Shown here in pieces: positions 1-64,000 of a stretch of 64,000 bases of DNA (positions within the stretch are counted from its first letter, which is position 1; the number at the start of each line of letters is the position of its first letter). Both the position numbers and the translations under genes were made by a program. This DNA is from Fennellomyces sp. T-0311 (taxonomy: Eukaryota > Mucoromycota > Mucoromycetes > Mucorales > Lichtheimiaceae): NCBI GenBank assembly GCA_025266875.1, contig JALLLT010000043.1, forward strand, positions 1-64,000, written 5' to 3'. The notes under the pieces are model-generated. The model was not told where the DNA came from. It did not search any database and worked only from the letters and a program-made list of their open reading frames with translations.

Positions 1-408
1 TACGCTTCGTTCTGGCTGATTGCTAGTTTGTGGTTGAGTGTGCATTGCGCTTGGTCCTGGTTCTGCGAAAGGTAAAATGTTTTCTACGGGTTCTACAAAT
101 CGGATCTTTTGATCTTTCTTTGTTTGTTTCTTTGGCTTTGTTGGTTTCTCGATTTGGTATGGTACTACTCTCGAACGTAATTGTTTATCGCGACGATCCT
201 GTTTTTGAGCTGTGAACAACTCATATTGTTGATGTGGCTCTGGTTCCTTTATGTTAGCGAAATTGTTAGTATAATACTCATTATCTGATCCATCTAAATA
301 TTGGTCAGACTGTGAGTCTTTATCATTGTTGATTATATATGCATTTAAGCTAGCGGATTTTGTTTGTGGGTGACCGTTCTGCCGACCGCTAAAGGCGGCA
401 GGGCCATT
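1..408 (-). CDS. LTR retrotransposon Pol, 5' part (runs off the window)
   Basis: On the minus strand the frame that is -1 relative to gag stays open from the gag stop to position 1, 136 codons, with no stop. It has no start codon of its own at the junction, so it is read here as the Pol part of a Gag-Pol fusion made by frameshifting. The visible part is a hydrophilic linker rich in Lys, Gln and Pro, for example PKKQTKKDQKIRFVEPVEN. No protease, reverse transcriptase or integrase motif is reached before the edge, so the Pol identity is an inference from position and from the frameshift signal. Alternative: simply a 3' extension of gag in another frame. The plus-strand ORF covering this stretch has no coding character. 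Confidence 0.6.
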
Positions 409-417
409 TAGTTTTTT
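379..417 (-). promoter_or_regulatory. Programmed -1 ribosomal frameshift signal at the gag stop
   Basis: Reading the minus strand, the last sense codons of gag are TCA AAA AAC, followed by TAA. This places the canonical X XXY YYZ heptamer A AAA AAC (411-417) directly before the stop. After a 9-nt spacer comes a stem, CTGCCG pairing with CGGCAG (379-401), extended by two inner C-G pairs. The loop side TAGCGG can also pair with CCGCTA about 20 nt downstream, so an H-type pseudoknot is possible. A -1 slip leads exactly into the open 136-codon frame. The same heptamer drives gag-pro frameshifting in betaretroviruses; that parallel is family knowledge, and function here is inferred. Confidence 0.72.
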
Positions 418-1856
418 GAATGCATTTGAGTGCCATTGTTGAAATTTCTTCTATAGTCATTTTCAAATCGTTGCACAGGCGGATTCCATCGTTCAGTGTT
501 TTGTTCTCGACGTTCTAGTCGTTCATCGGCATCCTTCCAAGCACCTTTGTAGTCGTACTCAATTGCACCTGTCTGCTCGTTGATGCTAGTAAAACGCTTA
601 TCTAAAGGAACCGATTTGTTGCGTCCAAATTCATGTCTTCGGGAGTGATAAAATGGTTCGTTTTGGGGAGCCTTTCTAGGATATTGACCATATCCGGAAT
701 TCTGATTGTCATATCTCTGGCCATTCACAGGCGACTGATTGCCTTGTGCTTCCTCATGATCCTGGCTTGCCCATTGATCGTTAGTGTTTCCTCGATCATT
801 TTGACGGTACCCTTGGTTGTTGGGTCGTGGTCCATTGTTCTGACGGTAGTTATTATTGTAGCGATTTTGCTGTCGCTGGGGTTGGTAACGATTCTGTTGT
901 TGCTGACGTGGGGCACGTGTCTCACGGTTTTCGCGTTCGGGCCAATGTTGAAAGTACATTCCTTTCAAGTTCGTTTCTGCCATTTTGGCAGCCAAATACT
1001 TGACAGCATCTGTCATTTTAAATCCTTGTTGTAAAAGGAAGCTGATTTCTTCATCAGAAATGTTGCCATTAACAACTCGATTTTCGTGCCACGAATTAAG
1101 ATCGGCAAGTTGTGTAGCCAATAAATCATGTGCGTCGGAATAATGACGAGGCGTCATATTCTTGCGCTTTAACATTTCTCGGTGCGCAAACCAATATCCA
1201 TCAGCGGCTTGTAAGAATTGGTTGTGCTCCAAAAATCCGGTAGAGTAACAATGAGCTCGGATTTCCGGCAATAGTCCTTGCTTAAATCGTGTATACAAGG
1301 CGTCCTGGTCTTCCATGTTAACCATATCCAATGCTTCTCGAAGACGACCGAGAAATTGGCGTGGACTTTCATCAGCAAGTTGAGTCATGCGACTGAATTC
1401 TTCTTTCATTCGCAGAATGTCATGATCGGTTACATACTCGATCTCGAGTAGTTCTAGCACATCTTCAAGTGTGCGTACTGCGGCATCAGTTTTGCTCTCC
1501 AGACGTGGGAAGATCTTCCTTTCGAAAAAGGCAAGAGCGGGTCCTCTCAAGATGGCATGCAGAACTTGAATCTGCCGAGCGGTGTTACCAAAGATTCCTG
1601 CCAACAACATATATTGGCGAAACTCGCTTCGGAACTTGATAAAGTTCTCGTTCTCATAGCCTCCAAAACTAAGGCTTTGAGGTGGGTAGATAGGGCGCGT
1701 ATCCAACACAGTTAGTTCGGACAAACGTTTTCCAGAGTGAGACGAAACTTCCGATGAATACAGATGTTCCTCTTGAATCTCACTTCCTTCGGTCGAGTCG
1801 ATGATTCTGTTCGAATCATCAGCGGTAATAACTTGTTCCTGGCTGTGGATAGACAT
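408..1856 (-). CDS. Retrotransposon Gag protein (482 aa)
   Basis: Minus-strand ORF of 482 residues starting MSIHSQEQ. Residues of about 60-230 form a helical retrotransposon Gag (capsid) domain with the usual pattern of a Leu/Phe-rich core, including GPALAFFERK and a later region with FLGRLREALD and FKQGLLPEIRAHC. The C-terminal third is low complexity and rich in Asn, Gln, Arg and Tyr, likely RNA-binding; no CCHC zinc knuckle is present. Gag would assemble the cytoplasmic particle that packages element RNA. It sits downstream of a primer-binding site and LTR-like promoter and upstream of the -1 frame Pol. No internal stop is visible, so the element may be recent or still expressed. Confidence 0.8.
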   Translation of the reverse strand: MSIHSQEQVITADDSNRIIDSTEGSEIQEEHLYSSEVSSHSGKRLSELTVLDTRPIYPPQSLSFGGYENENFIKFRSEFRQYMLLAGIFGNTARQIQVLHAILRGPALAFFERKIFPRLESKTDAAVRTLEDVLELLEIEYVTDHDILRMKEEFSRMTQLADESPRQFLGRLREALDMVNMEDQDALYTRFKQGLLPEIRAHCYSTGFLEHNQFLQAADGYWFAHREMLKRKNMTPRHYSDAHDLLATQLADLNSWHENRVVNGNISDEEISFLLQQGFKMTDAVKYLAAKMAETNLKGMYFQHWPERENRETRAPRQQQQNRYQPQRQQNRYNNNYRQNNGPRPNNQGYRQNDRGNTNDQWASQDHEEAQGNQSPVNGQRYDNQNSGYGQYPRKAPQNEPFYHSRRHEFGRNKSVPLDKRFTSINEQTGAIEYDYKGAWKDADERLERREQNTERWNPPVQRFENDYRRNFNNGTQMHSKN

Positions 1857-1975
1857 TTTGACGGGTAGTAATTTGCTTGGTAGCGTTGGGTTAAAAGTGT
1901 AGAGTGGAATTGTGTTTTACGATTTTTTTTGTTTTTGAATAGCTTTGTTGTTTATACTGGGAATATGTTTGCTTT

Positions 1976-1993
1976 CCCCTGTAGTGAGCACCA
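1976..1993 (-). other. Primer-binding site of the minus-strand LTR retrotransposon
   Basis: On the minus strand the sequence TGGTGCTCACTACAGGGG begins with TGG, as expected for the complement of a tRNA 3' CCA end. It lies two bases after a CA that could end the LTR and about 120 bases before the gag ATG. Its 12-bp core (TAGTGAGCACCA on the plus strand) recurs at 16943-16954 in the same orientation. The tRNA itself was not identified. Confidence 0.5.
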
Positions 1994-1995
1994 AT

Positions 1996-2340
1996 TGATA
2001 GAGTATTTCTTGTAGGAGAGTGAACGGTAGTTCACAATATAAGTTTAAGAGTGAAAAAAAAAAGGTTTGTAGGCTGGGTGAGTTAACAAAAATAATAGAT
2101 CTTAGCACTTTTGGCTTATTCAGATCAAAAAGATATTAAGGCTTTGCCTAATGTTTGTGTGTAAACAATGAGTATAAGTTAACTGCTTTATTCGCTCTGC
2201 AAAATCGGGCTATTTATACTTGTTCAGCGGTTACACACTGATAAAGAAGTAGTAATAAAAGATAAAAAGAAGTTGAATATATGTGTATAGTATTATAAAA
2301 ATAAGATAAAAAGAAGATAAGAATATGATGAAAAAAAGAT
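1996..2340 (-). repeat. 5' LTR and promoter of the minus-strand retrotransposon (outer edge uncertain)
   Basis: The inner boundary is set by the primer-binding site at 1976-1993. A TATA box, TATAAATA on the minus strand (2211-2218), lies in a context typical of an LTR promoter, about 355 nt before the gag start codon. The second LTR is outside the window, so the outer boundary (about 2340, next to a Plavaka-type fragment) cannot be fixed and no target duplication can be shown. Confidence 0.45.
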
Positions 2341-2374
2341 AAAAATCTGATGGAAAAATTGGATTAGGAAACTG

Positions 2375-2797
2375 TGGTAGCACAAACCGACTTTACTCGT
2401 TACAACGTAAACTGTTTATAAGCAAATCGAATGGTAAAGTATACAATCATGTCGTCCGGATTATGATTCAGATGCTTTCGTTGATCCATGACGCCTAGAT
2501 CTACCTAAGAGTATTTGATATTATTGTCTATAAAACGTTGCGTATTCATATACTTGGTTACTATTTATAAAGGTGCTTAACCCGCTTCAACACAATTCAA
2601 GGTAGATAAAATCTGTTCACGATTTTAAACGCTCTCAACCCTCTCTCAACCCCGCCAACATTTTGATAGGATTATAAACCCTGTCAACCCTCTCTCAACC
2701 CCGCTAAATGTTTTGGTAGGTTTATAAACCCTGTCAACCTTCACTCAATCCCTGCAACCTTCATAAGGGCTTAATCAGCGGGGTATCTTTTCCGATG
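2375..2797 (+). mobile_element. Deleted Plavaka-type fragment (P3), same family as P2
   Basis: This stretch matches the 3' end of the P2 element (transposase C-terminal codons plus 3' terminus, ending at 34690). A 164-bp internal deletion joins the equivalents of 34216 and 34381, and there are single-base losses in the coding part. From the deletion to the end, both copies are exactly 310 bp long and differ at only about eight positions, and both end in TTTTCCGATG before unrelated flanks diverge. This comparison fixes the terminus of the family. The left edge near 2375 is where similarity fades; no matching left terminus is seen. Confidence 0.75.
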
Positions 2798-2967
2798 TTA
2801 CTATGCACAAAATGTCCCATTATATCGATAGAAGCTCAATTAACTACATGAAAATCAATAACAGCGACGTGGATGACGAACTAGCGGATTATGACGAGTA
2901 TCCTTGTGGCGGACAAGGGCAGCAACAATATGACTCGATGGCTGTTGACGGAAATACCTAAGAACAG

Positions 2968-3381
2968 ATGGCACATGTCAAGGAGCCTCTAACCCAAGCA
3001 GAAGAGCAGCAGCAACAACAATCGTCAATGCAGGCACAACAGCCAGCAAAGACAAAGAAGGTTCAAGCCCCGAAGACAAGAAAGAATAGAGCGAAGCGAA
3101 GCAGTGGCACTGGCAGGACATACACTGTCGATGAAATCGAGAAAGTCCTTGATGCTTACTTCAATGATCCCAGCATTACTTCAATGAAAGAGGCAGGAGC
3201 AACTGTTGGGATGGCGAAAGCATCGGCAAGAAAGCTAGTCAATATGTACAAGCATTTGTTTCCAAAGGTGGTGAAAAAACAGAAAGCTCATAAAGCGAAG
3301 TCAAATTTGTCCATAGTAGACCAAGACATCGCTTTGAAATTGTTAATGAAAATGAACGCTAGTAAAAATGTCACCAAATAG
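2968..3381 (+). CDS. Small helix-turn-helix protein, possibly an N-terminal transposase fragment
   Basis: 137-residue ORF with a Gln-rich and Lys/Arg-rich N-terminus and, at about residues 50-90, a segment (YTVDEIEKVLDAYF and ATVGMAKASARKLVNMY) that reads as a helix-turn-helix like those opening Tc1/mariner-type transposases. No DDE domain follows; the frame stops at 3381 before AT-rich sequence. A separate 53-codon acidic ORF (2802-2961) precedes it in another frame, so the pair may be one gene broken by a frameshift. It begins five bases after the terminus of fragment P3. Function is not established; a truncated transposase is the best guess. Confidence 0.4.
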   Translation: MAHVKEPLTQAEEQQQQQSSMQAQQPAKTKKVQAPKTRKNRAKRSSGTGRTYTVDEIEKVLDAYFNDPSITSMKEAGATVGMAKASARKLVNMYKHLFPKVVKKQKAHKAKSNLSIVDQDIALKLLMKMNASKNVTK

Positions 3382-4754
3382 TACCCTCTTCCTCTCCCCC
3401 ATCATTATTTCTCGTATATTACTTTAGTCATATATTTTTTCTTTGCCCATTTATATATTCTATATAATATACGCTCTTTATGAGCATCTTACATGCACTT
3501 TCCTGTGCCCACTTGATATAACTGCCTAATTTTCCCACAGTCTGTGCTTTTCATTAGTAATCTGTAGCTTGTATATGTGTCGTCGTTGTCATGGATTGAG
3601 CCACAGAGAGGTAGACGACCCACAAAGAATAGAGTCCACGAAGAGAGATAACTACAAAGGTGTGTTGTGGGGTTGATAAATAGTAAGGTGAGGCAATAAA
3701 GACGAATCCTTTAAGACACAGATTTATTTCTGAAAATCAGAACAACTTGCTTTCTATTATTACGATGGCTCTTTTATACTCGATCGCTTCCTTCGATTCA
3801 TATGACAGATTTGCATCATAAATTCTCTTAGTCTTTCTCTTAGTACCTCTTAGTACTTCTTAGTGTCTCTTAGTGTCTTTTAGTACGATCGAAGTAGCGG
3901 AGTATTAACAGATCGACGCTAACAAATTTGGTAACACGTAGGTGACGTATTCTCGATTTGGACTTCTTTATCAGACTTAGTCCTTGGACACCACAAACGG
4001 TATAAAGTTGCAAAGACTAACAGCAGATGGATGATGATTTATTCAATAAACTAGCCTGATATTTATACTGCTTCTAATACTAAAAATATATATCATACTG
4101 TTGCAGTGCATAGCAATGACGAGCTGGCATGAGAATTATAAAGGTAGCTAGTTACGCATTACGTCAAGACATACTGTTGCGTGCTGCAGTAGAAGAAGTG
4201 TTATCGGCATTACGATGCGCCGCATAATGTATTACGACATATGTTTCATAATCTTTCTATGCATATACACTTTTACAATCCTTTTGATGATCCATTTTTA
4301 TAATCTCTCAGCATGCACAGAATCTATGCTCATGTCAGAAATGCAAGTGGAGAGTAGAAGCACGACCCAATAGAAGATAGCTAGGAACAAGACGGAGATA
4401 AGAATACTACTCTACTAAAGGATAATACAACTACTAACCAATTAACAAGAATGCAAGAACCCACGAGAATGGATCAAGTGGCAAGGCCGAACAAGGCAAG
4501 AACAAGACTAGACTAGAAGGTGGGTGTTAGATGCTTTCCACTACGCATTGACCATATGGATGGTTACCAATGGCAAGACTGGACAAGGACAAGAACTAGG
4601 ATAGAGATGGATTCTAGAGGTTGGTTAAGACAAGGATAAGGTAGATAGAATAATGTGACGAGATAAACTGATGCCTTTATTGCTCTTGTTCTTATCCGAT
4701 ATATATGCCCAATGCTCACAAGAAATAATAAATACAACGATGGAATTAATGATA
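3382..4754. other. Gene-free AT-rich stretch with LTR-like remnants
   Basis: No convincing coding region. It holds the possible solo LTR at 3663-3995. A segment near 4020-4150 shares scattered words (ATGATTTATT, TATTTATACT, AAGGTAGCT) with 35180-35290, suggesting fragments of one LTR family. Near 4440-4640 there is sequence rich in CAAGACAAGAAC-like words. Confidence 0.4.
3663..3995. repeat. Possible solo LTR
   Basis: The stretch starts TGTTGTGG and ends CACCACA, giving imperfect inverted ends of LTR type. It contains a TTTTATACTC promoter-like word and an internal run of a ~10-bp unit (TCTTAGTRYC) at about 3829-3885. No 5-bp target duplication is seen and no second copy lies in the window, so this is tentative. 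Confidence 0.3.
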
Positions 4755-4906
4755 TGGTGCATGTATTTAATAACTGACACAAATTTACCCCAACTTTGAA
4801 TCATTATAACATTTTTCTATATCAATATTTCGTAAAACTAATTCGTAATAATAGAAGAGAAAGCCTTTGTTAATAATTATTACAAGCCACTTTTTTTTAT
4901 TTTCTA

Positions 4907-5655
4907 CAGTGGAACTCCGCTTTTTGCACCCCCGCTTTTTGCACACCCCCGCTTTTTGCACACCCCCGCTTTTTGCACACCCACGATTTTTGCACATAAT
5001 TCTCAGGTAAACCCGCTCTTCACTTAAGAAAATTTGCACACCCCCCGCTTTTTGCACTTTGCACACCAAAATTCATGATGTGCATTTTTCCCGCTTATCC
5101 TATATAGCTCAGATCTGATAGCGGGCTATGAGATTCGAACTTGGCTCTAAGAGTTTTCCAGAAAAAATGTAAAAACTCAGTGGTGATTGGTGCATCTGAT
5201 GCTTTTTACGGAAATCATCACAGACTTTGTTCAGCTCCTCCATAAGCTTGCTGTGCTCTAAATCATCCAAAATATTAAGGACACCAGCAATCATATCAGC
5301 CTTCTGTGACCAACTATACGGGTCCAATTGATAACGTCAATAATCTTAATTGATATGTTGGCTCATTCTCTTTCAGAAAAGCATGAAATGATGGTTTCCT
5401 TATGTTTTTCCTCAATTCTAGGCTTTTCTTTTAGTGGTATGTTAAATAAAAGTAATAAGAGAAGGAGGAACGCTTGCTAAGTTATTTGAGCTTATATACT
5501 ATCATCAATTTTGCGCTCTACTACATATTATTGGCTGACACTAACTAGCGGATATTATATTTCCCTTCGTGTAACAACCTCGCTTTTTGCACACCCCTGC
5601 TTTTTGCACATAATTTGAGGGTAAACCCGCATGTGCAAAAAGCGGGGTTCCACTG
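4907..5655. mobile_element. Non-autonomous pogo-like element inserted in the Tc1-like transposon
   Basis: The left end CAGTGGAACTCCGCTTTTTG and the right end, reverse-complemented CAGTGGAACCCCGCTTTTTG, form a terminal inverted repeat differing at one base, with TA on each side (4905-4906, 5656-5657). The termini are followed by several copies of a 17-bp unit, CCCCCGCTTTTTGCACA, at 4917-5065 and again near 5580-5660. Only a short minus-strand ORF fragment (5109-5327) is inside, not recognisable as transposase, so the element would depend on a transposase from elsewhere. Confidence 0.75.
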
Positions 5656-6232
5656 TAACAAAAAAAAAATTATAAGAGTTCAAAGTTGGTCAGTTCGGGC
5701 AAAATATACTAAGGTCAAGAAAAAATTGAGAATACCTAAATGCCTTATTGAGTTTAAAATAGTTGTGTAACAGCTGGTATACCCGCTGTCATTGGCTGGA
5801 TCAATGTTTAAAATCTCAGTGTGCCTTTGTGTCACATTCTACACCTTTCCACAGGGAATGCCTTCTTGTTTCAGTCTCAGACACATCTATTCTATTCGTT
5901 CTTTCGACAGCGCCAACCGTAGGTCATCCATTGGTCCAGTTTCTGTCAACATCTGTTGGAAACCACTTTGATCCAGATTAGGACATCAAAGGACTCCTCG
6001 AGTTTACCCGAAACATGGATAAGGTACTTAACTGGACGCTCGTCCTATATCGCCGTCTAAACATGGATCAGGAACATTGGTAAGAAGCGTTCATCCCGAC
6101 CGCTTCAACAATATAAATATTCGAGTAGTTTGTCATCAATAAAAATATCTTTAATTCGGTCTCGCACTTAAAACGTCTGATCTTGATTGAAGAATATCAT
6201 ACTTTGCTCATCTTATTTCGATCTCTCGAAGA

Positions 6233-6589
6233 ATGGCTGGTAAAACAAAGCGTCAAAAAGCTGTTGCAAAGTTGAACTGTACTGGTGGACGATTTAAGAA
6301 GGCTGCTACAAGTAATCCCGATGAGTCTTTAGAGTCACCAATTGAATCCGTCGAGGAGCAAGAAGACTGGGAGCTTCTAGGCATATCAGCGGATCAGTTA
6401 ATGGCTATAGCCAGACGTGAGCCTTCTCAGGTCGAAGATTTGTCATGGAAAGAAGGCGCTGATAATTCATTCCGTGCTTACTATGATGATAGCTCGCTCG
6501 CCACCTACTATCGAAAGCGAAAAATATGCAAGCAGCACTTGCTCCTACTCCAGATGGCAAGAAGCAATCAAGCATCCGAAGCTTTTTAG
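6233..6589 (+). CDS. N-terminal part of Tc1-like transposase, separated by a frameshift
   Basis: 118-residue ORF starting MAGKTKRQKAVAKL, with an acidic stretch and the motif YYRKRK near the end. The downstream transposase ORF (6526-8424) continues in the -1 frame from the A-rich run in CGAAAAATATG near 6516-6526, so the two are most simply one gene interrupted by a one-base change in a homopolymer. The heptamer here is not a canonical slippery site, which argues against programmed frameshifting. It lies about 120 bp downstream of an AATATAAATATT promoter-like word. A basic, nucleus-directing N-terminal region is a plausible role. Confidence 0.6.
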   Translation: MAGKTKRQKAVAKLNCTGGRFKKAATSNPDESLESPIESVEEQEDWELLGISADQLMAIARREPSQVEDLSWKEGADNSFRAYYDDSSLATYYRKRKICKQHLLLLQMARSNQASEAF

Positions 6590-8424
6590 TAAAGCAGCCA
6601 CCTACTACTGGCAGCAGCAATGAAGTCGAGGATGTGTCTTGCAACAGTAGTGATGACGACGTTGAGGATGAACATGCCAAAATTAGTGTAGCGTACATGC
6701 AACTGATGGCCCAGACTAAACCACAGTTGAGCATGACATCCGACTTCAATACGAAGACGGCATTCGAAATGACTAGGCTAAATGCTGTCAAGATCTATTT
6801 GAGGTGCCGGAAAGATGGTATCAAGAAGGTAGAAGCATCAAAAATTGCAGCTGCCGAATATTGGAGTGACCCTTCGTCATATCGTTTACGGACTATTCGC
6901 ATATGGGGCCAGGAATACCTTGATTACGGAAAGCTCGGTCTTTTTAAGCAAGGAAAGCATGCAAAACGAGTGTCCCTGCTCTCTGACGAAGATATCGCTC
7001 TTGCTGCTCGTAAATGGCTTCATTTGCAAAAGCCAGAAAAAAGAACCACCGTTGAGCTCAAGAAATTACTTGATACACATGTTCTTGTTGAGAAGCTTGG
7101 GGTTCCAGGAGACATCCCTCTCAAGACTATTGCGAACTACATGCATCAATGGGGCTACGTATATCGCCGAAACAACAAAGACGTGTACTATGATGGTCAT
7201 GAGCGTTCAGATGTAGTGAAGTATCGACTTAAATGGGCCCAATGGATGATGACGCTGCAAAAAAGAGCTGATACATTTGTTGGTGATGATGCTGGTACGG
7301 TTATACCGCCAAATCTCGAGCCAAACCAATCTAAAATCGTTTTCGTCACTCATGACGAATCCACCTTTTACGCAAATGACGGGAAGAACACACTTTGGTT
7401 AGAAGATGGCGAAAATTTACTCAGAAACAAGACTCCCAGTCGCTCGATAATGGTGAGCGAATTTCAGTGTCCTTGCCATGGTACCATGAGGATCCAGAGC
7501 TGGACATCTCGACGTATTATCTATCCTGGCGCAAAGCACGATGGGTACTGGACCAATGAACACATGGTTGAGCAACTTGTCGAAGACGCGATTCCTCTCT
7601 TCGAAAGACTTCACGAAGGTTGTACGGCGGTTTTCCTTTTCGACCAAAGCAGCAATCATAATGCCTACAAAAAAGACGCACTCGTAGCCAGTCGTATGCA
7701 ACTCAACCCAAAGGCGAAACTGGATAGCGACCTATATCAATTCCGTGAAACAAAATTCCGTCTACACGACGATATAGTTCCAGTAGAGGATATTTATCAG
7801 TTCGACCAAGAAGAAGAAGGCGAAGACGAAGACGATGACAACGTATATATACAGAATCTTTATTACAAGGAATTAGCCAGTGTTAGAGTCAAAGGAGTAC
7901 CAACGATGAAAGAGTTTTGGTTTTTTAAAGGTATTAAGCGTATCTTAAAGGACCGACGTCTTTGGAGAGATGAGGATCCACATCGGCCTGGACAATCGTG
8001 GCGCGGATACTGCAGTGGTCCTGAGGCTTCAGATCATTTGTGTTGTGCACGACATCTGCTTGCTGCCCAGCCTGATTTCAGAAGACAAAAGACTGCCATC
8101 CACGAGGAAGTCAACGCCGCTGGACATATCTTTGCTTTATATCCAAAATTCCACTGTGAATGTAATTGGATTGAAAGATACTGGGGTGCAGCAAAACGTG
8201 AAGCGCGTCTGCAATGTGACTACTCATTCCATGGCCTACAAAAAAACATTCACCAGTTTCTCGATAAGGCAGCAGACAAGGTTATTATACAACGATATTA
8301 TAATCAGTGCATGCGATATATCAAAGCATATAGTTTAGGTCACAATGTAGGAGAGGCCGCAGTGGAAGCCGAAAAATTTTCTAGGCAACAGAAGTCCCAC
8401 AGAAGAATTGGCAGACACGATTAG
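6526..8424 (+). CDS. Tc1/mariner-like DDE transposase (main ORF, 632 aa)
   Basis: The ORF carries an N-terminal HTH-type region (about residues 85-180) and an RNase H-like catalytic domain. Catalytic acidic residues sit in the motifs THDESTFYANDG (about residue 270), FLFDQSSNHNAYKKDA (about residue 370) and a late CECNWIERYWGAAKREAR (about residue 545), giving a D-D-E arrangement. This is the large fungal Tc1-like type with a long D-to-E spacing. The product would bind the TGGTGCATG-type ends at 4755 and 8522 and move the element into TA sites. The main ORF has no stop; only the junction with the 6233 ORF is out of frame, so activity is doubtful unless the shift is overcome. Confidence 0.8.
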   Translation: MQAALAPTPDGKKQSSIRSFLVKQPPTTGSSNEVEDVSCNSSDDDVEDEHAKISVAYMQLMAQTKPQLSMTSDFNTKTAFEMTRLNAVKIYLRCRKDGIKKVEASKIAAAEYWSDPSSYRLRTIRIWGQEYLDYGKLGLFKQGKHAKRVSLLSDEDIALAARKWLHLQKPEKRTTVELKKLLDTHVLVEKLGVPGDIPLKTIANYMHQWGYVYRRNNKDVYYDGHERSDVVKYRLKWAQWMMTLQKRADTFVGDDAGTVIPPNLEPNQSKIVFVTHDESTFYANDGKNTLWLEDGENLLRNKTPSRSIMVSEFQCPCHGTMRIQSWTSRRIIYPGAKHDGYWTNEHMVEQLVEDAIPLFERLHEGCTAVFLFDQSSNHNAYKKDALVASRMQLNPKAKLDSDLYQFRETKFRLHDDIVPVEDIYQFDQEEEGEDEDDDNVYIQNLYYKELASVRVKGVPTMKEFWFFKGIKRILKDRRLWRDEDPHRPGQSWRGYCSGPEASDHLCCARHLLAAQPDFRRQKTAIHEEVNAAGHIFALYPKFHCECNWIERYWGAAKREARLQCDYSFHGLQKNIHQFLDKAADKVIIQRYYNQCMRYIKAYSLGHNVGEAAVEAEKFSRQQKSHRRIGRHD

Positions 8425-9017
8425 CTGTGTGTAACCCTCTCTACCTATATATATATATCGGAATTTGAAATTAAAAATTGAGAAAAATTAAGGTTTGTGT
8501 CAGTTATAAAATACATGCACCATAATAAAATACAATATCGGTAAGATGAGCAATAATGCGGGAAAATATTAATGAAGTAAGGGGAAGGGGATGACAACGA
8601 TGCATACTGTTACTATGTTCTAATCGGTCATGACAGCTTATTTAGCAAGTGTGGTGAACCACTACATGTATGGACACAATGGAGATCGGTCAAACATCCA
8701 TTCTAGCACATTCCATCAGACGAACACTCTGGAAGAGTACTGATGACTAAGATATGAACGGTATTACCTTACACCGGTTTCAAGGAAGCTGAATGATGTT
8801 CTACAGGACATGCACCTATCACAGAGTACACAGAGTCGATATCTGCCGTCGTCGGTAAAACATAAGACGAACACGCAACCCGATACGTCCTCGACCAAGT
8901 ATCATTTATCCAGGAACGGATATTAGAATCTCCAGTAAAAGATATAAAAGAGAGAGAGTTCAGCCATAATAAAGGACATACAATTATTCAGATTCTCAAC
9001 GAATTCTGCTCTTGTTA

Positions 9018-11301
9018 CAGTGGCCGCTCGCTATAATGATATTTTATATAACGATATTTCGATATAACGATATAATTTCCAATTCACCGGGGTGGTACGC
9101 AGTAAAATATCGTTATTTTCATATAGCGATTAGTTATATCGCTCATCCGAAATATCGTTATATCGAGCGAACCAATGATAATATTTTATTTCTAAAAATA
9201 GGAAAAAATGCTGGTTTGCTTAGCGCTATTTCGCTCTTCTGAGTCAAGTTTCTGTATCTTTTTTCTAAGAAGTTGGATGATCTGGATATCCAATTCATCT
9301 TCAACTACCATCAAATCAAGAAGGTCGTTCAAATGACGCTTTCTTTCCATTCTAGAGAAAATCGGAGTTTCCTCACCATCCTCATGTCGTCGTCTCTGTA
9401 CAACTGCTTCTGGATTGTCACCTACCTTACACGTTAGCAATTAATCAGGATTAGATTTCACCCTTCTTAAATACTACATACCAAGCTCATTCTCAATCAT
9501 CACATCATTAATCAGTTCATCAATGGAGACTGTAGCATGAATGTCTTGCGACTCTTCATCTGGAATTAGGTCAATACCCTTTACACCACAGGAATCGTTA
9601 TGAACACCCAGAATTGCTGCGTCAAGTTCATCTGACAAGCGCTGATCATCTTCTTCAGCAGCTTCTTCAACTCCTGCTCCTCAGCTGTTTCAAAATCCAG
9701 CAAGCCAGATTTGATCCAACAGTTTTGAATAGTTTCTGAAGAAACAGAGTTCCATGCATTGGCTGCCCAATTCATACCAGTCAATTGATCCACACTGTAA
9801 AGGTCAGTGAGTTGGCCTTTTCTAAACCGTACACCGGCTTGGCGGTATTGAATTGCCCTAATAATTATCCATTAACAACACTACGTTCGGATGTATATTA
9901 GTATATTGCTTAAGATTAGTAGCTTACCGATAGTGCTTTTTAAAACTTTCAATAATACCCTGATCCAAAGGCTGAATCTTAGATGTAGTATTGGGAGGAA
10001 GAAACATAACTTCAATGTTTTGAAGCTCTGGAACCTTATGGCTTGATGCGTTGTCCATTATCAGCAGAATCTTCTTGTTCAAGTTTCCCATTATAATATC
10101 CAAGCGACGAACCATCTGAGTAAACAGATCAGCTGTCATCCATGCTTTGGAATTATTCCAATACCAATGGAGTTTCGCTTCACCTAAAACGATGTTAATA
10201 TGTATTTCAGTTAAACGTTTTCTTATATAAATTATTAAATAATTTACCAGGTCTTTGCTTGAAGCAACGAGGCTCTTTTGCATGGCCAATGAAAAAAATC
10301 TTTAGCTTATGCGAGCCGTCCGCATTGCATGTCATGACAACCGTGAACCGCGACTTGTCATCTTTCAATCCAGAGAGCGGTTGCTTTGAGATTGTTCTGC
10401 GCGGGACTTGGGCATAGAACAAAGCTGACTCGTCAAAGTTATAAACGTTTGGCAGTCCATATTCTCTGATTTTCTTCTTGATTTCAGAAATTTGTTCCTG
10501 GACAGTAGCACTCATCATATTGGCTGATGCTGCTTCGCCGTGCATAGCTCGAGACTTATACCCAAAGCGCCTCTCGAATCCACTGAACCATCCGTCTGAG
10601 AATTGAAAGTCTTGAATGTTCATTTCTTTTGCAATTGCTTTTGCTTGAGCAGTAATTGCATCACGGTTCAAGGGCACATGGCATCTCTCCATTTCGTCGA
10701 CGTAGCGTGCAAGTACTTCTTCCATATCAGGTTGAGCACAGGACCTTGCTTTTTTGCCACTAAGCTGCTCATCGGTCATGGCCAAGTACTTGTCGGAATC
10801 TGCGATGATAGCAGAAATGGTAGGCTGCTTAGGAACGAAGTCAAGGTTGAACTTCTCTTTTGCCCAGTCTGCAAGTGGCTTTTGCTTCCAGTGGGTTTGT
10901 CGGTACTTGTATACAATTGCTAGTTTTTGGCGATTGGTCAGGGCATTGCGCTTTTTAGGTTGATTGGGCTCTTCGCCGTTGATGATACGCTTGGAGCCAG
11001 TGGCAATTTGATCAGAAGTAATAAGACGAGACGACATAGTGGAAATAAGTGATAATGATGTATACTAAAAGAACATCTGTACTTTATTACCGCCCATTAA
11101 ACTATTTAATAAACACGTTTGCATTTCTTTGTAAGATTCTAGAGCTTTCTTTTCGCTTCTTACATGCGGAGATGCTAATGAGCTATGGGTAACTACTTAA
11201 CCGGATGCATCTTTTCGGAGTGTTAATTTTATATAACGATAATTCGCTATAACGATATAATTTTGGCTGCACCATCATATCGTTATAGCGAGCGGCCACT
11301 G
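9018..11301 (-). mobile_element. Autonomous pogo-type DNA transposon in the chromovirus 5' LTR
   Basis: Terminal inverted repeats start CAGTGGCCGCTCGCTATAA on both sides and are followed by repeated ATAACGATAT-type words. TA flanks both ends (9016-9017, 11302-11303). Removing the element and one TA restores the LTR exactly. It encodes a CENP-B-type HTH and DDE transposase on the minus strand. Confidence 0.93.
9192..11037 (-). CDS. pogo/Tigger-type transposase (spliced, one apparent frameshift)
   Basis: The first exon (from ATG at 11037) carries a CENP-B-like HTH pair (about residues 30-160, with RQKLAIVYKYRQTH and FSDGWFSGFERRFGYKSRA). The DDE_1 domain begins with NVYNFDESALFYAQ. An intron follows near 10257-10192; the next exon has ILLIMDNASSH and the third acidic residue region IQPLDQGIIESFKKHY. 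A second intron near 9926-9855 leads to the C-terminal exon with AANAWNSVSSETIQNCW. In the following Glu/Lys-rich run near 9670-9690 the frame shifts by one base to reach an acidic tail, and a last exon ends at 9192. The product cuts and pastes elements with the CAGTGGCCGCT termini. The frameshift lies after the catalytic core, so activity cannot be excluded. Confidence 0.85.
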
Positions 11302-11345
11302 TACCAATTCTATTTCTTATAACTCTCTCACCACATTTTTTTTCA

Positions 11346-14300
11346 TTGAATTATCAAGTACCTCAAGCTATCAAGATGGTCAAGAACGTCAAGAACACCA
11401 TGCCCACCACTGCCGTTGTCGCTGCCAATGCTGCCGAGGAAACTCGCCAAATTGAGCAGCAGCAAGTCACACCTACTGAAGGTCAAGCCCAAGTACCTGC
11501 CACAACCAGCGAGCAACCTGCGACCACCGGCAGCGAAGATGTTGCCATGATTGACCGTGCTTAGGAACAGGAACTGGAACAAAGTGAAACACATCCGGAA
11601 CCTGATTCTTCCGAAACCGGCACAAATGCCAAAAAGGCCCAGGTTTTGACACTGGAAAATTATTATGCCGACAGGGTTTTAACACCTGGCAACTCAGAAG
11701 CAATTCTGAGAAACCGTCTTGAACAGGCTGCTCAAGCCTACTTCAACAGCCGCAACGAGACTGCGGAAAAACGCCAGGCCTTGAAGGCCGAGCAGCAAGA
11801 AGCCCTGGAAGAGCTACAGACGTACCAGGCAATCCACAAGGCCCTGCAGGCTTCGCAGCCTAAACAGCAACTCACTGTCCCCAATAACATGCCTGCCTTG
11901 CAGATCAGAAGCAGTGTCGTCCGAGATCCGAGCCGTCCCATCCACGAGTCTGTCACGTCCTTTGTCTCTGCTTTCAAAGTCCAGCTCCGCATGCATGGGT
12001 TAGACTTTGATGCCAACTGGGAGCGCCTTATTTGGTCGTGCTTAGATAGCAACCAAGTGTCTTGGTGCCGCCGCGAGCTTGCTGACAAAAACCTGACCTG
12101 GAGACAAGCCGTCCAAGCCATTCATAGAGAGTATGACAACCCATATCACACCTTCCACAAGCGTCATGAGTTGTTCAACACTCGCCCCTGCAAGAATGAG
12201 TCTATCCGTCTCTATACGGAGAGATGGGTAGAATTAGCCCACCAAGCCGGCCGTACCAATGGTCCTGAACTCACCTATGACTACCTTTGTTCCTTGCCGT
12301 CTGCCGTCCGTGAAAAGGTTGTCCCTACTTTGACTCGCCAGTTTGGTGCCCAGCTGCCAAGTGATATAGCTGAAGTGGCGCAGCTTGTTGTTTCGACCTT
12401 AGGGGAGAATCTTGGTGAACACCATGAACAAAATAACAATCAAGACACGCGTAAACGCCGTATAGAACATGAGCATACCTCATCCTCACTTGCTTCGCGC
12501 CATCGTCCAAACGCTAACCAGCGTAAATATGGTGATTGCCCAGTGCATCCACGTGGATCTCATTCTGCAAAAGAATGCCATGTGTTGCAGCAGCAGAGAG
12601 AAGCAGTGCTGCAGCAGGCAAACGCCGTAGCATCAAGCAGTAACAGCAACACGAACTACAACCTCTGCAGGTATTGCAAGAAAGTTCCGTACATTCGAGG
12701 GCACGAGTGTCAAGAATATAGGGATGCGCGAGCAAACAAAGCTGCTCGTGTCACCAACCGCACCGTCCATGTCAGATCCTCACCTTCGTCCACACCATCG
12801 TCCGCACCTACATCCTCGCCTAGGGATAGAACTATTCTAGAAGAAATTCTACCAGGCCAGTTACAGGATATGGATATAACAGGTAAACACAAATGCCGTA
12901 CACTGCAAACAGACACTGATGACTCACTATACACTCCTATTACTGTACAGACTAGACAAGTCTTGGCTCTGCTGGATACTGGGGCGAACCGTTCCTTTCT
13001 CTCGCCAGCTCTAGTAGAAGAGTTAAAGTCAATAAAATCAGTAAAAGTTTTAAATAAAAATGCAGTACAAAATATTACAGTGTCTCTTGCACAAAAAGAT
13101 TCAACAGCTGACTTGCTTGGCTTAGTGCAAAACGTACAGCTTGAGTATAATGAGAAAACGTATACACACGACTTCTTTGTCATGAACTTGCATGGTACTA
13201 CACCAGTCACCATCGGTTTGGACTTAATGTCAAAATTAGGCATTGGCATTACAGGTTTAGCAACTTCATGGAAAAAGGAGAAAACGGAAAAAGATGAAGT
13301 TGACGATGAACCGGAACCTAACAACAGTCCTGCCGGTACAGTTACACAAAGGGCGGAATTCTTCGCTACTGTACAACCTGCATTAAATCGCAACCAGAGT
13401 ATACCACCTGGCGCTCTTTGTCCTATGCCCGAAGCAGTAGTGCGCATTGATACACCTGAAGGAGTAACGTCGAGCAAAAGACAATACACCATACCGGTAG
13501 CGTGCAAAGAGGCAGTTGATGAACAAATCAGAACTTGGATTCAGAATGGAGTGGTAGAACCAGCACCGCCTAACAACCCTTGGAATTCTAGCATCCTAAC
13601 TACCAGGAAAAAAGATTCCGAAGGTAACTATACAGCCATCAGGACTGTCTGTGATTGGAGGCACCTCAATGCTCTGGTCGTAGCACCTGACCGCCATCCT
13701 TTGCCCCTTATCCGGGATATTTTTCACATGCTACAAGGCAGCGAATTGTACACGTCGTTAGATTGTAAAGCCTGTTTCAATCGGCTACCAATTTTGCCCA
13801 GCCATCGTATGAGAACAGCATTCAAAGTAGACGGATTTCCGCAGCTTATGTTCCGTGGAAGTGGATTCGGATTGACACACGTCACGAGTGTAGCACAGCG
13901 TACCTTGTCAGCCTTGACTAGTGATATCCCAGAATGTCTGCATTTTGTGGATGATCTCGTCATAGCAACAAAAAATGACATGAAAGAACACGCTAGAGTA
14001 GTTACCAAGGTTATTGAACGCTTGACAGCTGTAAACCTAGAACTCAATGCTGACAAATCGCACTTTGCACAAAGTAGCATTTACTTACTTGGATTTTGCA
14101 TCTCTGCAAAGCGTATCACACTTGACAAATGCAAAGTCAGTACCATACAGGACCTTGAGTATCCTCAAACGGGAAAAGACATACAACGAGTTTTAGGAGT
14201 GTTCAACTACTTTCGAGAGTCAATTCCTAAAGCAAGCACGTTAATGGCACCTCTGGACAGGTTACGAAACGTAGGGTCACTTCAACCTTACTGGACTACC

Positions 14301-16388
14301 AAGGAACAGCAATGCTTTGACACGTTAAAACGTCTCCTTCTAGAAGCACCGATTTTATGTTATCCCGATACACGCTATCCTTATTCAGTTGCAACTGATG
14401 CCTCTTTAAGCGGCATATCAGCCTGCTTGTACCAGCTTATTGATGGCGAGACGAAGCATATAGCTTTCATGTCGCGCGCATTATCCAAGAGCGAAAAATC
14501 GTACAGCGTCACAACTTTAGAATTGCTTGCCGTAGTGTATGCATTCAAGAAGTTTCATAAGTATTTATGGGGTAATCCTTTCACGTTATACACGGATCAC
14601 AAGAGTCTGACCTATATGCACACCACAAAAGTGTTAAGTGCTATGCTCTTGCGCTGGTATGATGTCATCATGGACTATCCGTTCACAGTCATACACCTGC
14701 CTGGACTAGACAACATTTTGCCTGATCGATTATCTAGACTTTTCCCCACGAAAAAAGATCTGGGGGTAGAAGAACACAGGCAAAAGGTCAGAGTGGCGCA
14801 CCGTAACACACGGAATAAGAAAAACATGAAAGTTCCGAACACAGTAAACACTGATCTGCAAAACAAACAGGTGGAAATCAACCTACCTAAGGACCAACTT
14901 ACAGATACAGAAACATCTGAAGATGCAAATGAGGTCTACTTTGTACCGCCAGAACAGGATAGACATCAATTGTTGGCGAAAGCACATGCATTTGGTCATT
15001 TTGGAGCAGAAGCCATGGTCAAATCGTTACACAACGATGGCGTGAAATGGAACAACATGTATAAAGAGGCTACCACACTTGTTAAAAGTTGCCCACAATG
15101 CCAGCGATTCAATATCGGCAAAGTAGGATATAATCCAGTACGGACCATCCATGCACTTTATCCATCAGATCAATGGGCAAGCGATCTCGCATCAGGTTTT
15201 GGAACAAGCCATCGTGGAAACAACTATTTACTAGTTATGGTCGACATTTGCACACGTTTTTGTGTACTACATGCTATACCGGATAAATCATCCGACACAA
15301 TAGTCAAAGCAGTTATAGACACTTTCTGCGATTATGGTTTTCCACGTTACTTACAGTCAGACAACGGTACTGAATTCGTCAACTCTTTAATGAAAAAGTT
15401 AAGCGAAACTTCAGGCTTTGAACACGTTTTATCCACACCTTATCACCCCAGAGGTAATGGCGTTCCTGAGCGGTTCGTGCAAACATCTATCAATGTGATC
15501 CGCAAGTACGTACAAGGTGCAACCAAAGACTGGGATTTGTATGTCAAGCCTGTGCAACTGGCACTCAATAACAAAGTAGCCAGCAGACATGGTTCTACAC
15601 CATTCGCACTCATGTTCAACAGAGCAATGAATGGATTCCGAGATTACATCAAAGAAATCATCCCCCGGCAAATGACCGAAGAGGAATTGCAGGACAGGAT
15701 CAAAGTAATGTCCGAAGTTGTATTCCCTGCAATAGCAGAGAGAACCAAAGCATTAGCAGACATGAAAAGTGGCAAATACAATGCAAAGTACCGTCTTGTA
15801 GAATATACACCGGGCAGCCAAGTCATGGTAAAAGATGAGACACGACGCAACAAAATGGATCCAAAGTATGAAGGACCGTATACCGTCGTAAGGAAGACCA
15901 AAGGAGGATCATACGTCCTTAGAGATGAACAGGGACTCCTCACATCGCGCAACTATGCTCCATCACAGCTCAAGCTCCTTTCACAGGATGCATTAATTGA
16001 CACTTCCGAAACATATGAGAAAAACGAAAAGTACTACACGATCCAGTCCATCGTAGATCATAACGAGCTAGCTCCGGGAAAGTATGAGTACCGAGTAAGA
16101 TGGAAGGATTACAGCCCATCAGACGATACTTGGGAACCACCAGAGTCCTTCAACAGTCCGCTTGAGATTACAAAGTACTGGGAAAGAGTTGGGAATAAAC
16201 CAACAGAGCAAGCTACAACAGCTGCCAGCACAACTGCAAATGCTACTACCCAAAGACAGCAGAAGCGTAAGCAAACACGCACGTGGTCGCAGGTAAACAC
16301 ACCTTCACGTTACCCTAAGCGCAACAAGCGAAAACAAGTTGATACACCTGCACAAAGATATAGCAAACGCTTGCACACACATCAGTAA
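11346..16388 (+). CDS. Chromovirus Gag-Pol polyprotein with one in-frame TAG
   Basis: One frame runs from ATG 11346 to 16388 (1,681 codons including stops) with a single TAG at 11562-11564, most simply a CAG-to-TAG change because Gln/Glu codons surround it; the rest is open for 1,600 codons. Numbering from 11646, domains in order are: Gag capsid (about 80-220); two unusual Cys/His clusters rather than CCHC knuckles (about 300-360); aspartic protease LLDTGANRSFL (443); reverse transcriptase with FVDD in place of the usual YVDD (766); RNase H with ATDASLSG (917); integrase HHCC zinc region (about 1114-1155) and D-D-E core WASDL, SDNGTEF, GVPERFVQ (1178, 1237, 1274); C-terminal chromodomain with YRVRWKDYSPSDDTWEP (about 1462-1513). 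The chromodomain would direct integration to particular chromatin. No separate pol start or frameshift is present. Confidence 0.93.
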
Positions 16389-16419
16389 GCATACGCTTAA
16401 CAGAATGATGTTTGAACCT

Positions 16420-16431
16420 GGCAGGGGGTAA
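16420..16431 (+). other. Polypurine tract
   Basis: GGCAGGGGGTAA lies immediately before the TG that opens the 3' LTR, the usual place and composition for the plus-strand primer in LTR element reverse transcription. Confidence 0.7.
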
Positions 16432-16831
16432 TGTGGTGAACCACTACATGTATGGACACAATGGAGATCGGTCAAACATCCATTCTAGCACATTCCATCA
16501 GACGAACACTCTGGAAGAGTACTGATGACTAAGATATGAACGGTATTACCTTACACCGGTTTCAAGGAAGCTGAATGATGTTCTACAGGACATGCACCTA
16601 TCACAGAGTACACGGAGTCGATATCTGCCGTCGTCGGTAAAACATAAGACGAACACGCAACCTGATACGTCCTCGACCAAGTATCATTTATCCAGGAACG
16701 GATATTAGAATCTCCAGTAAAAGATATAAAAGAGAGAGAGTTCAGCCATAATAAAGGACATACAATTATTCAGATTCTCAACGAATTCTGCTCTTGTTAC
16801 CAATTCTATTTCTTATAACTCTCTCACCACA
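16432..16831 (+). repeat. 3' LTR of the chromovirus
   Basis: 400 bp from TGTGGTGAACC to CTCTCACCACA, uninterrupted, with two substitutions relative to the 5' LTR (A/G in the ACACRGAGTC word, C/T in GCAACYYGAT). It is followed by the GCAAG target duplication. A TATAAA word is at 16725-16730. Confidence 0.93.
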
Positions 16832-16836
16832 GCAAG

Positions 16837-17930
16837 TGACTTAATTCGCAATCTTTGTCTATGCTCTCTACTGTTGGCGCCGTTTTGAGTCAGGTGTACA
16901 GTAGTCGGTTGTTGTGTAAATTGGTAGTTGAGTACACCAAAATATAGTGAGCACCAGCAACAATATAGTTTGTTACAGACGTTTGTATGGAAGGATCATA
17001 AAGAGGATTGAGGATTGGAAATAGAAGATGGGTAGTAAAGCAAATTGTCTTTATTGCTTGATCGATAAACAGTAATCCTAATTGCAGGATACTAAACGAC
17101 ACTGATAACTATAAAGTATTTAGGTTGGGGTGTTGATAAATGTAATCAATTGACCCAATGTTTATTTAATGAAAAGCGCTTCTTATTTATATCTTTCGAT
17201 GCAATGGCTCAGCACTAGCTATTCTAGCTGTGATAGGTGTGTACTGTAACCAATTGATGATGGTGTAGTTGCCACAGCAGTGGAGGTAAAGGTGATTGGT
17301 GTTGTTCATCCAGGCTAATTGCTGGCTAGTGGTGGCGCAGCTGCCGCAGTAATCGAGATGTAGAGTGCCGCAGCAAAGAAGATTCTGGCTACTGGGCTAC
17401 TCTATTTGGTAATTGTGGGTGTTTGAGGTACTTGTGGGTTTCGGGTTTTTATATTATTTATTGTTTTTGGTTTTGTACATCTTTTTTAATACTGATAGTG
17501 ATAATATATATAATATGATAATACAAGAGGGGGAGAGAGAGAGCGAGAGAGAAAAGAAAAAAGGGAAAGTTGGCAGGGATACCAACAGGTCTATCACTAC
17601 TTAGACAGACCTGTAATGATCAAGTGAATTTGCTGTATATTCTGATCGTCTCACACGCACACATTTTAAGCTCATATATAATCGTCTATTTAGTTTCCGA
17701 AACCGCTATATATGTGCTTTTTCTATATCTAGCTGTCATGACGTAAACTGTCTCTGAGCAATAACCACTTTCCATACACACATTCTGAGGTCTCTTATGT
17801 GCCCGGATACATTATCTATCCATGATAATCAATATGCTTAGGCAGTATCTATGCACCTTCACAATGACACACAATATAAAATATATCATATGATTTCTTT
17901 TTAAAATGTAGGTACGGAGACTGGAATCAC
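16837..17930. other. Non-coding stretch with retroelement remnants
   Basis: No gene recognised. TAGTGAGCACCA at 16943-16954 repeats the primer-binding-site core seen at 1982-1993 and in the same orientation, so a decayed minus-strand LTR element probably lies here. A GA-rich run is at 17528-17572. Short ORFs in the stretch have no coding character. Confidence 0.4.
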
Positions 17931-18220
17931 CATGGGTGCTCTCATTATGCTCCGAAGGGAGAACTCCATTTCCAAAATTGATGATGGGAAATATTTTTCC
18001 ATTCCACCTTTCAAAATTAGGCTTCGCAGATATCTTCTACTTTGGTAACTGCTTTTCGGTGGAAATACCACCGCGAAGACTCGCTCAGATCGATATAAAA
18101 GGAAACTATCACTTCTTCTATGCTTTAAAAACGCAATCAGAGTATTACAAAATATATGCCTCTTGTTTCTCATTGTCTCTCTATCTTCTACTATTTTTTT
18201 ATTATCAACATTTCTTTACC

Positions 18221-19654
18221 ATGAACAACAACAGCATTCCGCCGCCAATTCTCACCCAACGTCCCAGACGTAATAATGCTACAGAAAGAAGACGCCGTCG
18301 AGCAGCATTTATGCGCCTTCAGTACAGGCTATCTGCTTTATTGATGCGAGAATTGTCGCAGCTTTTGCAAGCTCACCTCACCACTTTCGTGCAGCAAAAG
18401 TTAGCCGAACGCATGGTGTGCAATTCTGGACGTTGACTCATCCAAACCTGAACGACGACGATGGCTATGACAGTTACAGATGGCATTACCGCATGAAGAA
18501 ATCAACTTTGGAATGGCTTATCAGTACCTTGTCGACGCATGAAGTATTTGCCTCGGATTCTCCTCGAATGACCCCAGTATACATTCAAGTCTGCTGTGCG
18601 GTGTGGCGTTTTGCAAACACACATGTTGGATACCGCATGTTTGAAACGCAATTTGGTTTAAGCCAAGGGTCGTATCATAACTTCACGATGCGATTCCTAA
18701 ATGCCATCTGCGACGTTCACTGGCGACAGATCAGATGGCCAAGCACACCACAAGAAGTACAGCAAGCAGCACAAGCCTTTTCAGTACCTACTGGACTGCC
18801 GAGCACCCACGATGCAGGCAGAAGGCTACAGGGAGCGATCGGGGCTATGGATGGCAAACTCATCGTCATCCACAAACCTACTAGTAACGGACAGCGCTTT
18901 TGGGATCGTAAATTACACCATTCGATCAATTTACTTGCTGTTTTTACTGCTGATGGAAGATTCTCGTATATAGAAGCTGGTCAATCAGATATTGTCAACT
19001 ACGTATTGAAATATCGATATATTACTCAGTCTAATGTATTTTCAAATCAATCTATAAGGTCGAACCCATGATGCACTTACATTTGCCAATAGCTCTCTTA
19101 ATACGAAGCTATTGAATGAAACTGAACAATGATGCCCAGACGGAAGTTATATCCTTGCCGGTTAGTACTTCGACCATTCTATATCTTGATGGATATTACT
19201 AACATGAAGTTGCCCAAACTTGAAAGACTCTGCGTACCCACTACGACCAACGATAATGGTGCCTTATTCATGAACAGCAACAAGCCTTGCCAAGAAAAAA
19301 TTCAACTTCATTCACTCTTTGATGCGTATGGCCATTGAACGAGCCTTTGGTTGCCTTGTTTCCCGTTGGAAATTCCTACGCCATTATCTTTATCTTCAGG
19401 ATCATGAGCGATTGACATTGGCGATATACGCATGTTGTATATTGCACAACATCTGCATCGAACGGCACGACCTTCATTCAAACGAACTTTTTCCATTGAA
19501 TACAGAAGAAGTCAAAGGTACGACCGGCCGCATTGCTTTAATCGGTTCAGAACACCAACGTGGTATTGGAGACACTGCATCACTGCGTCAACAAGGTGTT
19601 GTAGTATGCGACAGATTAAGAGATGAGTTGTATGAAGCCAGTCGTAGATTGTAG
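18221..19654 (+). pseudogene. Harbinger transposase, decayed
   Basis: Starting from the ATG at 18221 the protein has a basic N-terminus, then shifts frame near 18418-18435 into the catalytic part. The DDE domain is recognisable by GAIGAMDGKLIVIHKP, FWDRKLHHSINLLAVFTADG and, in the last exon, IERAFGCLVSRWKF followed by YACCILHNICIE, the standard Harbinger motifs. Two introns can be suggested: 19003-19059, and one with a TACTAAC branch point ending near 19206. Between them a TGA (19130-19132) replaces the Trp expected in the family, and the frame shifts again near 19250-19310. The product would have been a nuclease needing a Myb-like partner for nuclear entry and end binding. Confidence 0.8.
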
Positions 19655-19706
19655 TAAAATAAAATGAATATTACAAAAAAATTAAGTGAAAGTTAAACAA
19701 AATCAT

Positions 19707-20525
19707 TTATTGATCTTCATTATTGTCGCCCTGCTCTTTTTCAATACTGCTTGTGCTTGTATTGTTTTGCCCGCCACTGTTGCCAGGGCGACCAAAAAGT
19801 TCCCTCAGTGTCTGAAGGTATTTAGAATGGCGTCGGTTTTCTGCTGCCTCGAAATCGCGCGAACGACGGTCCTCTGCCTCCTCAAACCGTTAGAAAGCCT
19901 CACCAATACTAGCAATCAGGCGGTCCATCTGCTTGTTTGCATTCTTGAGGACCTGCTCTTGGAATGCAGTGGTTCGGCGTCGTTGCCGTGGCCGCTCGTT
20001 GCCATCATCTTCGCCATTGCGTTGTCAGTTTCGAACAAGGCCATTGATAGAATCCATGGTGGTTGGTGGAGCAACAGCTGGATCGCTGCCAACGATACTA
20101 TCCATGACGTTATAATACTCCCATCGCTCTTGACCAGGAGGGCCATTCATGCCAGACTGGTCTTGCACCACAGTCCGGACATCACGGGAGATGTCTACCA
20201 AGTCACCTCGCTTTTTTTGCGAGGCTTCCTTTGAGCGGCCCACAGGATCGGTCTGTGCATACACCTGCTCGATCTGATCCCAGATGGCTCCCTTGGTTCG
20301 CGTTTCGATCGTTGTTATAAGTGTGTCATATCTAGTACTGACAGCACCTATCAATGCTTCGACGTGGCCATCTTTCCATCTGCGATTGGGTGCTCTCGCA
20401 GTGGAAGCAGAAGTGCCTGAGGATGGTAATGCTTCTGCAGGCTGTTATTGCTGCTGCTCTTGCTGTTCCTGACGAGGATTCCACATCACAATGTTGAAGG
20501 TGGGATTGCTGTTGTTGTTACGCAT
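19707..20525 (-). pseudogene. Harbinger Myb-like partner protein with three in-frame stops
   Basis: A single minus-strand frame of 273 codons from ATG 20525 to TAA 19707. It is free of frameshifts but is broken by TAA (20445-20447), TGA (20025-20027) and TAA (19890-19892). The middle part resembles the trihelix/Myb-SANT proteins of Harbinger elements, with NRRWKDGHVEALIGAV and TKGAIWDQIEQVY in the first 80 residues, and the C-terminal part looks like a coiled coil rich in Glu and Arg. Each stop is one C-to-T change from a sensible codon (CAA, CGA, CAA). In intact elements this protein binds element ends and recruits the transposase. Confidence 0.75.
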
Positions 20526-20798
20526 GTTAAAGATCACAAAAAAATTCAAAGAGATGGATTAAAATAACTTTATTCAACATTATCATAGCTCTACACCTTT
20601 TATATGCAATCGGGCACGTTAATGCTTAAGGAAAAGAGAAAAAAAAAACACATATTCATTCATCGATTTGGTTGATGTACAGAAAAGGAAAGTCTCTCTG
20701 TTCGGTGCGCCTTTTTGGATGATCTGACCGGAGAGGACTTTAAAATAGTTTGAATCCATTTTCGTCTCTCTGTTCGGAGCAAAATGAGAGCACCCCAT

Positions 20799-21173
20799 TA
20801 CAACTGATGATATTGATTCCTTTTTTGGCAAGAAGGGTTATAATTGACTGATTCGATGTATGTGCTCTGATTAGGGGGAACACCAGTTCTTGTGTTTCTT
20901 GGTCGAGTTGGCGTTGCATTGGGTAGGATGACAAAGCTAACGTGAACCTATGGTTGTGTGCACCAGAAAATAAGCTGACCATGTGCCATTGTTTTACTGT
21001 GCTTGTTTAATGGCCGAAGTTTCATAATAAATGGACATCTGAAGTGCTGTGAATCCTTAGTTCGCGTTTGCTTCTTGTTGGGTTCAATTGAGTTGCCAAT
21101 GTGATCCACGGTTACTGATCCTTGACCTTTGCTTTTCTTTTTCTTAGTCTGGTCCCGGGGATCGCCATAATGC
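20799..21173. other. Short non-coding gap
   Basis: Between the Harbinger and hAT-like elements. Only short ORFs without recognisable content; nothing else seen. Confidence 0.5.
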
Positions 21174-22316
21174 CTACAGACTAGGGCTCTAAACGGGCCA
21201 TGTCTTTTGCTTGAACCCGAAATTACAAGAGCCCAAATTAAAGTGGCCCGCCCGATAAAATCTACAATGTAAACGATCTTAATGCAGCAATGACTAATAT
21301 AGAAGTGAAATGGGGTTCTGCCTTGTGTTATCGTATATAATGTTTGGGCAAAAGTCGTCTTTATTATATTGGATCACGTAATCGCTATCTTGCACACACT
21401 TTTTTGAAACAGCAGAACTTCTGCAAGCAACAAAGGAAGACCAAGAAGTACAAAAAGCCAAAGCGACACAGTGAGACAAACCAGCAATTCGACATCGCAA
21501 ATGGCGTAGGAATGCATCCTGCTTTGCATTTTTTCAGCAGCGTTTTTTCTCTCGATGCCCGTCAAATGGGATTCAGGTCGACCATATTGCTTCAGAACGA
21601 ATTTTTAATCACCACATACAGTACTACTCGACCATATTTATTTTCCATACAACTCAATTTTACCATATGACTCTGCTTTGTTCACCGGCACTCCATTCCA
21701 TTTCGACATTGTGCATCCCAATCAAAAAAGGGTGGCTGCGTACATGCTGTAATGGTGCATCGACAGCCGCCCTTATTGTTTTTCAAATAGGTACACTTTT
21801 TCAAGCGCACTACTCAAGATGAAGAATGCTTGTCGTAGCTCTTTTTTCTTTATCCGATGGTTTTCCGCGAAGCACCACATTTAGTAAGCCAAAGGTTGGT
21901 ATTTTTCGGTAATAAAGTGTCTGTACGGTCGAGGCACTTTTCAATCACTATTGTTATCCTTTTTTTTCATGTAATAAAGCTATCATTATACTGACCCACT
22001 TTATCTTCGCGTTTTACTTCTGCTTACACAATGCCAGCTGGAAATTATCTTTGCTTGAACACATAGCCCTTTCACACTAATGCCGATCCTATCCAAGCTC
22101 AAAGACATTTGCAGATTAGCGTGCTGCAGGCAGTTTGAATAGTGCTAATTGACGTAGCAGCCTTTCATTGTCGCAACTTGGCCCATCAACACCAATCATT
22201 GTGTAACCGGATCATTGTAGAAACTGCTCAACATTTTGACAAATCTTTCCATATTAAAGATGTATACTTAGTTGATTAATCTTTATTTGCAATACTCGGT
22301 TTTGATCATCGGAAAA

Positions 22317-22470
22317 ACTGTCAACCCTTCTCAACCCCGTCAACCCCGATTCACGGACCCCCCCGCCTTCAAATGTGCTCTCAACATTGAGCGGGTTTAT
22401 AAACCCTTCTCAACGTTCAGTCAACACACCACAACGTTGTATCGTATTTATAAATCATGCAAACGTTAGG
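22317..22470. repeat. Left subterminal repeats of P2
   Basis: Multiple CTCAACC/GTCAACC words and GGGTTTATAAACCC, matching the set at the right end. Such repeats near the ends are typical transposase-binding arrays in CACTA-related elements. The words point in the same plus-strand direction at both ends rather than mirroring each other. Confidence 0.6.
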
Positions 22471-22982
22471 AAGATTATTTAGCTGGAGAGCCTTCACGCG
22501 AGCCAAATCAATTATATAGTGTATACACATTCTTTCCAACCCATTCACAGTATTATATATATACTGTATACGATATTTTCTTTCAAAATATGGACGTTTT
22601 ATTCGTTTGGACATACAAACAGCTATTTACTCTAGTTCATGCGTCTTCTTTTGACACATCACAAAATGGTAAAAACCATTTGGGACATCAAATGGCAACA
22701 TATCACCCTTTCAAGGCCATTTTAACCTTTGAGTGCCCAAAATGATAATGTGAAACCTTAAATGGTCTTGCATGGCCATTTAACACACGAAATAGATTAG
22801 GACGACTTATATATAGCCTTTAATGGCACTGAAAGCAAACATAGTAGAATCTAAGGCCTATTTTACCAATTCACGTACTATAGAGTAACAGATATCTTTA
22901 ATTCACTCCGTTTATCAAGAGTACATATTCCAACTTTAGCTAGCGTTTTTATCTTACATTATACGGCCAAGTTAACGCTTTA

Positions 22983-25900
22983 TTAAGACCATTTTACAAG
23001 TTCTTGATCCGGGATATCAATGAAATTCTTAGTTGCGCCGTACGACCAATGATTTGGATCAATATCATGATTGACCAAGTAACAATCATAAATTCCGTCC
23101 TCTTCTTCGATTTGATTCAAGGCAGTAGAAAAATCAGGAACGACGTGTACAAGACGTTCGATGTTTTTGATTGACATGACACATAACCCTTGCTGTCGTA
23201 TATCCGAGTCGTTTGGGTATTTAACAACTTGCAATCCACTCGCATGAACCTCTTCAATGTAGGTGAATACACGTACAAGACATAACCGCTCTTCAACAAC
23301 ATCACAAAATGGATCATCACTTTCCATCGTGAAGGTCCTTTCAATGTTGAAAAAAAGCAAGACTTGTACAAAATACCCATCCTTGGTCTGTACAAAGTCG
23401 TACCGAGCTCGTCGATGAAATGATGGGTTTGCTCTGATGAATTCCGTATAACTTGTTCCACGATCATCGGTATCATTTATCTTGAGAGTTTGATAAGCAT
23501 ATATCTATAAAAATAGAAACAAAAAATTCCCATTTGAAACGGAATTGATGCACTAAACGTAATTACCTTGTTATTTTTTGGCTTTGGCATATTTTTGAGT
23601 TTCACCGGTTTTTCACCGTCTTTAAGAGTACTGAGGTATATACGTGTAAGATTATAAAGTTCTTTGAGCGAAGGATGCTTTTCTGAAAGTTCGTCAAAGT
23701 TAGTCGGATTGTTGCTCATCAATGGGGATGATGGAACGAGGTCCGGGTCTTGTGCTGTGTCCGGTGTATTCATGTTGCCACAGTTGGAGATCTTGCCTTT
23801 CATCTTACTCTTAATTTCTTCAGAGGAGGCAGCTTGATATGTGTCAAACAATAAATCACGATACATGACGTAATTTGCCATCTGAATAGCGAATGTGCTG
23901 TTTACAAAGTTCGTCCGTTTTGCTGGCTGTTTTGCGTCAAATTTGTGCTGGCTCTCTGAGTGCAAGGTGCTGTAGCCGTTTATACATCCCTTTTGGCGGA
24001 TATCAAACATATACTTCCACAATGCATGATTTTTTGGAAAGATCATTTTGTTCTAACGGTAAGAAATCAGTAACCAAGAATATAACGTTGTAGCGACAAA
24101 TATAAAGTACTGTGGAGCTGAAAACTGCGCTATACTTGTTATATAATCGTAAGGATTCCTGCATGTCCGCCAGTGTTTCTTCTGTGTGTTCTTTTGCCAA
24201 AGCCTGCTGGACAAAGTCGATGAAATGACGCATGCACCGTACAATTTGTGGCGGTAAAAGATCATGAGTGCATGCCATAAAAATCTGATAACTCAAAGCA
24301 TTAGTTACAGTCTATCCCTATAAAATCACAATATTACACATACCGCCATATGACTTCTTAGTTCGGTGTATGTTGGGTTTTTTAGCGCGCTGGGAAAGAA
24401 TCCGCTTGTAAAAGGACGAAGTTTACGAAAAAGGGGCAATATCGATGCTCTACAGTGTCAAAGAGTATAAGATTTTTTATGCAGTATTCGAGCTATAGAT
24501 ACCGACCTTTTTGTAATTTGCTTGATAACATCATTGGCGCCACGATCTTTCAAGATATTTTCAATAAGACTTAACAAGTTCGAATACATTCCGCCAATCT
24601 GATGTAAATCATCAACTGTCAATGCCTGATATATATCAAATAAAGGAGCTTTCCAAAATGCGTTCTGGTTTATATCGTGAGTATGTCAGCACATAGTATT
24701 TCTGTGCTCACTAACCTCGACAAGATGATATGAATGCCTTTGTCCATGTTTTAAAGATTCTGACTTTCCAAGACTCTTGCCTTTTTCATATAATTTTTTC
24801 ATATACTTTTTGGTACGGCCCACGGATTTTCCTTGATCAAACGAAAACTCATACTGACAATGGAAACTGCACGTGCCAACTTTGCATCGAGGACACGAAA
24901 AATTTGAAGAACCACCTTTGACGAGTGCCAACATCCTTCTAAAAATACATATATATATATGTTAATCTTCAATAATCTTGGTACAAAAGTCACATACTGT
25001 TCTGGTAAGTCTGCTATGTAACAGGCAAGTGCTGGGATACACTTATATTGTTTATTGCCAGGACCATTCATCCGAAACGCTTGTACTCTAAATGCTATAA
25101 TGATAAGTATTTCAGATACGTTTAACTCTCCAATTCAGAAATACTAACTTATCTGCGGTATTGCAAAAGCGACCAAGTATTTTAGATAAACAGTAGTGTA
25201 TGACTGCATACTTCGCAGTGGTGAACCATGAAGGGACATTCGTGGTTGCTTTCCAATCTATTGTGGGGAAGTAAGCAAGCAGACGACTTGCTCTATAGCA
25301 AGGCTGATCCCGGGCTTCCACTGGAATATTGCCTACATTACAATATGTTTACGCTATAAGAATACTTGATATACAACTGGATTTTAGTCCAGTGCTTACC
25401 TAACTTCATGTATACTGGCCAGGCTTTCGTACGAAAATTTCCTGATACTGTGGTCTGGTCCGAGGCAAGCATGATAGGTAGTAAAACATACTCATCAGAC
25501 AGCTCCGCCTGTATGTATATTATTGTTAACTGATGCTTTATATATATTTCTGGATCCTTACCTGCAATGATTGCCACCAATTACCGGAGTCAATATCGCC
25601 ATACACTCGTGGACCATTGACATCGTCATCACGCCGGTAAATACTTGGATAAATGTTCATAACTTCAGAGAATGACGGATGGCTGAACAGATGCTCACAG
25701 AGGTCATGCATATCTCGGTAAACAAGTTCCAGGGGTTCTACTATGCCTTCAGTAAACTCCTTTTCGTGTCCTTTGGGAAAATCGTCGATGGCATGCACAT
25801 CGATAGGACAGGTTATAAACTCCTAGACATTTACCATTAAATATTGAATTTTATGCCAAAAGTAATGTAGTTCTTTGATTAATTACCACTAGTGAACAAG

Positions 25901-26582
25901 GATCCGCATCTTTTTTTAAAGTGCTTTTGAGTTTATCCAAGGTGGTCGTTTTGATTTCGATCGTCTTTTTAGCTGTGTGTGTCATACTCATTCCTGCCTG
26001 TACAATTTTCACAAAACTTTATACAGAGATATTAATACGTAAGTATTACCAGTTCACGTTCGTAAAGCTGTTACCTCTCGTATTCCGAATTCGACAACTC
26101 TGTGTCAAAAGCAAACTCTGCCAGCATTTGCTCTAGAGCGTTCAACGATCCAGGATATTTCGGTAACTCAGCCTCTTTTCTCGTAGTCTTGCCGTCTTCT
26201 TTGCTGTTTTTAATGACACTATCTTCTTCCACAGGAACGAGTGGTACTGAAACAAAAATATGTTAGTGAAATGATTCGCGTGGTTTTGTGACACTATACT
26301 TTTGAATAGCCTCGAGCTTTGAGATTCCTCTTGATTAGATTTCTCGGGAGGGCTCAATGAGTAAAGTGGCGTTGAACGAGGATCATTAACAGCTTGCTTT
26401 TTACGAGCGCTGTCGGGATCGCATGATTTGAATACTTTGCGCTTCACTGATCGGTTTGGTCGTATAGTTATTTCTTTTGCGGCCAGCGACTCCGTACTAT
26501 GCACAGCATCGTAATGCCGTTCGAGGGCACTTGGTGTTTTGAAAGTTTTCTGGCATGACTTATGCTCACAGGTAGCTGTCAT
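22983..26582 (-). CDS. P1 transposase, Plavaka-like (multi-exon)
   Basis: The N-terminal exon from ATG 26582 carries a C2H2 zinc finger (CEHKSCQKTFKTPSALERHY). Later exons contain the Plavaka core: FSHPSFSEVMNIYP, VYGDIDSGNWW, then SDQTTVSGNFRTKAWPVY (about 25440-25500), followed by RASRLLAYFPTIDW and a Cys-rich segment with CPRCKVGTC. The C-terminal exons (24300-22983) include the conserved PKNHALWKYMFDIRQ and ESQHKFDAKQPAKRTN regions and end with NIERLVHVVPDF and CYLVNHDIDPNHW, aligning with the end of P2's transposase. About ten short introns are implied; no disabling stop was noted in the exons read. It would act in the nucleus on the AATGGCC-rich ends. The family is related to CACTA and KDZ transposons; exact exon edges were not all resolved. 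Confidence 0.75.
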
Positions 26583-26678
26583 TTGTCAAAGTGGAGCGAC
26601 CACTTGGGGCTGAGTTGGTGTTACTTGAAACAATGCAGCCGCAGCCGCAGCAGGACAACACTTCTTCCGCTTTCAACA
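26583..26678. promoter_or_regulatory. Compact divergent promoter of P1
   Basis: Only 96 bp separate the start codons of the transposase (minus, 26582) and accessory gene (plus, 26679), so the control region must be shared or lie within the first exons. No clear TATA box is seen. Confidence 0.45.
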
Positions 26679-28450
26679 ATGAGAATTAAAAATAAGTCAA
26701 CAAGGAAAGTAGTACCAGGTACGATCAGTAAAGATCGAATATATATGTTGTGGGTTAAGTATTTCTGCAGCCGTTCTTCAGGATCGATCAAACGAACTTA
26801 ACAAGGAACAAAGCGTTAATTCCCAAAAATCTCAAAACAAGCGAAAGACGCGGCCTGCACCGTCTCTTCATGATCCAGCACCAAAAGTGACAAAAAAGTA
26901 ATACATTGCTTGAACGGAATGTGTAATTTTTTTAAAATTAATCGATCCTTGTTTATATAGAGCAAACACTAATCTAACTCCAGTCCCATCCAGTGTTACC
27001 CACGCGAAAGGTACAGCTGTGTCCAGAGTATTGGCTGAAGTACCAACAAATGAACCCAATGCCGCGTAAGTATCTACTTACGACTAAAGTCATTCGCAAA
27101 CGTTTTAATTAATTCTTCTTGTGGGCACCGAAAGTTTGAATGTCGATTTCGCATCGGCTTCTGATGATGCTGATGATTCTGAAGGGCGCGGCGAACTGGA
27201 TAGTGGCGACGAACGTGACGATACTAGAGCTAAACAGTATCTTCACGACGATACCGAAGAAGAGGGCAACAGTGAGTCTGAAGACGATTCGAACGGGAAA
27301 GCATCAAGCGAAGACTCAGAGGAAGATATAAAGTAAGTCTCGTTAACAGTATGTGAATAACAACTGATCGCTGTTTTCACTACTGTAGTCTTGACAACCG
27401 TCAGCTACGTGGGATTGTAGTCAAGGACTTCCACCGGTATGTTTTTTATAAGAAAAGATCGATGACTGAAAATATGCATCTATATGTAGAGAAAACTTGA
27501 GAATCACAAAAGAGAAAGACAAGTCTGAGTTCAGAAAGCAAGCAAGACGTTTTGGTTATCTTGAAACCACGTTTCCCAACAATGATGAGGTTACCAACGG
27601 TTGTGTCCAAACCGCATTGGAAGCTCTTGGTCTTCCATACAACGAAGATTTACGCTATCGTGTGGACCATCGGTTGCGAAAAATGGTGTGTATGATTCAG
27701 AGGCACCCGAAAGACGATTCTAATTTTAATTTACAGTTCCGTAAAGCTGTATCTGATTCCCGATCTGCCCTGGTTCTATCTGCTGCAGATTACCTACGTG
27801 ACTATGACTTCGATGGCATGGCGCTTCGGAAAAGGGGTGTCACAATACAGCGTTCCCGCGTACAATACCATTGGCTTTTAAATGGGTCCCGGTAAGCTAC
27901 AGCAACCTCTTGATTAAATTTTAATACGCTCTGCTCAAATTATTATGCTATACAGTTTCGCGCGCGAGGGCTTCAATGATACTGGTGCTTTGATGGAGAA
28001 CCCATGTCTTGGCCATTTTATCCATCAGCTTTTTTTTAACAAGCAGTCTTCGAGAAAACGATTGGATTATCAACAACACGTGGTGACGGTCCCGGTATTG
28101 ATCCTTACGTACACTGTGGTATGTTCGACCTTATTAAACATCATGATATACGGCACATACTAATATATCGCAACAACTAGATGTGTTTCACAATGGCGAG
28201 TGGATTTGGGCACAAGACGGTCGCGACAAAGGTGAACCAGGAGTTCTCGGAGAAATCAGAGTGGAGAAACACATATTTTGGAATGCTGAACGGACCAGAA
28301 AGTCGAATGGTTAAGTGGAAAAATGCACTTGAAATTCAGCAAAACGTTGTTGATTCCTTGGAGAAGTCGAACTCTGAAAGCAACTTTTGCCTAGCGGATC
28401 TTTTGACAGTGCATACGGATTCAGAAGGTGAGATGACGGATGACGAGTAG
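26679..28450 (+). CDS. P1 accessory protein (gene B), acidic, multi-exon
   Basis: Starts MRIKNKSTRKVVP at 26679. Introns with good GT-AG signals are inferred at about 26718-26770, 26909-26960, 27067-27140 and 27333-27388, then near 27438-27488, 27894-27955 and 28120-28180. The N-terminal part is basic, the middle is very acidic (DSEGRGELDSGDERDD). The C-terminal domain has ARRFGYLETTFPN and YHWLLNGSRFAREGF, both with counterparts in P2's minus-strand gene (ARFVALENAFPN; IYRYMVEDHR then FARKNYK), including an intron just before the FAR motif. It ends in another acidic tail. No known domain recognised. Two-protein CACTA elements use a second protein for binding subterminal repeats; a similar job is an inference. 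Confidence 0.65.
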
Positions 28451-28559
28451 CTTCTAGTTATATATTTCGTACAATGTTTGTTATCATTGAATAAAGTGGA
28501 TGCTGTGATATAAAGACACCAAAATATGTTTTCCAGTCGAAAAAATAGCCATTACTTGT

Positions 28560-28740
28560 ATATGTAGAAGAGTTCTCAATGGATATAAACAGCCATTAAT
28601 GACCTAGCAAGAAACAACGTTCGTGTTAAATGGCCATAAAATTTCGTATAATTTACCATTTAGGGCCATTGGAGGCCATGCGAGATGGGGGGTAGCCAGT
28701 CAAGCCATTGGTGCCTTCAAAGGCCATTGAGACTCATGAA
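28560..28740. repeat. Right subterminal repeats of P1
   Basis: At least seven GGCCATT/AATGGCC words, mirrored by a similar cluster at 22664-22800 on the left. They end at TCATGAA (28734-28740), the P1 terminus. Confidence 0.65.
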
Positions 28741-30474
28741 TGGGCCAGAATGGAAAAACGACTTTTGGGATGCAGGCTTTGCCTGAGTGCGGACGATATC
28801 CGCCTCAGGCGCTTCAGGAGCCATGGAATATGGCTGGTGGGCTTGCAACTCTTCTTGACGTATAACGCCAGCAAAAAGCTCGGCAACACTACGTTCTGCA
28901 TTGCTAGCTTTTAACTTTGCACGTTCGATGTGCTCGTGCACCCATTTCTGAACTGGTAGCCAGGAAATGTACTTGCCGAGCTCACCGGTGCTGCTAAGCA
29001 TGTCACGGTAAGCCCTATCCCAGAAGGAGTCCCACTTGAATTCGTCTTTCTGGGCAGTACGCTTGCCCTTGGTACCGCCAGAATCCTCATTCACAGCATT
29101 GCTGGGCCCACCAGCCGCATCATCGATGATCTTCTCACCTTCCTGCTTCTCCATATCCCCGATTTTCTTGCCCAACCGATACAAAATCTATATACGAATA
29201 TATAAGCTTGAGTACTCACCTTAGTATTGGTGTAATTACCATCAGTGTAATGAGCGCGATACACTCCTTGGATATGAGGCGGGGGCAAGGATTCAGCTTC
29301 TTAATCCCACGGCCACAGACAAGCACACTGACAATACAGTCGATGATGCACCGCGAGTAGAGATACTTTCCATCGAGCTTGTAGTTCTTGCGAGCGAATC
29401 TATTAATGATACATATGCAAGTAACATAAGCTTTGTGATTTACAAGGAAATCGATGCAGTAATACAATACCGATGGTCTTCTACCATGTATCGATAGATC
29501 TCGATCCGGGAGCTTACATCCGCAGGAAAATCGCAACCGGGGAAAGTATAGCCAGCCAGCCAATTGTTAACAGCACTGTGAAGCTGTGTACGTTGGATAG
29601 AGATCATCCTGAAGTACTACAAATAAGAGATTCGAATGTTATGTTCAATATAGCACGATACCATTCTGCTCTATGCTTACATGGCCGTCGAGCGTTGGAC
29701 TAATTGGCCTGTCTGGTTCAAAAGTGCCACCAAAAATCAGCTGGAGCTGTTTCTTACATGACAGACTTGCGTCTGCCACGTTCGGAAAGGCATTTTCCAA
29801 AGCTACAAAGCGAGCAGCGCCTTTCACCAGAGCTGGCCATTGAGGAGAGCCTACCTCAATATTATAATGAGGTGGAGGTGGGGGCGTAACAGCACTTGAT
29901 AGTGAAGAGTATATGAATATGCAAGATGCAGGGGACTAATAGATTGCTTACCTTGATTGCGGAAGCTGCTGCAAACGCTGAGGAACGTTTTTGATGCGAG
30001 CAACCTTTGGTGCTGCACCTTCATCCTCGAACTCAGATTCGTCCAAAGATTCTTCCAAAGATTCTTCCTACAATTGATACATGATTAAAGATGTGCTTCC
30101 CTTCAAAGGTTGCTATACCTCTTCATTCCATTGACGACTGAAAGATGGGCTCAGATTCGGCATTCGGACGCTAAGAAAAGAATGTCGCCAAAACGGTTTA
30201 AATGACGACTATATCACCCACCACTGTAAAGAACAAACTGATATACAACTTACATAGAGCCATTCTGCCCAGCATTCGAAGCAAGGACTCTTCTGCCTTG
30301 TTGCTGGCTCATACTTTCGTCCTCGTCTTCCAAATCTATAAAAGATAATTGCACCAATGTAAACAATACGAATGTATCCATGCATAGCGCGGTCGCTAGA
30401 GTGTATTTACTATGTATCAAGTAGTTGGCAGGTGGCCGATACTGTTTTCTAGTAGGGTTTGGAGTGTTAACCAT
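28717..30474 (-). CDS. P2 accessory protein (gene B), C-terminus altered by the P1 insertion
   Basis: Starts MVNTPNPTRKQYRPP at 30474. Exons with clear GT-AG borders give acidic blocks (NLEDEDES; EESLEESLDESEFEDEG), then WPALVKGAARFVALENAFPN, WLAGYTFPGCDFPADVSS, FARKNYKLDGKYLYSR, GVYRAHYTDGNYTNTK and a last exon YRLGKKIGDMEKQEGEK. The final exon is 29184-28717 and ends HSGP followed by seven residues and a stop contributed by P1's end. Across the P1 insertion, the left flank reads CTA GAG TAA (22635-22627), so the undisturbed gene would end two codons after HSGP. One exon border near 29300-29340 is unresolved. It is homologous to P1 gene B; function unknown, probably an element-specific DNA-binding or regulatory partner of the transposase. 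Confidence 0.65.
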
Positions 30475-31047
30475 TTTTTTACAAGTAATTAGTAAGAAAG
30501 AAAACAAAAGTATTTTCAGTGACTGACTGCTGTATCCGCACGCGAAGGCGGTACTGATCTTTGTCATCGGTGTTTCGCGTATAGCCTATCAAACCTTATT
30601 CTGATAATTCGTTTTTTGGCGTTGTAGCACCAAGCGGAATTAATATAAATCGCCGTTCCATTAACACCAATGAAAAACACATGGCAAGCGGCGCGAGCCG
30701 GATCATGAAAGACTTTCCCAGTTGGTGGCGATTACTATTTTCCATAGCATTCCATGATCATCACTAATGTACTTGCTAAAGCTGTAGAAAATATAAGCTT
30801 AGCAACGGAACGTCAAGTTCGGGCTCATGCATATCATATGCAAATCGCGGCATATCTGAGCTTATTTATCTTCTTTTAAGTTTCTTTGGGCTTCTCTTTT
30901 GCATTATAGGTGGCAGTATATAGTGAATGATCACGATACTTGATAAAAATGTACGAATTACCAGGTTGACAGTCTGTGTAACAAACATTTATGTTAGCTT
31001 AATTTATCCGTATACATGAACCACTTTTATCACTCTTTACATTCACC
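30475..31047. promoter_or_regulatory. Divergent promoter region of P2
   Basis: 573 bp between the start codons of the accessory gene (minus) and transposase (plus), AT-rich, with no ORF of interest. The presumed shared control region of the element; individual motifs were not identified. Confidence 0.4.
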
Positions 31048-34000
31048 ATGCCACACCAATATCAATGTTGCTATCGTAACTGCCTCTCTAAGCGCACATT
31101 TGCGTCAGTAAAGGCTCTTCGTTCTCATATAATGACGATGCATGCGAATCAACCTTTGCCATTTGTCGATACGCCATTGCAGTGTTCTGAAGATGATAGC
31201 ACAGCGGATGCCCATATGTCATCACTGACTGAGCAAATAAATGAAAGTAACTTGCTTCACGAACAAGAAGCTCATGTTGCGCCCATGGATTTTACTATGG
31301 AACATGACACGCTAGCCGACAAAAACGATGAAGATGCATATATTGAAGGTACGTTACAACGGTAAAATAGACTCGTCGACTCGATATCAACGTGTTTGCG
31401 CTACAAAGAACCTTTCTCTGGGGATTTGTGGTCTAAGCCAGCCAGCTCGAAGAACTCCCCAAAGGCAATTGACATATCTAGCCTAGAACTATTGATTGCC
31501 GAGTTCGCTTTAGATAACGGGCTCTCACAGGCACAATACAAGCGGTATAAAATCAAAAAACATTATCAAGATATTATATTCTCAACTAATTTCGAGTATA
31601 CCTTAGCCTTGTTGAACTTATTATGATTGCTCAAGAGCATGCAAGAGTGGCGCCATTGGAGCATAATGCACTATTCACGACTTTCGATAGCGTATTTCGA
31701 ACGATATCTAAGAATCAAAGCGAGAAGTATACACTGGTACGTAACCGTTGATGTTATGTGTATGTCACGATGAATTTTTTCAAACAACTCGACTACGTAT
31801 TTTCTAGCCGTTTAAAACCGAAAAGATTGATCTCGATCTTGTTCCTGACTTCCCTAAAAAGCACAAACAGCAATTCCTGGAGGTAATTGGCCAACCGTCC
31901 CTCATTTACCGCGATATTCGCAATTTGGCCGAGAAACTCTTCAGCCATCCACTATTCAACGACGTAACACGTTTACACCCCGCTACTGTTACCAGAGATG
32001 GAAAAAGAGTATATAGCGATATCTACAGCGGACAATGGTGGCAAGAGCTCCAGGTATAAATATACCAAGCGATTTAGCATCAGTGGTATACGTATTAACG
32101 CGGTTAATGTTCGTCCATAGAAGATATCAAAGGAGGGATGCGTTATTCTTGGTCTTATGCTTGCATCAGACAAAACAGTAATTACCGGCAACCTGAGAAA
32201 TAGTGCGTGGCCGATATACTTGAAGCTAGGTTAGTAGTAACATATGGCATAAATATGGTTAATGTGTAACGGCTAAGCATTTTATGGCTACGTAGCAAAC
32301 ACTCCTTTTGAGTATAGAACCAAAGATACATTGCACGGTACTCGCTTACTAGCATATTTGCCGGTTATTGAAAGCAAGAGGTTGTCGAATAAGAAATGGT
32401 TTCCATTAGCAAAAAAGGCGATCTTCCATTACTGTATTAGTCTCGTCATGGCACCTTTTCGAAAGTTCGACATCTTCAAGATGCAAGGGCCAGATCAAAA
32501 AGTATACAAATGTATCCCCGCGTTGGCAGCGTATTCCGCAGATTACCAAGAACAGTAAGTATCGCTGACTCTTTGCATGTATATTTATTAAACATTATAT
32601 TAGATCGCTTCTCGCCTTAGTTAAAAGCGGAAATACCGCCCGAGGTTGCCCACGTTGCTTCGTTCTGACAAGCGAGTACCGCGAAAACGGTACAGCGGAA
32701 CTACGAACGTCATCCAAGATGGAACATTTGTACAAACTTGGAAACGGTCTTTTGCACGGCACCGAAGGAGAAAAAGAAGAAGATGAAGAAGATGAGGAAA
32801 TATTCATGGAGATTTCAATGCATAACATCCAGGTACTATCAATCAATAATGTAGATATTTTACTTTTTTGCTAAACATGGCATTATACTATATATGATAG
32901 AACGCATTTTGGAAACTTCCTCAACCATTCTTTGATCTCCATGATTCACTACTTGTGGATGACTTGCACCAGCTTGGCGGTGTATACGAACACTTGCTCA
33001 ACTGTCTCGACAAACTGATCATGGATCTGAATGGTACCAAAGGAGCTTCCATCATTGAAGAAATTAACAATCGAGCATCCATGATACCTCAGTACAAAGA
33101 TCATCGTCGGTTCAACCAAGGCATTTTTCCACGCTTTTTGCGAAATCCAACTTATACGGAATGGCGAAGCAATATGGCTATCATCTTACCTTGCTGTTAC
33201 GATTATATTCCTCTACAAGCAGCACTTTGCTTGCGTCATTTCTTGGATTTCGTAATGCACGCCACCGCCGAGGAACATACCGAGGATAGTCTTACTGAAA
33301 TGGAGGAGTCATTGGATGCATACTATAAGTACAGTCCAATATTCCAAAAGTACTCTCCATCCGGTTTGAACTTCCCCAAAAATCACATGCTTCAAAAGTA
33401 TGCCCACGATATCCGATCTCGGGGTATAATCAGAGGCTATAGCACAACCAGCTCCGAGCATCAACACACTATCGATGTAAAGAAGCCGGCAAAACGAACT
33501 AACGGTCGGTTTGATTCGCTGTCCCAAATGGCCAACTTTATTCAAAAGAAGGACCTACTTTTTGACGTTGCCATAAACCAATCAAGTACTCTTACAACAT
33601 CACTTCGCGCAAAAGCGACAATTTCCAAGATCATTTCCAGACGAAGCCAACTGTCATATAAGCTCGCATCAGAAACAGATCCCAAAGAAGTATCCGTATT
33701 ATCACAGCAAGGCACTTTCCATGGATTGTCCATAATCCTTCGCTCCTTCTTCCACACCACTATCGATAACAACTTCGCACGTGTTGCACTACGCAACTTA
33801 CCACAGCTCGACGACGATACGATCAAGGTGTATCAAACCTTGATAGTAGAGGACTGCGACACCAATGGCAAGGTTATTATCGACAAGATCAGAACACATG
33901 ATCAGTTCCATGGCCGTGAAAGGAAAGATTTCGCGGTATTTGAGTTCCCCAACATCAAGGACAGGAGCGACAAAGAGATATACGAGTCGTATGGCCAAGT

Positions 34001-34391
34001 CCTCATGGTCTTCCGGGCGAAGTACAGGGGTAGAGAATACGATCTGGTACTGGCACGCCGATACTGTCCTTTGGGCGAAACACACAAGACTGGGTTAGAG
34101 GTTATTTCACCTGACCTTGACGATACGTATAAAGGCCTGTTTATAAGCCAAATCGAACGGGTAAAGCGTACAATCCATGTCGTTCCGGATTATGATTCAG
34201 ATGCTTTCGTTGATCCTGTCCTGGGATCAATGTATGGAAAGTATTTACTGAATCATGATTCGGATCGGTTTTCCTGGTGCAACAGCAGAGGCCGACTTCC
34301 ACATATCAATGAAAGAAGCAAAGAGTTTGTTCACTGGAATAAGGAGTACGATAATCCCAAGCAAGTAGGCACGGAAGATGATGACGCCTAG
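31048..34391 (+). CDS. P2 transposase, Plavaka-like (multi-exon)
   Basis: Exon 1 (31048-31348) encodes a C2H2 finger (CCYRNCLSKRTFASVKALRSH). Following exons give FSHPLFNDVTRLHP, VYSDIYSGQWW, the signature ASDKTVITGNLRNSAWPIY (about 32160-32225), GTRLLAYLPVIESK, a CPRC-type Cys motif and an acidic spacer. The last exon runs from about 32901 to 34391 and is a long uninterrupted block with DDLHQLGGVYEHLL, LRHFLDFVMHATAEEHTE, FPKNHMLQKYAHDI and EHQHTIDVKKPAKRTN, all typical of Plavaka transposases. It ends with the region duplicated in P3. No disabling stop was found in the exons read. The enzyme would act on CATCGGAAAA termini. It stops 299 bp before the right end. Confidence 0.82.
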
Positions 34392-34504
34392 ATCTACCTA
34401 AGAGTATTTGATATTATTGTCTATAAAACGTTGCGCATTCATATGCTTGGTTACTGTTTATAAAGGTGCTTAACCCGCTTCAACACAATTCAAGGTAGAT
34501 AAAA

Positions 34505-34690
34505 TCTGTTCACGATTTTAAACGCTCTCAACCCTCTCTCAACCCCGCCAACATTTTGGCAAGTTTATAAACCCTGTCAACCCTCTCTCAACCCCGCTAA
34601 ATGTTTTGGTAGGTTTATAAACCCTGTCAACCTTCACTCAATCCCCGCAACCTTCATAAGGGCTTAATCAGCGGGGTATCTTTTCCGATG
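34505..34690. repeat. Right subterminal repeats and terminus of P2
   Basis: Repeated CTCAACCC/GTCAACC words, two AGTTTATAAACCC-like palindromic words and the terminus TTTTCCGATG. Near-identical to 2612-2797 in P3. Confidence 0.7.
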
Positions 34691-35729
34691 ATAGAATCAA
34701 ATTACATATATAACAAGGGCCTCATTTAGATGGGCGTTTCATAAAGAATATATATATATGCTTCACATTCCGGCACTCGGTCAGGCCGCTATATAGGACC
34801 GTGCCCGTTCGGGCACCCACCTACATACAGCTTTCCTGGCCCGATGCCCGAAAATTCCAGGCCAAAACGGGCGGTCCACGGGCCTGCCTGCCCATATTTA
34901 GAGCCCTACTACAGACAAGCTCCATTTTCACTTGCCACCCACAATGTTGCTCTTATGGACGTGGAAATCGAATCCAACAGGTGCAGTCCAGGCAATGCAC
35001 GTTTTATTGGCTACAAGATGATCCTCAAAGTGCCCTTGGAGTTCTGCTGGGATATTGTTTGTATCTTTTTGCATTGTTGACTAAGAGCTAAATGTAGACT
35101 GGAAATAATATTTAGTACTGCAATCAGAATATTATTCAATAGTAGCCACGAATCAGTTCGATGTGTACTTGTAAGTTGAAAATAATATGATTTATTATCG
35201 TCTTCTATGCAGTATTTATACTTTTAGATCACTAATGATATTTTGGCTAGTAGGTAATGCATCTATGAAGGTAGCTTCGCAGCTTAAGTGACCTTGCCAA
35301 CCTTGGCACCCTTAGTGTCCTTTCCAACCTTGGCAACCTTGGAAAATTTAGCAATCTTGGCAAGTAATGCTACATTTGTTAAAGACTGTAATACTTCGTG
35401 GATCTGGCGTAACAGTGATCTGAAGGTTTGAAAAGTACAGATTTGTTCTGATTGGCTGGTAATAAATTACTAGTAAGGGCAATAGACAGTCTTATCACTT
35501 TATTAAACGCCGTTTTAGCGAGCATATAGTTAAAAGTGTACTGCTAGCGATGAGTTGAATAAACGATTCAATGACATTTCTTGAATCATGCTGCTTTTTA
35601 GCGTTCTATACGGAGTTTGAAAGGAACGCTATAGGGGACATCGATGAGAAGGGTCTGTCTGTTATCACATATAAAACGAAAATTTTTCGATGTTTTAATA
35701 AATAAAATAATCAACAAGCACAATAACGA

Positions 35730-35800
35730 GCCGGCCCACCGTTGAATAACCTAGGGGCTCATTCAGTCGAGCGCAGTGAGACAGGTGACATGCTCATAAA
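35730..35800. repeat. Dispersed GC-rich repeat block, copy A
   Basis: Contains GAGCCGGC, CACCGTTGAATAACC, GGGGCTCATTCAGTCGAGC and GAGACAGGTGAC. The same words in reverse complement occur twice at 48725-48890. The family is not recognised. Confidence 0.55.
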
Positions 35801-35822
35801 ATAATAGGTATTGGTGGTCTAC

Positions 35823-35956
35823 AATGGCTTAGGGTTTAGTAGGATAGTATGGTTTAGGGTGTGTAACACTTGCGAAGCAAGTGCTAGGGTTTCGGAGTAT
35901 AGAACGCGTAGCAAGCTAAGGTTTAGGGTCTTAGCGTTTAGGGTTTTTATATATGC
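35823..35956. repeat. Telomere-like TTAGGG/TTTAGGG words, interstitial
   Basis: Several spaced copies of TTAGGGTTTAG, GGTTTAGGGT and CTAGGGTTT within about 130 bp, not a pure tandem array. A comparable group in the opposite orientation is at 48899-48945. Confidence 0.45.
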
Positions 35957-37072
35957 TACTCTGTTTTTAGTAGCTCTTTATGTACTGGATACATATTGTC
36001 AATTTCTTGAAGCACCAATAGCTGCTAATCTCACATTATCGTCAATAGCCCGGATCATAAAAACAAATAATATTAAGGGTGTGAGGGGGGTGTGCATAAA
36101 AAGTTACTTGCGGGAAAATGCAAGTCCGGCTCGGACTGTGACTGGGGGTGTGCAAATAAGTGAGCCCAAGAGCAGGGGCTTGACTGATTTTTTCATTCTT
36201 TTACTTGTGGCCACATTACAAAATCCAGTGTGCGCAGCAATCTCGCGATTTGCTGTGGCAGGGATGGATTCAAGGTTGCGTTGGAGCAGTATTATTTTTT
36301 CTTCGTAATTATTAAAAAAAGTTTACTTCTCCTGGTTTGGTTTTCTGTTATGTATTGTTTGTGGAAGGGTTGGAGGGTCGTTCACACACACTGAGCGTTT
36401 GCTTCGTTTATGTCAGCAAATGCCATATCAACGTGAACAAGATCAAAACATTATTCGTATGCAGTTTCTGTTGTGGGTGCAGAGTTGATTTTGCAACCCC
36501 TTGAAGTGCTGGAATAAACATTTTAATAAAATCGCATGCATTGTGTGTGCCATCGGCCGTACATCGGCAAGTACAACTTCCCATCATGTTTTCTGTACTG
36601 TGAACTTCGTGCACCGAGCCGTCGCTGAATTGAATCTATTTGGTGCACATGAGAACGCAAATACCGGGTGCTTTTATGACTCGTCGCGTTTAGAAGATTT
36701 AGCCAGACTGAATGCAGCAGCGGGGTGGATAGGCGCCGCGGAAAAAGTAACTGATAGACAATGGCTGTAGTACCTGCGCATCCAATACTACGTACTATAC
36801 AAGCAGTGATCTCGACGATCCCTCGATTTAACTTCCATAGTAGCACACAGAAATCTGTATGAACAGTAGGAAATATCACGTCAGCGTGCTTCATGTGTTA
36901 TTTGGTGGACTGGTACCAATGCCCTCTTCCTCTGGCACCACGTTTATCGTGCTAATGACGTTATATAGCGGATCTACGGGCTAACGGCGGAGAACCAAAT
37001 TACGAATTGGTGTTGGGTTATGACGATCCAAATCCATGCTGTGCTGCGATCCCTCTCTCTTTTTAACGCACA

Positions 37073-37905
37073 ATGAAACTATACTCGATTCTAATTCTTC
37101 GCAAAGTTCAAGACAAGGCCGAAATACTTGCATCGCAGTTTGATTTGTCCAGCTTTGGTTACTTTCAGCGCAGCAGGTACACACACACATATATATATTC
37201 TTATGAGAGATGGCCAAGAGTGTTGGATTAAAGAAAAACTGTAAAAGTGTTCAGGAATTTATGAACTTTTCGGCAGCAACGATTGCGGAACGCACGCCAG
37301 CTGGCCAACGACAAAGCGTTGAGAGCGAAAGTATGAGGTTTCTTTTACTGTGGGTGAGTGGGTGAGTGTGGGTGGGTTTATTAAAGAAAGTGATGTGTAG
37401 ACAACGTGGCGCATGTGTATGGACATCCTCAAGGAGTGATCGGTGTGATTATCAGTGACAAGGAATACCCTTCGCGAGTAGCGTTTTCGTTGCTGAACAA
37501 GATTCTGGATGAGTTTTTGGTCAGATTTCCACGTGAAAAGTGGAATCCTCCTCTCTCCTACCCCGAGCTCAATGACTATTTGAGCAAATACCAAGACCCC
37601 AAGCAGGCAGATACCATCATGCGCGTGCAGAACGAGTTGGACGAGACAACGGCTATTCTGGTAAAATAAATGCTGCCCGTTGAATTAGAGGAAGGCGCTA
37701 AAGTGGCAATGATGACTTAGCACAAGACGATCGAGTCGGTGTTGCAGCGTGGTGAAAAGGTGGGTGGAAAGGAGTCACTGGGACGATTGCTAAAACCGTG
37801 TTGTAGCTTGATTCGCTGGTTGATAGATCGGAAACGTTGTCAAGTCAGTCCAAAATGTTTTACAAGACGGCAAAGAAAACGAATTCCTGCTGCGTAGTCA
37901 TGTAG
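37073..37905 (+). CDS. YKT6: R-SNARE YKT6
   Basis: Five exons (37073-37176, 37248-37330, 37401-37660, 37721-37759, 37807-37905) join in frame to a 194-residue protein, the usual YKT6 length. The N-terminal longin domain is seen in [33 protein letters not shown] and [20 protein letters not shown]. The SNARE motif runs from about residue 130, with the central Arg in [19 protein letters not shown]. The C-terminus CCVVM has the adjacent Cys pair used for palmitoylation and farnesylation in this family, replacing a membrane anchor. YKT6 cycles between cytosol and membranes and acts in fusion at Golgi, endosome and vacuole, and in autophagosome fusion. All introns have GT-AG ends and are 47-71 nt. 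It is the first gene of the host island and is followed 100 bp later by the next gene in the same direction. Confidence 0.95.
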
Positions 37906-38004
37906 CTTTTTCTATAAATATTACAATATAATGCGCGGAGTCCGCACCCTCATCCCCCACCCCCTCCTCAAACACTCACTTTCAAAACTGATTACGTCCC
38001 ACCC

Positions 38005-40251
38005 ATGAGCACTCCCTGTCTTGAAGCTTTGAATGTCCAAGCTTTGAATCCTGTCAACCGCAAACATGCCATCAACGACTTGAACGCGCTTGCTGCGGCT
38101 GGGAATTTACTTGATTTGGAAGAGCAGCTTGAATGCGGAATGGATCCGAACAAACCTCAACCAGGTACTGGATTGAGACCGTTGCATTTCGCCGCATCCA
38201 GGGGCTTTTTAAACATTGTTGCAAGGCTGATTGATGCGGGTGCAAGGGTGGACGCCACCGATAAGGAAGGAGAGGTATACTTGTATGTTTTTTTTCTTTT
38301 TTGGTGCGAAAACCCTCACCCAGTGGGAAAACTTTAGACGGCGCTACTGAAAGCGGCATATGCAGGACATTTGAGTATTGTGGAGTACCTGGTAAAGGAG
38401 GCACATGCCAGTACGATCCATCAGGATAAGGATGGTTGGACGGCGTTGCATAACGCGGCTTCGTCGCGCAGCCATTTGGATATGATTCGGTTTTTGGTTG
38501 AACGTGGAGTACCTGTCAATGCACGGAGCAGATATGGCCATACACCGCTCAGTAAGTCCGCCCTCCTTTTTTTTCTCTTTTCGTTATGCTAAAGCACAAC
38601 AAAAGTCAACGCCGCATCCAAAGGCGCCATTGCCGTCGTCGAATACCTGCTGAACGAAACAGATGCGGATCCGTTGCTACGTAACGACTTTGGTGAAACG
38701 GCATATGATGCAGCAGCCGCGGTGGGAAGTGTGTATTTGTGCGAACTGTTGGAAGCGGCCGAACGGTCATGTTGGATGGGAGGTAAGTCTCCCAGACACA
38801 GAAAAGAAAAAAAACCGGATATCGTACGAGTAACATGCTTTGCAGATCATCCGTACAGTTCCCTATCGATGCATGTCACGGTCCCTGTGCTGATATACGA
38901 AAACCAACGTGCCAACAATTCATTAATACGGGTGGGACTTGGCAAACCAACATTCTCATCGACGGCTCTGGGGAAGAATGACAGGCGGACGGCATGGAGT
39001 ATGTATCCGTCCGGGGAACCCACCACAAAGAGCCATGTTCGATTACCAGCATTGGATGCGTCATGGTTCTGGATGACGGATTGGAGTATTGATTATTCGT
39101 CACCCGATACGGACAGGGAGGGCTGGCAATACGCCAAAAGTTTTCAAGACGAGGTGTGGACGGGTTCGATGCCTACTTCGGGGACAGGGTGGGTGCGGCG
39201 TCGACGATGGATGCGGATCATGAAGCGACGGATAGACCAGGATCGGGAAGTGCTGGAGCAAATCGCAGAAGAAGAAGAAGGTTTAGAGATATAACTCTGG
39301 GTGTGCGCGAAAAGAAGCTTATCGTATTTTAGAAGAGCAACAGGACGTAGCGCAACAAAGCAGCACGACGGTGGGGATGAGCTTAACCAAAGCCCAGTCA
39401 GTGTTTGTTGGATGCACGACGCATGTTCAGACAATAGAAGAGGCTTCTCGACAGTCCTCTTTAGAATGGACCCGTAGCGCACGGTCGTCGATCAGCAGCA
39501 ACAGGCCGTACGTGTGGGAGCCCAACGAACAAGCGCCGGAATGTCGACGATGCGGTCGTTGGTTCAATTTGCTTGTGCGTCGACATCATTGCAGGTATTC
39601 AAGTGTTTCGTGGGGGAGTGGCAGGTCATGTGTGCTTAGACAAAGAAAGACGGTGTGGATTAGTTGTTTGTGACAAGTGCTCGAACCGAGGTGTCATGCT
39701 TCCGTTTTCGCATATCGTTCAAGACCCGGCCATCCCGCTCGAGCAGCACTACTTGATATCCCTCGAGCCTCAACGCGTATGCGACGCATGCTTCAACGTA
39801 CTCTCGCGACCGTCCAGCATCATGATGGAATGCCCGGTGTGTGGCAAAGGACTGGATGAGTTCGGCAGTGCGCAACAGCAAGAACGCCATGTGCAAACAT
39901 GTCTCAACGCAAATACTCCAACGGCACTGACAGGCATCCGATACGTTGGTAAAGCAAATACAAAAAAAAAGAAGCGACGGCTTTTATTCTGACTTTTTTT
40001 TTGGTTGAGTTTACAAGCTCGCACCCCATTCGGCACTGGCAGGGCAAGAGTGTGTCATTTGTCTCGAGGAATTCGTGCAAGGTATGGGGTGCTTTTTTTT
40101 TGGGTGTTTCTGTGTGCGTACGGGCCATAAATCTCTTGTGTGCGATGTAGGTGACACAATGGCAAGGTTAAACTGCCTCTGCACCTTCCATCACGGTTGT
40201 ATCCACAGTTGGTTTGCAAAGGGCAAGGAGTGCCCGCTGCATTCTCAGTAA
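38005..40251 (+). CDS. Ankyrin-DysF-FYVE-RING protein, likely endosomal E3 ligase
   Basis: Eight exons (38005-38274, 38338-38551, 38606-38782, 38846-39280, 39333-39594, 39650-39948, 40010-40081, 40151-40251) join in frame to 609 residues. Ankyrin repeats fill residues of about 25-210 (GLRPLHFAASRGFLNIVARL; GWTALHNAASSRSHLDMIRF). A dysferlin/peroxin-type DysF region follows (YENQRANN; WSIDYSSPDTDREGWQYAKS; WVRRRRWMR). Next is a FYVE finger with the PI3P-binding RRHHCRRCG motif, a C2H2-like CPVCGKGLDEF motif, and a C-terminal RING (ECVICLEEF to CPLHSQ). FYVE suggests PI3P-rich endosomes or vacuole membranes; RING suggests ubiquitin ligase activity, broadly like Pib1. The role of the DysF part is unknown. 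Substrates cannot be inferred. Confidence 0.88.
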
Positions 40252-40812
40252 AGAAAAAGAAAACAAAGTTTCGCATCGGGGTACAGGAGGAAATGGTGAT
40301 TGGGGGAGGACAGAGCTGAAAAGGTCTCACTCACACAAAGCACGCACGGTGCGCTTATTTCCTTTGTATTGCTCAAAGTCTCTCACACAACCCCCCTTTT
40401 CTCTTTCCTTCTTCCTCTTTCTTTTTTACTTTTTGTACAATACCCTTGGCTTTTTCTTTTCTCTTTCATTGCGCATAATGGCCGCCATGAACTGCTAGAT
40501 TCCCTCTTTCACCCATCCTCTTTATGCATTTCCCTTCCACTTTTTTTTCTCTTTTTTCTCTGCCACACACTCGCACTCACACTTTGAACCGTCGCCCTTA
40601 CCATGCCTGTATATTACTGTGAACAACTCCCTATCGAGACTTGAAGAAGAAGAAGAACCGCTAAAAAGACTCTCTGCTCTCTCAAAACCTCCGTTTATAC
40701 TCCTTTATTATTTGATCGAAACTCCCTTTTTTTGGCCCAACGCGCGCTTACAACCTTTCCAGCCCACCGCTCTACACTCTACACTCTGCACAAATCGAAA
40801 CGCAAGCCCCGG
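40252..40812 (+). promoter_or_regulatory. Pyrimidine-rich promoter and leader of the kinase gene
   Basis: Long CT-rich tracts (about 40390-40460 and 40515-40565), typical of strongly expressed fungal promoters, and a short upstream ATG at 40478 opening a tiny ORF. The first good ATG of the kinase frame is 40813. Confidence 0.45.
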
Positions 40813-42003
40813 ATGGCTGTTACACAAGAACACGATTACTGGACTCAGGTGGTCTCGTCCATGATTGACAAAACCATCGGTGGACGGTACCAAATCCTCG
40901 AGGAGCTGGGACGCGGTTCGTACGGCTGCCTGTTCCTGGGGCAATCGCTGATGGACAACTCGTACGTCGCCATCAAGGTCCTCTGCAAAACCGGCCTCGA
41001 CCACCAACAACTTTTACTGCAACAACTCGAAATCGATATCCAACAAACCCTCAAGCACCCGCACATACTGACATTGCACGGCACCGTCCAGGACGACGAC
41101 TATCTCTACATGGTGATGGAGCTGTGCGACCAAGGCGATTTGTTCGACTTTGTGATTCGTTCCAAAGCCAGACAGGAAGATCTTGTGATCACCGCATTTA
41201 CTCAGATACTGGACGCCGTCGAACACATGCACCAGAACAACGTGTACCATCGCGACATCAAGTTGGAGAACGTACTGTTAAAGACCGCCAGCGATGACGA
41301 GTCGCTCGAATGCAAGGTCGCCGACTTTGGCCTGGCCACACGCGAGCGCTTCAACATGGAATTCGGCTGTGGCTCAACCACCTATCTGGCTCCCGAGCAC
41401 TTTGACGGCGAGGGCGAGCAGTCGCTGGCCTATGACGCCGCAGCCTCCGACGTATGGAGTCTCGGCATTCTTTTGCTCGGCCTTATGTTTGGTCGCAATC
41501 CCTGGGAAGAAGCAACAGAAATGGATCAAGCTTATCGGGAGTACAAACGTAATTCGATGGTCCTGCGACAACAGCTTTTTCCAACGCTTTCCATGGCCTG
41601 CTATCGCCTGCTGGAGTCCATTCTGTCACCCAACGCCGCCGATCGTCCGTCCGTTACCGAAATTAAACATCAGTTCCTGGCTTTGGATCGTCTCATGGAT
41701 GAAGACGACGTCATCGACGACGATTACTGCTATCCAGTCGATATTCCCACAACAGCCGCTTCAGCTGCTGCTGCCATGGCCGCCGGCAAAAAGTCCGACA
41801 AGGTCAGCTTCGACTCGGCCATCTTTAGCGGCACCTATCGCACCGGGTCCGGTGAGTCCTGGTCTGATATGGTGGAGCAGGATGAGCAGCTCTTTGACAG
41901 TTCGGACATGCTTTCCACCGTGTCGTCGTGCTCCTTTGAACCCGACGACGACGACACAGACATGTTTATTCACTCGCAAGAAAAAGGCTCGTGGTGGCTC
42001 TGA
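40813..42003 (+). CDS. Serine/threonine protein kinase, Ran1/Sks1-like
   Basis: Single exon; the frame is open further upstream but 40813 is its first ATG (396 residues). The kinase domain covers about residues 23-280: glycine loop GRGSYG, VAIK lysine, catalytic loop HRDIKLENVLL, DFGLA, activation segment ending GCGSTTYLAPE, and SDVWSLGILLLGLMFGRNPW. These details, especially the GCGS-Y-PE activation segment, match the Ran1/Pat1, Sks1, Vhs1 and Ksp1 group of nutrient and growth-control kinases; which member it corresponds to cannot be told. The tail has an Ala-rich stretch, then SGESWSDMVEQDEQLFDSSD and an acidic end, probably regulatory. All catalytic residues are present. It lies 561 bp after the FYVE-RING gene, same strand. 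Confidence 0.9.
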   Translation: MAVTQEHDYWTQVVSSMIDKTIGGRYQILEELGRGSYGCLFLGQSLMDNSYVAIKVLCKTGLDHQQLLLQQLEIDIQQTLKHPHILTLHGTVQDDDYLYMVMELCDQGDLFDFVIRSKARQEDLVITAFTQILDAVEHMHQNNVYHRDIKLENVLLKTASDDESLECKVADFGLATRERFNMEFGCGSTTYLAPEHFDGEGEQSLAYDAAASDVWSLGILLLGLMFGRNPWEEATEMDQAYREYKRNSMVLRQQLFPTLSMACYRLLESILSPNAADRPSVTEIKHQFLALDRLMDEDDVIDDDYCYPVDIPTTAASAAAAMAAGKKSDKVSFDSAIFSGTYRTGSGESWSDMVEQDEQLFDSSDMLSTVSSCSFEPDDDDTDMFIHSQEKGSWWL

Positions 42004-42265
42004 TATATATCTACTCTATGTTGTGCAAAAAAAGAAAAAATGAAAAAAAAGAAAACACTCGCACCTCCCCCTCTCCCTCTGGTTTTCCTTCAATAAATAA
42101 GTGTCAATGTTTATCGCTCTTTTATACTATTTTGTTGCCAAGGTAGCTGTCGATCATTTTCCGCAACCACACTCCGATATTTTTTTTGTTGTGTCTCTCT
42201 CTCTTTCCATCCATCTCCTCCATCTACAAAATAATAATTACCTTCTGGCCCCTCTCCATTCCCTA

Positions 42266-43513
42266 ATGCCGCCCCATCCAAGCACCTTGTCCACACGGAG
42301 TTTGGACTCTTCCATGATTTGGCTGGGAATGTACTTTATATTCAATCTGGTATTGACGCTGTACAACAAGATCATTCTCTCGCTCTTTCAGTTCCCGTTT
42401 CCATGGACCCTGACCGCTATCCATACCCTGTGCGGTGCCATTGGCGCCTATGTGTTCTGGCGCGGTGGCATATTTACCCCAGCAAAGCTCGGTGAGCGAG
42501 AAAATATCATCATGATCCTGTTCTCCGTCCTGTACACGATCAATATCGCCATCAGTAACGTGTCCCTGTAAGTCTTTTTTTTGGCTCCTTAGCATGTCTT
42601 GGTTTCTAACACGTTGCGAATAGCAACCTTGTCACCGTGCCCGTAAGTTTGCACTTTGAAGCCGTGGTTGCGTGAAAGTAATACTTTTTTTTTCGTCGAC
42701 CTAGTTCCACCAAGTGGTGCGTGCCATGACTCCCGTATTCACCATCATGTTATCCGTCATGTTTCTCAGCAAAAACTATTCCACCATGACATACATCTCG
42801 CTATTCCCGGTAACTACATAAAGGAAAGAAAGCCCGTAGACAAACATTCACGCGCGCGTGGTTTAGGTGGTTGCTGGAGTTGCGTTTGCCACTTTTGGAG
42901 ATTACAATTACACGGGCATGGGTTTCTTTTTGACCGTACTGGGCACTGTTTTGGCCGCCGTCAAGACCGTCGTCACCAATCGAGTTCAAGTGGGACGGTT
43001 GAAACTGCATCCTCTGGATCTGTTGCTACGCATGTCGCCCTTGGCATTTGCCCAAACTTTGATTTATTCCTATGCAACCGGAGAAATGGCCCTGGTTCGC
43101 GAATTCTATCAAACCGAATTCACCTGGACCTTGTTTTTCGCCCTGCTGGTCAATGGCATCATTGCTTTCTTTTTGAACGTCGTGAGCTTCACCGCCAACA
43201 AAAAGACAAGCGCCTTGACCATGACGGTGGCCGGTAACGTCAAGCAGGTGCTCTCCATCGTCTTGGCGGTGATTATTTTCAAACTGCATATTACGTGGAT
43301 GAACGCTTGGGGTATTCTGTTAACTTTGGCGGGTGGCGCTTGGTACACGTAAGTTTTCCCCCCTTTTTTTATATAAAAGATCGCGATTGTTGATTCGGAA
43401 ATAGGCATGTTGAGATGACGGAACGGAGTACGAAGCGATTGACTACGGATACATTGTTGGGTTCGGCACCCTCAGCGGATATGGAATTGACAGGCGTCAA
43501 GACACAGCGATAA
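42266..43513 (+). CDS. TPT/nucleotide-sugar-transporter-like membrane protein (DMT superfamily)
   Basis: Five exons (42266-42567, 42624-42642, 42705-42809, 42867-43348, 43405-43513) give 338 residues. The second exon is only 19 nt, yet both borders have GT-AG signals and the frame requires it. About ten hydrophobic segments are visible, starting with MIWLGMYFIFNLVLTLYNK, which is the N-terminal signature of triose-phosphate/SLC35-type carriers, and a conserved Lys-Thr-type loop in AAVKTVVTNRVQVG followed by LLLRMSPLAF. The C-terminus has VAGNVKQVLSIVLAVIIF, also typical. Such proteins exchange nucleotide sugars or phosphorylated metabolites across Golgi or ER membranes; the substrate is not predictable. 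The tail after the last segment is short and cytosolic. Confidence 0.88.
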
Positions 43514-43701
43514 TAGACCACCGCCCTCCCTCTCATATTTTGATTCTTTTCTTTTCATTATATATATATATAGTACACAATCATGCTTCAGCAAAAAACA
43601 CGTTACCCACACAGACACACACACACGCACACTCACACACCCTTCCTGCATGTCGTTCCTTGTTTAAAAATTAATCTAAAATAGACTTTTTGCAGTTCAT
43701 C

Positions 43702-45556
43702 TTAACTTTTGCGTCTCTCGGCCCACTCCCTTCCTTTGATCCGAACGACTACAATCACCCCAGCCATGGCAAAGATTAATCCACCGCAGAACGTGTACAG
43801 GCCGCCGGGTCCCATCACGCGCTGCATATCCGAAGCAACCAACGATCCCACACCGCTGAGAACATATCGTGTAAAATTGTTGCACGCTCCGCACGCACGG
43901 GTTAATGTTTTTGTTTGCAGTTTCCTTTTCGCAAGTGATATCTTACCTGTGACGGACGCGCTTCGTTCACGAAAGCAATCGACGAGATACGTGGACATGA
44001 TGATATTGGGCGGAGCAGTGGATAGACCAACTATATACGTGCACAGTCAATGGATGAGCTCCTTTCTTTTCGGAAGGGTGGGGGGGGGAGGGAGTGGAGA
44101 GATGGCAGATAGTTACTGAAGAAAACACACACGATGCCGTACGCGAAATGCAAATTATACTCGACGCACCAGCCGAATGCGGTATACGACAACAACATCA
44201 GCAAGATCGACACGTAGAGAATGACACCACCGATCCGAAGCTCGGGAGTGGGCTTGACACCTTCCGGCAATTTGGATACACGACGACGATAAAGTTGATC
44301 CGACAGCCTTCCGCCCACCATGCCGCTGAGAATACCTCCGCCAGCAATCGGGAGATAAAACAACCCCACCATGCCGGAATCGAATCCGTATTGTTGCGTA
44401 TAAATGCGCGTAAAGTTGGCATTGAGAACAAAGTATACGAAAAACCTAACGCGCGTCTGTGTTCATCTCCTAGGCCTTTCCTGTGCATGGATACAGTGGT
44501 AACTTACAGCGTTCCGAGGAACAAGACGGTGAGCGCAATGTTGATGTTGCGCAACAAATCCAGGGCTGCAACGGGGTTGATAAACCGTCGCTGCTTCTTC
44601 TTTTCGTCCGGCATGACTTGTTTCGCTTGCAAATAAAGTGTCTCCGGAAGAAGAAATACGATGCCAAGCCAGACCACCAGACACAAGATGGCCAAAAACC
44701 AAAAGATGCTTCGCCATCCCAGTCCGGAATTCAGGTAGCCACCAATGACAGGACTACAATGATGGTCTTTAGGGATGCCTGAACTGCTCGTTTGTGTAAC
44801 CTACCCGATGGCAGGCCCAAACATGGGACCAGTCAAATACAATGAGTAGGCCCGTCCACGTTGATGCGTTTCAAAAATATCACCGATCGTGCCGGCACCC
44901 ATGGATAGTACCTGTTTATATATATATATATATATATATATCCATGTATGTTTTAGCATTAACAAGGAAAAAGCAATTACGTAAGCTTACAGAGGACGAG
45001 CCAACCGCACTGAACGCGCGAAACACGATAAACATGACAATGTTAACAGAGACGGCCGAACACACCATACCGGTAATGGCCAGCAGAAACGAAATCAGAT
45101 AGATCGGTCGTCGTCCGTAAACATCAGCAAACGTCGCCCAGATCAGTGGAAACAGGGCTAAGCAGAAGATGTAGATGGCCAGCGATGCGTTTATAATGGT
45201 ATCGGTCGTCTCAAAGTACTCTTGCATCGGCACAAGCGCCGGATACTAACACCAATGTGTTAGCTTGCGTAGTGACGAGGGGCTTCGATGCTTACGTAAA
45301 TGGACGAGGCGAGAGGCGATCTATAAAGAGTAGGTTGGAAAGCCTCAGGGATGGATGTAAAGAAGTACAGCACTTACGTGCATCCGGCAAAGGCAACAAT
45401 TAACACGATATATGTCTTTTTGCGAATAGGCCAATTCCGTGGATCACTCGTTGGCGGTTGGTTTCTTATCAGATTCTTGAGCCAGGACGGCGGTTTACTG
45501 GCTGGTTCATCGATGACGGTAACTTGATGAACCGAATCGTTTTCTAAAGAGGTCAT
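43702..45556 (-). CDS. MFS drug:H+ antiporter-like transporter (DHA1 type)
   Basis: Minus-strand gene of about eight exons from ATG 45556 to a stop at 43702. Exons read: 45378-45556, 45296-45320, 44991-45245, 44805-44911, 44508-44753, about 44130-44445, then two more; the junction between the sixth and seventh uses a weak donor and is uncertain. The N-terminal tail has the DPRNWP motif common in fungal DHA1 transporters. The intracellular loop between segments 2 and 3 has WATFADVYGRRPIYLISF (motif A), and GPAIGPVIGGYL is the antiporter motif C. Later segments include GWRSIFWFL and STYLVDCFRERSASVT. Likely a 12-segment plasma-membrane exporter of drugs or small metabolites. One intron holds a pure TA repeat (44919-44941). 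It converges on the TPT-like gene, 188 bp apart. Confidence 0.88.
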
Positions 45557-46461
45557 GACTGGAAAGAAGAGGTGTGTTTCACACGAGGATAATTCTGATT
45601 AGCGTTTTTTTCCACACGGGCGTGAAACGATTCCTTTGCCATTTGTGGAATACTCTTTTTACAGCCTATGATCGAGATCCGTTGCCCATGAGACGCCAAC
45701 GCGCAGAAACGTGTATACTTTTACCCTTCCAATGGGAACATTTTAACGAAAATGAGGCATGACAAGGCTCCTCTTGGCGAAATCCTTTACCCGTCGATGG
45801 TTTGTGGCACCTGGGACCGCGAACACGCCAAATGAATCGCCTCATTGTTTCAAGGCGAATGAATAGCGGTTGATAAGCACCTTTTTATAAAGTAACAATT
45901 GGTGTCGCGCATGGGATCATCTGGGTGTATTTGTCGTCATGGTCGCGCAAAGGAAACGCTATTCGGTTAGACCCACCTTATATAAACTTTTATATACCCT
46001 TCAAGGCTCTCCAGGAATCCAAAGGCTCCAGACAAGGCATACAGTAAAATTGGCGCGGCGATGCTCATGTGAAACAGGTACACGCAGGTACATAATTGGG
46101 CGCATACGTAACTTTGACTACCCGCAGCTCTTCCGCTCTTTTCTTCTTTCACAAAAAAATGGACTCTGTACGATGTCCACTTAACGGACATTCAGCAACA
46201 TGTTTCGTTCATTGACATTGTTACATACGATGCGCCCGTGTTCACGTTCGGAAAAAGATCGTACCCAGGCGGCGCAAGTGCGTCTGGTGCGGCGACGATT
46301 GATACGCCCAAGGTTATGAGCAAGGAAGCACAGGTCAGCGCGTTTGAATCCCGTCTGCTCAGCATCATCCAATGGCGGCACAGATAGCATATGAACAAAA
46401 GAGTCATAAAAGTATAAAATAGCCTTTGCGAACCACAGTCCTTTTCTTCCCTCAATAAAAA
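45557..46461. other. Intergenic region with an unrecognised minus-strand frame
   Basis: A divergent promoter region between the MFS gene and the F-box gene. On the minus strand one frame is open from 46455 to 45967 except for a TGA at 46192-46194 that is followed at once by ATG. The translation contains a hydrophobic stretch but resembles nothing I know, so it may be chance. Confidence 0.35.
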
Positions 46462-48176
46462 ATGGACACGTTACAGATTGAATCCAACACTTCGCTCATT
46501 GAACTTCTTCCATACGATGTGCTACTTTACATTTTCGAATCGCTTTCGAAACAAGACTGTATCCGCGCATCACAGACATGTCACGCTTGGCGCCAATTCA
46601 TACTGCGGCTACCAAAGCTGTGGAGAACCTTGTCAGACCGCGAATGGAACATTGGCAACTTGAATGCAGAATATATCCAAGCCAGCGATGTGCGAGAACT
46701 TTTGTTGCATGGCGAAGGATACACGATGGACGGTATTAGGAGCGCTGCGGATTTTGTTGTCAGGAACGGCTACAGGAACATCCAGAGAGGTAAATGCCGC
46801 TGCCATTCGTTTTATGCAAGCCAGGAATTTTAACGGAAACGACAGCTCTCTTTGGAAAACGAGTAATAGATGGACATATGCTTCGACCACTTGTGAATCT
46901 TTTTGGCTCAAATTTGACATCGCTGTCCTTGTTCAATGATGATCAACCGTCGTCTACCTTGCCATACGTACTGAACCAATGCCCCAATCTGTCCGTACTG
47001 GACTATCTCGCAACGATATACCCCGAACACCCCATGGATTTATCCTCGCTGCAACCGCACCACCACCTAAAGACACTTGTAGTTGCCTTTTTCTCCTTGG
47101 ATCCGGTAGCTTCGTATCGCATCTACGCACTAATGCGCGCTCTGCTGCACAAAATGCCCAACGTCGAACAAATATTGATGAATCCGGAATATACCAACCC
47201 GCGCCAAATGTTTCATCTGTTACGCTGGTATACGCCGTCACTCAAGACCATCGTGTTTTCCGAAGCCTATCCGTTTGAGCGTCTTGGGCGCCAAGTGGAC
47301 GCCACTCTGAACATTGCAAAATCCACATCTATCCTTCGTTCTGATGTGTTGTTTCTCCTGGAGACGAATTGCGAAAGGCTAAAGGTGCTGGATATTAGGG
47401 GCGTCTATCAGCTTACGGCCAATGACATGATACGCATCGTCCATTGGCATTGGCCGGCTCTGAGAGCACTTCATCTGGGTCCTCATTCGGATCAAGTCCT
47501 TTCGACCAGTCGATTGTCGCAATTTCTGCACGCTGCACCGTCGCTCGAAGTGATCGAGATGGTGGATTTGCTTGCAGCCAACGATCAGATCCTGGCTGTA
47601 TTGTCTGATTTACACCATCTGGTCAAAATCTTGTTTCGTAGACTGGAAAACATAACGTGTACCGGTCTCGCCGCGTTTGTGATGAATACAAACAGTCGCG
47701 CTTCGCTACACACACTAAAGTTGATCCTCATGGATGCTGTGACCAAAGATGTTTTTGAGTTGATGGGTGATCGGCTCCCGGCGCTAAAGACTTTGGATAT
47801 TTCGGGGTTGTCGTTTTCGATGCCACTGTCGAGTCTGGAACGGTTTATAAGCAAGAGTGTAAAGCTGCACCTCTGGGATCCGGATCGACTTTATGACGAA
47901 TCGGTAAAAGCTACGTATAGAGTTCCTCTCCAGGCAAGACCATGGCGGTTACCGCCTGGTTTATTTGATGATTTTCCCGGACATAAACACCCCGGTGATC
48001 TGTCACAAATGCCGTTGGATATCAATCCATTCATGGAAAACGATGTACCTTATCTGGGTGAACAGGTCGCTGGACAGCATGATTCGGACCACCAGTCGGA
48101 CACCTCGTTTGATTGGTTTGAATCGAACGATGAACTTGACTTGCAAGATAATGATGATCAAGTGCACTTCTCATAA
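46462..48176 (+). CDS. F-box protein with leucine-rich C-terminal region
   Basis: Two exons, 46462-46789 and 46825-48176, separated by a 35-nt GT-AG intron, give 559 residues. The F-box is at residues of about 12-55 (IELLPYDVLLYIFESLSKQD followed by CHAWRQFILRLPKLWRTL). The rest has the spacing of degenerate leucine-rich repeats (LTSLSLFND, LSVLDYLATI, LKVLDIRGVYQLT, LRALHLGPH, LKTLDISGLS), ending in an acidic tail. F-box proteins bind Skp1 and bring substrates to SCF ubiquitin ligases; the LRR region would choose the substrate, which is unknown. Without the intron the two ORFs are out of frame. The intron is unusually short, so a frameshift is the alternative, but the clean splice signals favour an intron. 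Large F-box/LRR families are common in this fungal group. Confidence 0.85.
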
Positions 48177-48724
48177 TTTTATATCGTCTCTACGTTCGTA
48201 ATTAAATATATCTGCGAGCTAAATCACTGCGAAATAGCATCATCCCCGTCAAATACCCGTGCATACGTGTGGTTCAGTACTGAAGTACTCTCTCTTAAAG
48301 TTTGAACCTGTCAGCAGAAGCAAAAATGGCGCGTTAGGATAGAGTCGCCAACTAGGGTTGCTCTGCTTCACAACGGGTAAACCCCTGATAAGGTATATGT
48401 TTCCAATACCAATCCAAAAGTCAGTGCGAGAAAGAGAGATCGCATTAGTATTGCAGAACTCCCGTTAGCATAAGGCCGGGATTTAAAGCTTATATCAAAC
48501 TAATATGCACGTATGTACAGTGCTTGAACGGAGTACGTTGGTGTGAATATACTGCTGGCTGTTTGCTTACTACATATACGTAAGTATATGCGTAAAAATG
48601 TCACTGCTAATGTACTTGAGAAACAAAGTTTTTGAAGAATAATACATCTTCCGATATCAAAGGTTTCATTGGGTGAATGTTCGAGGAAACATCGTAATCT
48701 ATATTAAGGATACGAGCGCGTCAC

Positions 48725-48890
48725 CGACTGAATGAGCCCCTACGCTGCGCTTCGGGTCATTCGCGGTGAGCCGGCTCTTCACCTAAACCTTATGGCCGAG
48801 ACGTCACCTGTCTCGCTTTGCTCGACTGAATGAGTCCCTACGCTACGCTTCGGGTCATTCATCGGTGAGCCGACTCGGCCATCTTAAATA
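48725..48890. repeat. Dispersed GC-rich repeat block, copies B1 and B2
   Basis: Two direct copies about 105 bp apart of a unit containing GACTGAATGAG, CCCTACGCT, CGCTTCGGGTCATTC and CGGTGAGCCG. They match copy A at 35730-35800 in reverse complement. Between them lies GACGTCACCTGTCTCGC. Not recognised as a known family. Confidence 0.6.
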
Positions 48891-48898
48891 CTATATTA

Positions 48899-48945
48899 GA
48901 CCCGGACACTAAACCCTATTACTAAACCCTAACAACCCTAACACT
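48899..48945. repeat. Telomere-like CCCTAA words, interstitial
   Basis: CTAAACCCTA repeated with spacers, then ACCCTAACA, in the complementary orientation to the group at 35823-35956. Adjacent to repeat block B. Confidence 0.5.
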
Positions 48946-49739
48946 AAGTATACGACATGCACATATTTATATTATTGCTTAGAGACAACCACTTGCTGAA
49001 ATAAGCTTTTGAAATTTATTATACAGAAGTATTGGTATAGTAATTCCTCGTATCGTGTATTGCCCTTGTTAGAGTTTGCTATCCCGGTCTGATGGGTGAG
49101 CAGTACCTGAGTGTAGTCATCTTGGATGAAGTATAGTCAACTCATATATATATATTCCTCCCTGACTCCTCTACCTTTTCTGCGTAGGCAAGCGCAAACA
49201 GAAGATAGCTGAGCGCCTGTAAAAAATGTGGCCATTACCTATGAGCCACTAATATTTAACGTAAACTTACATATCTGCCCAGTGTAACATGGTCTTACTG
49301 CACCTATGCTGAGGTAGCATACATCCGTCCAGTTATTTTATTATTAGAAAATAAGTTAGCACATTGCTATACATATATAGGAAGTACAAATCTTTCTTTT
49401 GCCTTGTGGAATGATGCTGAACACATTGTTGCAAATGGTATCCGCTATCGACAACTATCATCAATGCGAAAGGAAGAAGAGATTCATAAGTCAGGATTTT
49501 GATTGACAGCCAAGTATTTTTGCCACTTGGCTTTTTGCTGAACTCTCAAAGTTGCATACAACTAAGTTTCAAAAATATCGGAGAGTCTATTAACTTGCTA
49601 CTCAACAGTGTCATAGATGTAAATTTCCGTGAAACGGGGAGGGGCGTTCCTTCAGGCGCCAATGGACTAATTCGGTGGTATATGGCATCCTGGATGTGAA
49701 ACGCATATGCTCAATCGGGAGCATTGATCGTTATGGTCG

Positions 49740-51010
49740 ACCGTGGCACCCAAAGACGCAGTCCGAAATACAGTGTTGAACTTGCAGATGTTATCAAAAA
49801 ATGATTTCTCAGTAGACCAGAGTCATCCAGTAAGTTAAGAAGAAGTTGAGGTGGGGCAGGGATGCGAGGAAGGCAGACAATATCATAGCTGACGCAGATT
49901 TGGTAGGCTCGACCTATTTCTTCATTCACGCGACTATCTTCTCAGGGCCAGGCACACGCACCACACGCATGACACTGGGCGTACATTACTGGCAAAACAT
50001 GTCTTTGATAGTTGGCCGATTCCTTATCATCGACAACATTGGCGCCAGCAACACAGGCGCCAGCAAGCTGGCTATGATTAGCCGCGAGTGTTTGAGGTAC
50101 CCTGCGAAGGTGACAGCCGCGTTGAGCGTGATTATGAGGTTCCAAAGGGGAATACATGGTCTTCCACATGATTTTTCTGGGCAATGCTTACTTCGATGAG
50201 TCCAACCAAATCATTTTTTTCATGTTCGCATTCGAGGCATTTGAGTGATGAGTAGACCTCACAGTATTGATTTCAGCATTATGCTTCAGGTTCTCGGTAG
50301 CAGTGTTCTCAAGAAAGTTTTCGCTCATGGCATAGGCAGTTAAAGGATTCTTAGAAAGACGTTCAGCATAGAGACCCAGGATACAGTATAAAAAATAAAG
50401 GCGTCTGTATTCCAAATAAGGAAGGAGATTTATGATGAATTTCGGGAGTTGTCTATTATATTATAGAAGATAGATAGATAGACATACTTCTTTCGGCGTG
50501 CAGCAGCTTTTAACCTTTTGATAACAGGATAAATGTAAAATACGGGATTTTGGGAGATCGTGTCAATAAGTATATCACATTCGGACCACGCATCGGTTAG
50601 TGAAAAGGACCCACCGCTACTTTCTGGCTTAGACAACGTATATATGGCAATTTTGCATTAACAACCAGAGATATGCTGTGTATCAGCTTTGCTCTAAGCG
50701 CACGCCATCGGTTATCTATTTCCTTGTTTATGGTGCGAATTATCAGATCCATGAACCTGTCTGTCTATAACGCCTGTTTTCTTCTTGGTTAGGGAATTCC
50801 TGATGCCAGCACGCCATTCTCTGTTCGTTTTTGACCTCATCGAAAATTCTTGGAACATAGTGTTTCTCAAAATATGTGTACCCCATTTTCCAGGATCTTC
50901 AAGGTCATCATGCTTCCCGGCCGTATTGCCAGGCCCTGTCGCAACAGTAACAAAACAATTAAATGGATATATCTTTTGCGCCGGGGCACCGTAGAACTGT
51001 ACCATCAAAT
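49740..51010 (-). pseudogene. Unrecognised membrane-protein gene, probably decaying
   Basis: Several minus-strand exon-like pieces with good codon continuity. From 51008: MVQFYGAPAQKIYPFNCF, GPGNTAGKHDDLEDPGKWGT and ILRNTMFQEFSMRSKTNREW. Then NRWRALRAKLIHSISLV. Then FSLTDAWSECDILIDTISQ and NPVFYIYPVIKRLKAAARRK, which splices through a 35-nt GT-AG intron into KFIINLLPYLEYRRLYFLYC and SKNPLTAYAMSENFLENTAT. A later piece is hydrophobic (LIASLLAPVLLAPML-like). The frame is then lost to stops. Upstream (51010-51500) only broken fragments remain. I do not recognise the family. It may be a real gene with more introns than I can place, or a recent pseudogene. Confidence 0.4.
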
Positions 51011-52406
51011 CTTGTAGAGGCTAATGATAGCTGACGATGATCGCATCCATGAGCTCTGGAAAGATCTTGGCCGACGCAAATATTTGCTCATGTGACATGT
51101 TGCTCGTATAGTTCCTTTGCATGCCATGACACAGTACATGCGATCCACGGCTTTTATAAATTGAAAAACATGCCCAACATGGCCATCTTCCAGCTTACGA
51201 AATCGGGTGGTGTGGTTGAACGTGACGAACAGTTCAAGATGCAATTGAAACGAAACAAGAACCATGAATACTTTTACGGCACACTCAAATGAGACCTATC
51301 ATCATACTTCATCCCGGTCAACGTGAATGACGTGAATATGTGACGCGGCGGTGTGGCCATGGCGCCATCGTCTGCGTTGCCGTTAGGGATGGAAAACACT
51401 TTGACGGAAATGCAGATGGTCAAGATGGCAGTTACGAAGGGTGTTTACATTTGGTCAAATCTTCCAGAACCAGAAAACAAGTTGTTGGCAACCAATGCCA
51501 AAGTGACGTTACTTGATATATATATATATATATAGTGTATCATCCAATAAATCCTTGTTTAGATGCGCTTTTTTTATGTACGTATATGAGTGTCCATCGC
51601 TGATGTATATACGACTTTCCGGTTCCACGTGATATTGTTCACCTACCCTCATATTTCACTGCTTAAACAACCTTCACCTGGCGAATGACCTTTGGATTTG
51701 GACAACTATAATGCTTTCAGCTGCAGCTACTGTTCAATGAAGTAATCAACCTTGTTCTTTTTACCTAACTTGCACGCAAATAGCATGGCAAAAAACATGC
51801 ATGGGGGTGTTCAGTTACCTAACATCCATATACCTAAATGCTTGCGAATGCTAACGAGAGAAACACGACCAGTGGCAATACAATGGACTTGTATTAAATT
51901 ATTGGACACGATTCTGTGCCAAAAAAAAGCATAACACGCCAGCCTCGTGTGTAGCCACTCCTTTATATTGTACTGCACGGCTGTGTTAAACATGCTCGAT
52001 TAAAAAAAGACCAGATCTTGTTCATCAATCTCGCGCATTGTTGAACTGATTGTATTGAAGTCGTAGCTGATTGTGCCTTTTTTCCGTGTTCATTGCAGAT
52101 GCTTCGCGTTTACCTTGCACACCATGAATCACACGTTTCTTCCACTTCCCAAACCAGCCCATTACCATAGTTTTCAAATAAACCAGCTTTTTTTATTAGT
52201 TATTTTTACTGCTAAAGTACACTCACATGTTATTTATTTTTCTGGTATATAACCCACCTCCAACTTTTGCAGGAACGTTCTCAGAGTCGTCATTATGCTA
52301 ATTCCAGTCGCAGATTGGCTAATGGAGCAGCGATCTTGGCCATAAAGCCATTTTTTCGCGTATTTGCAGCACGGTATCAATTTTGAAAACCCGTCCTAGG
52401 CAAAGA
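51011..52406. other. Gene-poor stretch
   Basis: Broken coding-like fragments to about 51500, a TA microsatellite at 51513-51534, then AT-rich DNA with no recognisable content. Confidence 0.4.
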
Positions 52407-52530
52407 GTCGGTTATAGCTCAGATGGCAGCGCGCCGCACTACTACCCGGTGGGGCGCGTGTTCGAATCTGAGCCAATGACCGACTGGCTCCTGTGGGTAG
52501 CAGGAGGGTGGTGGTGGGCAACTTTTTTTT
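52407..52530 (+). ncRNA. Pol III-like hairpin RNA candidate (tRNA-like boxes)
   Basis: The stretch begins with an A-box-like TAGCTCAGATGG and a B-box-like GTTCGAATC, spaced as in a tRNA gene. The cloverleaf does not form: T-arm and D-arm stems fail. Instead it folds as one long imperfect hairpin (52407-52484) with stems GTCGGT/ACCGAC, GCTCAGAT/ATCTGAGC and GCGC-CC/GG-GCGC. A second small hairpin, CTCCTG/CAGGAG, follows, and then an eight-T run (about 52522-52529) that would stop Pol III. It could be a tRNA-derived structured RNA or a tRNA pseudogene that became a foldback. Confidence 0.4.
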
Positions 52531-53579
52531 ATCTAGAATTCTTGTTAATTCTTTTTCCGTGACAAGTGCTTTACCTCTACGCAATATGACAAGCGTCCAC
52601 GTATGGTCCAGAAAAAGAAGAGTGCCATTTGGGTCATTTTTGGCCTTGGGGCTTGTAATTTATTCATCTGCCAGACAGCACTTCAATCTACTTCAGCAAA
52701 CGATATTCTTGGCCAGCAGTTGTCCACTAAAGATATATAAACTTCCTGTCAGCAACTAGGTCGACACACTGAAAGTCATCTGGCTTTCGGAAAAATACAT
52801 ACGTAAGCATTGGTGCAAGATGGCGCAGATGGTGCGGATGAGCACAAGCGCAGCCTCAATCAGAGTAAAGTATTTGTGGCGGTATCGTCTGCATCGCTTG
52901 TGCGTTCAAAAAACGGCTACTGTTGCATGAAAAGAGCTTTGTTGCGAAGGTAACAGTGTGTCCCAAAGAAAAACATTTTGTTGGAAAGAAAATCGCCTGT
53001 TGCCTAGCAACCCCGGTCGAAAAATTTGTTGCCCAGCTGGTCCAATCATTGCGGCGCAGTTTGAGACTGATGCAGGTACTTGGTGACACAACTCATTGAC
53101 AACCGCACGTTCACCGTTCCTTTTGTCTTTCGTATGAACGTATGCCGAAGAGGATTGACGCAGACATACCACTCTGTTTTCTATTTTACAAGTTAAGTGT
53201 CATCTACGGTGGATCTGTTAACCAATTGCAATTGGTAATAGTTTTTCACAATGGTAATTATATTACGCAAGACCAAGACGATGATAGGCTAGTTGTGGGC
53301 ACTGAAAACGTCATTAAAACAATAGGACGGGCTAAAACAAAAGTGCGTAACTTGTTGATAAAAGAATAACAACTGGGTGTCTTTCTCCCATCGGATACTA
53401 CACTGGATCAGCCTATAAAACGGGAAGGATGGCAACGCCCAGCTTTTACGAAAGACTGGATGATTCCGAATGCCAACCGGGCAGTCAAGGGCGGGTAAAA
53501 AGTACAAAATGATTGGACTACGACGGGTTCCATGCCTGTTCGAGATGGATACAAGAGAAGAAAAATTATACATATGGGT
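52531..53579. other. Degraded sequence upstream of the histidine kinase remnant
   Basis: Possibly the eroded N-terminal half of the histidine kinase gene, but no PAS, GAF or HisKA motif could be recognised. Many stops in all plus-strand frames. Confidence 0.3.
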
Positions 53580-54720
53580 CTATCTATATCAGTAGTGGAT
53601 TCAAGGTATAGGATTGACATTAAACTTCTTGAAAATGCGATCAAGTTTACACACAGCAGCGAGATCACCATTTCGTGTTCAGTTAATAGGCGGTATGATG
53701 CCAAGGTTCTCGCTACTAACAAAAGTTTCCGTTCTTAATCGGAGAAATTGATACCGATATTGGTATAAGCGAAGAGCAGCGAAAAGGCCCTCTTTGTTCC
53801 TTTCCCTCAAGCGGATTGGTACTACCACTTAAGCTCGAATCATGCATTTAAAAAAAGAATAATAACATCTTACAGTTATAGGCGAAAATATGGAAGGGCA
53901 GGGCTAGGCCTTTCGATCTGTTTGCAAATTGTCCAGCTCATGCCAAGAACCATCGATGTATTTAGCGCTCCAGCCGCAGAATCATACTTCCATTTTTCGA
54001 TCTGCACGTCTCTGTATCCGAAAAAGCCGAGGAGCGAAAATTGTGGCTAATGAACTACTACAATCTTTAAAGCATGCCCGTATCCTCGCTGCTGACAAAC
54101 ATGCATCTACTGTTGCTAAGGTTCGTAAGCTATTGCCAGGAGTTGCTGTTGATGGTATATGCACAGTGAATGAATTGCTTTCCCATCGAGCAGCCGACTA
54201 TCCCATTATCATTATTAGATTATTCCTTACACGCGATCCGGAGGTAAAGTGCTAGCCACAAAGTCAGCACCATTTCATAGCAACCCTCGACGTGCGATTG
54301 TTCGGATCGCCGTGCCGCTCCACCGTATAACGTTTATACGGACATTGGTGACTATGCTAACCAGGCATCGGTTGGCTCTCCGGATACCGCTTGATCATCT
54401 ACACCGGCACATCATAGCTTTGATGAAATACGAATAAACTATTTACAGATGACGAAAGGGATTGCTCACGTACAATGCACATACTTGCTGCTGAAGATAA
54501 GTAGAGTAGTTATAATGCAGCCACGGCAAAAATGCAAACTTATATGTGTTACAGATAATCCGATTGCTCAAAAATTATACATAAGAAAATGGCAAGATTG
54601 GGTCTTACTGTTGTTTGTGCGAATAATGGTCTCGACGTTGTAGAAACGTGGACAAGTCATCCTCCAGGACATTTCGATACGACGTTCATCGATCACCATA
54701 TGCTCAAGGTAAGCTAGAAG
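53580..54720 (+). pseudogene. Hybrid histidine kinase pseudogene
   Basis: Pieces in shifting plus-strand frames spell a hybrid histidine kinase in order. The ATPase N-box is LLENAIKFTHSSEITISC (about 53624-53680), then a G1-like DTDIGISEEQ, then the G2 box RAGLGLSICLQIVQLM (about 53890-53945). A degenerate receiver domain follows (ARILAADKHASTVAKVRKLL, about 54073). A second receiver is seen in HILAAEDK, IIHKKMARLGLTVVCANNG and VVETWTSHPPGHFD (about 54475-54690), whose phospho-acceptor region ends FIDHHMLK. Frameshifts and stops separate most pieces. Intact members sense environmental cues and pass phosphate to Ypd1-type carriers; this copy cannot. Confidence 0.7.
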
Positions 54721-54763
54721 AACAATATACCAGTCGTATTCAACAAATTGATATGTGTTACTA

Positions 54764-54934
54764 CAGTGGCCGCTTTATATAATGATGTGATAGTGCAGCT
54801 CAAACTTTATCGTTATATCAAAATATCGCTATTTAAAATGGAATTTGGCAGTGATTACCGTTTTGGCGCATCGAAAATAGTATTGTTATATCGAATTATC
54901 CTTATAAAAGTACCGTTATATGAAGCGGCCGCTG
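54764..54934. mobile_element. 171-bp MITE related to the pogo element
   Basis: Left end CAGTGGCCGCTTTATATAAT and right end, reverse-complemented, CAGCGGCCGCTTCATATAAC. TA on both sides (54762-54763, 54935-54936). The interior has TTATATCGAAT-type words like those inside the pogo element at 9018. No coding capacity. Confidence 0.8.
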
Positions 54935-54936
54935 TA

Positions 54937-55915
54937 GTACGATGGAGTGGAGACATCCAAACGTATTCATGCAATAGAAAAAGAAAACAAAAACATCACC
55001 GATTTATGATTGTCGCATTGACTGCTGATATTCCGATAGCGCCTGAGAAATTTGTATGAATGCGGGCATGGACGGGTAATACAGATATGAAGGCAAACTA
55101 CCTTGTAGATGAACATTGATGGTATATATTCGGTTCAGAGACATTACAAAGCCAACGACTCTAAAGCTACTTGCACAGGTACTATGTAGCTGCTGCCTAA
55201 GTTAGAGATGAGTACCTGCTTGTTAATCTCTTACCTATAATAGCATATCTTCTGTTATTAATAATATTTGCTATTTACAAGTGGTTAAGTGATATCCAAG
55301 ATAGTTGCATTGGCGTACTGGATCCTGAAACCGCTGATATTATCAACGATATTAACGGAAGAACGTGTACGATGGCTACAACAATTCAGTTTCATTAAAA
55401 GGAAGTCAGCTTACACTGCAGCCACCTCATTTAAATGTCTGCTGAGGGTGGAATACAATAAAAATCGAGAGTGACACTAAGAAGAGGCGCTTACTGTACA
55501 TGAGTGAAAATGAAAGGAGTGTTTGTGTCATTATTTCGTATGAAGACCATCCTTGATTTCATCGACGCTCGAGATACTGCAACGGTCCCAGTTCAGAGCT
55601 TATACAGTGACTTGAAAGGATTCTTTGTACGTGTCGTGCGTCCTTTAGTCTATCAGGGAAACTGTTTAAGACAATGCATAATGGAAGATGGCGATGGGCA
55701 AATGTCCCCAAGAAGCTTGATTACACAAGCGAACAATGACTCAACAGCCTCAAGTTAATATGACAAGAAAGTGGAATGGTTTGTAGTTTATTCGGGAAAG
55801 AGTAACCGTGGATATATCGAGCGGTATTTGCGGTGGATTTGGTTCAATCGCGAAGTCATGGCAAGATAGAAGGTATTGTTTGCAAGAAGTATTTGATCGT
55901 TTGGATCCTTCGCCA
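54937..55915. other. Stretch with an unassigned plus-strand ORF
   Basis: An 84-codon ORF at 55504-55758 (MKTILDFIDARDTATVPVQ and onward) has reasonable codon character but no recognised family. A later piece EVFDRLDPSPPLPGNID runs into the tandem repeat. These may be exons of one decayed gene. Confidence 0.3.
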
Positions 55916-56290
55916 CCCCTCCCAGGTAACATCGATTTGTTCCTCAAGGCAAAGTAAGCACTTGATCCATTCTTCCCATTCCCATCGTACTTGCCTTAAG
56001 TTTCTTGTCTGCCGCCTCGCCACCGTTCCCAGGTAACATCGATTCGTTCCTCAAGTCAAAGTAAGCATTTGATCCATTCTTCCCATTCCCGTCGTACTTG
56101 CCTTTAGATTTCTCGTCCCTTGTCCCGTGTCACCCCAGATTCATCGGATTGTTTGCCGTATGTCAAAGTGAGCACTTGTTTGATCCACCCCATCCTTTCC
56201 TTCCATATTTACCTTCCAATTTCTTCCGTTCCATCCAGCATCACGCCCAGGATTTGATGATTTTGCTTGGCATTTCAAAGTGAGCGCTTG
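55916..56290 (+). repeat. Four tandem exon-like units, period about 107 bp
   Basis: Units start at about 55921, 56028, 56134 and 56246 (periods 107, 106, 112). Each has CCCAG, then 29-30 nt ending in CAAAG, then GTRAGC, i.e. a 3' splice-like site, a mini-exon and a donor-like site. The first two units are close (CAGGTAACATCGATT shared), the last two more diverged. The between-part contains TTGATCCATTCTTCCCATTC in units 1 and 2. Confidence 0.55.
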
Positions 56291-59200
56291 GTTCATTCAC
56301 CAAGTTCTTCGTACCTTGCTACCCACGATCGTATTGCTAGTGACAGTGTTCCCGGTGTCTTGCCTTTCGATCCTTCGTTTCTAGCGCCGCATACACTTGC
56401 CCGTCGATTTAAGCCCTAACATCAAACATCAGGTCAGAGGGGGGTATAATACTTCTCTCGATAGACTGGATCGTTGTGCGCGTCGTTCGTAAACAAAACA
56501 AAGAGGATATAGTAAAAGTCATTGTTCGCTCATAGAACGGCCCAACCATCTGACCATAGCCATTCTAATCACTCGGGCCACGCCATTGCTACGACGGAAG
56601 GCATAGGCCTGTCACATTCGCAGCGGGAATGCGGCCCTGTTGTAATGGTTGTAGAAGAAAAAGCGGTGGCCACCCAGTGTACCAGGAAGCCGTGAATCCC
56701 AGCACACCACGAAAGAAACTCTGCCAGGGGCTGGAAGTTGAGTGGGTTTGTTTAACTGTGTTGACAGAGGTTGGCAAGCCATTCAACGTGTCAACAGAGG
56801 TTTGAAAGTCGACCAGCATGTGCAGCTCTCAATCGCATGAGTTGCCTCCCGGTGTGGAACAATGAGGGTGTCAGCAACCAGCTACACGCGTGATTACCGT
56901 GGTCGGCGACACCAACACCACCTTCGCCTCCCCTACATTGCCCGTACCGAATGAACGAAGTTCGCAGATCGTGACCAGTATAGATTCGCACCGAGTGAGT
57001 AAAACCGACGGCAGCACTAATGGCTGGCCCTTTGAGTAATACCCGGTCCGTACGGGCTTCCTTTTTCACGTCCACTTGGCGTATGGCTAATGCCCCTCAG
57101 ACATTAACCGCCCAACGGGTTAGGGGAAAGTGAGAGAAAGAAGATCAACGAACGAAAAATCACCGCCCGCCCTTCCCTTTTATTTCACAGCGCGCCTCAG
57201 TGACAACTCCAAAGTAACCGTGGCAGCCCAACTACACCAGTGCTAGATAATAAAAGCCAGTGTTGCGTAATTTAAAAGCACTGCCGATTGAGTTCCTGAC
57301 ATGAATGTTGAAACTGAATTAACCGTCAATCAAGACCAACATGGCAGCAGCCCTCATGTCCGTTGCACAAGCATATTATGCAACCCTGCAAAGCCTGGTC
57401 TTCCTTGGAATAGACACTAGGCGAGGAATAGTTTGCCTCCTTCAAAATGCCTCCTACAAGTAGTGCATTTTTCTCCGGTTTACATACCTTGGAGATCCAA
57501 GCAGGTAATCGATATGTAGCTTTGGACTGTACTGGTTATGCGCAAAATCAAGAAGAGGAGCGGCATATACCGCATGTAAAGCTAAAGTAGACCAATCCAA
57601 TCCATTATAGGTGAAGATTTTTACATGAAAAGTTTAGAAAACACTATGCCGCACATAGATGAATAAAATATGATCCAGACAGTTACTTATAGTCTGTGAT
57701 GATTTTCAGTATCGTTCAAGGCTGTACGCCAGAGTTTCTTCGAAAACATGCAAGGGTGCATATTTGAGCGTAAATATATGTATCAACAAGCTGGTCCGCT
57801 ATAGTATATCCAGTACGTATTGCACGGTAAGCAAACTTTACATTTTGCGAATGCATCGTCGATAATTTATTGACAAAGGCGCCTTAATGAAGCGTTTGTG
57901 GCCCATGTGCATATTTTCCAAAGTTCAAAGCTAAAGAAAAAAGTATTTGAGTGCGCATACATCCTGATTGTCTATCATCGAGCATACACCTTGGACGGTG
58001 CTTCATTCGAGGCAAGAAGTATTAACCTCGGTAACCATCAGCAAAGTAGTTGAAAAGAGTTTTTTTATTCAGAGAAATATGCATCGGGCTCCCTAACACT
58101 GCTACTTATAAAATCGTCTCCTCTTCTGCTTGCACGGAACATGGTCCTCTAGATGACGTATTGCATCGTAAGTTGCTCCTTGGTAACCTGGAATTCGAGC
58201 TTGGCTGAACGAGTGTACACAATATCCCATTAAAATAATACCACCATATGTCATTTCGGTTAAATTTCGTAGAGACGGTCAAAGGCGTCATAGTTTGTAA
58301 TGTTGCTACGCTGGACAGTACATTCAGTACATCATTGGTAATATAGCTGAAATATAAAATATATCAATGACTTCCAGAGTGCACATTTGTTCGAGCGTTG
58401 AGCAATGCGTAAGAAATTGCCGAAGACTGACAGGTGGCATTAAATAGATGCAACTATTCGAAGCTGGTGCGTGATCGACAACTGAAGAGATCGTATGGGC
58501 CTTCCGCGTACATATCTAATATAACACATTTCAGTGTGGGCCATTACGGAATGATCCATGTTGCAATACATTTTGGCTGTTGTACATCAATATCGACATA
58601 CAAGATCAATGTATTCAGTCCACTACAAATTTGTAGAAAAGTCATAGCCGCATTCAATAATGGTAAAGACTTAAAGTATCAGCGGCGGAAAAAGGGGTTG
58701 ACTTGGAAGAGATACAGTTTTTGGTAGTTAAACGTGGTTTACAAGACGCTTTCGTGAGGCACTTATATACCCTTTATCTACTTTTGAATGATGACACTGT
58801 AATACATACACAGCTTAGAAAGTGCGTGCTGACACGATGGTCAAAGTAGCCAAACTCGAAGGAGACTTACGATAAATTATGAATCCTCATCACTTATAGT
58901 ACACGATCTCATTCATGATCTCGCATGAGAGCCATATACGAACTTTCCCTATGTGATACTACGCATCTTCCTAAATTTTTCTGACAAGATTCAATACAAG
59001 TGAAAGATTTTGGCGTTCTTGATGATTACTTTTGAATACTTGAACCCTTTCTAAAGACTTTTTCCGCATGTGCCTTGTGACATTTGCTGTCATCAGACAT
59101 GTTTCCTTTCAAAAAATGCAATCTGTTGTCTCGACTCAAATAATATTGACACCATACGTGCAATCAACTAGCAACAGCAATGTTGAATGAACTGCACAAC

Positions 59201-62200
59201 GCAATATAGCCAAAACTACATACACACGGATTAATTCACATGCTTTTAAGATGTCCTTCATATCCCCCCGCCAGCCACTTGCGTATGATGGTATGTGCAA
59301 GGAAGGGTGCGTGAAAAGAACTATAGGCTTAATACATTGAAAACAGAACGGATAGAAGAGAAATGTAGCGCTTATATCATACGGTGTAGCTGCTCTTATA
59401 TATGCGTTTGCTATTCGATTCATGTAATACTTGCGAATGTCAATTGCGAATGCGCCTTGAGATATTAGGTGTGGCAAGTACCATTACTAACAACGAGTCT
59501 GCACTAGATATTCTAATATGGGCACATACTTAGTTTCCGATAGACTGGTTATAACTTGAAGTGATTATTTTGTAAAGTTGCGGTTCAATATGACGAAAGC
59601 ATGATTACTCATAGAACATCAAGGAAATGTCAACAGGGTTTTAGTCTATAACGAATAGTGAAAAACAGTAAATGATCCGATAATCAAACCCTAATAAAGC
59701 CATCACGCAGCTAAAGATAAAACTATGCTAATATTTACTGGTGATGGTTGCCACTCTCCTGATTGTCTATGTAATGGCATTGGAAGCAATCCCCATGTTA
59801 ATTTTTTCTTTCCGTATACAAACATGCAGATTGCGCAACGAAAATCCGTTTACGTTGTATCACTTTGTATATTGGACAGAAGATACCGACGACGATTACG
59901 CGATTTATTTTCATTTTTCAAGTATTTTACAGTTTGAAGGCGTTGTGTGCGTCTCTTACTTGACAAGAAAAGCTGATTTCTGCGGAGTCAATTGAATAGG
60001 ACGGTGCAATAATATATCTGATAAGCTACTTTTTGTGTCAACAAAGGTTAGAGCTGCTTTTGTGGGTCTTTACAATAGCTGACGGAGCAAGCTTTGTACT
60101 GATATAGCAGTGACCAACAAAACTCTTTGCATTGCAAGTTTCTGTTGTTGTGCGCTAGGCGAAGGCTCAATATGTAAGCACGTCCGTATCATATGATGTT
60201 GAAATGTTTATGCTTGTACAAAAGTACAATAATTCGAGACATCATCCTGTAGTATGTCCAAGCTTGTTTGGAAATATGTCGTCGTGGGATGTAGTCCATA
60301 TTAGGAGAGGTATGGGTGGGTGTTTTGTACGGAATATAATATTTTTTGATCTTCTCGCTATAATAATAAGGCTGCCATATTCTCGAGGCATCGTCAAGTA
60401 TGTACGTTACTTTGGCAAATGCAAGTGATGCGCGTCGCAAAATCCTTCGTTTGCTTGCACAACTCTTCAGATGCTCGTTACATACGTCGAGCAATATCGG
60501 CTTAAGATTGCACACACTATCGTGAATTTTATATTTAGCAGACTCTCCCTTTTGAATATTTGTCTCGTACACCGCTCATATGTACTCTCCAATATCTCTG
60601 CTGCTTTCAACACGTTCAGTAGCTTGTCCTTTGCTACGTAAACATCCCTGAACAGAGCATTTTATTTTGCCTATTGTCCTTCAGCTTGCGATTCCCATTG
60701 TACCGGCTACACGGAAGCCCTGAACCTCAACTGCTAATGAGGTTTACGCAATATCTAATCTAAGGAAAAAATAGTTACGATGGCTAGTATGTACTCTCAA
60801 AACCAAGTAAATTAGATTTATTATTTTCGTTCGTCGCCACTTTGTAACTTTGAGAGCCGTTCCTTCCGCGCATTACACATGGCTAATAATCTTTGTAGTA
60901 TAAGTCCGACTTGCAGCGCACAGTAATGAATACTAGGTCCTCAGTCTGTAAGCAAAACACTACTCTAGCATTGGTGATGTACAAACAAACAAATTAGATG
61001 GTTCAACTGACTTCCTTTAATGTATATTTATTCCCACGGCTTTACGGAAAGGAAACGTGCGCTTTTGCTGACTGAGATTTCTTTATCACTATGGAATAGG
61101 TCACGTTGCGCTTTTCATCTACCGAACTCACTGAACCTACACAGTTGCCAACACAAAAATGTGATCAAGTCATCTACGGCCCGTATCCTTCGACACAGTA
61201 CTGTAAAAAAAACACTAATGAGCACGATCAACACTTGTATTGCACGAGCTTAATTAACTCGACGACGCCCTTGTCGCTTGAGTACGTATTGACAACTTTC
61301 GCGAAAAAGCATCCAATTGACTCGGAAACTATAGCCATCATTTTGATCCATCACATTATGTGTAGGATTTGACATGATCTACGAAAGATCTCATGCACTA
61401 TTTCATTGCGGCAAGCTCACCGTGATGGATGAATGATAATGCAATGGTATATGTTTTATACGAACTGCTGTTCACAATTTAACGATCGCTCGTCAAATCG
61501 CAGACAGAACATGGATCCTCTCAGCATACAGTAATTTGGATTGAGATATATTTAAAGTGAAACATAAAAGTAGATGCATTTTACTGTAATGTAGTAAGTT
61601 GCAAGAAAAGTTGCTTTAATGTAAAGATTGGCCATGATGACATTTTGGAGAAGAAATATGCACTTTGTTGACCTTAACAGCAAGAAGTAAGGAATGTTGC
61701 TTTGGCCCGTAAATAAGAGGTCTCGATCGTTATGTGTGTCAAATGGTAATCTTGTGCGCTTGACCTATACATATACAGTCATCAATAAGAAGACATACGA
61801 CTAGAAACTGAAATTACCGATCGAAGAACGGCCTGGACCGTAGCCTATACGCGTGTGTATATGCTGGAACCACATCAACAACTCTACCTTACTGCATCAC
61901 AGGAATATCCTTAGGTCACAGCGTCTCAGACATGTCCCTACGACCCATCAAGGATGTGGAACAAGGTACGACCAAGGGTACGGATTAATTTCTTTCGTTC
62001 CTGGTTTAGCCTGAAATAAGAGTGACCGTGCTCCGAGCGGGATGTTGCTTAGCCAAAACTTGTTCAAGAAACGTTATCCTCGCTTTTTCTTTGCACGTTT
62101 TATGCCTACTTTTCTACCACGGTCCACTGCAAAAGTTAGCTGCATCGAGTGAAAAAGTTTTTACAAGGCAAAGCATGTGGCTGGAGCATGTTTTTCTTGC

Positions 62201-62533
62201 ACAAACAGCCATGGTGCGATGCCATCGAATAGCGAGCCTTTTTAATGAAAGTCTGCCTATAAAATGTATCAGGATTGGAAGCAGTAACAAAATAAGTGAA
62301 GTACAATTTTTTTGTCATAATAAAATCTCACGCACATACACGGTTTTTTCATATTACACTTGTCTACTTATCAGAAAAAAATTTGGCACAGGCACAGGCC
62401 CAGAATTTCGTGACGTGTCCCTGTAAGCATGAAGGCAGTGGTGTGCAAAAGTAGCTTTCTGTCACAACGTCCGGACGAGCCCATTGGTAATAATCAGGTA
62501 AGCTGGTGTCATGACTTTGCCACGTCAATGGAC
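56291..62533. other. Gene desert
   Basis: About 6.2 kb with only short overlapping ORFs on both strands. ORFs at 58434-58727 and 59136-59477 were read and not recognised. No transposon ends or tRNA seen. Confidence 0.4.
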
Positions 62534-62815
62534 CTAGTTTGTTGCTTTCCTGGGTGCCATTTTCCTGCCATCATGGACTTTCTTTAATCTTTCAGTTTTT
62601 ATAAACTCATTTCCCTCTTTCATTTCCAGGTATTTCTTGTGATGATTCAAACGAATACTGCGCGCCAAGAGGACAAGGTGTGGTCCAGGTAATGAGGATT
62701 CAAGAAGTGGGATGAGGGCGCGGACGAGCGGTGAAGACTGGAGCAAACGTCACTCCACAAGTTGCTCTGCCGCTTGGGTAACAGAGGCGGACGAATCCTT
62801 GGACCGTCCCATCAT
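62534..62815 (-). pseudogene. Minus-strand gene fragment with one in-frame TGA
   Basis: From ATG 62815 the frame reads MMGRSKDSSASVTQAAEQLV, then TGA (62750-62752), then RLLQSSPLVRALIPLLESSL and LVLLARSIRLNHHKKYLEM. It is continuous apart from the stop, and TGA is one C-to-T step from CGA. A donor-like GT follows at the end of the leucine-rich part, so more exons may have existed. Family not recognised. Confidence 0.4.
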
Positions 62816-63034
62816 TGTGGGCTGTGGGAATATGTGGGAATACGTATATTGAAACGGTTTAAGGGCGTCTCAACGATCTCAATCATGCATAGGCACAGGT
62901 AAAGTGGGTGCGCTTAGGCTGCTGATGGTTCAAAACGGATAGACTTTTTACGCCAAGATGAGTGATCACCACCACCATCAGCATCAGCAACAGCATCAGC
63001 AGCGGCCGTCTCGGTGTAGCACCAAACACTGCTC

Positions 63035-63510
63035 TGAAGGGGCACTGTTACGCTTCAATGGGGAGGGAATGGATTCGACAATGACTCTGTTATACGGGCG
63101 TGGATGTTAGGGGGTAGGGAAGCAATGAGCGTTCGCCTTCATGCGCTGCTTCCTGGCGACAGCAATACTATTGCTGTGCCAGAAGACACGCTATGGGTAA
63201 GAGCTCTCGCTACCCGTTCGAGAACACGTGTACCTTGTGTATTATCAAATAAACTCGTCCTATGCAAATCTAAAATTACCATGACTCGCTGCTTATCATA
63301 CCAATATAACAAATCGTCTTTAGTCCTTGCATCCCTCCATCATCCACCACTGAGCAACATACCCCACCTCTTAATATACTTTGATCCGTAAACATCTGCC
63401 ACAAATCGAACCTCTCATCCTGCAGCCGTACATTGTCGACTTATCGCTCGCCCATATCCCAGAGTCCTTGACACCCATATTCACACCCATATTGACCAAT
63501 CTTGCCCCAT
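63035..63510 (+). pseudogene. Two exon-like pieces of an unrecognised gene
   Basis: After an AG at about 63034 a frame reads TVTLQWGGNGFDNDSVIRAW, GREAMSVRLHALLPGDSNTI and AVPEDTLW up to a GTAAGA donor at 63196. A second piece after a CAG near 63425 reads PYIVDLSLAHIPESLTPIF and stops soon after. It lies divergent from the 62.8-kb fragment, with a His/Gln-rich ORF (from 62958) between them. Family not recognised; the pieces may not belong together. Confidence 0.3.
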
Positions 63511-63827
63511 CTTGACCAATATTGCCATCCTCATCACTGTGTACCCAACCTTTCAACCCTGCATAACAATACACGCATCATCGCATACCGTATAATCGCA
63601 TACTTGCTTACTCGAAATGATTTTTTATAATGAGAGAATTATAACCACCGATCCATTCGATTCCCTGCCTAACCTCATCAAAATCCTCGACAATATATTT
63701 TTTGAGACTGATACATAGATTGCCCAGAACATATGCCTGTTAGATACACATTGAAACCGAATATGTCTTACAAGCCTTTTGGATTTTGATCCAAGCATAT
63801 TTATTTATTAGGACGCTATATTCAATA

Positions 63828-63981
63828 CAGTGCCGCTTCATATAATGATATTTATATAAGATAATTCGATATAACGATACAATTTCGATGCACCAAAACG
63901 GTAATCATAAAATTATTTATATAACGATATTTGATAGAACGATAAGTTGGCTGCACGTCATATCGTTATATAAGCGCACTG
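63828..63981. mobile_element. 154-bp MITE related to the pogo element
   Basis: Left end CAGTGCCGCTTCATATAATG and right end, reverse-complemented, CAGTGCGCTTATATAACGAT. TA on both sides (63826-63827, 63982-63983). The interior has ATAACGATA words as in the pogo element at 9018-11301. No coding capacity. Confidence 0.8.
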
Positions 63982-64000
63982 TAGTCCGAAAACATGATTG

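Follow-up and report, generated by a model that had tools for sequence, protein, structure and literature searches.

Three nested elements at the locus

The window analysed here, a stretch of 64,000 nucleotides at the start of contig JALLLT010000043.1 of Fennellomyces sp. T-0311, contains three repeats that lie one within another (Table 1). The outer layer, at 21182-34908, has the short terminal inverted repeats TAGGGCTCTAAA on both ends and encodes no transposase, the middle layer (P2, 22307-34690) is a two-gene Plavaka element with a 2-bp duplication, AT, and the inner layer (P1) has its transposase on the minus strand and is thus in the opposite orientation to P2. P1 represents another Plavaka family than P2, with the two-gene plan common to both. 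The two pieces of the outer element add up to 1343 bp; P2 with P1 removed is 6266 bp long, and P1 itself 6116 bp, in agreement with the approximately 1.34, 6.28, and 6.1 kb given in an earlier note on this DNA, which also had the three layers, their order, and the family assignments right. We are highly confident that these are three cut-and-paste transposons, each inserted into the previous one, in the order hAT, P2, and P1.

Table 1. Features of the nest, with positions in the window.
Feature	Position	Strand	
8-bp target duplication CTACAGAC, left copy, hAT layer	21174..21181	.	
hAT left piece, 1125 bp, terminal TAGGGCTCTAAA	21182..22306	+	
P2 target duplication AT, 2 bp	22305..22306, other copy 34691-34692	.	
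P2 left piece, CATCGGAAAA end, subterminal TCAACCC repeats, last codons and stop of second gene	22307..22656	+	
P1 target duplication CA, 2 bp	22655..22656, other copy 28773-28774	.	
P1 (Plavaka), 6116 bp, ends CATCACAAAA / CATCCCAAAA	22657..28772	-	
P1 transposase gene, scoring 129.9 bits for PF18759 as a rough spliced model	22983..26582	-	
P1 second gene, annotated BJV82DRAFT_629315 (P0007, 433 aa), DUF6532 PF20149 41.1 bits	26679..28450	+	
P2 right piece, ends TTTTCCGATG; first two bases are second copy of P1's CA	28773..34690	+	
P2 second gene, with P0010 (372 aa) as an annotated relative	28773..30163, stop 22632-22634	-	
P2 transposase gene, scoring 129 bits for PF18759 as a rough spliced model of 946 aa	31048..34391	+	
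hAT right piece, 218 bp; first two bases are second copy of P2's AT	34691..34908	+	
8-bp target duplication CTACAGAC, right copy, hAT layer	34909..34916	.	

The 8-bp direct repeat CTACAGAC flanks the TAGGGCTCTAAA ends at 21182 and 34908, as the earlier note had described. The genome has at least 42 other matches to the left piece of the outer element, with 40 of 130 candidates having been scored, and among 29 other copies of the element the 8-bp duplication is perfect in 16, has one mismatch in two, and is lacking in 11. In most of the copies examined the left end extends further than in the window copy, which is the most isolated of the 30 (3.34% from its nearest), so that its divergence may mean subfamily rather than age. 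Two elements of 4837 bp with the same end patterns (C177 and C178) contain a Dimer_Tnp_hAT match above the cut-off. The one on C178, with the duplication ATTATCAT, has approximately 290 bp on the left and 300 bp on the right in common with the window element at 88-89% in a comparison of the ends on either side of a middle of approximately 3.5 kb, and it is not among the matches listed for the middle part of the window element, for which 40 of 114 candidates were scored. A full-length hAT element elsewhere in the genome, for example one of this 4837-bp pair, would presumably have moved the window element in trans.

Both Plavaka elements encode a transposase with a PF18759 match (cut-off 26.3 bits), scoring 36.4 bits in P2 and 38.5 bits in P1 with an exon piece and 129.2 and 129.9 bits with the rough spliced models; the C2H2-like N-terminus of the P2 protein scores below its cut-off. 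From stop codon to nearest element end the distances are 325 and 299 bp in P2 and 326 and 322 bp in P1, so that the spacing of about 290-350 bp noticed earlier still holds, at 299-326 bp, with the P1 ends corrected as described below. The subterminal 7-mers of P2 are repeated 7 to 10 times across its two ends, which is beyond the control of at most four in random interior pairs. The subterminal repeats of P1 reach five copies and are not beyond the control, because 24 of 263 random interior P1 pairs reach four or more.

Junctions and order of insertion

The inverted CATCGGAAAA at 22307 and 34690, reported previously, is adjoined by AT on both sides, and the hAT/P2 site is continuous in 29 of 29 P2-free copies (every hAT locus retrieved, that of the window excepted), with a single AT in 27 and a single AC in two, where the window has two AT. 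This check, of the kind that the earlier note had named as able to refute its junctions, supports the 22306/34691 junction. Both ends could be read in six other copies of P2, of which four have a 2-bp duplication and two (L032 and L033) have none. The P2/P1 site is likewise empty and continuous, with a single CA, in all 11 retrieved P2 copies that span it, and these contradict the earlier placement and put the junction at 22656/28773. The junctions proposed earlier at 21181/34909 and 22306/34691 stand, while the third, 22635/28741, is displaced. A second Plavaka element does lie inside P2, but its ends are not at 22636 and 28740; the true ends, 22657 and 28772, are offset from these by 21 bp on the left and 32 bp on the right. 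The sole other full-length P1 copy found (C155:93141-99256) is equal over all 6116 bases, with a bit score identical to that of the self-match, and it occupies an unrelated site with the duplication TA.

The boundaries, duplications, empty sites, gene families, and the order given by nesting are directly established, and we infer which transposase mobilized which element. A 1.34-kb non-autonomous hAT element entered first, at 21181/34909 with duplication of 8 bp, the 6.27-kb Plavaka element P2 with its two divergent genes then entered the hAT element with duplication of AT, and the 6.116-kb Plavaka element P1 last entered P2 in the opposite orientation with duplication of CA. The divergence from the nearest copy drops inward, from 3.34% for hAT to 0.24% substitutions for P2 and 0 for P1. 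The corrected ends also mean that P1 lies within the last exon of the second gene of P2, which it interrupts seven codons ahead of the stop, and not beyond that stop.

Other readings of the locus have to be weighed against successive insertion. The outer element could belong to another superfamily with 8-bp duplications, since these are not confined to hAT elements (for Zisupton, too, 8 bp is given in PMC12730594) and the window copy encodes no transposase. We regard this as very improbable, however, because both 4837-bp elements, which end as the window element does, contain a Dimer_Tnp_hAT match above the cut-off, and one of them has both subterminal stretches of the window element as well. 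Recombination or misassembly between repeats could also be imagined to have made the arrangement, in that every one of the three layers is a repeat and the 11 of 29 hAT copies that lack a duplication may indicate recombination between copies; yet a target duplication is present at all three levels, and continuous empty sites exist for two of the three, which leaves this reading slightly less probable still.

The least probable alternative, to which we give hardly any credence, is that P1 ends at TTCATGNGTCT (22636 / 28740), just past the stop codon of the second gene of P2. At these two places (22636 and 28730-28740) there is indeed an inverted match of 11 bp, in which one base varies, as the earlier note had seen, and the 15-bp inverted word that accompanied it is also real (22772-22786 / 28623-28637, 100% complementary). 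The 250-bp stretches around 22636 and 28740 have eight inverted 11-mers in common when one mismatch is allowed, as against 0 to 4 in 40 random outside pairs, so that this neighborhood is rich in inverted matches. As P1 termini, however, the TTCATGNGTCT pair is rejected, the left member being P2 sequence and the right one P1 interior. The left TTCATGCGTCT or a variant lies inside all 11 P1-free P2 copies, in which the left TTCATGNGTCT is native P2 sequence that has changed at single bases in some of them; the flanks of the pair, TAG and TGG, provide no target duplication; the match to the second P1 copy continues up to 28772 but does not extend leftward past 22657; and a query started at 22637 matched from 22656 only. 

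Transposon nesting is common, and by itself the nest is one more well-dated example, in Mucorales. The empty copies of two layers define where each of two Plavaka families begins and ends with single-base precision, and to our knowledge few Plavaka elements have been delimited so exactly. A better lead than the nest itself is the second gene that lies beside the Plavaka transposase.

Second genes beside the Plavaka transposases

The second protein of P1 and its relative P0008 match DUF6532 (PF20149, curated cut-off 24 bits) with 41.1 and 39.3 bits, respectively; the relative P0009 scores 22.8 bits, under the cut-off, and the Pfam scan gave no DUF6532 match in P0010 and P0011, the P2-type second proteins. 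Profile comparison of P0010 with the P1-type second proteins gave an hhalign probability of 93.5 (E 2.3e-7), and by this measure the P2 second protein is a remote relative of the DUF6532 protein of P1. A TET/JBP domain was not named for the second genes by any Pfam scan, and a structure predicted for the P1 second protein from four sequences was uninformative (mean pLDDT 35.8).

At least 47 of 64 second-gene places in this genome have a Plavaka transposase match within 5 kb, 45 of them divergent, versus 0 of 41 for the control with hAT transposase matches. The association of DUF6532-type genes with Plavaka transposases is by far above chance in this genome. It should be noted that PF18759 was scored on 123 of 181 candidates, so that a Plavaka neighbor may have gone unnoticed at some of the remaining 17 second-gene places; one of them (C95:132439-133347) adjoins a DNA match to part of the P1 transposase (C95:130300-131955). 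The single-protein searches were much more sensitive for second genes than a six-frame PF20149 search, which found one place, 1.6 kb from a Plavaka match.

We infer that the second protein participates in transposition. It is possible, if rather doubtful, that Plavaka elements here are two-component systems in which the transposase needs a divergent DUF6532-type partner for transposition, perhaps one that binds the subterminal repeats in the manner of TnpA in En/Spm; such a TnpA-like role is a guess. If true, DUF6532 gains a function, and the insertion of P1 in the second gene of P2 disables P2 as a source of the second protein. If the link were general across fungi, it would explain a domain that is present in many fungal genomes; Plavaka and DUF6532 both appear in the domain list for two Ganoderma species in PMC8955403.

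Comparison with known elements

A literature search returned nothing on transposons in Fennellomyces. The outer element resembles non-autonomous members of the hAT superfamily in its 8-bp duplication, its short inverted ends, and in having ends in common with elements in which a Dimer_Tnp_hAT match lies, with no notable difference. Plavaka elements were reportedly described by Iyer et al. in 2014. For the PlavakaB lineage, the description in Kojima (2025; PMC12730594) gives a 2- or 3-bp target duplication and termini of CATCA..TGATG, in families from Agaricomycotina. P1 and P2 are like those PlavakaB elements in their PF18759 transposase, 2-bp duplications, and ends of CATC..GATG; they differ in their Mucorales host and in each having a second gene unlike TET/JBP. 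All four termini of P1 and P2 are CATC, with CATCA at the left end of P1 only and CATCC, CATCG, and CATCG at the others, and the duplications are AT for P2, CA for P1, and TA for the second P1 copy.

The En/Spm (CACTA) elements of plants have the products TnpA and TnpD. P1 and P2 are like En/Spm in having two products and ends of the CA..TG type. A further likeness, short subterminal repeats, is clear for P2 but not for P1, where they do not exceed the control, so that the comparison with TnpA draws on P2 alone. The two products of En/Spm are splice products of one gene, whereas those of P1 and P2 come from two divergent genes.

Boundaries and order of the three nested elements

The genome searched was that of the mould Fennellomyces sp. 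T-0311 (Mucorales, family Lichtheimiaceae; 45.6 Mb, 182 contigs, the window being C121:1-64000). The 1125-bp left piece of the outer, non-autonomous hAT element gave at least 43 matches including the window (the best 40 of 130 candidates scored), and 30 loci, again including the window, were cut out for comparison. The alignment shows that the insertion site of the middle Plavaka element, P2, is uninterrupted in all 29 other copies and holds a single dinucleotide, AT in 27 and AC in two (L019 and L020); in the window, P2 is flanked by AT at each end. These sites therefore fix the limits of P2, with AT as its target duplication, and uphold the junction 22306/34691 put forward in the earlier note. 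The inner Plavaka, P1, had been placed at 22636-28740. However, window base 22656 is joined to 28775, with one CA, in the eleven P2 copies spanning this point (L032-L036, L040, L041, L044, L046, L049, and L051), and a search with 22657-28772 returned one full-length match beyond the window (C155:93141-99256), which has the bit score of the self-match, ends at exactly the equivalents of 22657 and 28772, and lies in flanks unrelated to those of the window with TA on both sides. Thus P1 is 6116 bp long with CA duplicated, and the ends first assigned were 21 and 32 bp off.

Features of the nest and of other elements in the window
Feature	Position	Strand	Remarks
hAT target duplication	21174-21181, 34909-34916		CTACAGAC, 8 bp, directly outside the element ends
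hAT terminal inverted ends			TAGGGCTCTAAA, immediately inside both copies of CTACAGAC
P2	22307-34690
P2 near-end repeat units	22307-22337, 34511-34658		fewer than in other P2 copies
P2 second-gene stop	22632-22634	minus
P1	22657-28772
P2-family right-end fragment	2412-2800		313 bp at 97% (2488-2800), 80 bp at 91% (2412-2487)
Ty3/gypsy-type LTR retrotransposon with chromodomain	8650-16800		1607-codon open frame matching RT, RNase H, integrase, Chromo
Its direct repeats	8650-9018, 16432-16800		369 bp, 99.5% identical
Tc5-type DNA transposase piece (HTH_Tnp_Tc5, DDE_1)	10210-11064	minus	within the LTR element span
DDE_Tnp_4 DNA transposase piece	18277-19068	plus

The order of insertion, hAT, then P2, then P1, is given by the nesting, as had been stated, and agrees with the divergence from the nearest copy, which falls from 3.34% for hAT through 0.24% substitutions for P2 (nearest L032) to 0 for P1, although the hAT value is perhaps a subfamily effect, the window copy being the most isolated of the 30. 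The three insertions have duplications of 8, 2, and 2 bp, and empty sites were seen for two. We propose that hAT and Plavaka transposases moved the elements by cut-and-paste and that P1 may be recent enough for a lately active element.

The window hAT copy encodes no transposase, and its left end is shorter than that of most of the 29 others. Among these, the 8-bp duplication is perfect in 16 and has one mismatch in two; the remaining 11 (within L002-L030) have intact ends yet no matching flanks, for which copy-to-copy recombination is one possible cause. Left and right hAT end patterns pair at C177:39807-44643 and C178:24063-28899, each 4837 bp with a Dimer_Tnp_hAT match above cut-off inside. 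The C178 element is flanked on both sides by ATTATCAT (ends read over 1001 and 320 bases) and matches the window element at 88-89% identity over about 290 bp on the left and 300 bp on the right. Together, the end patterns, domain, and common ends indicate that the window element is a shortened hAT relative, and it was presumably moved by the transposase of such a 4837-bp element.

The second gene and its interruption by P1

Rough spliced models of the P1 and P2 transposases match the Plavaka domain PF18759 at 129.9 and 129.2 bits, covering almost all of the profile from position 40-44 onward, and single exons pass the cut-off too. The two genes of each element are divergent, with stops 299-326 bp from the corrected ends, in line with the approximately 290-350 bp claimed for all four. 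The second gene of P1, annotated as BJV82DRAFT_629315, matches DUF6532 at 41.1 bits (cut-off 24). P0010, representing the P2 second protein, had no DUF6532 match in the Pfam scan; profile comparison shows its relationship to the P1-type second proteins (probability 93.5, E 2.3e-7), and BLASTP does so weakly (32.7 bits). Second-gene dN/dS between P2 copies is below 1 in all 23 comparisons listed (0 to 0.56), which are not independent, and 0.14-0.18 with L036 on one side and a partner other than L049; this speaks for selection on the P2 second protein.

P1 lies seven codons before the P2 second-gene stop, so that the window frame reads into P1 and finishes after residues other than the AKPVKRRRMN of natural P2 copies. 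In the window copy, therefore, the end of the gene is disrupted; uninterrupted copies are present elsewhere in the genome. At L036 (C111:18817-27787), a P2 copy at about C111:19940-26287 is bordered by two same-strand pieces of another second gene (C111:19497-19685 and 26291-26467), and so seems to be a further insertion into the second gene of another Plavaka. C156:76411-77048 and 80592-80897 look like two parts of a second gene separated by about 3.5 kb. The P2 copy at L033 is without a 2-bp duplication and has TTAGC displaced by one base on each side (TTAGCA before, ATTAGC after).

Association of the second gene with Plavaka

Exon matches to P0010 (117) and to the P1 second protein P0007 (47) fall in 64 places, including the window's own two, and at least 147 PF18759 matches form at least 75 Plavaka groups. 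At least 47 of the 64 places, which are not independent cases because many are copies of few families, have a Plavaka group no more than 5 kb away, at least 45 of them divergent (1.0 to 3.0 kb away, median 1.8 kb, in the 45 listed); the 5-kb surroundings of the groups listed make up 1.68% of the genome. With P2-family copies left out, at least 39 of 52 places are near Plavaka (at least 37 divergent), and conversely 45 of the 75 groups listed have a second-gene neighbour. As controls, 0/41 hAT transposase matches and 2/39 hAT-like copies have a listed group at that distance or less. Seventeen places are without a Plavaka neighbour among the matches listed, some on contigs without any scored PF18759 match. 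The nest of three, which is well documented in this window, is nothing out of the ordinary; the part worth following is the link between the DUF6532-type gene and Plavaka, which we do not claim to be unreported.

The gene's constant place and divergence pattern, together with the arrays of repeats at the P2 ends, suggest that the second protein may take part in transposition. The near-end arrays of P1 are not above control. Our guess, by analogy with En/Spm, is that the second protein might bind the repeats at the P2 ends.
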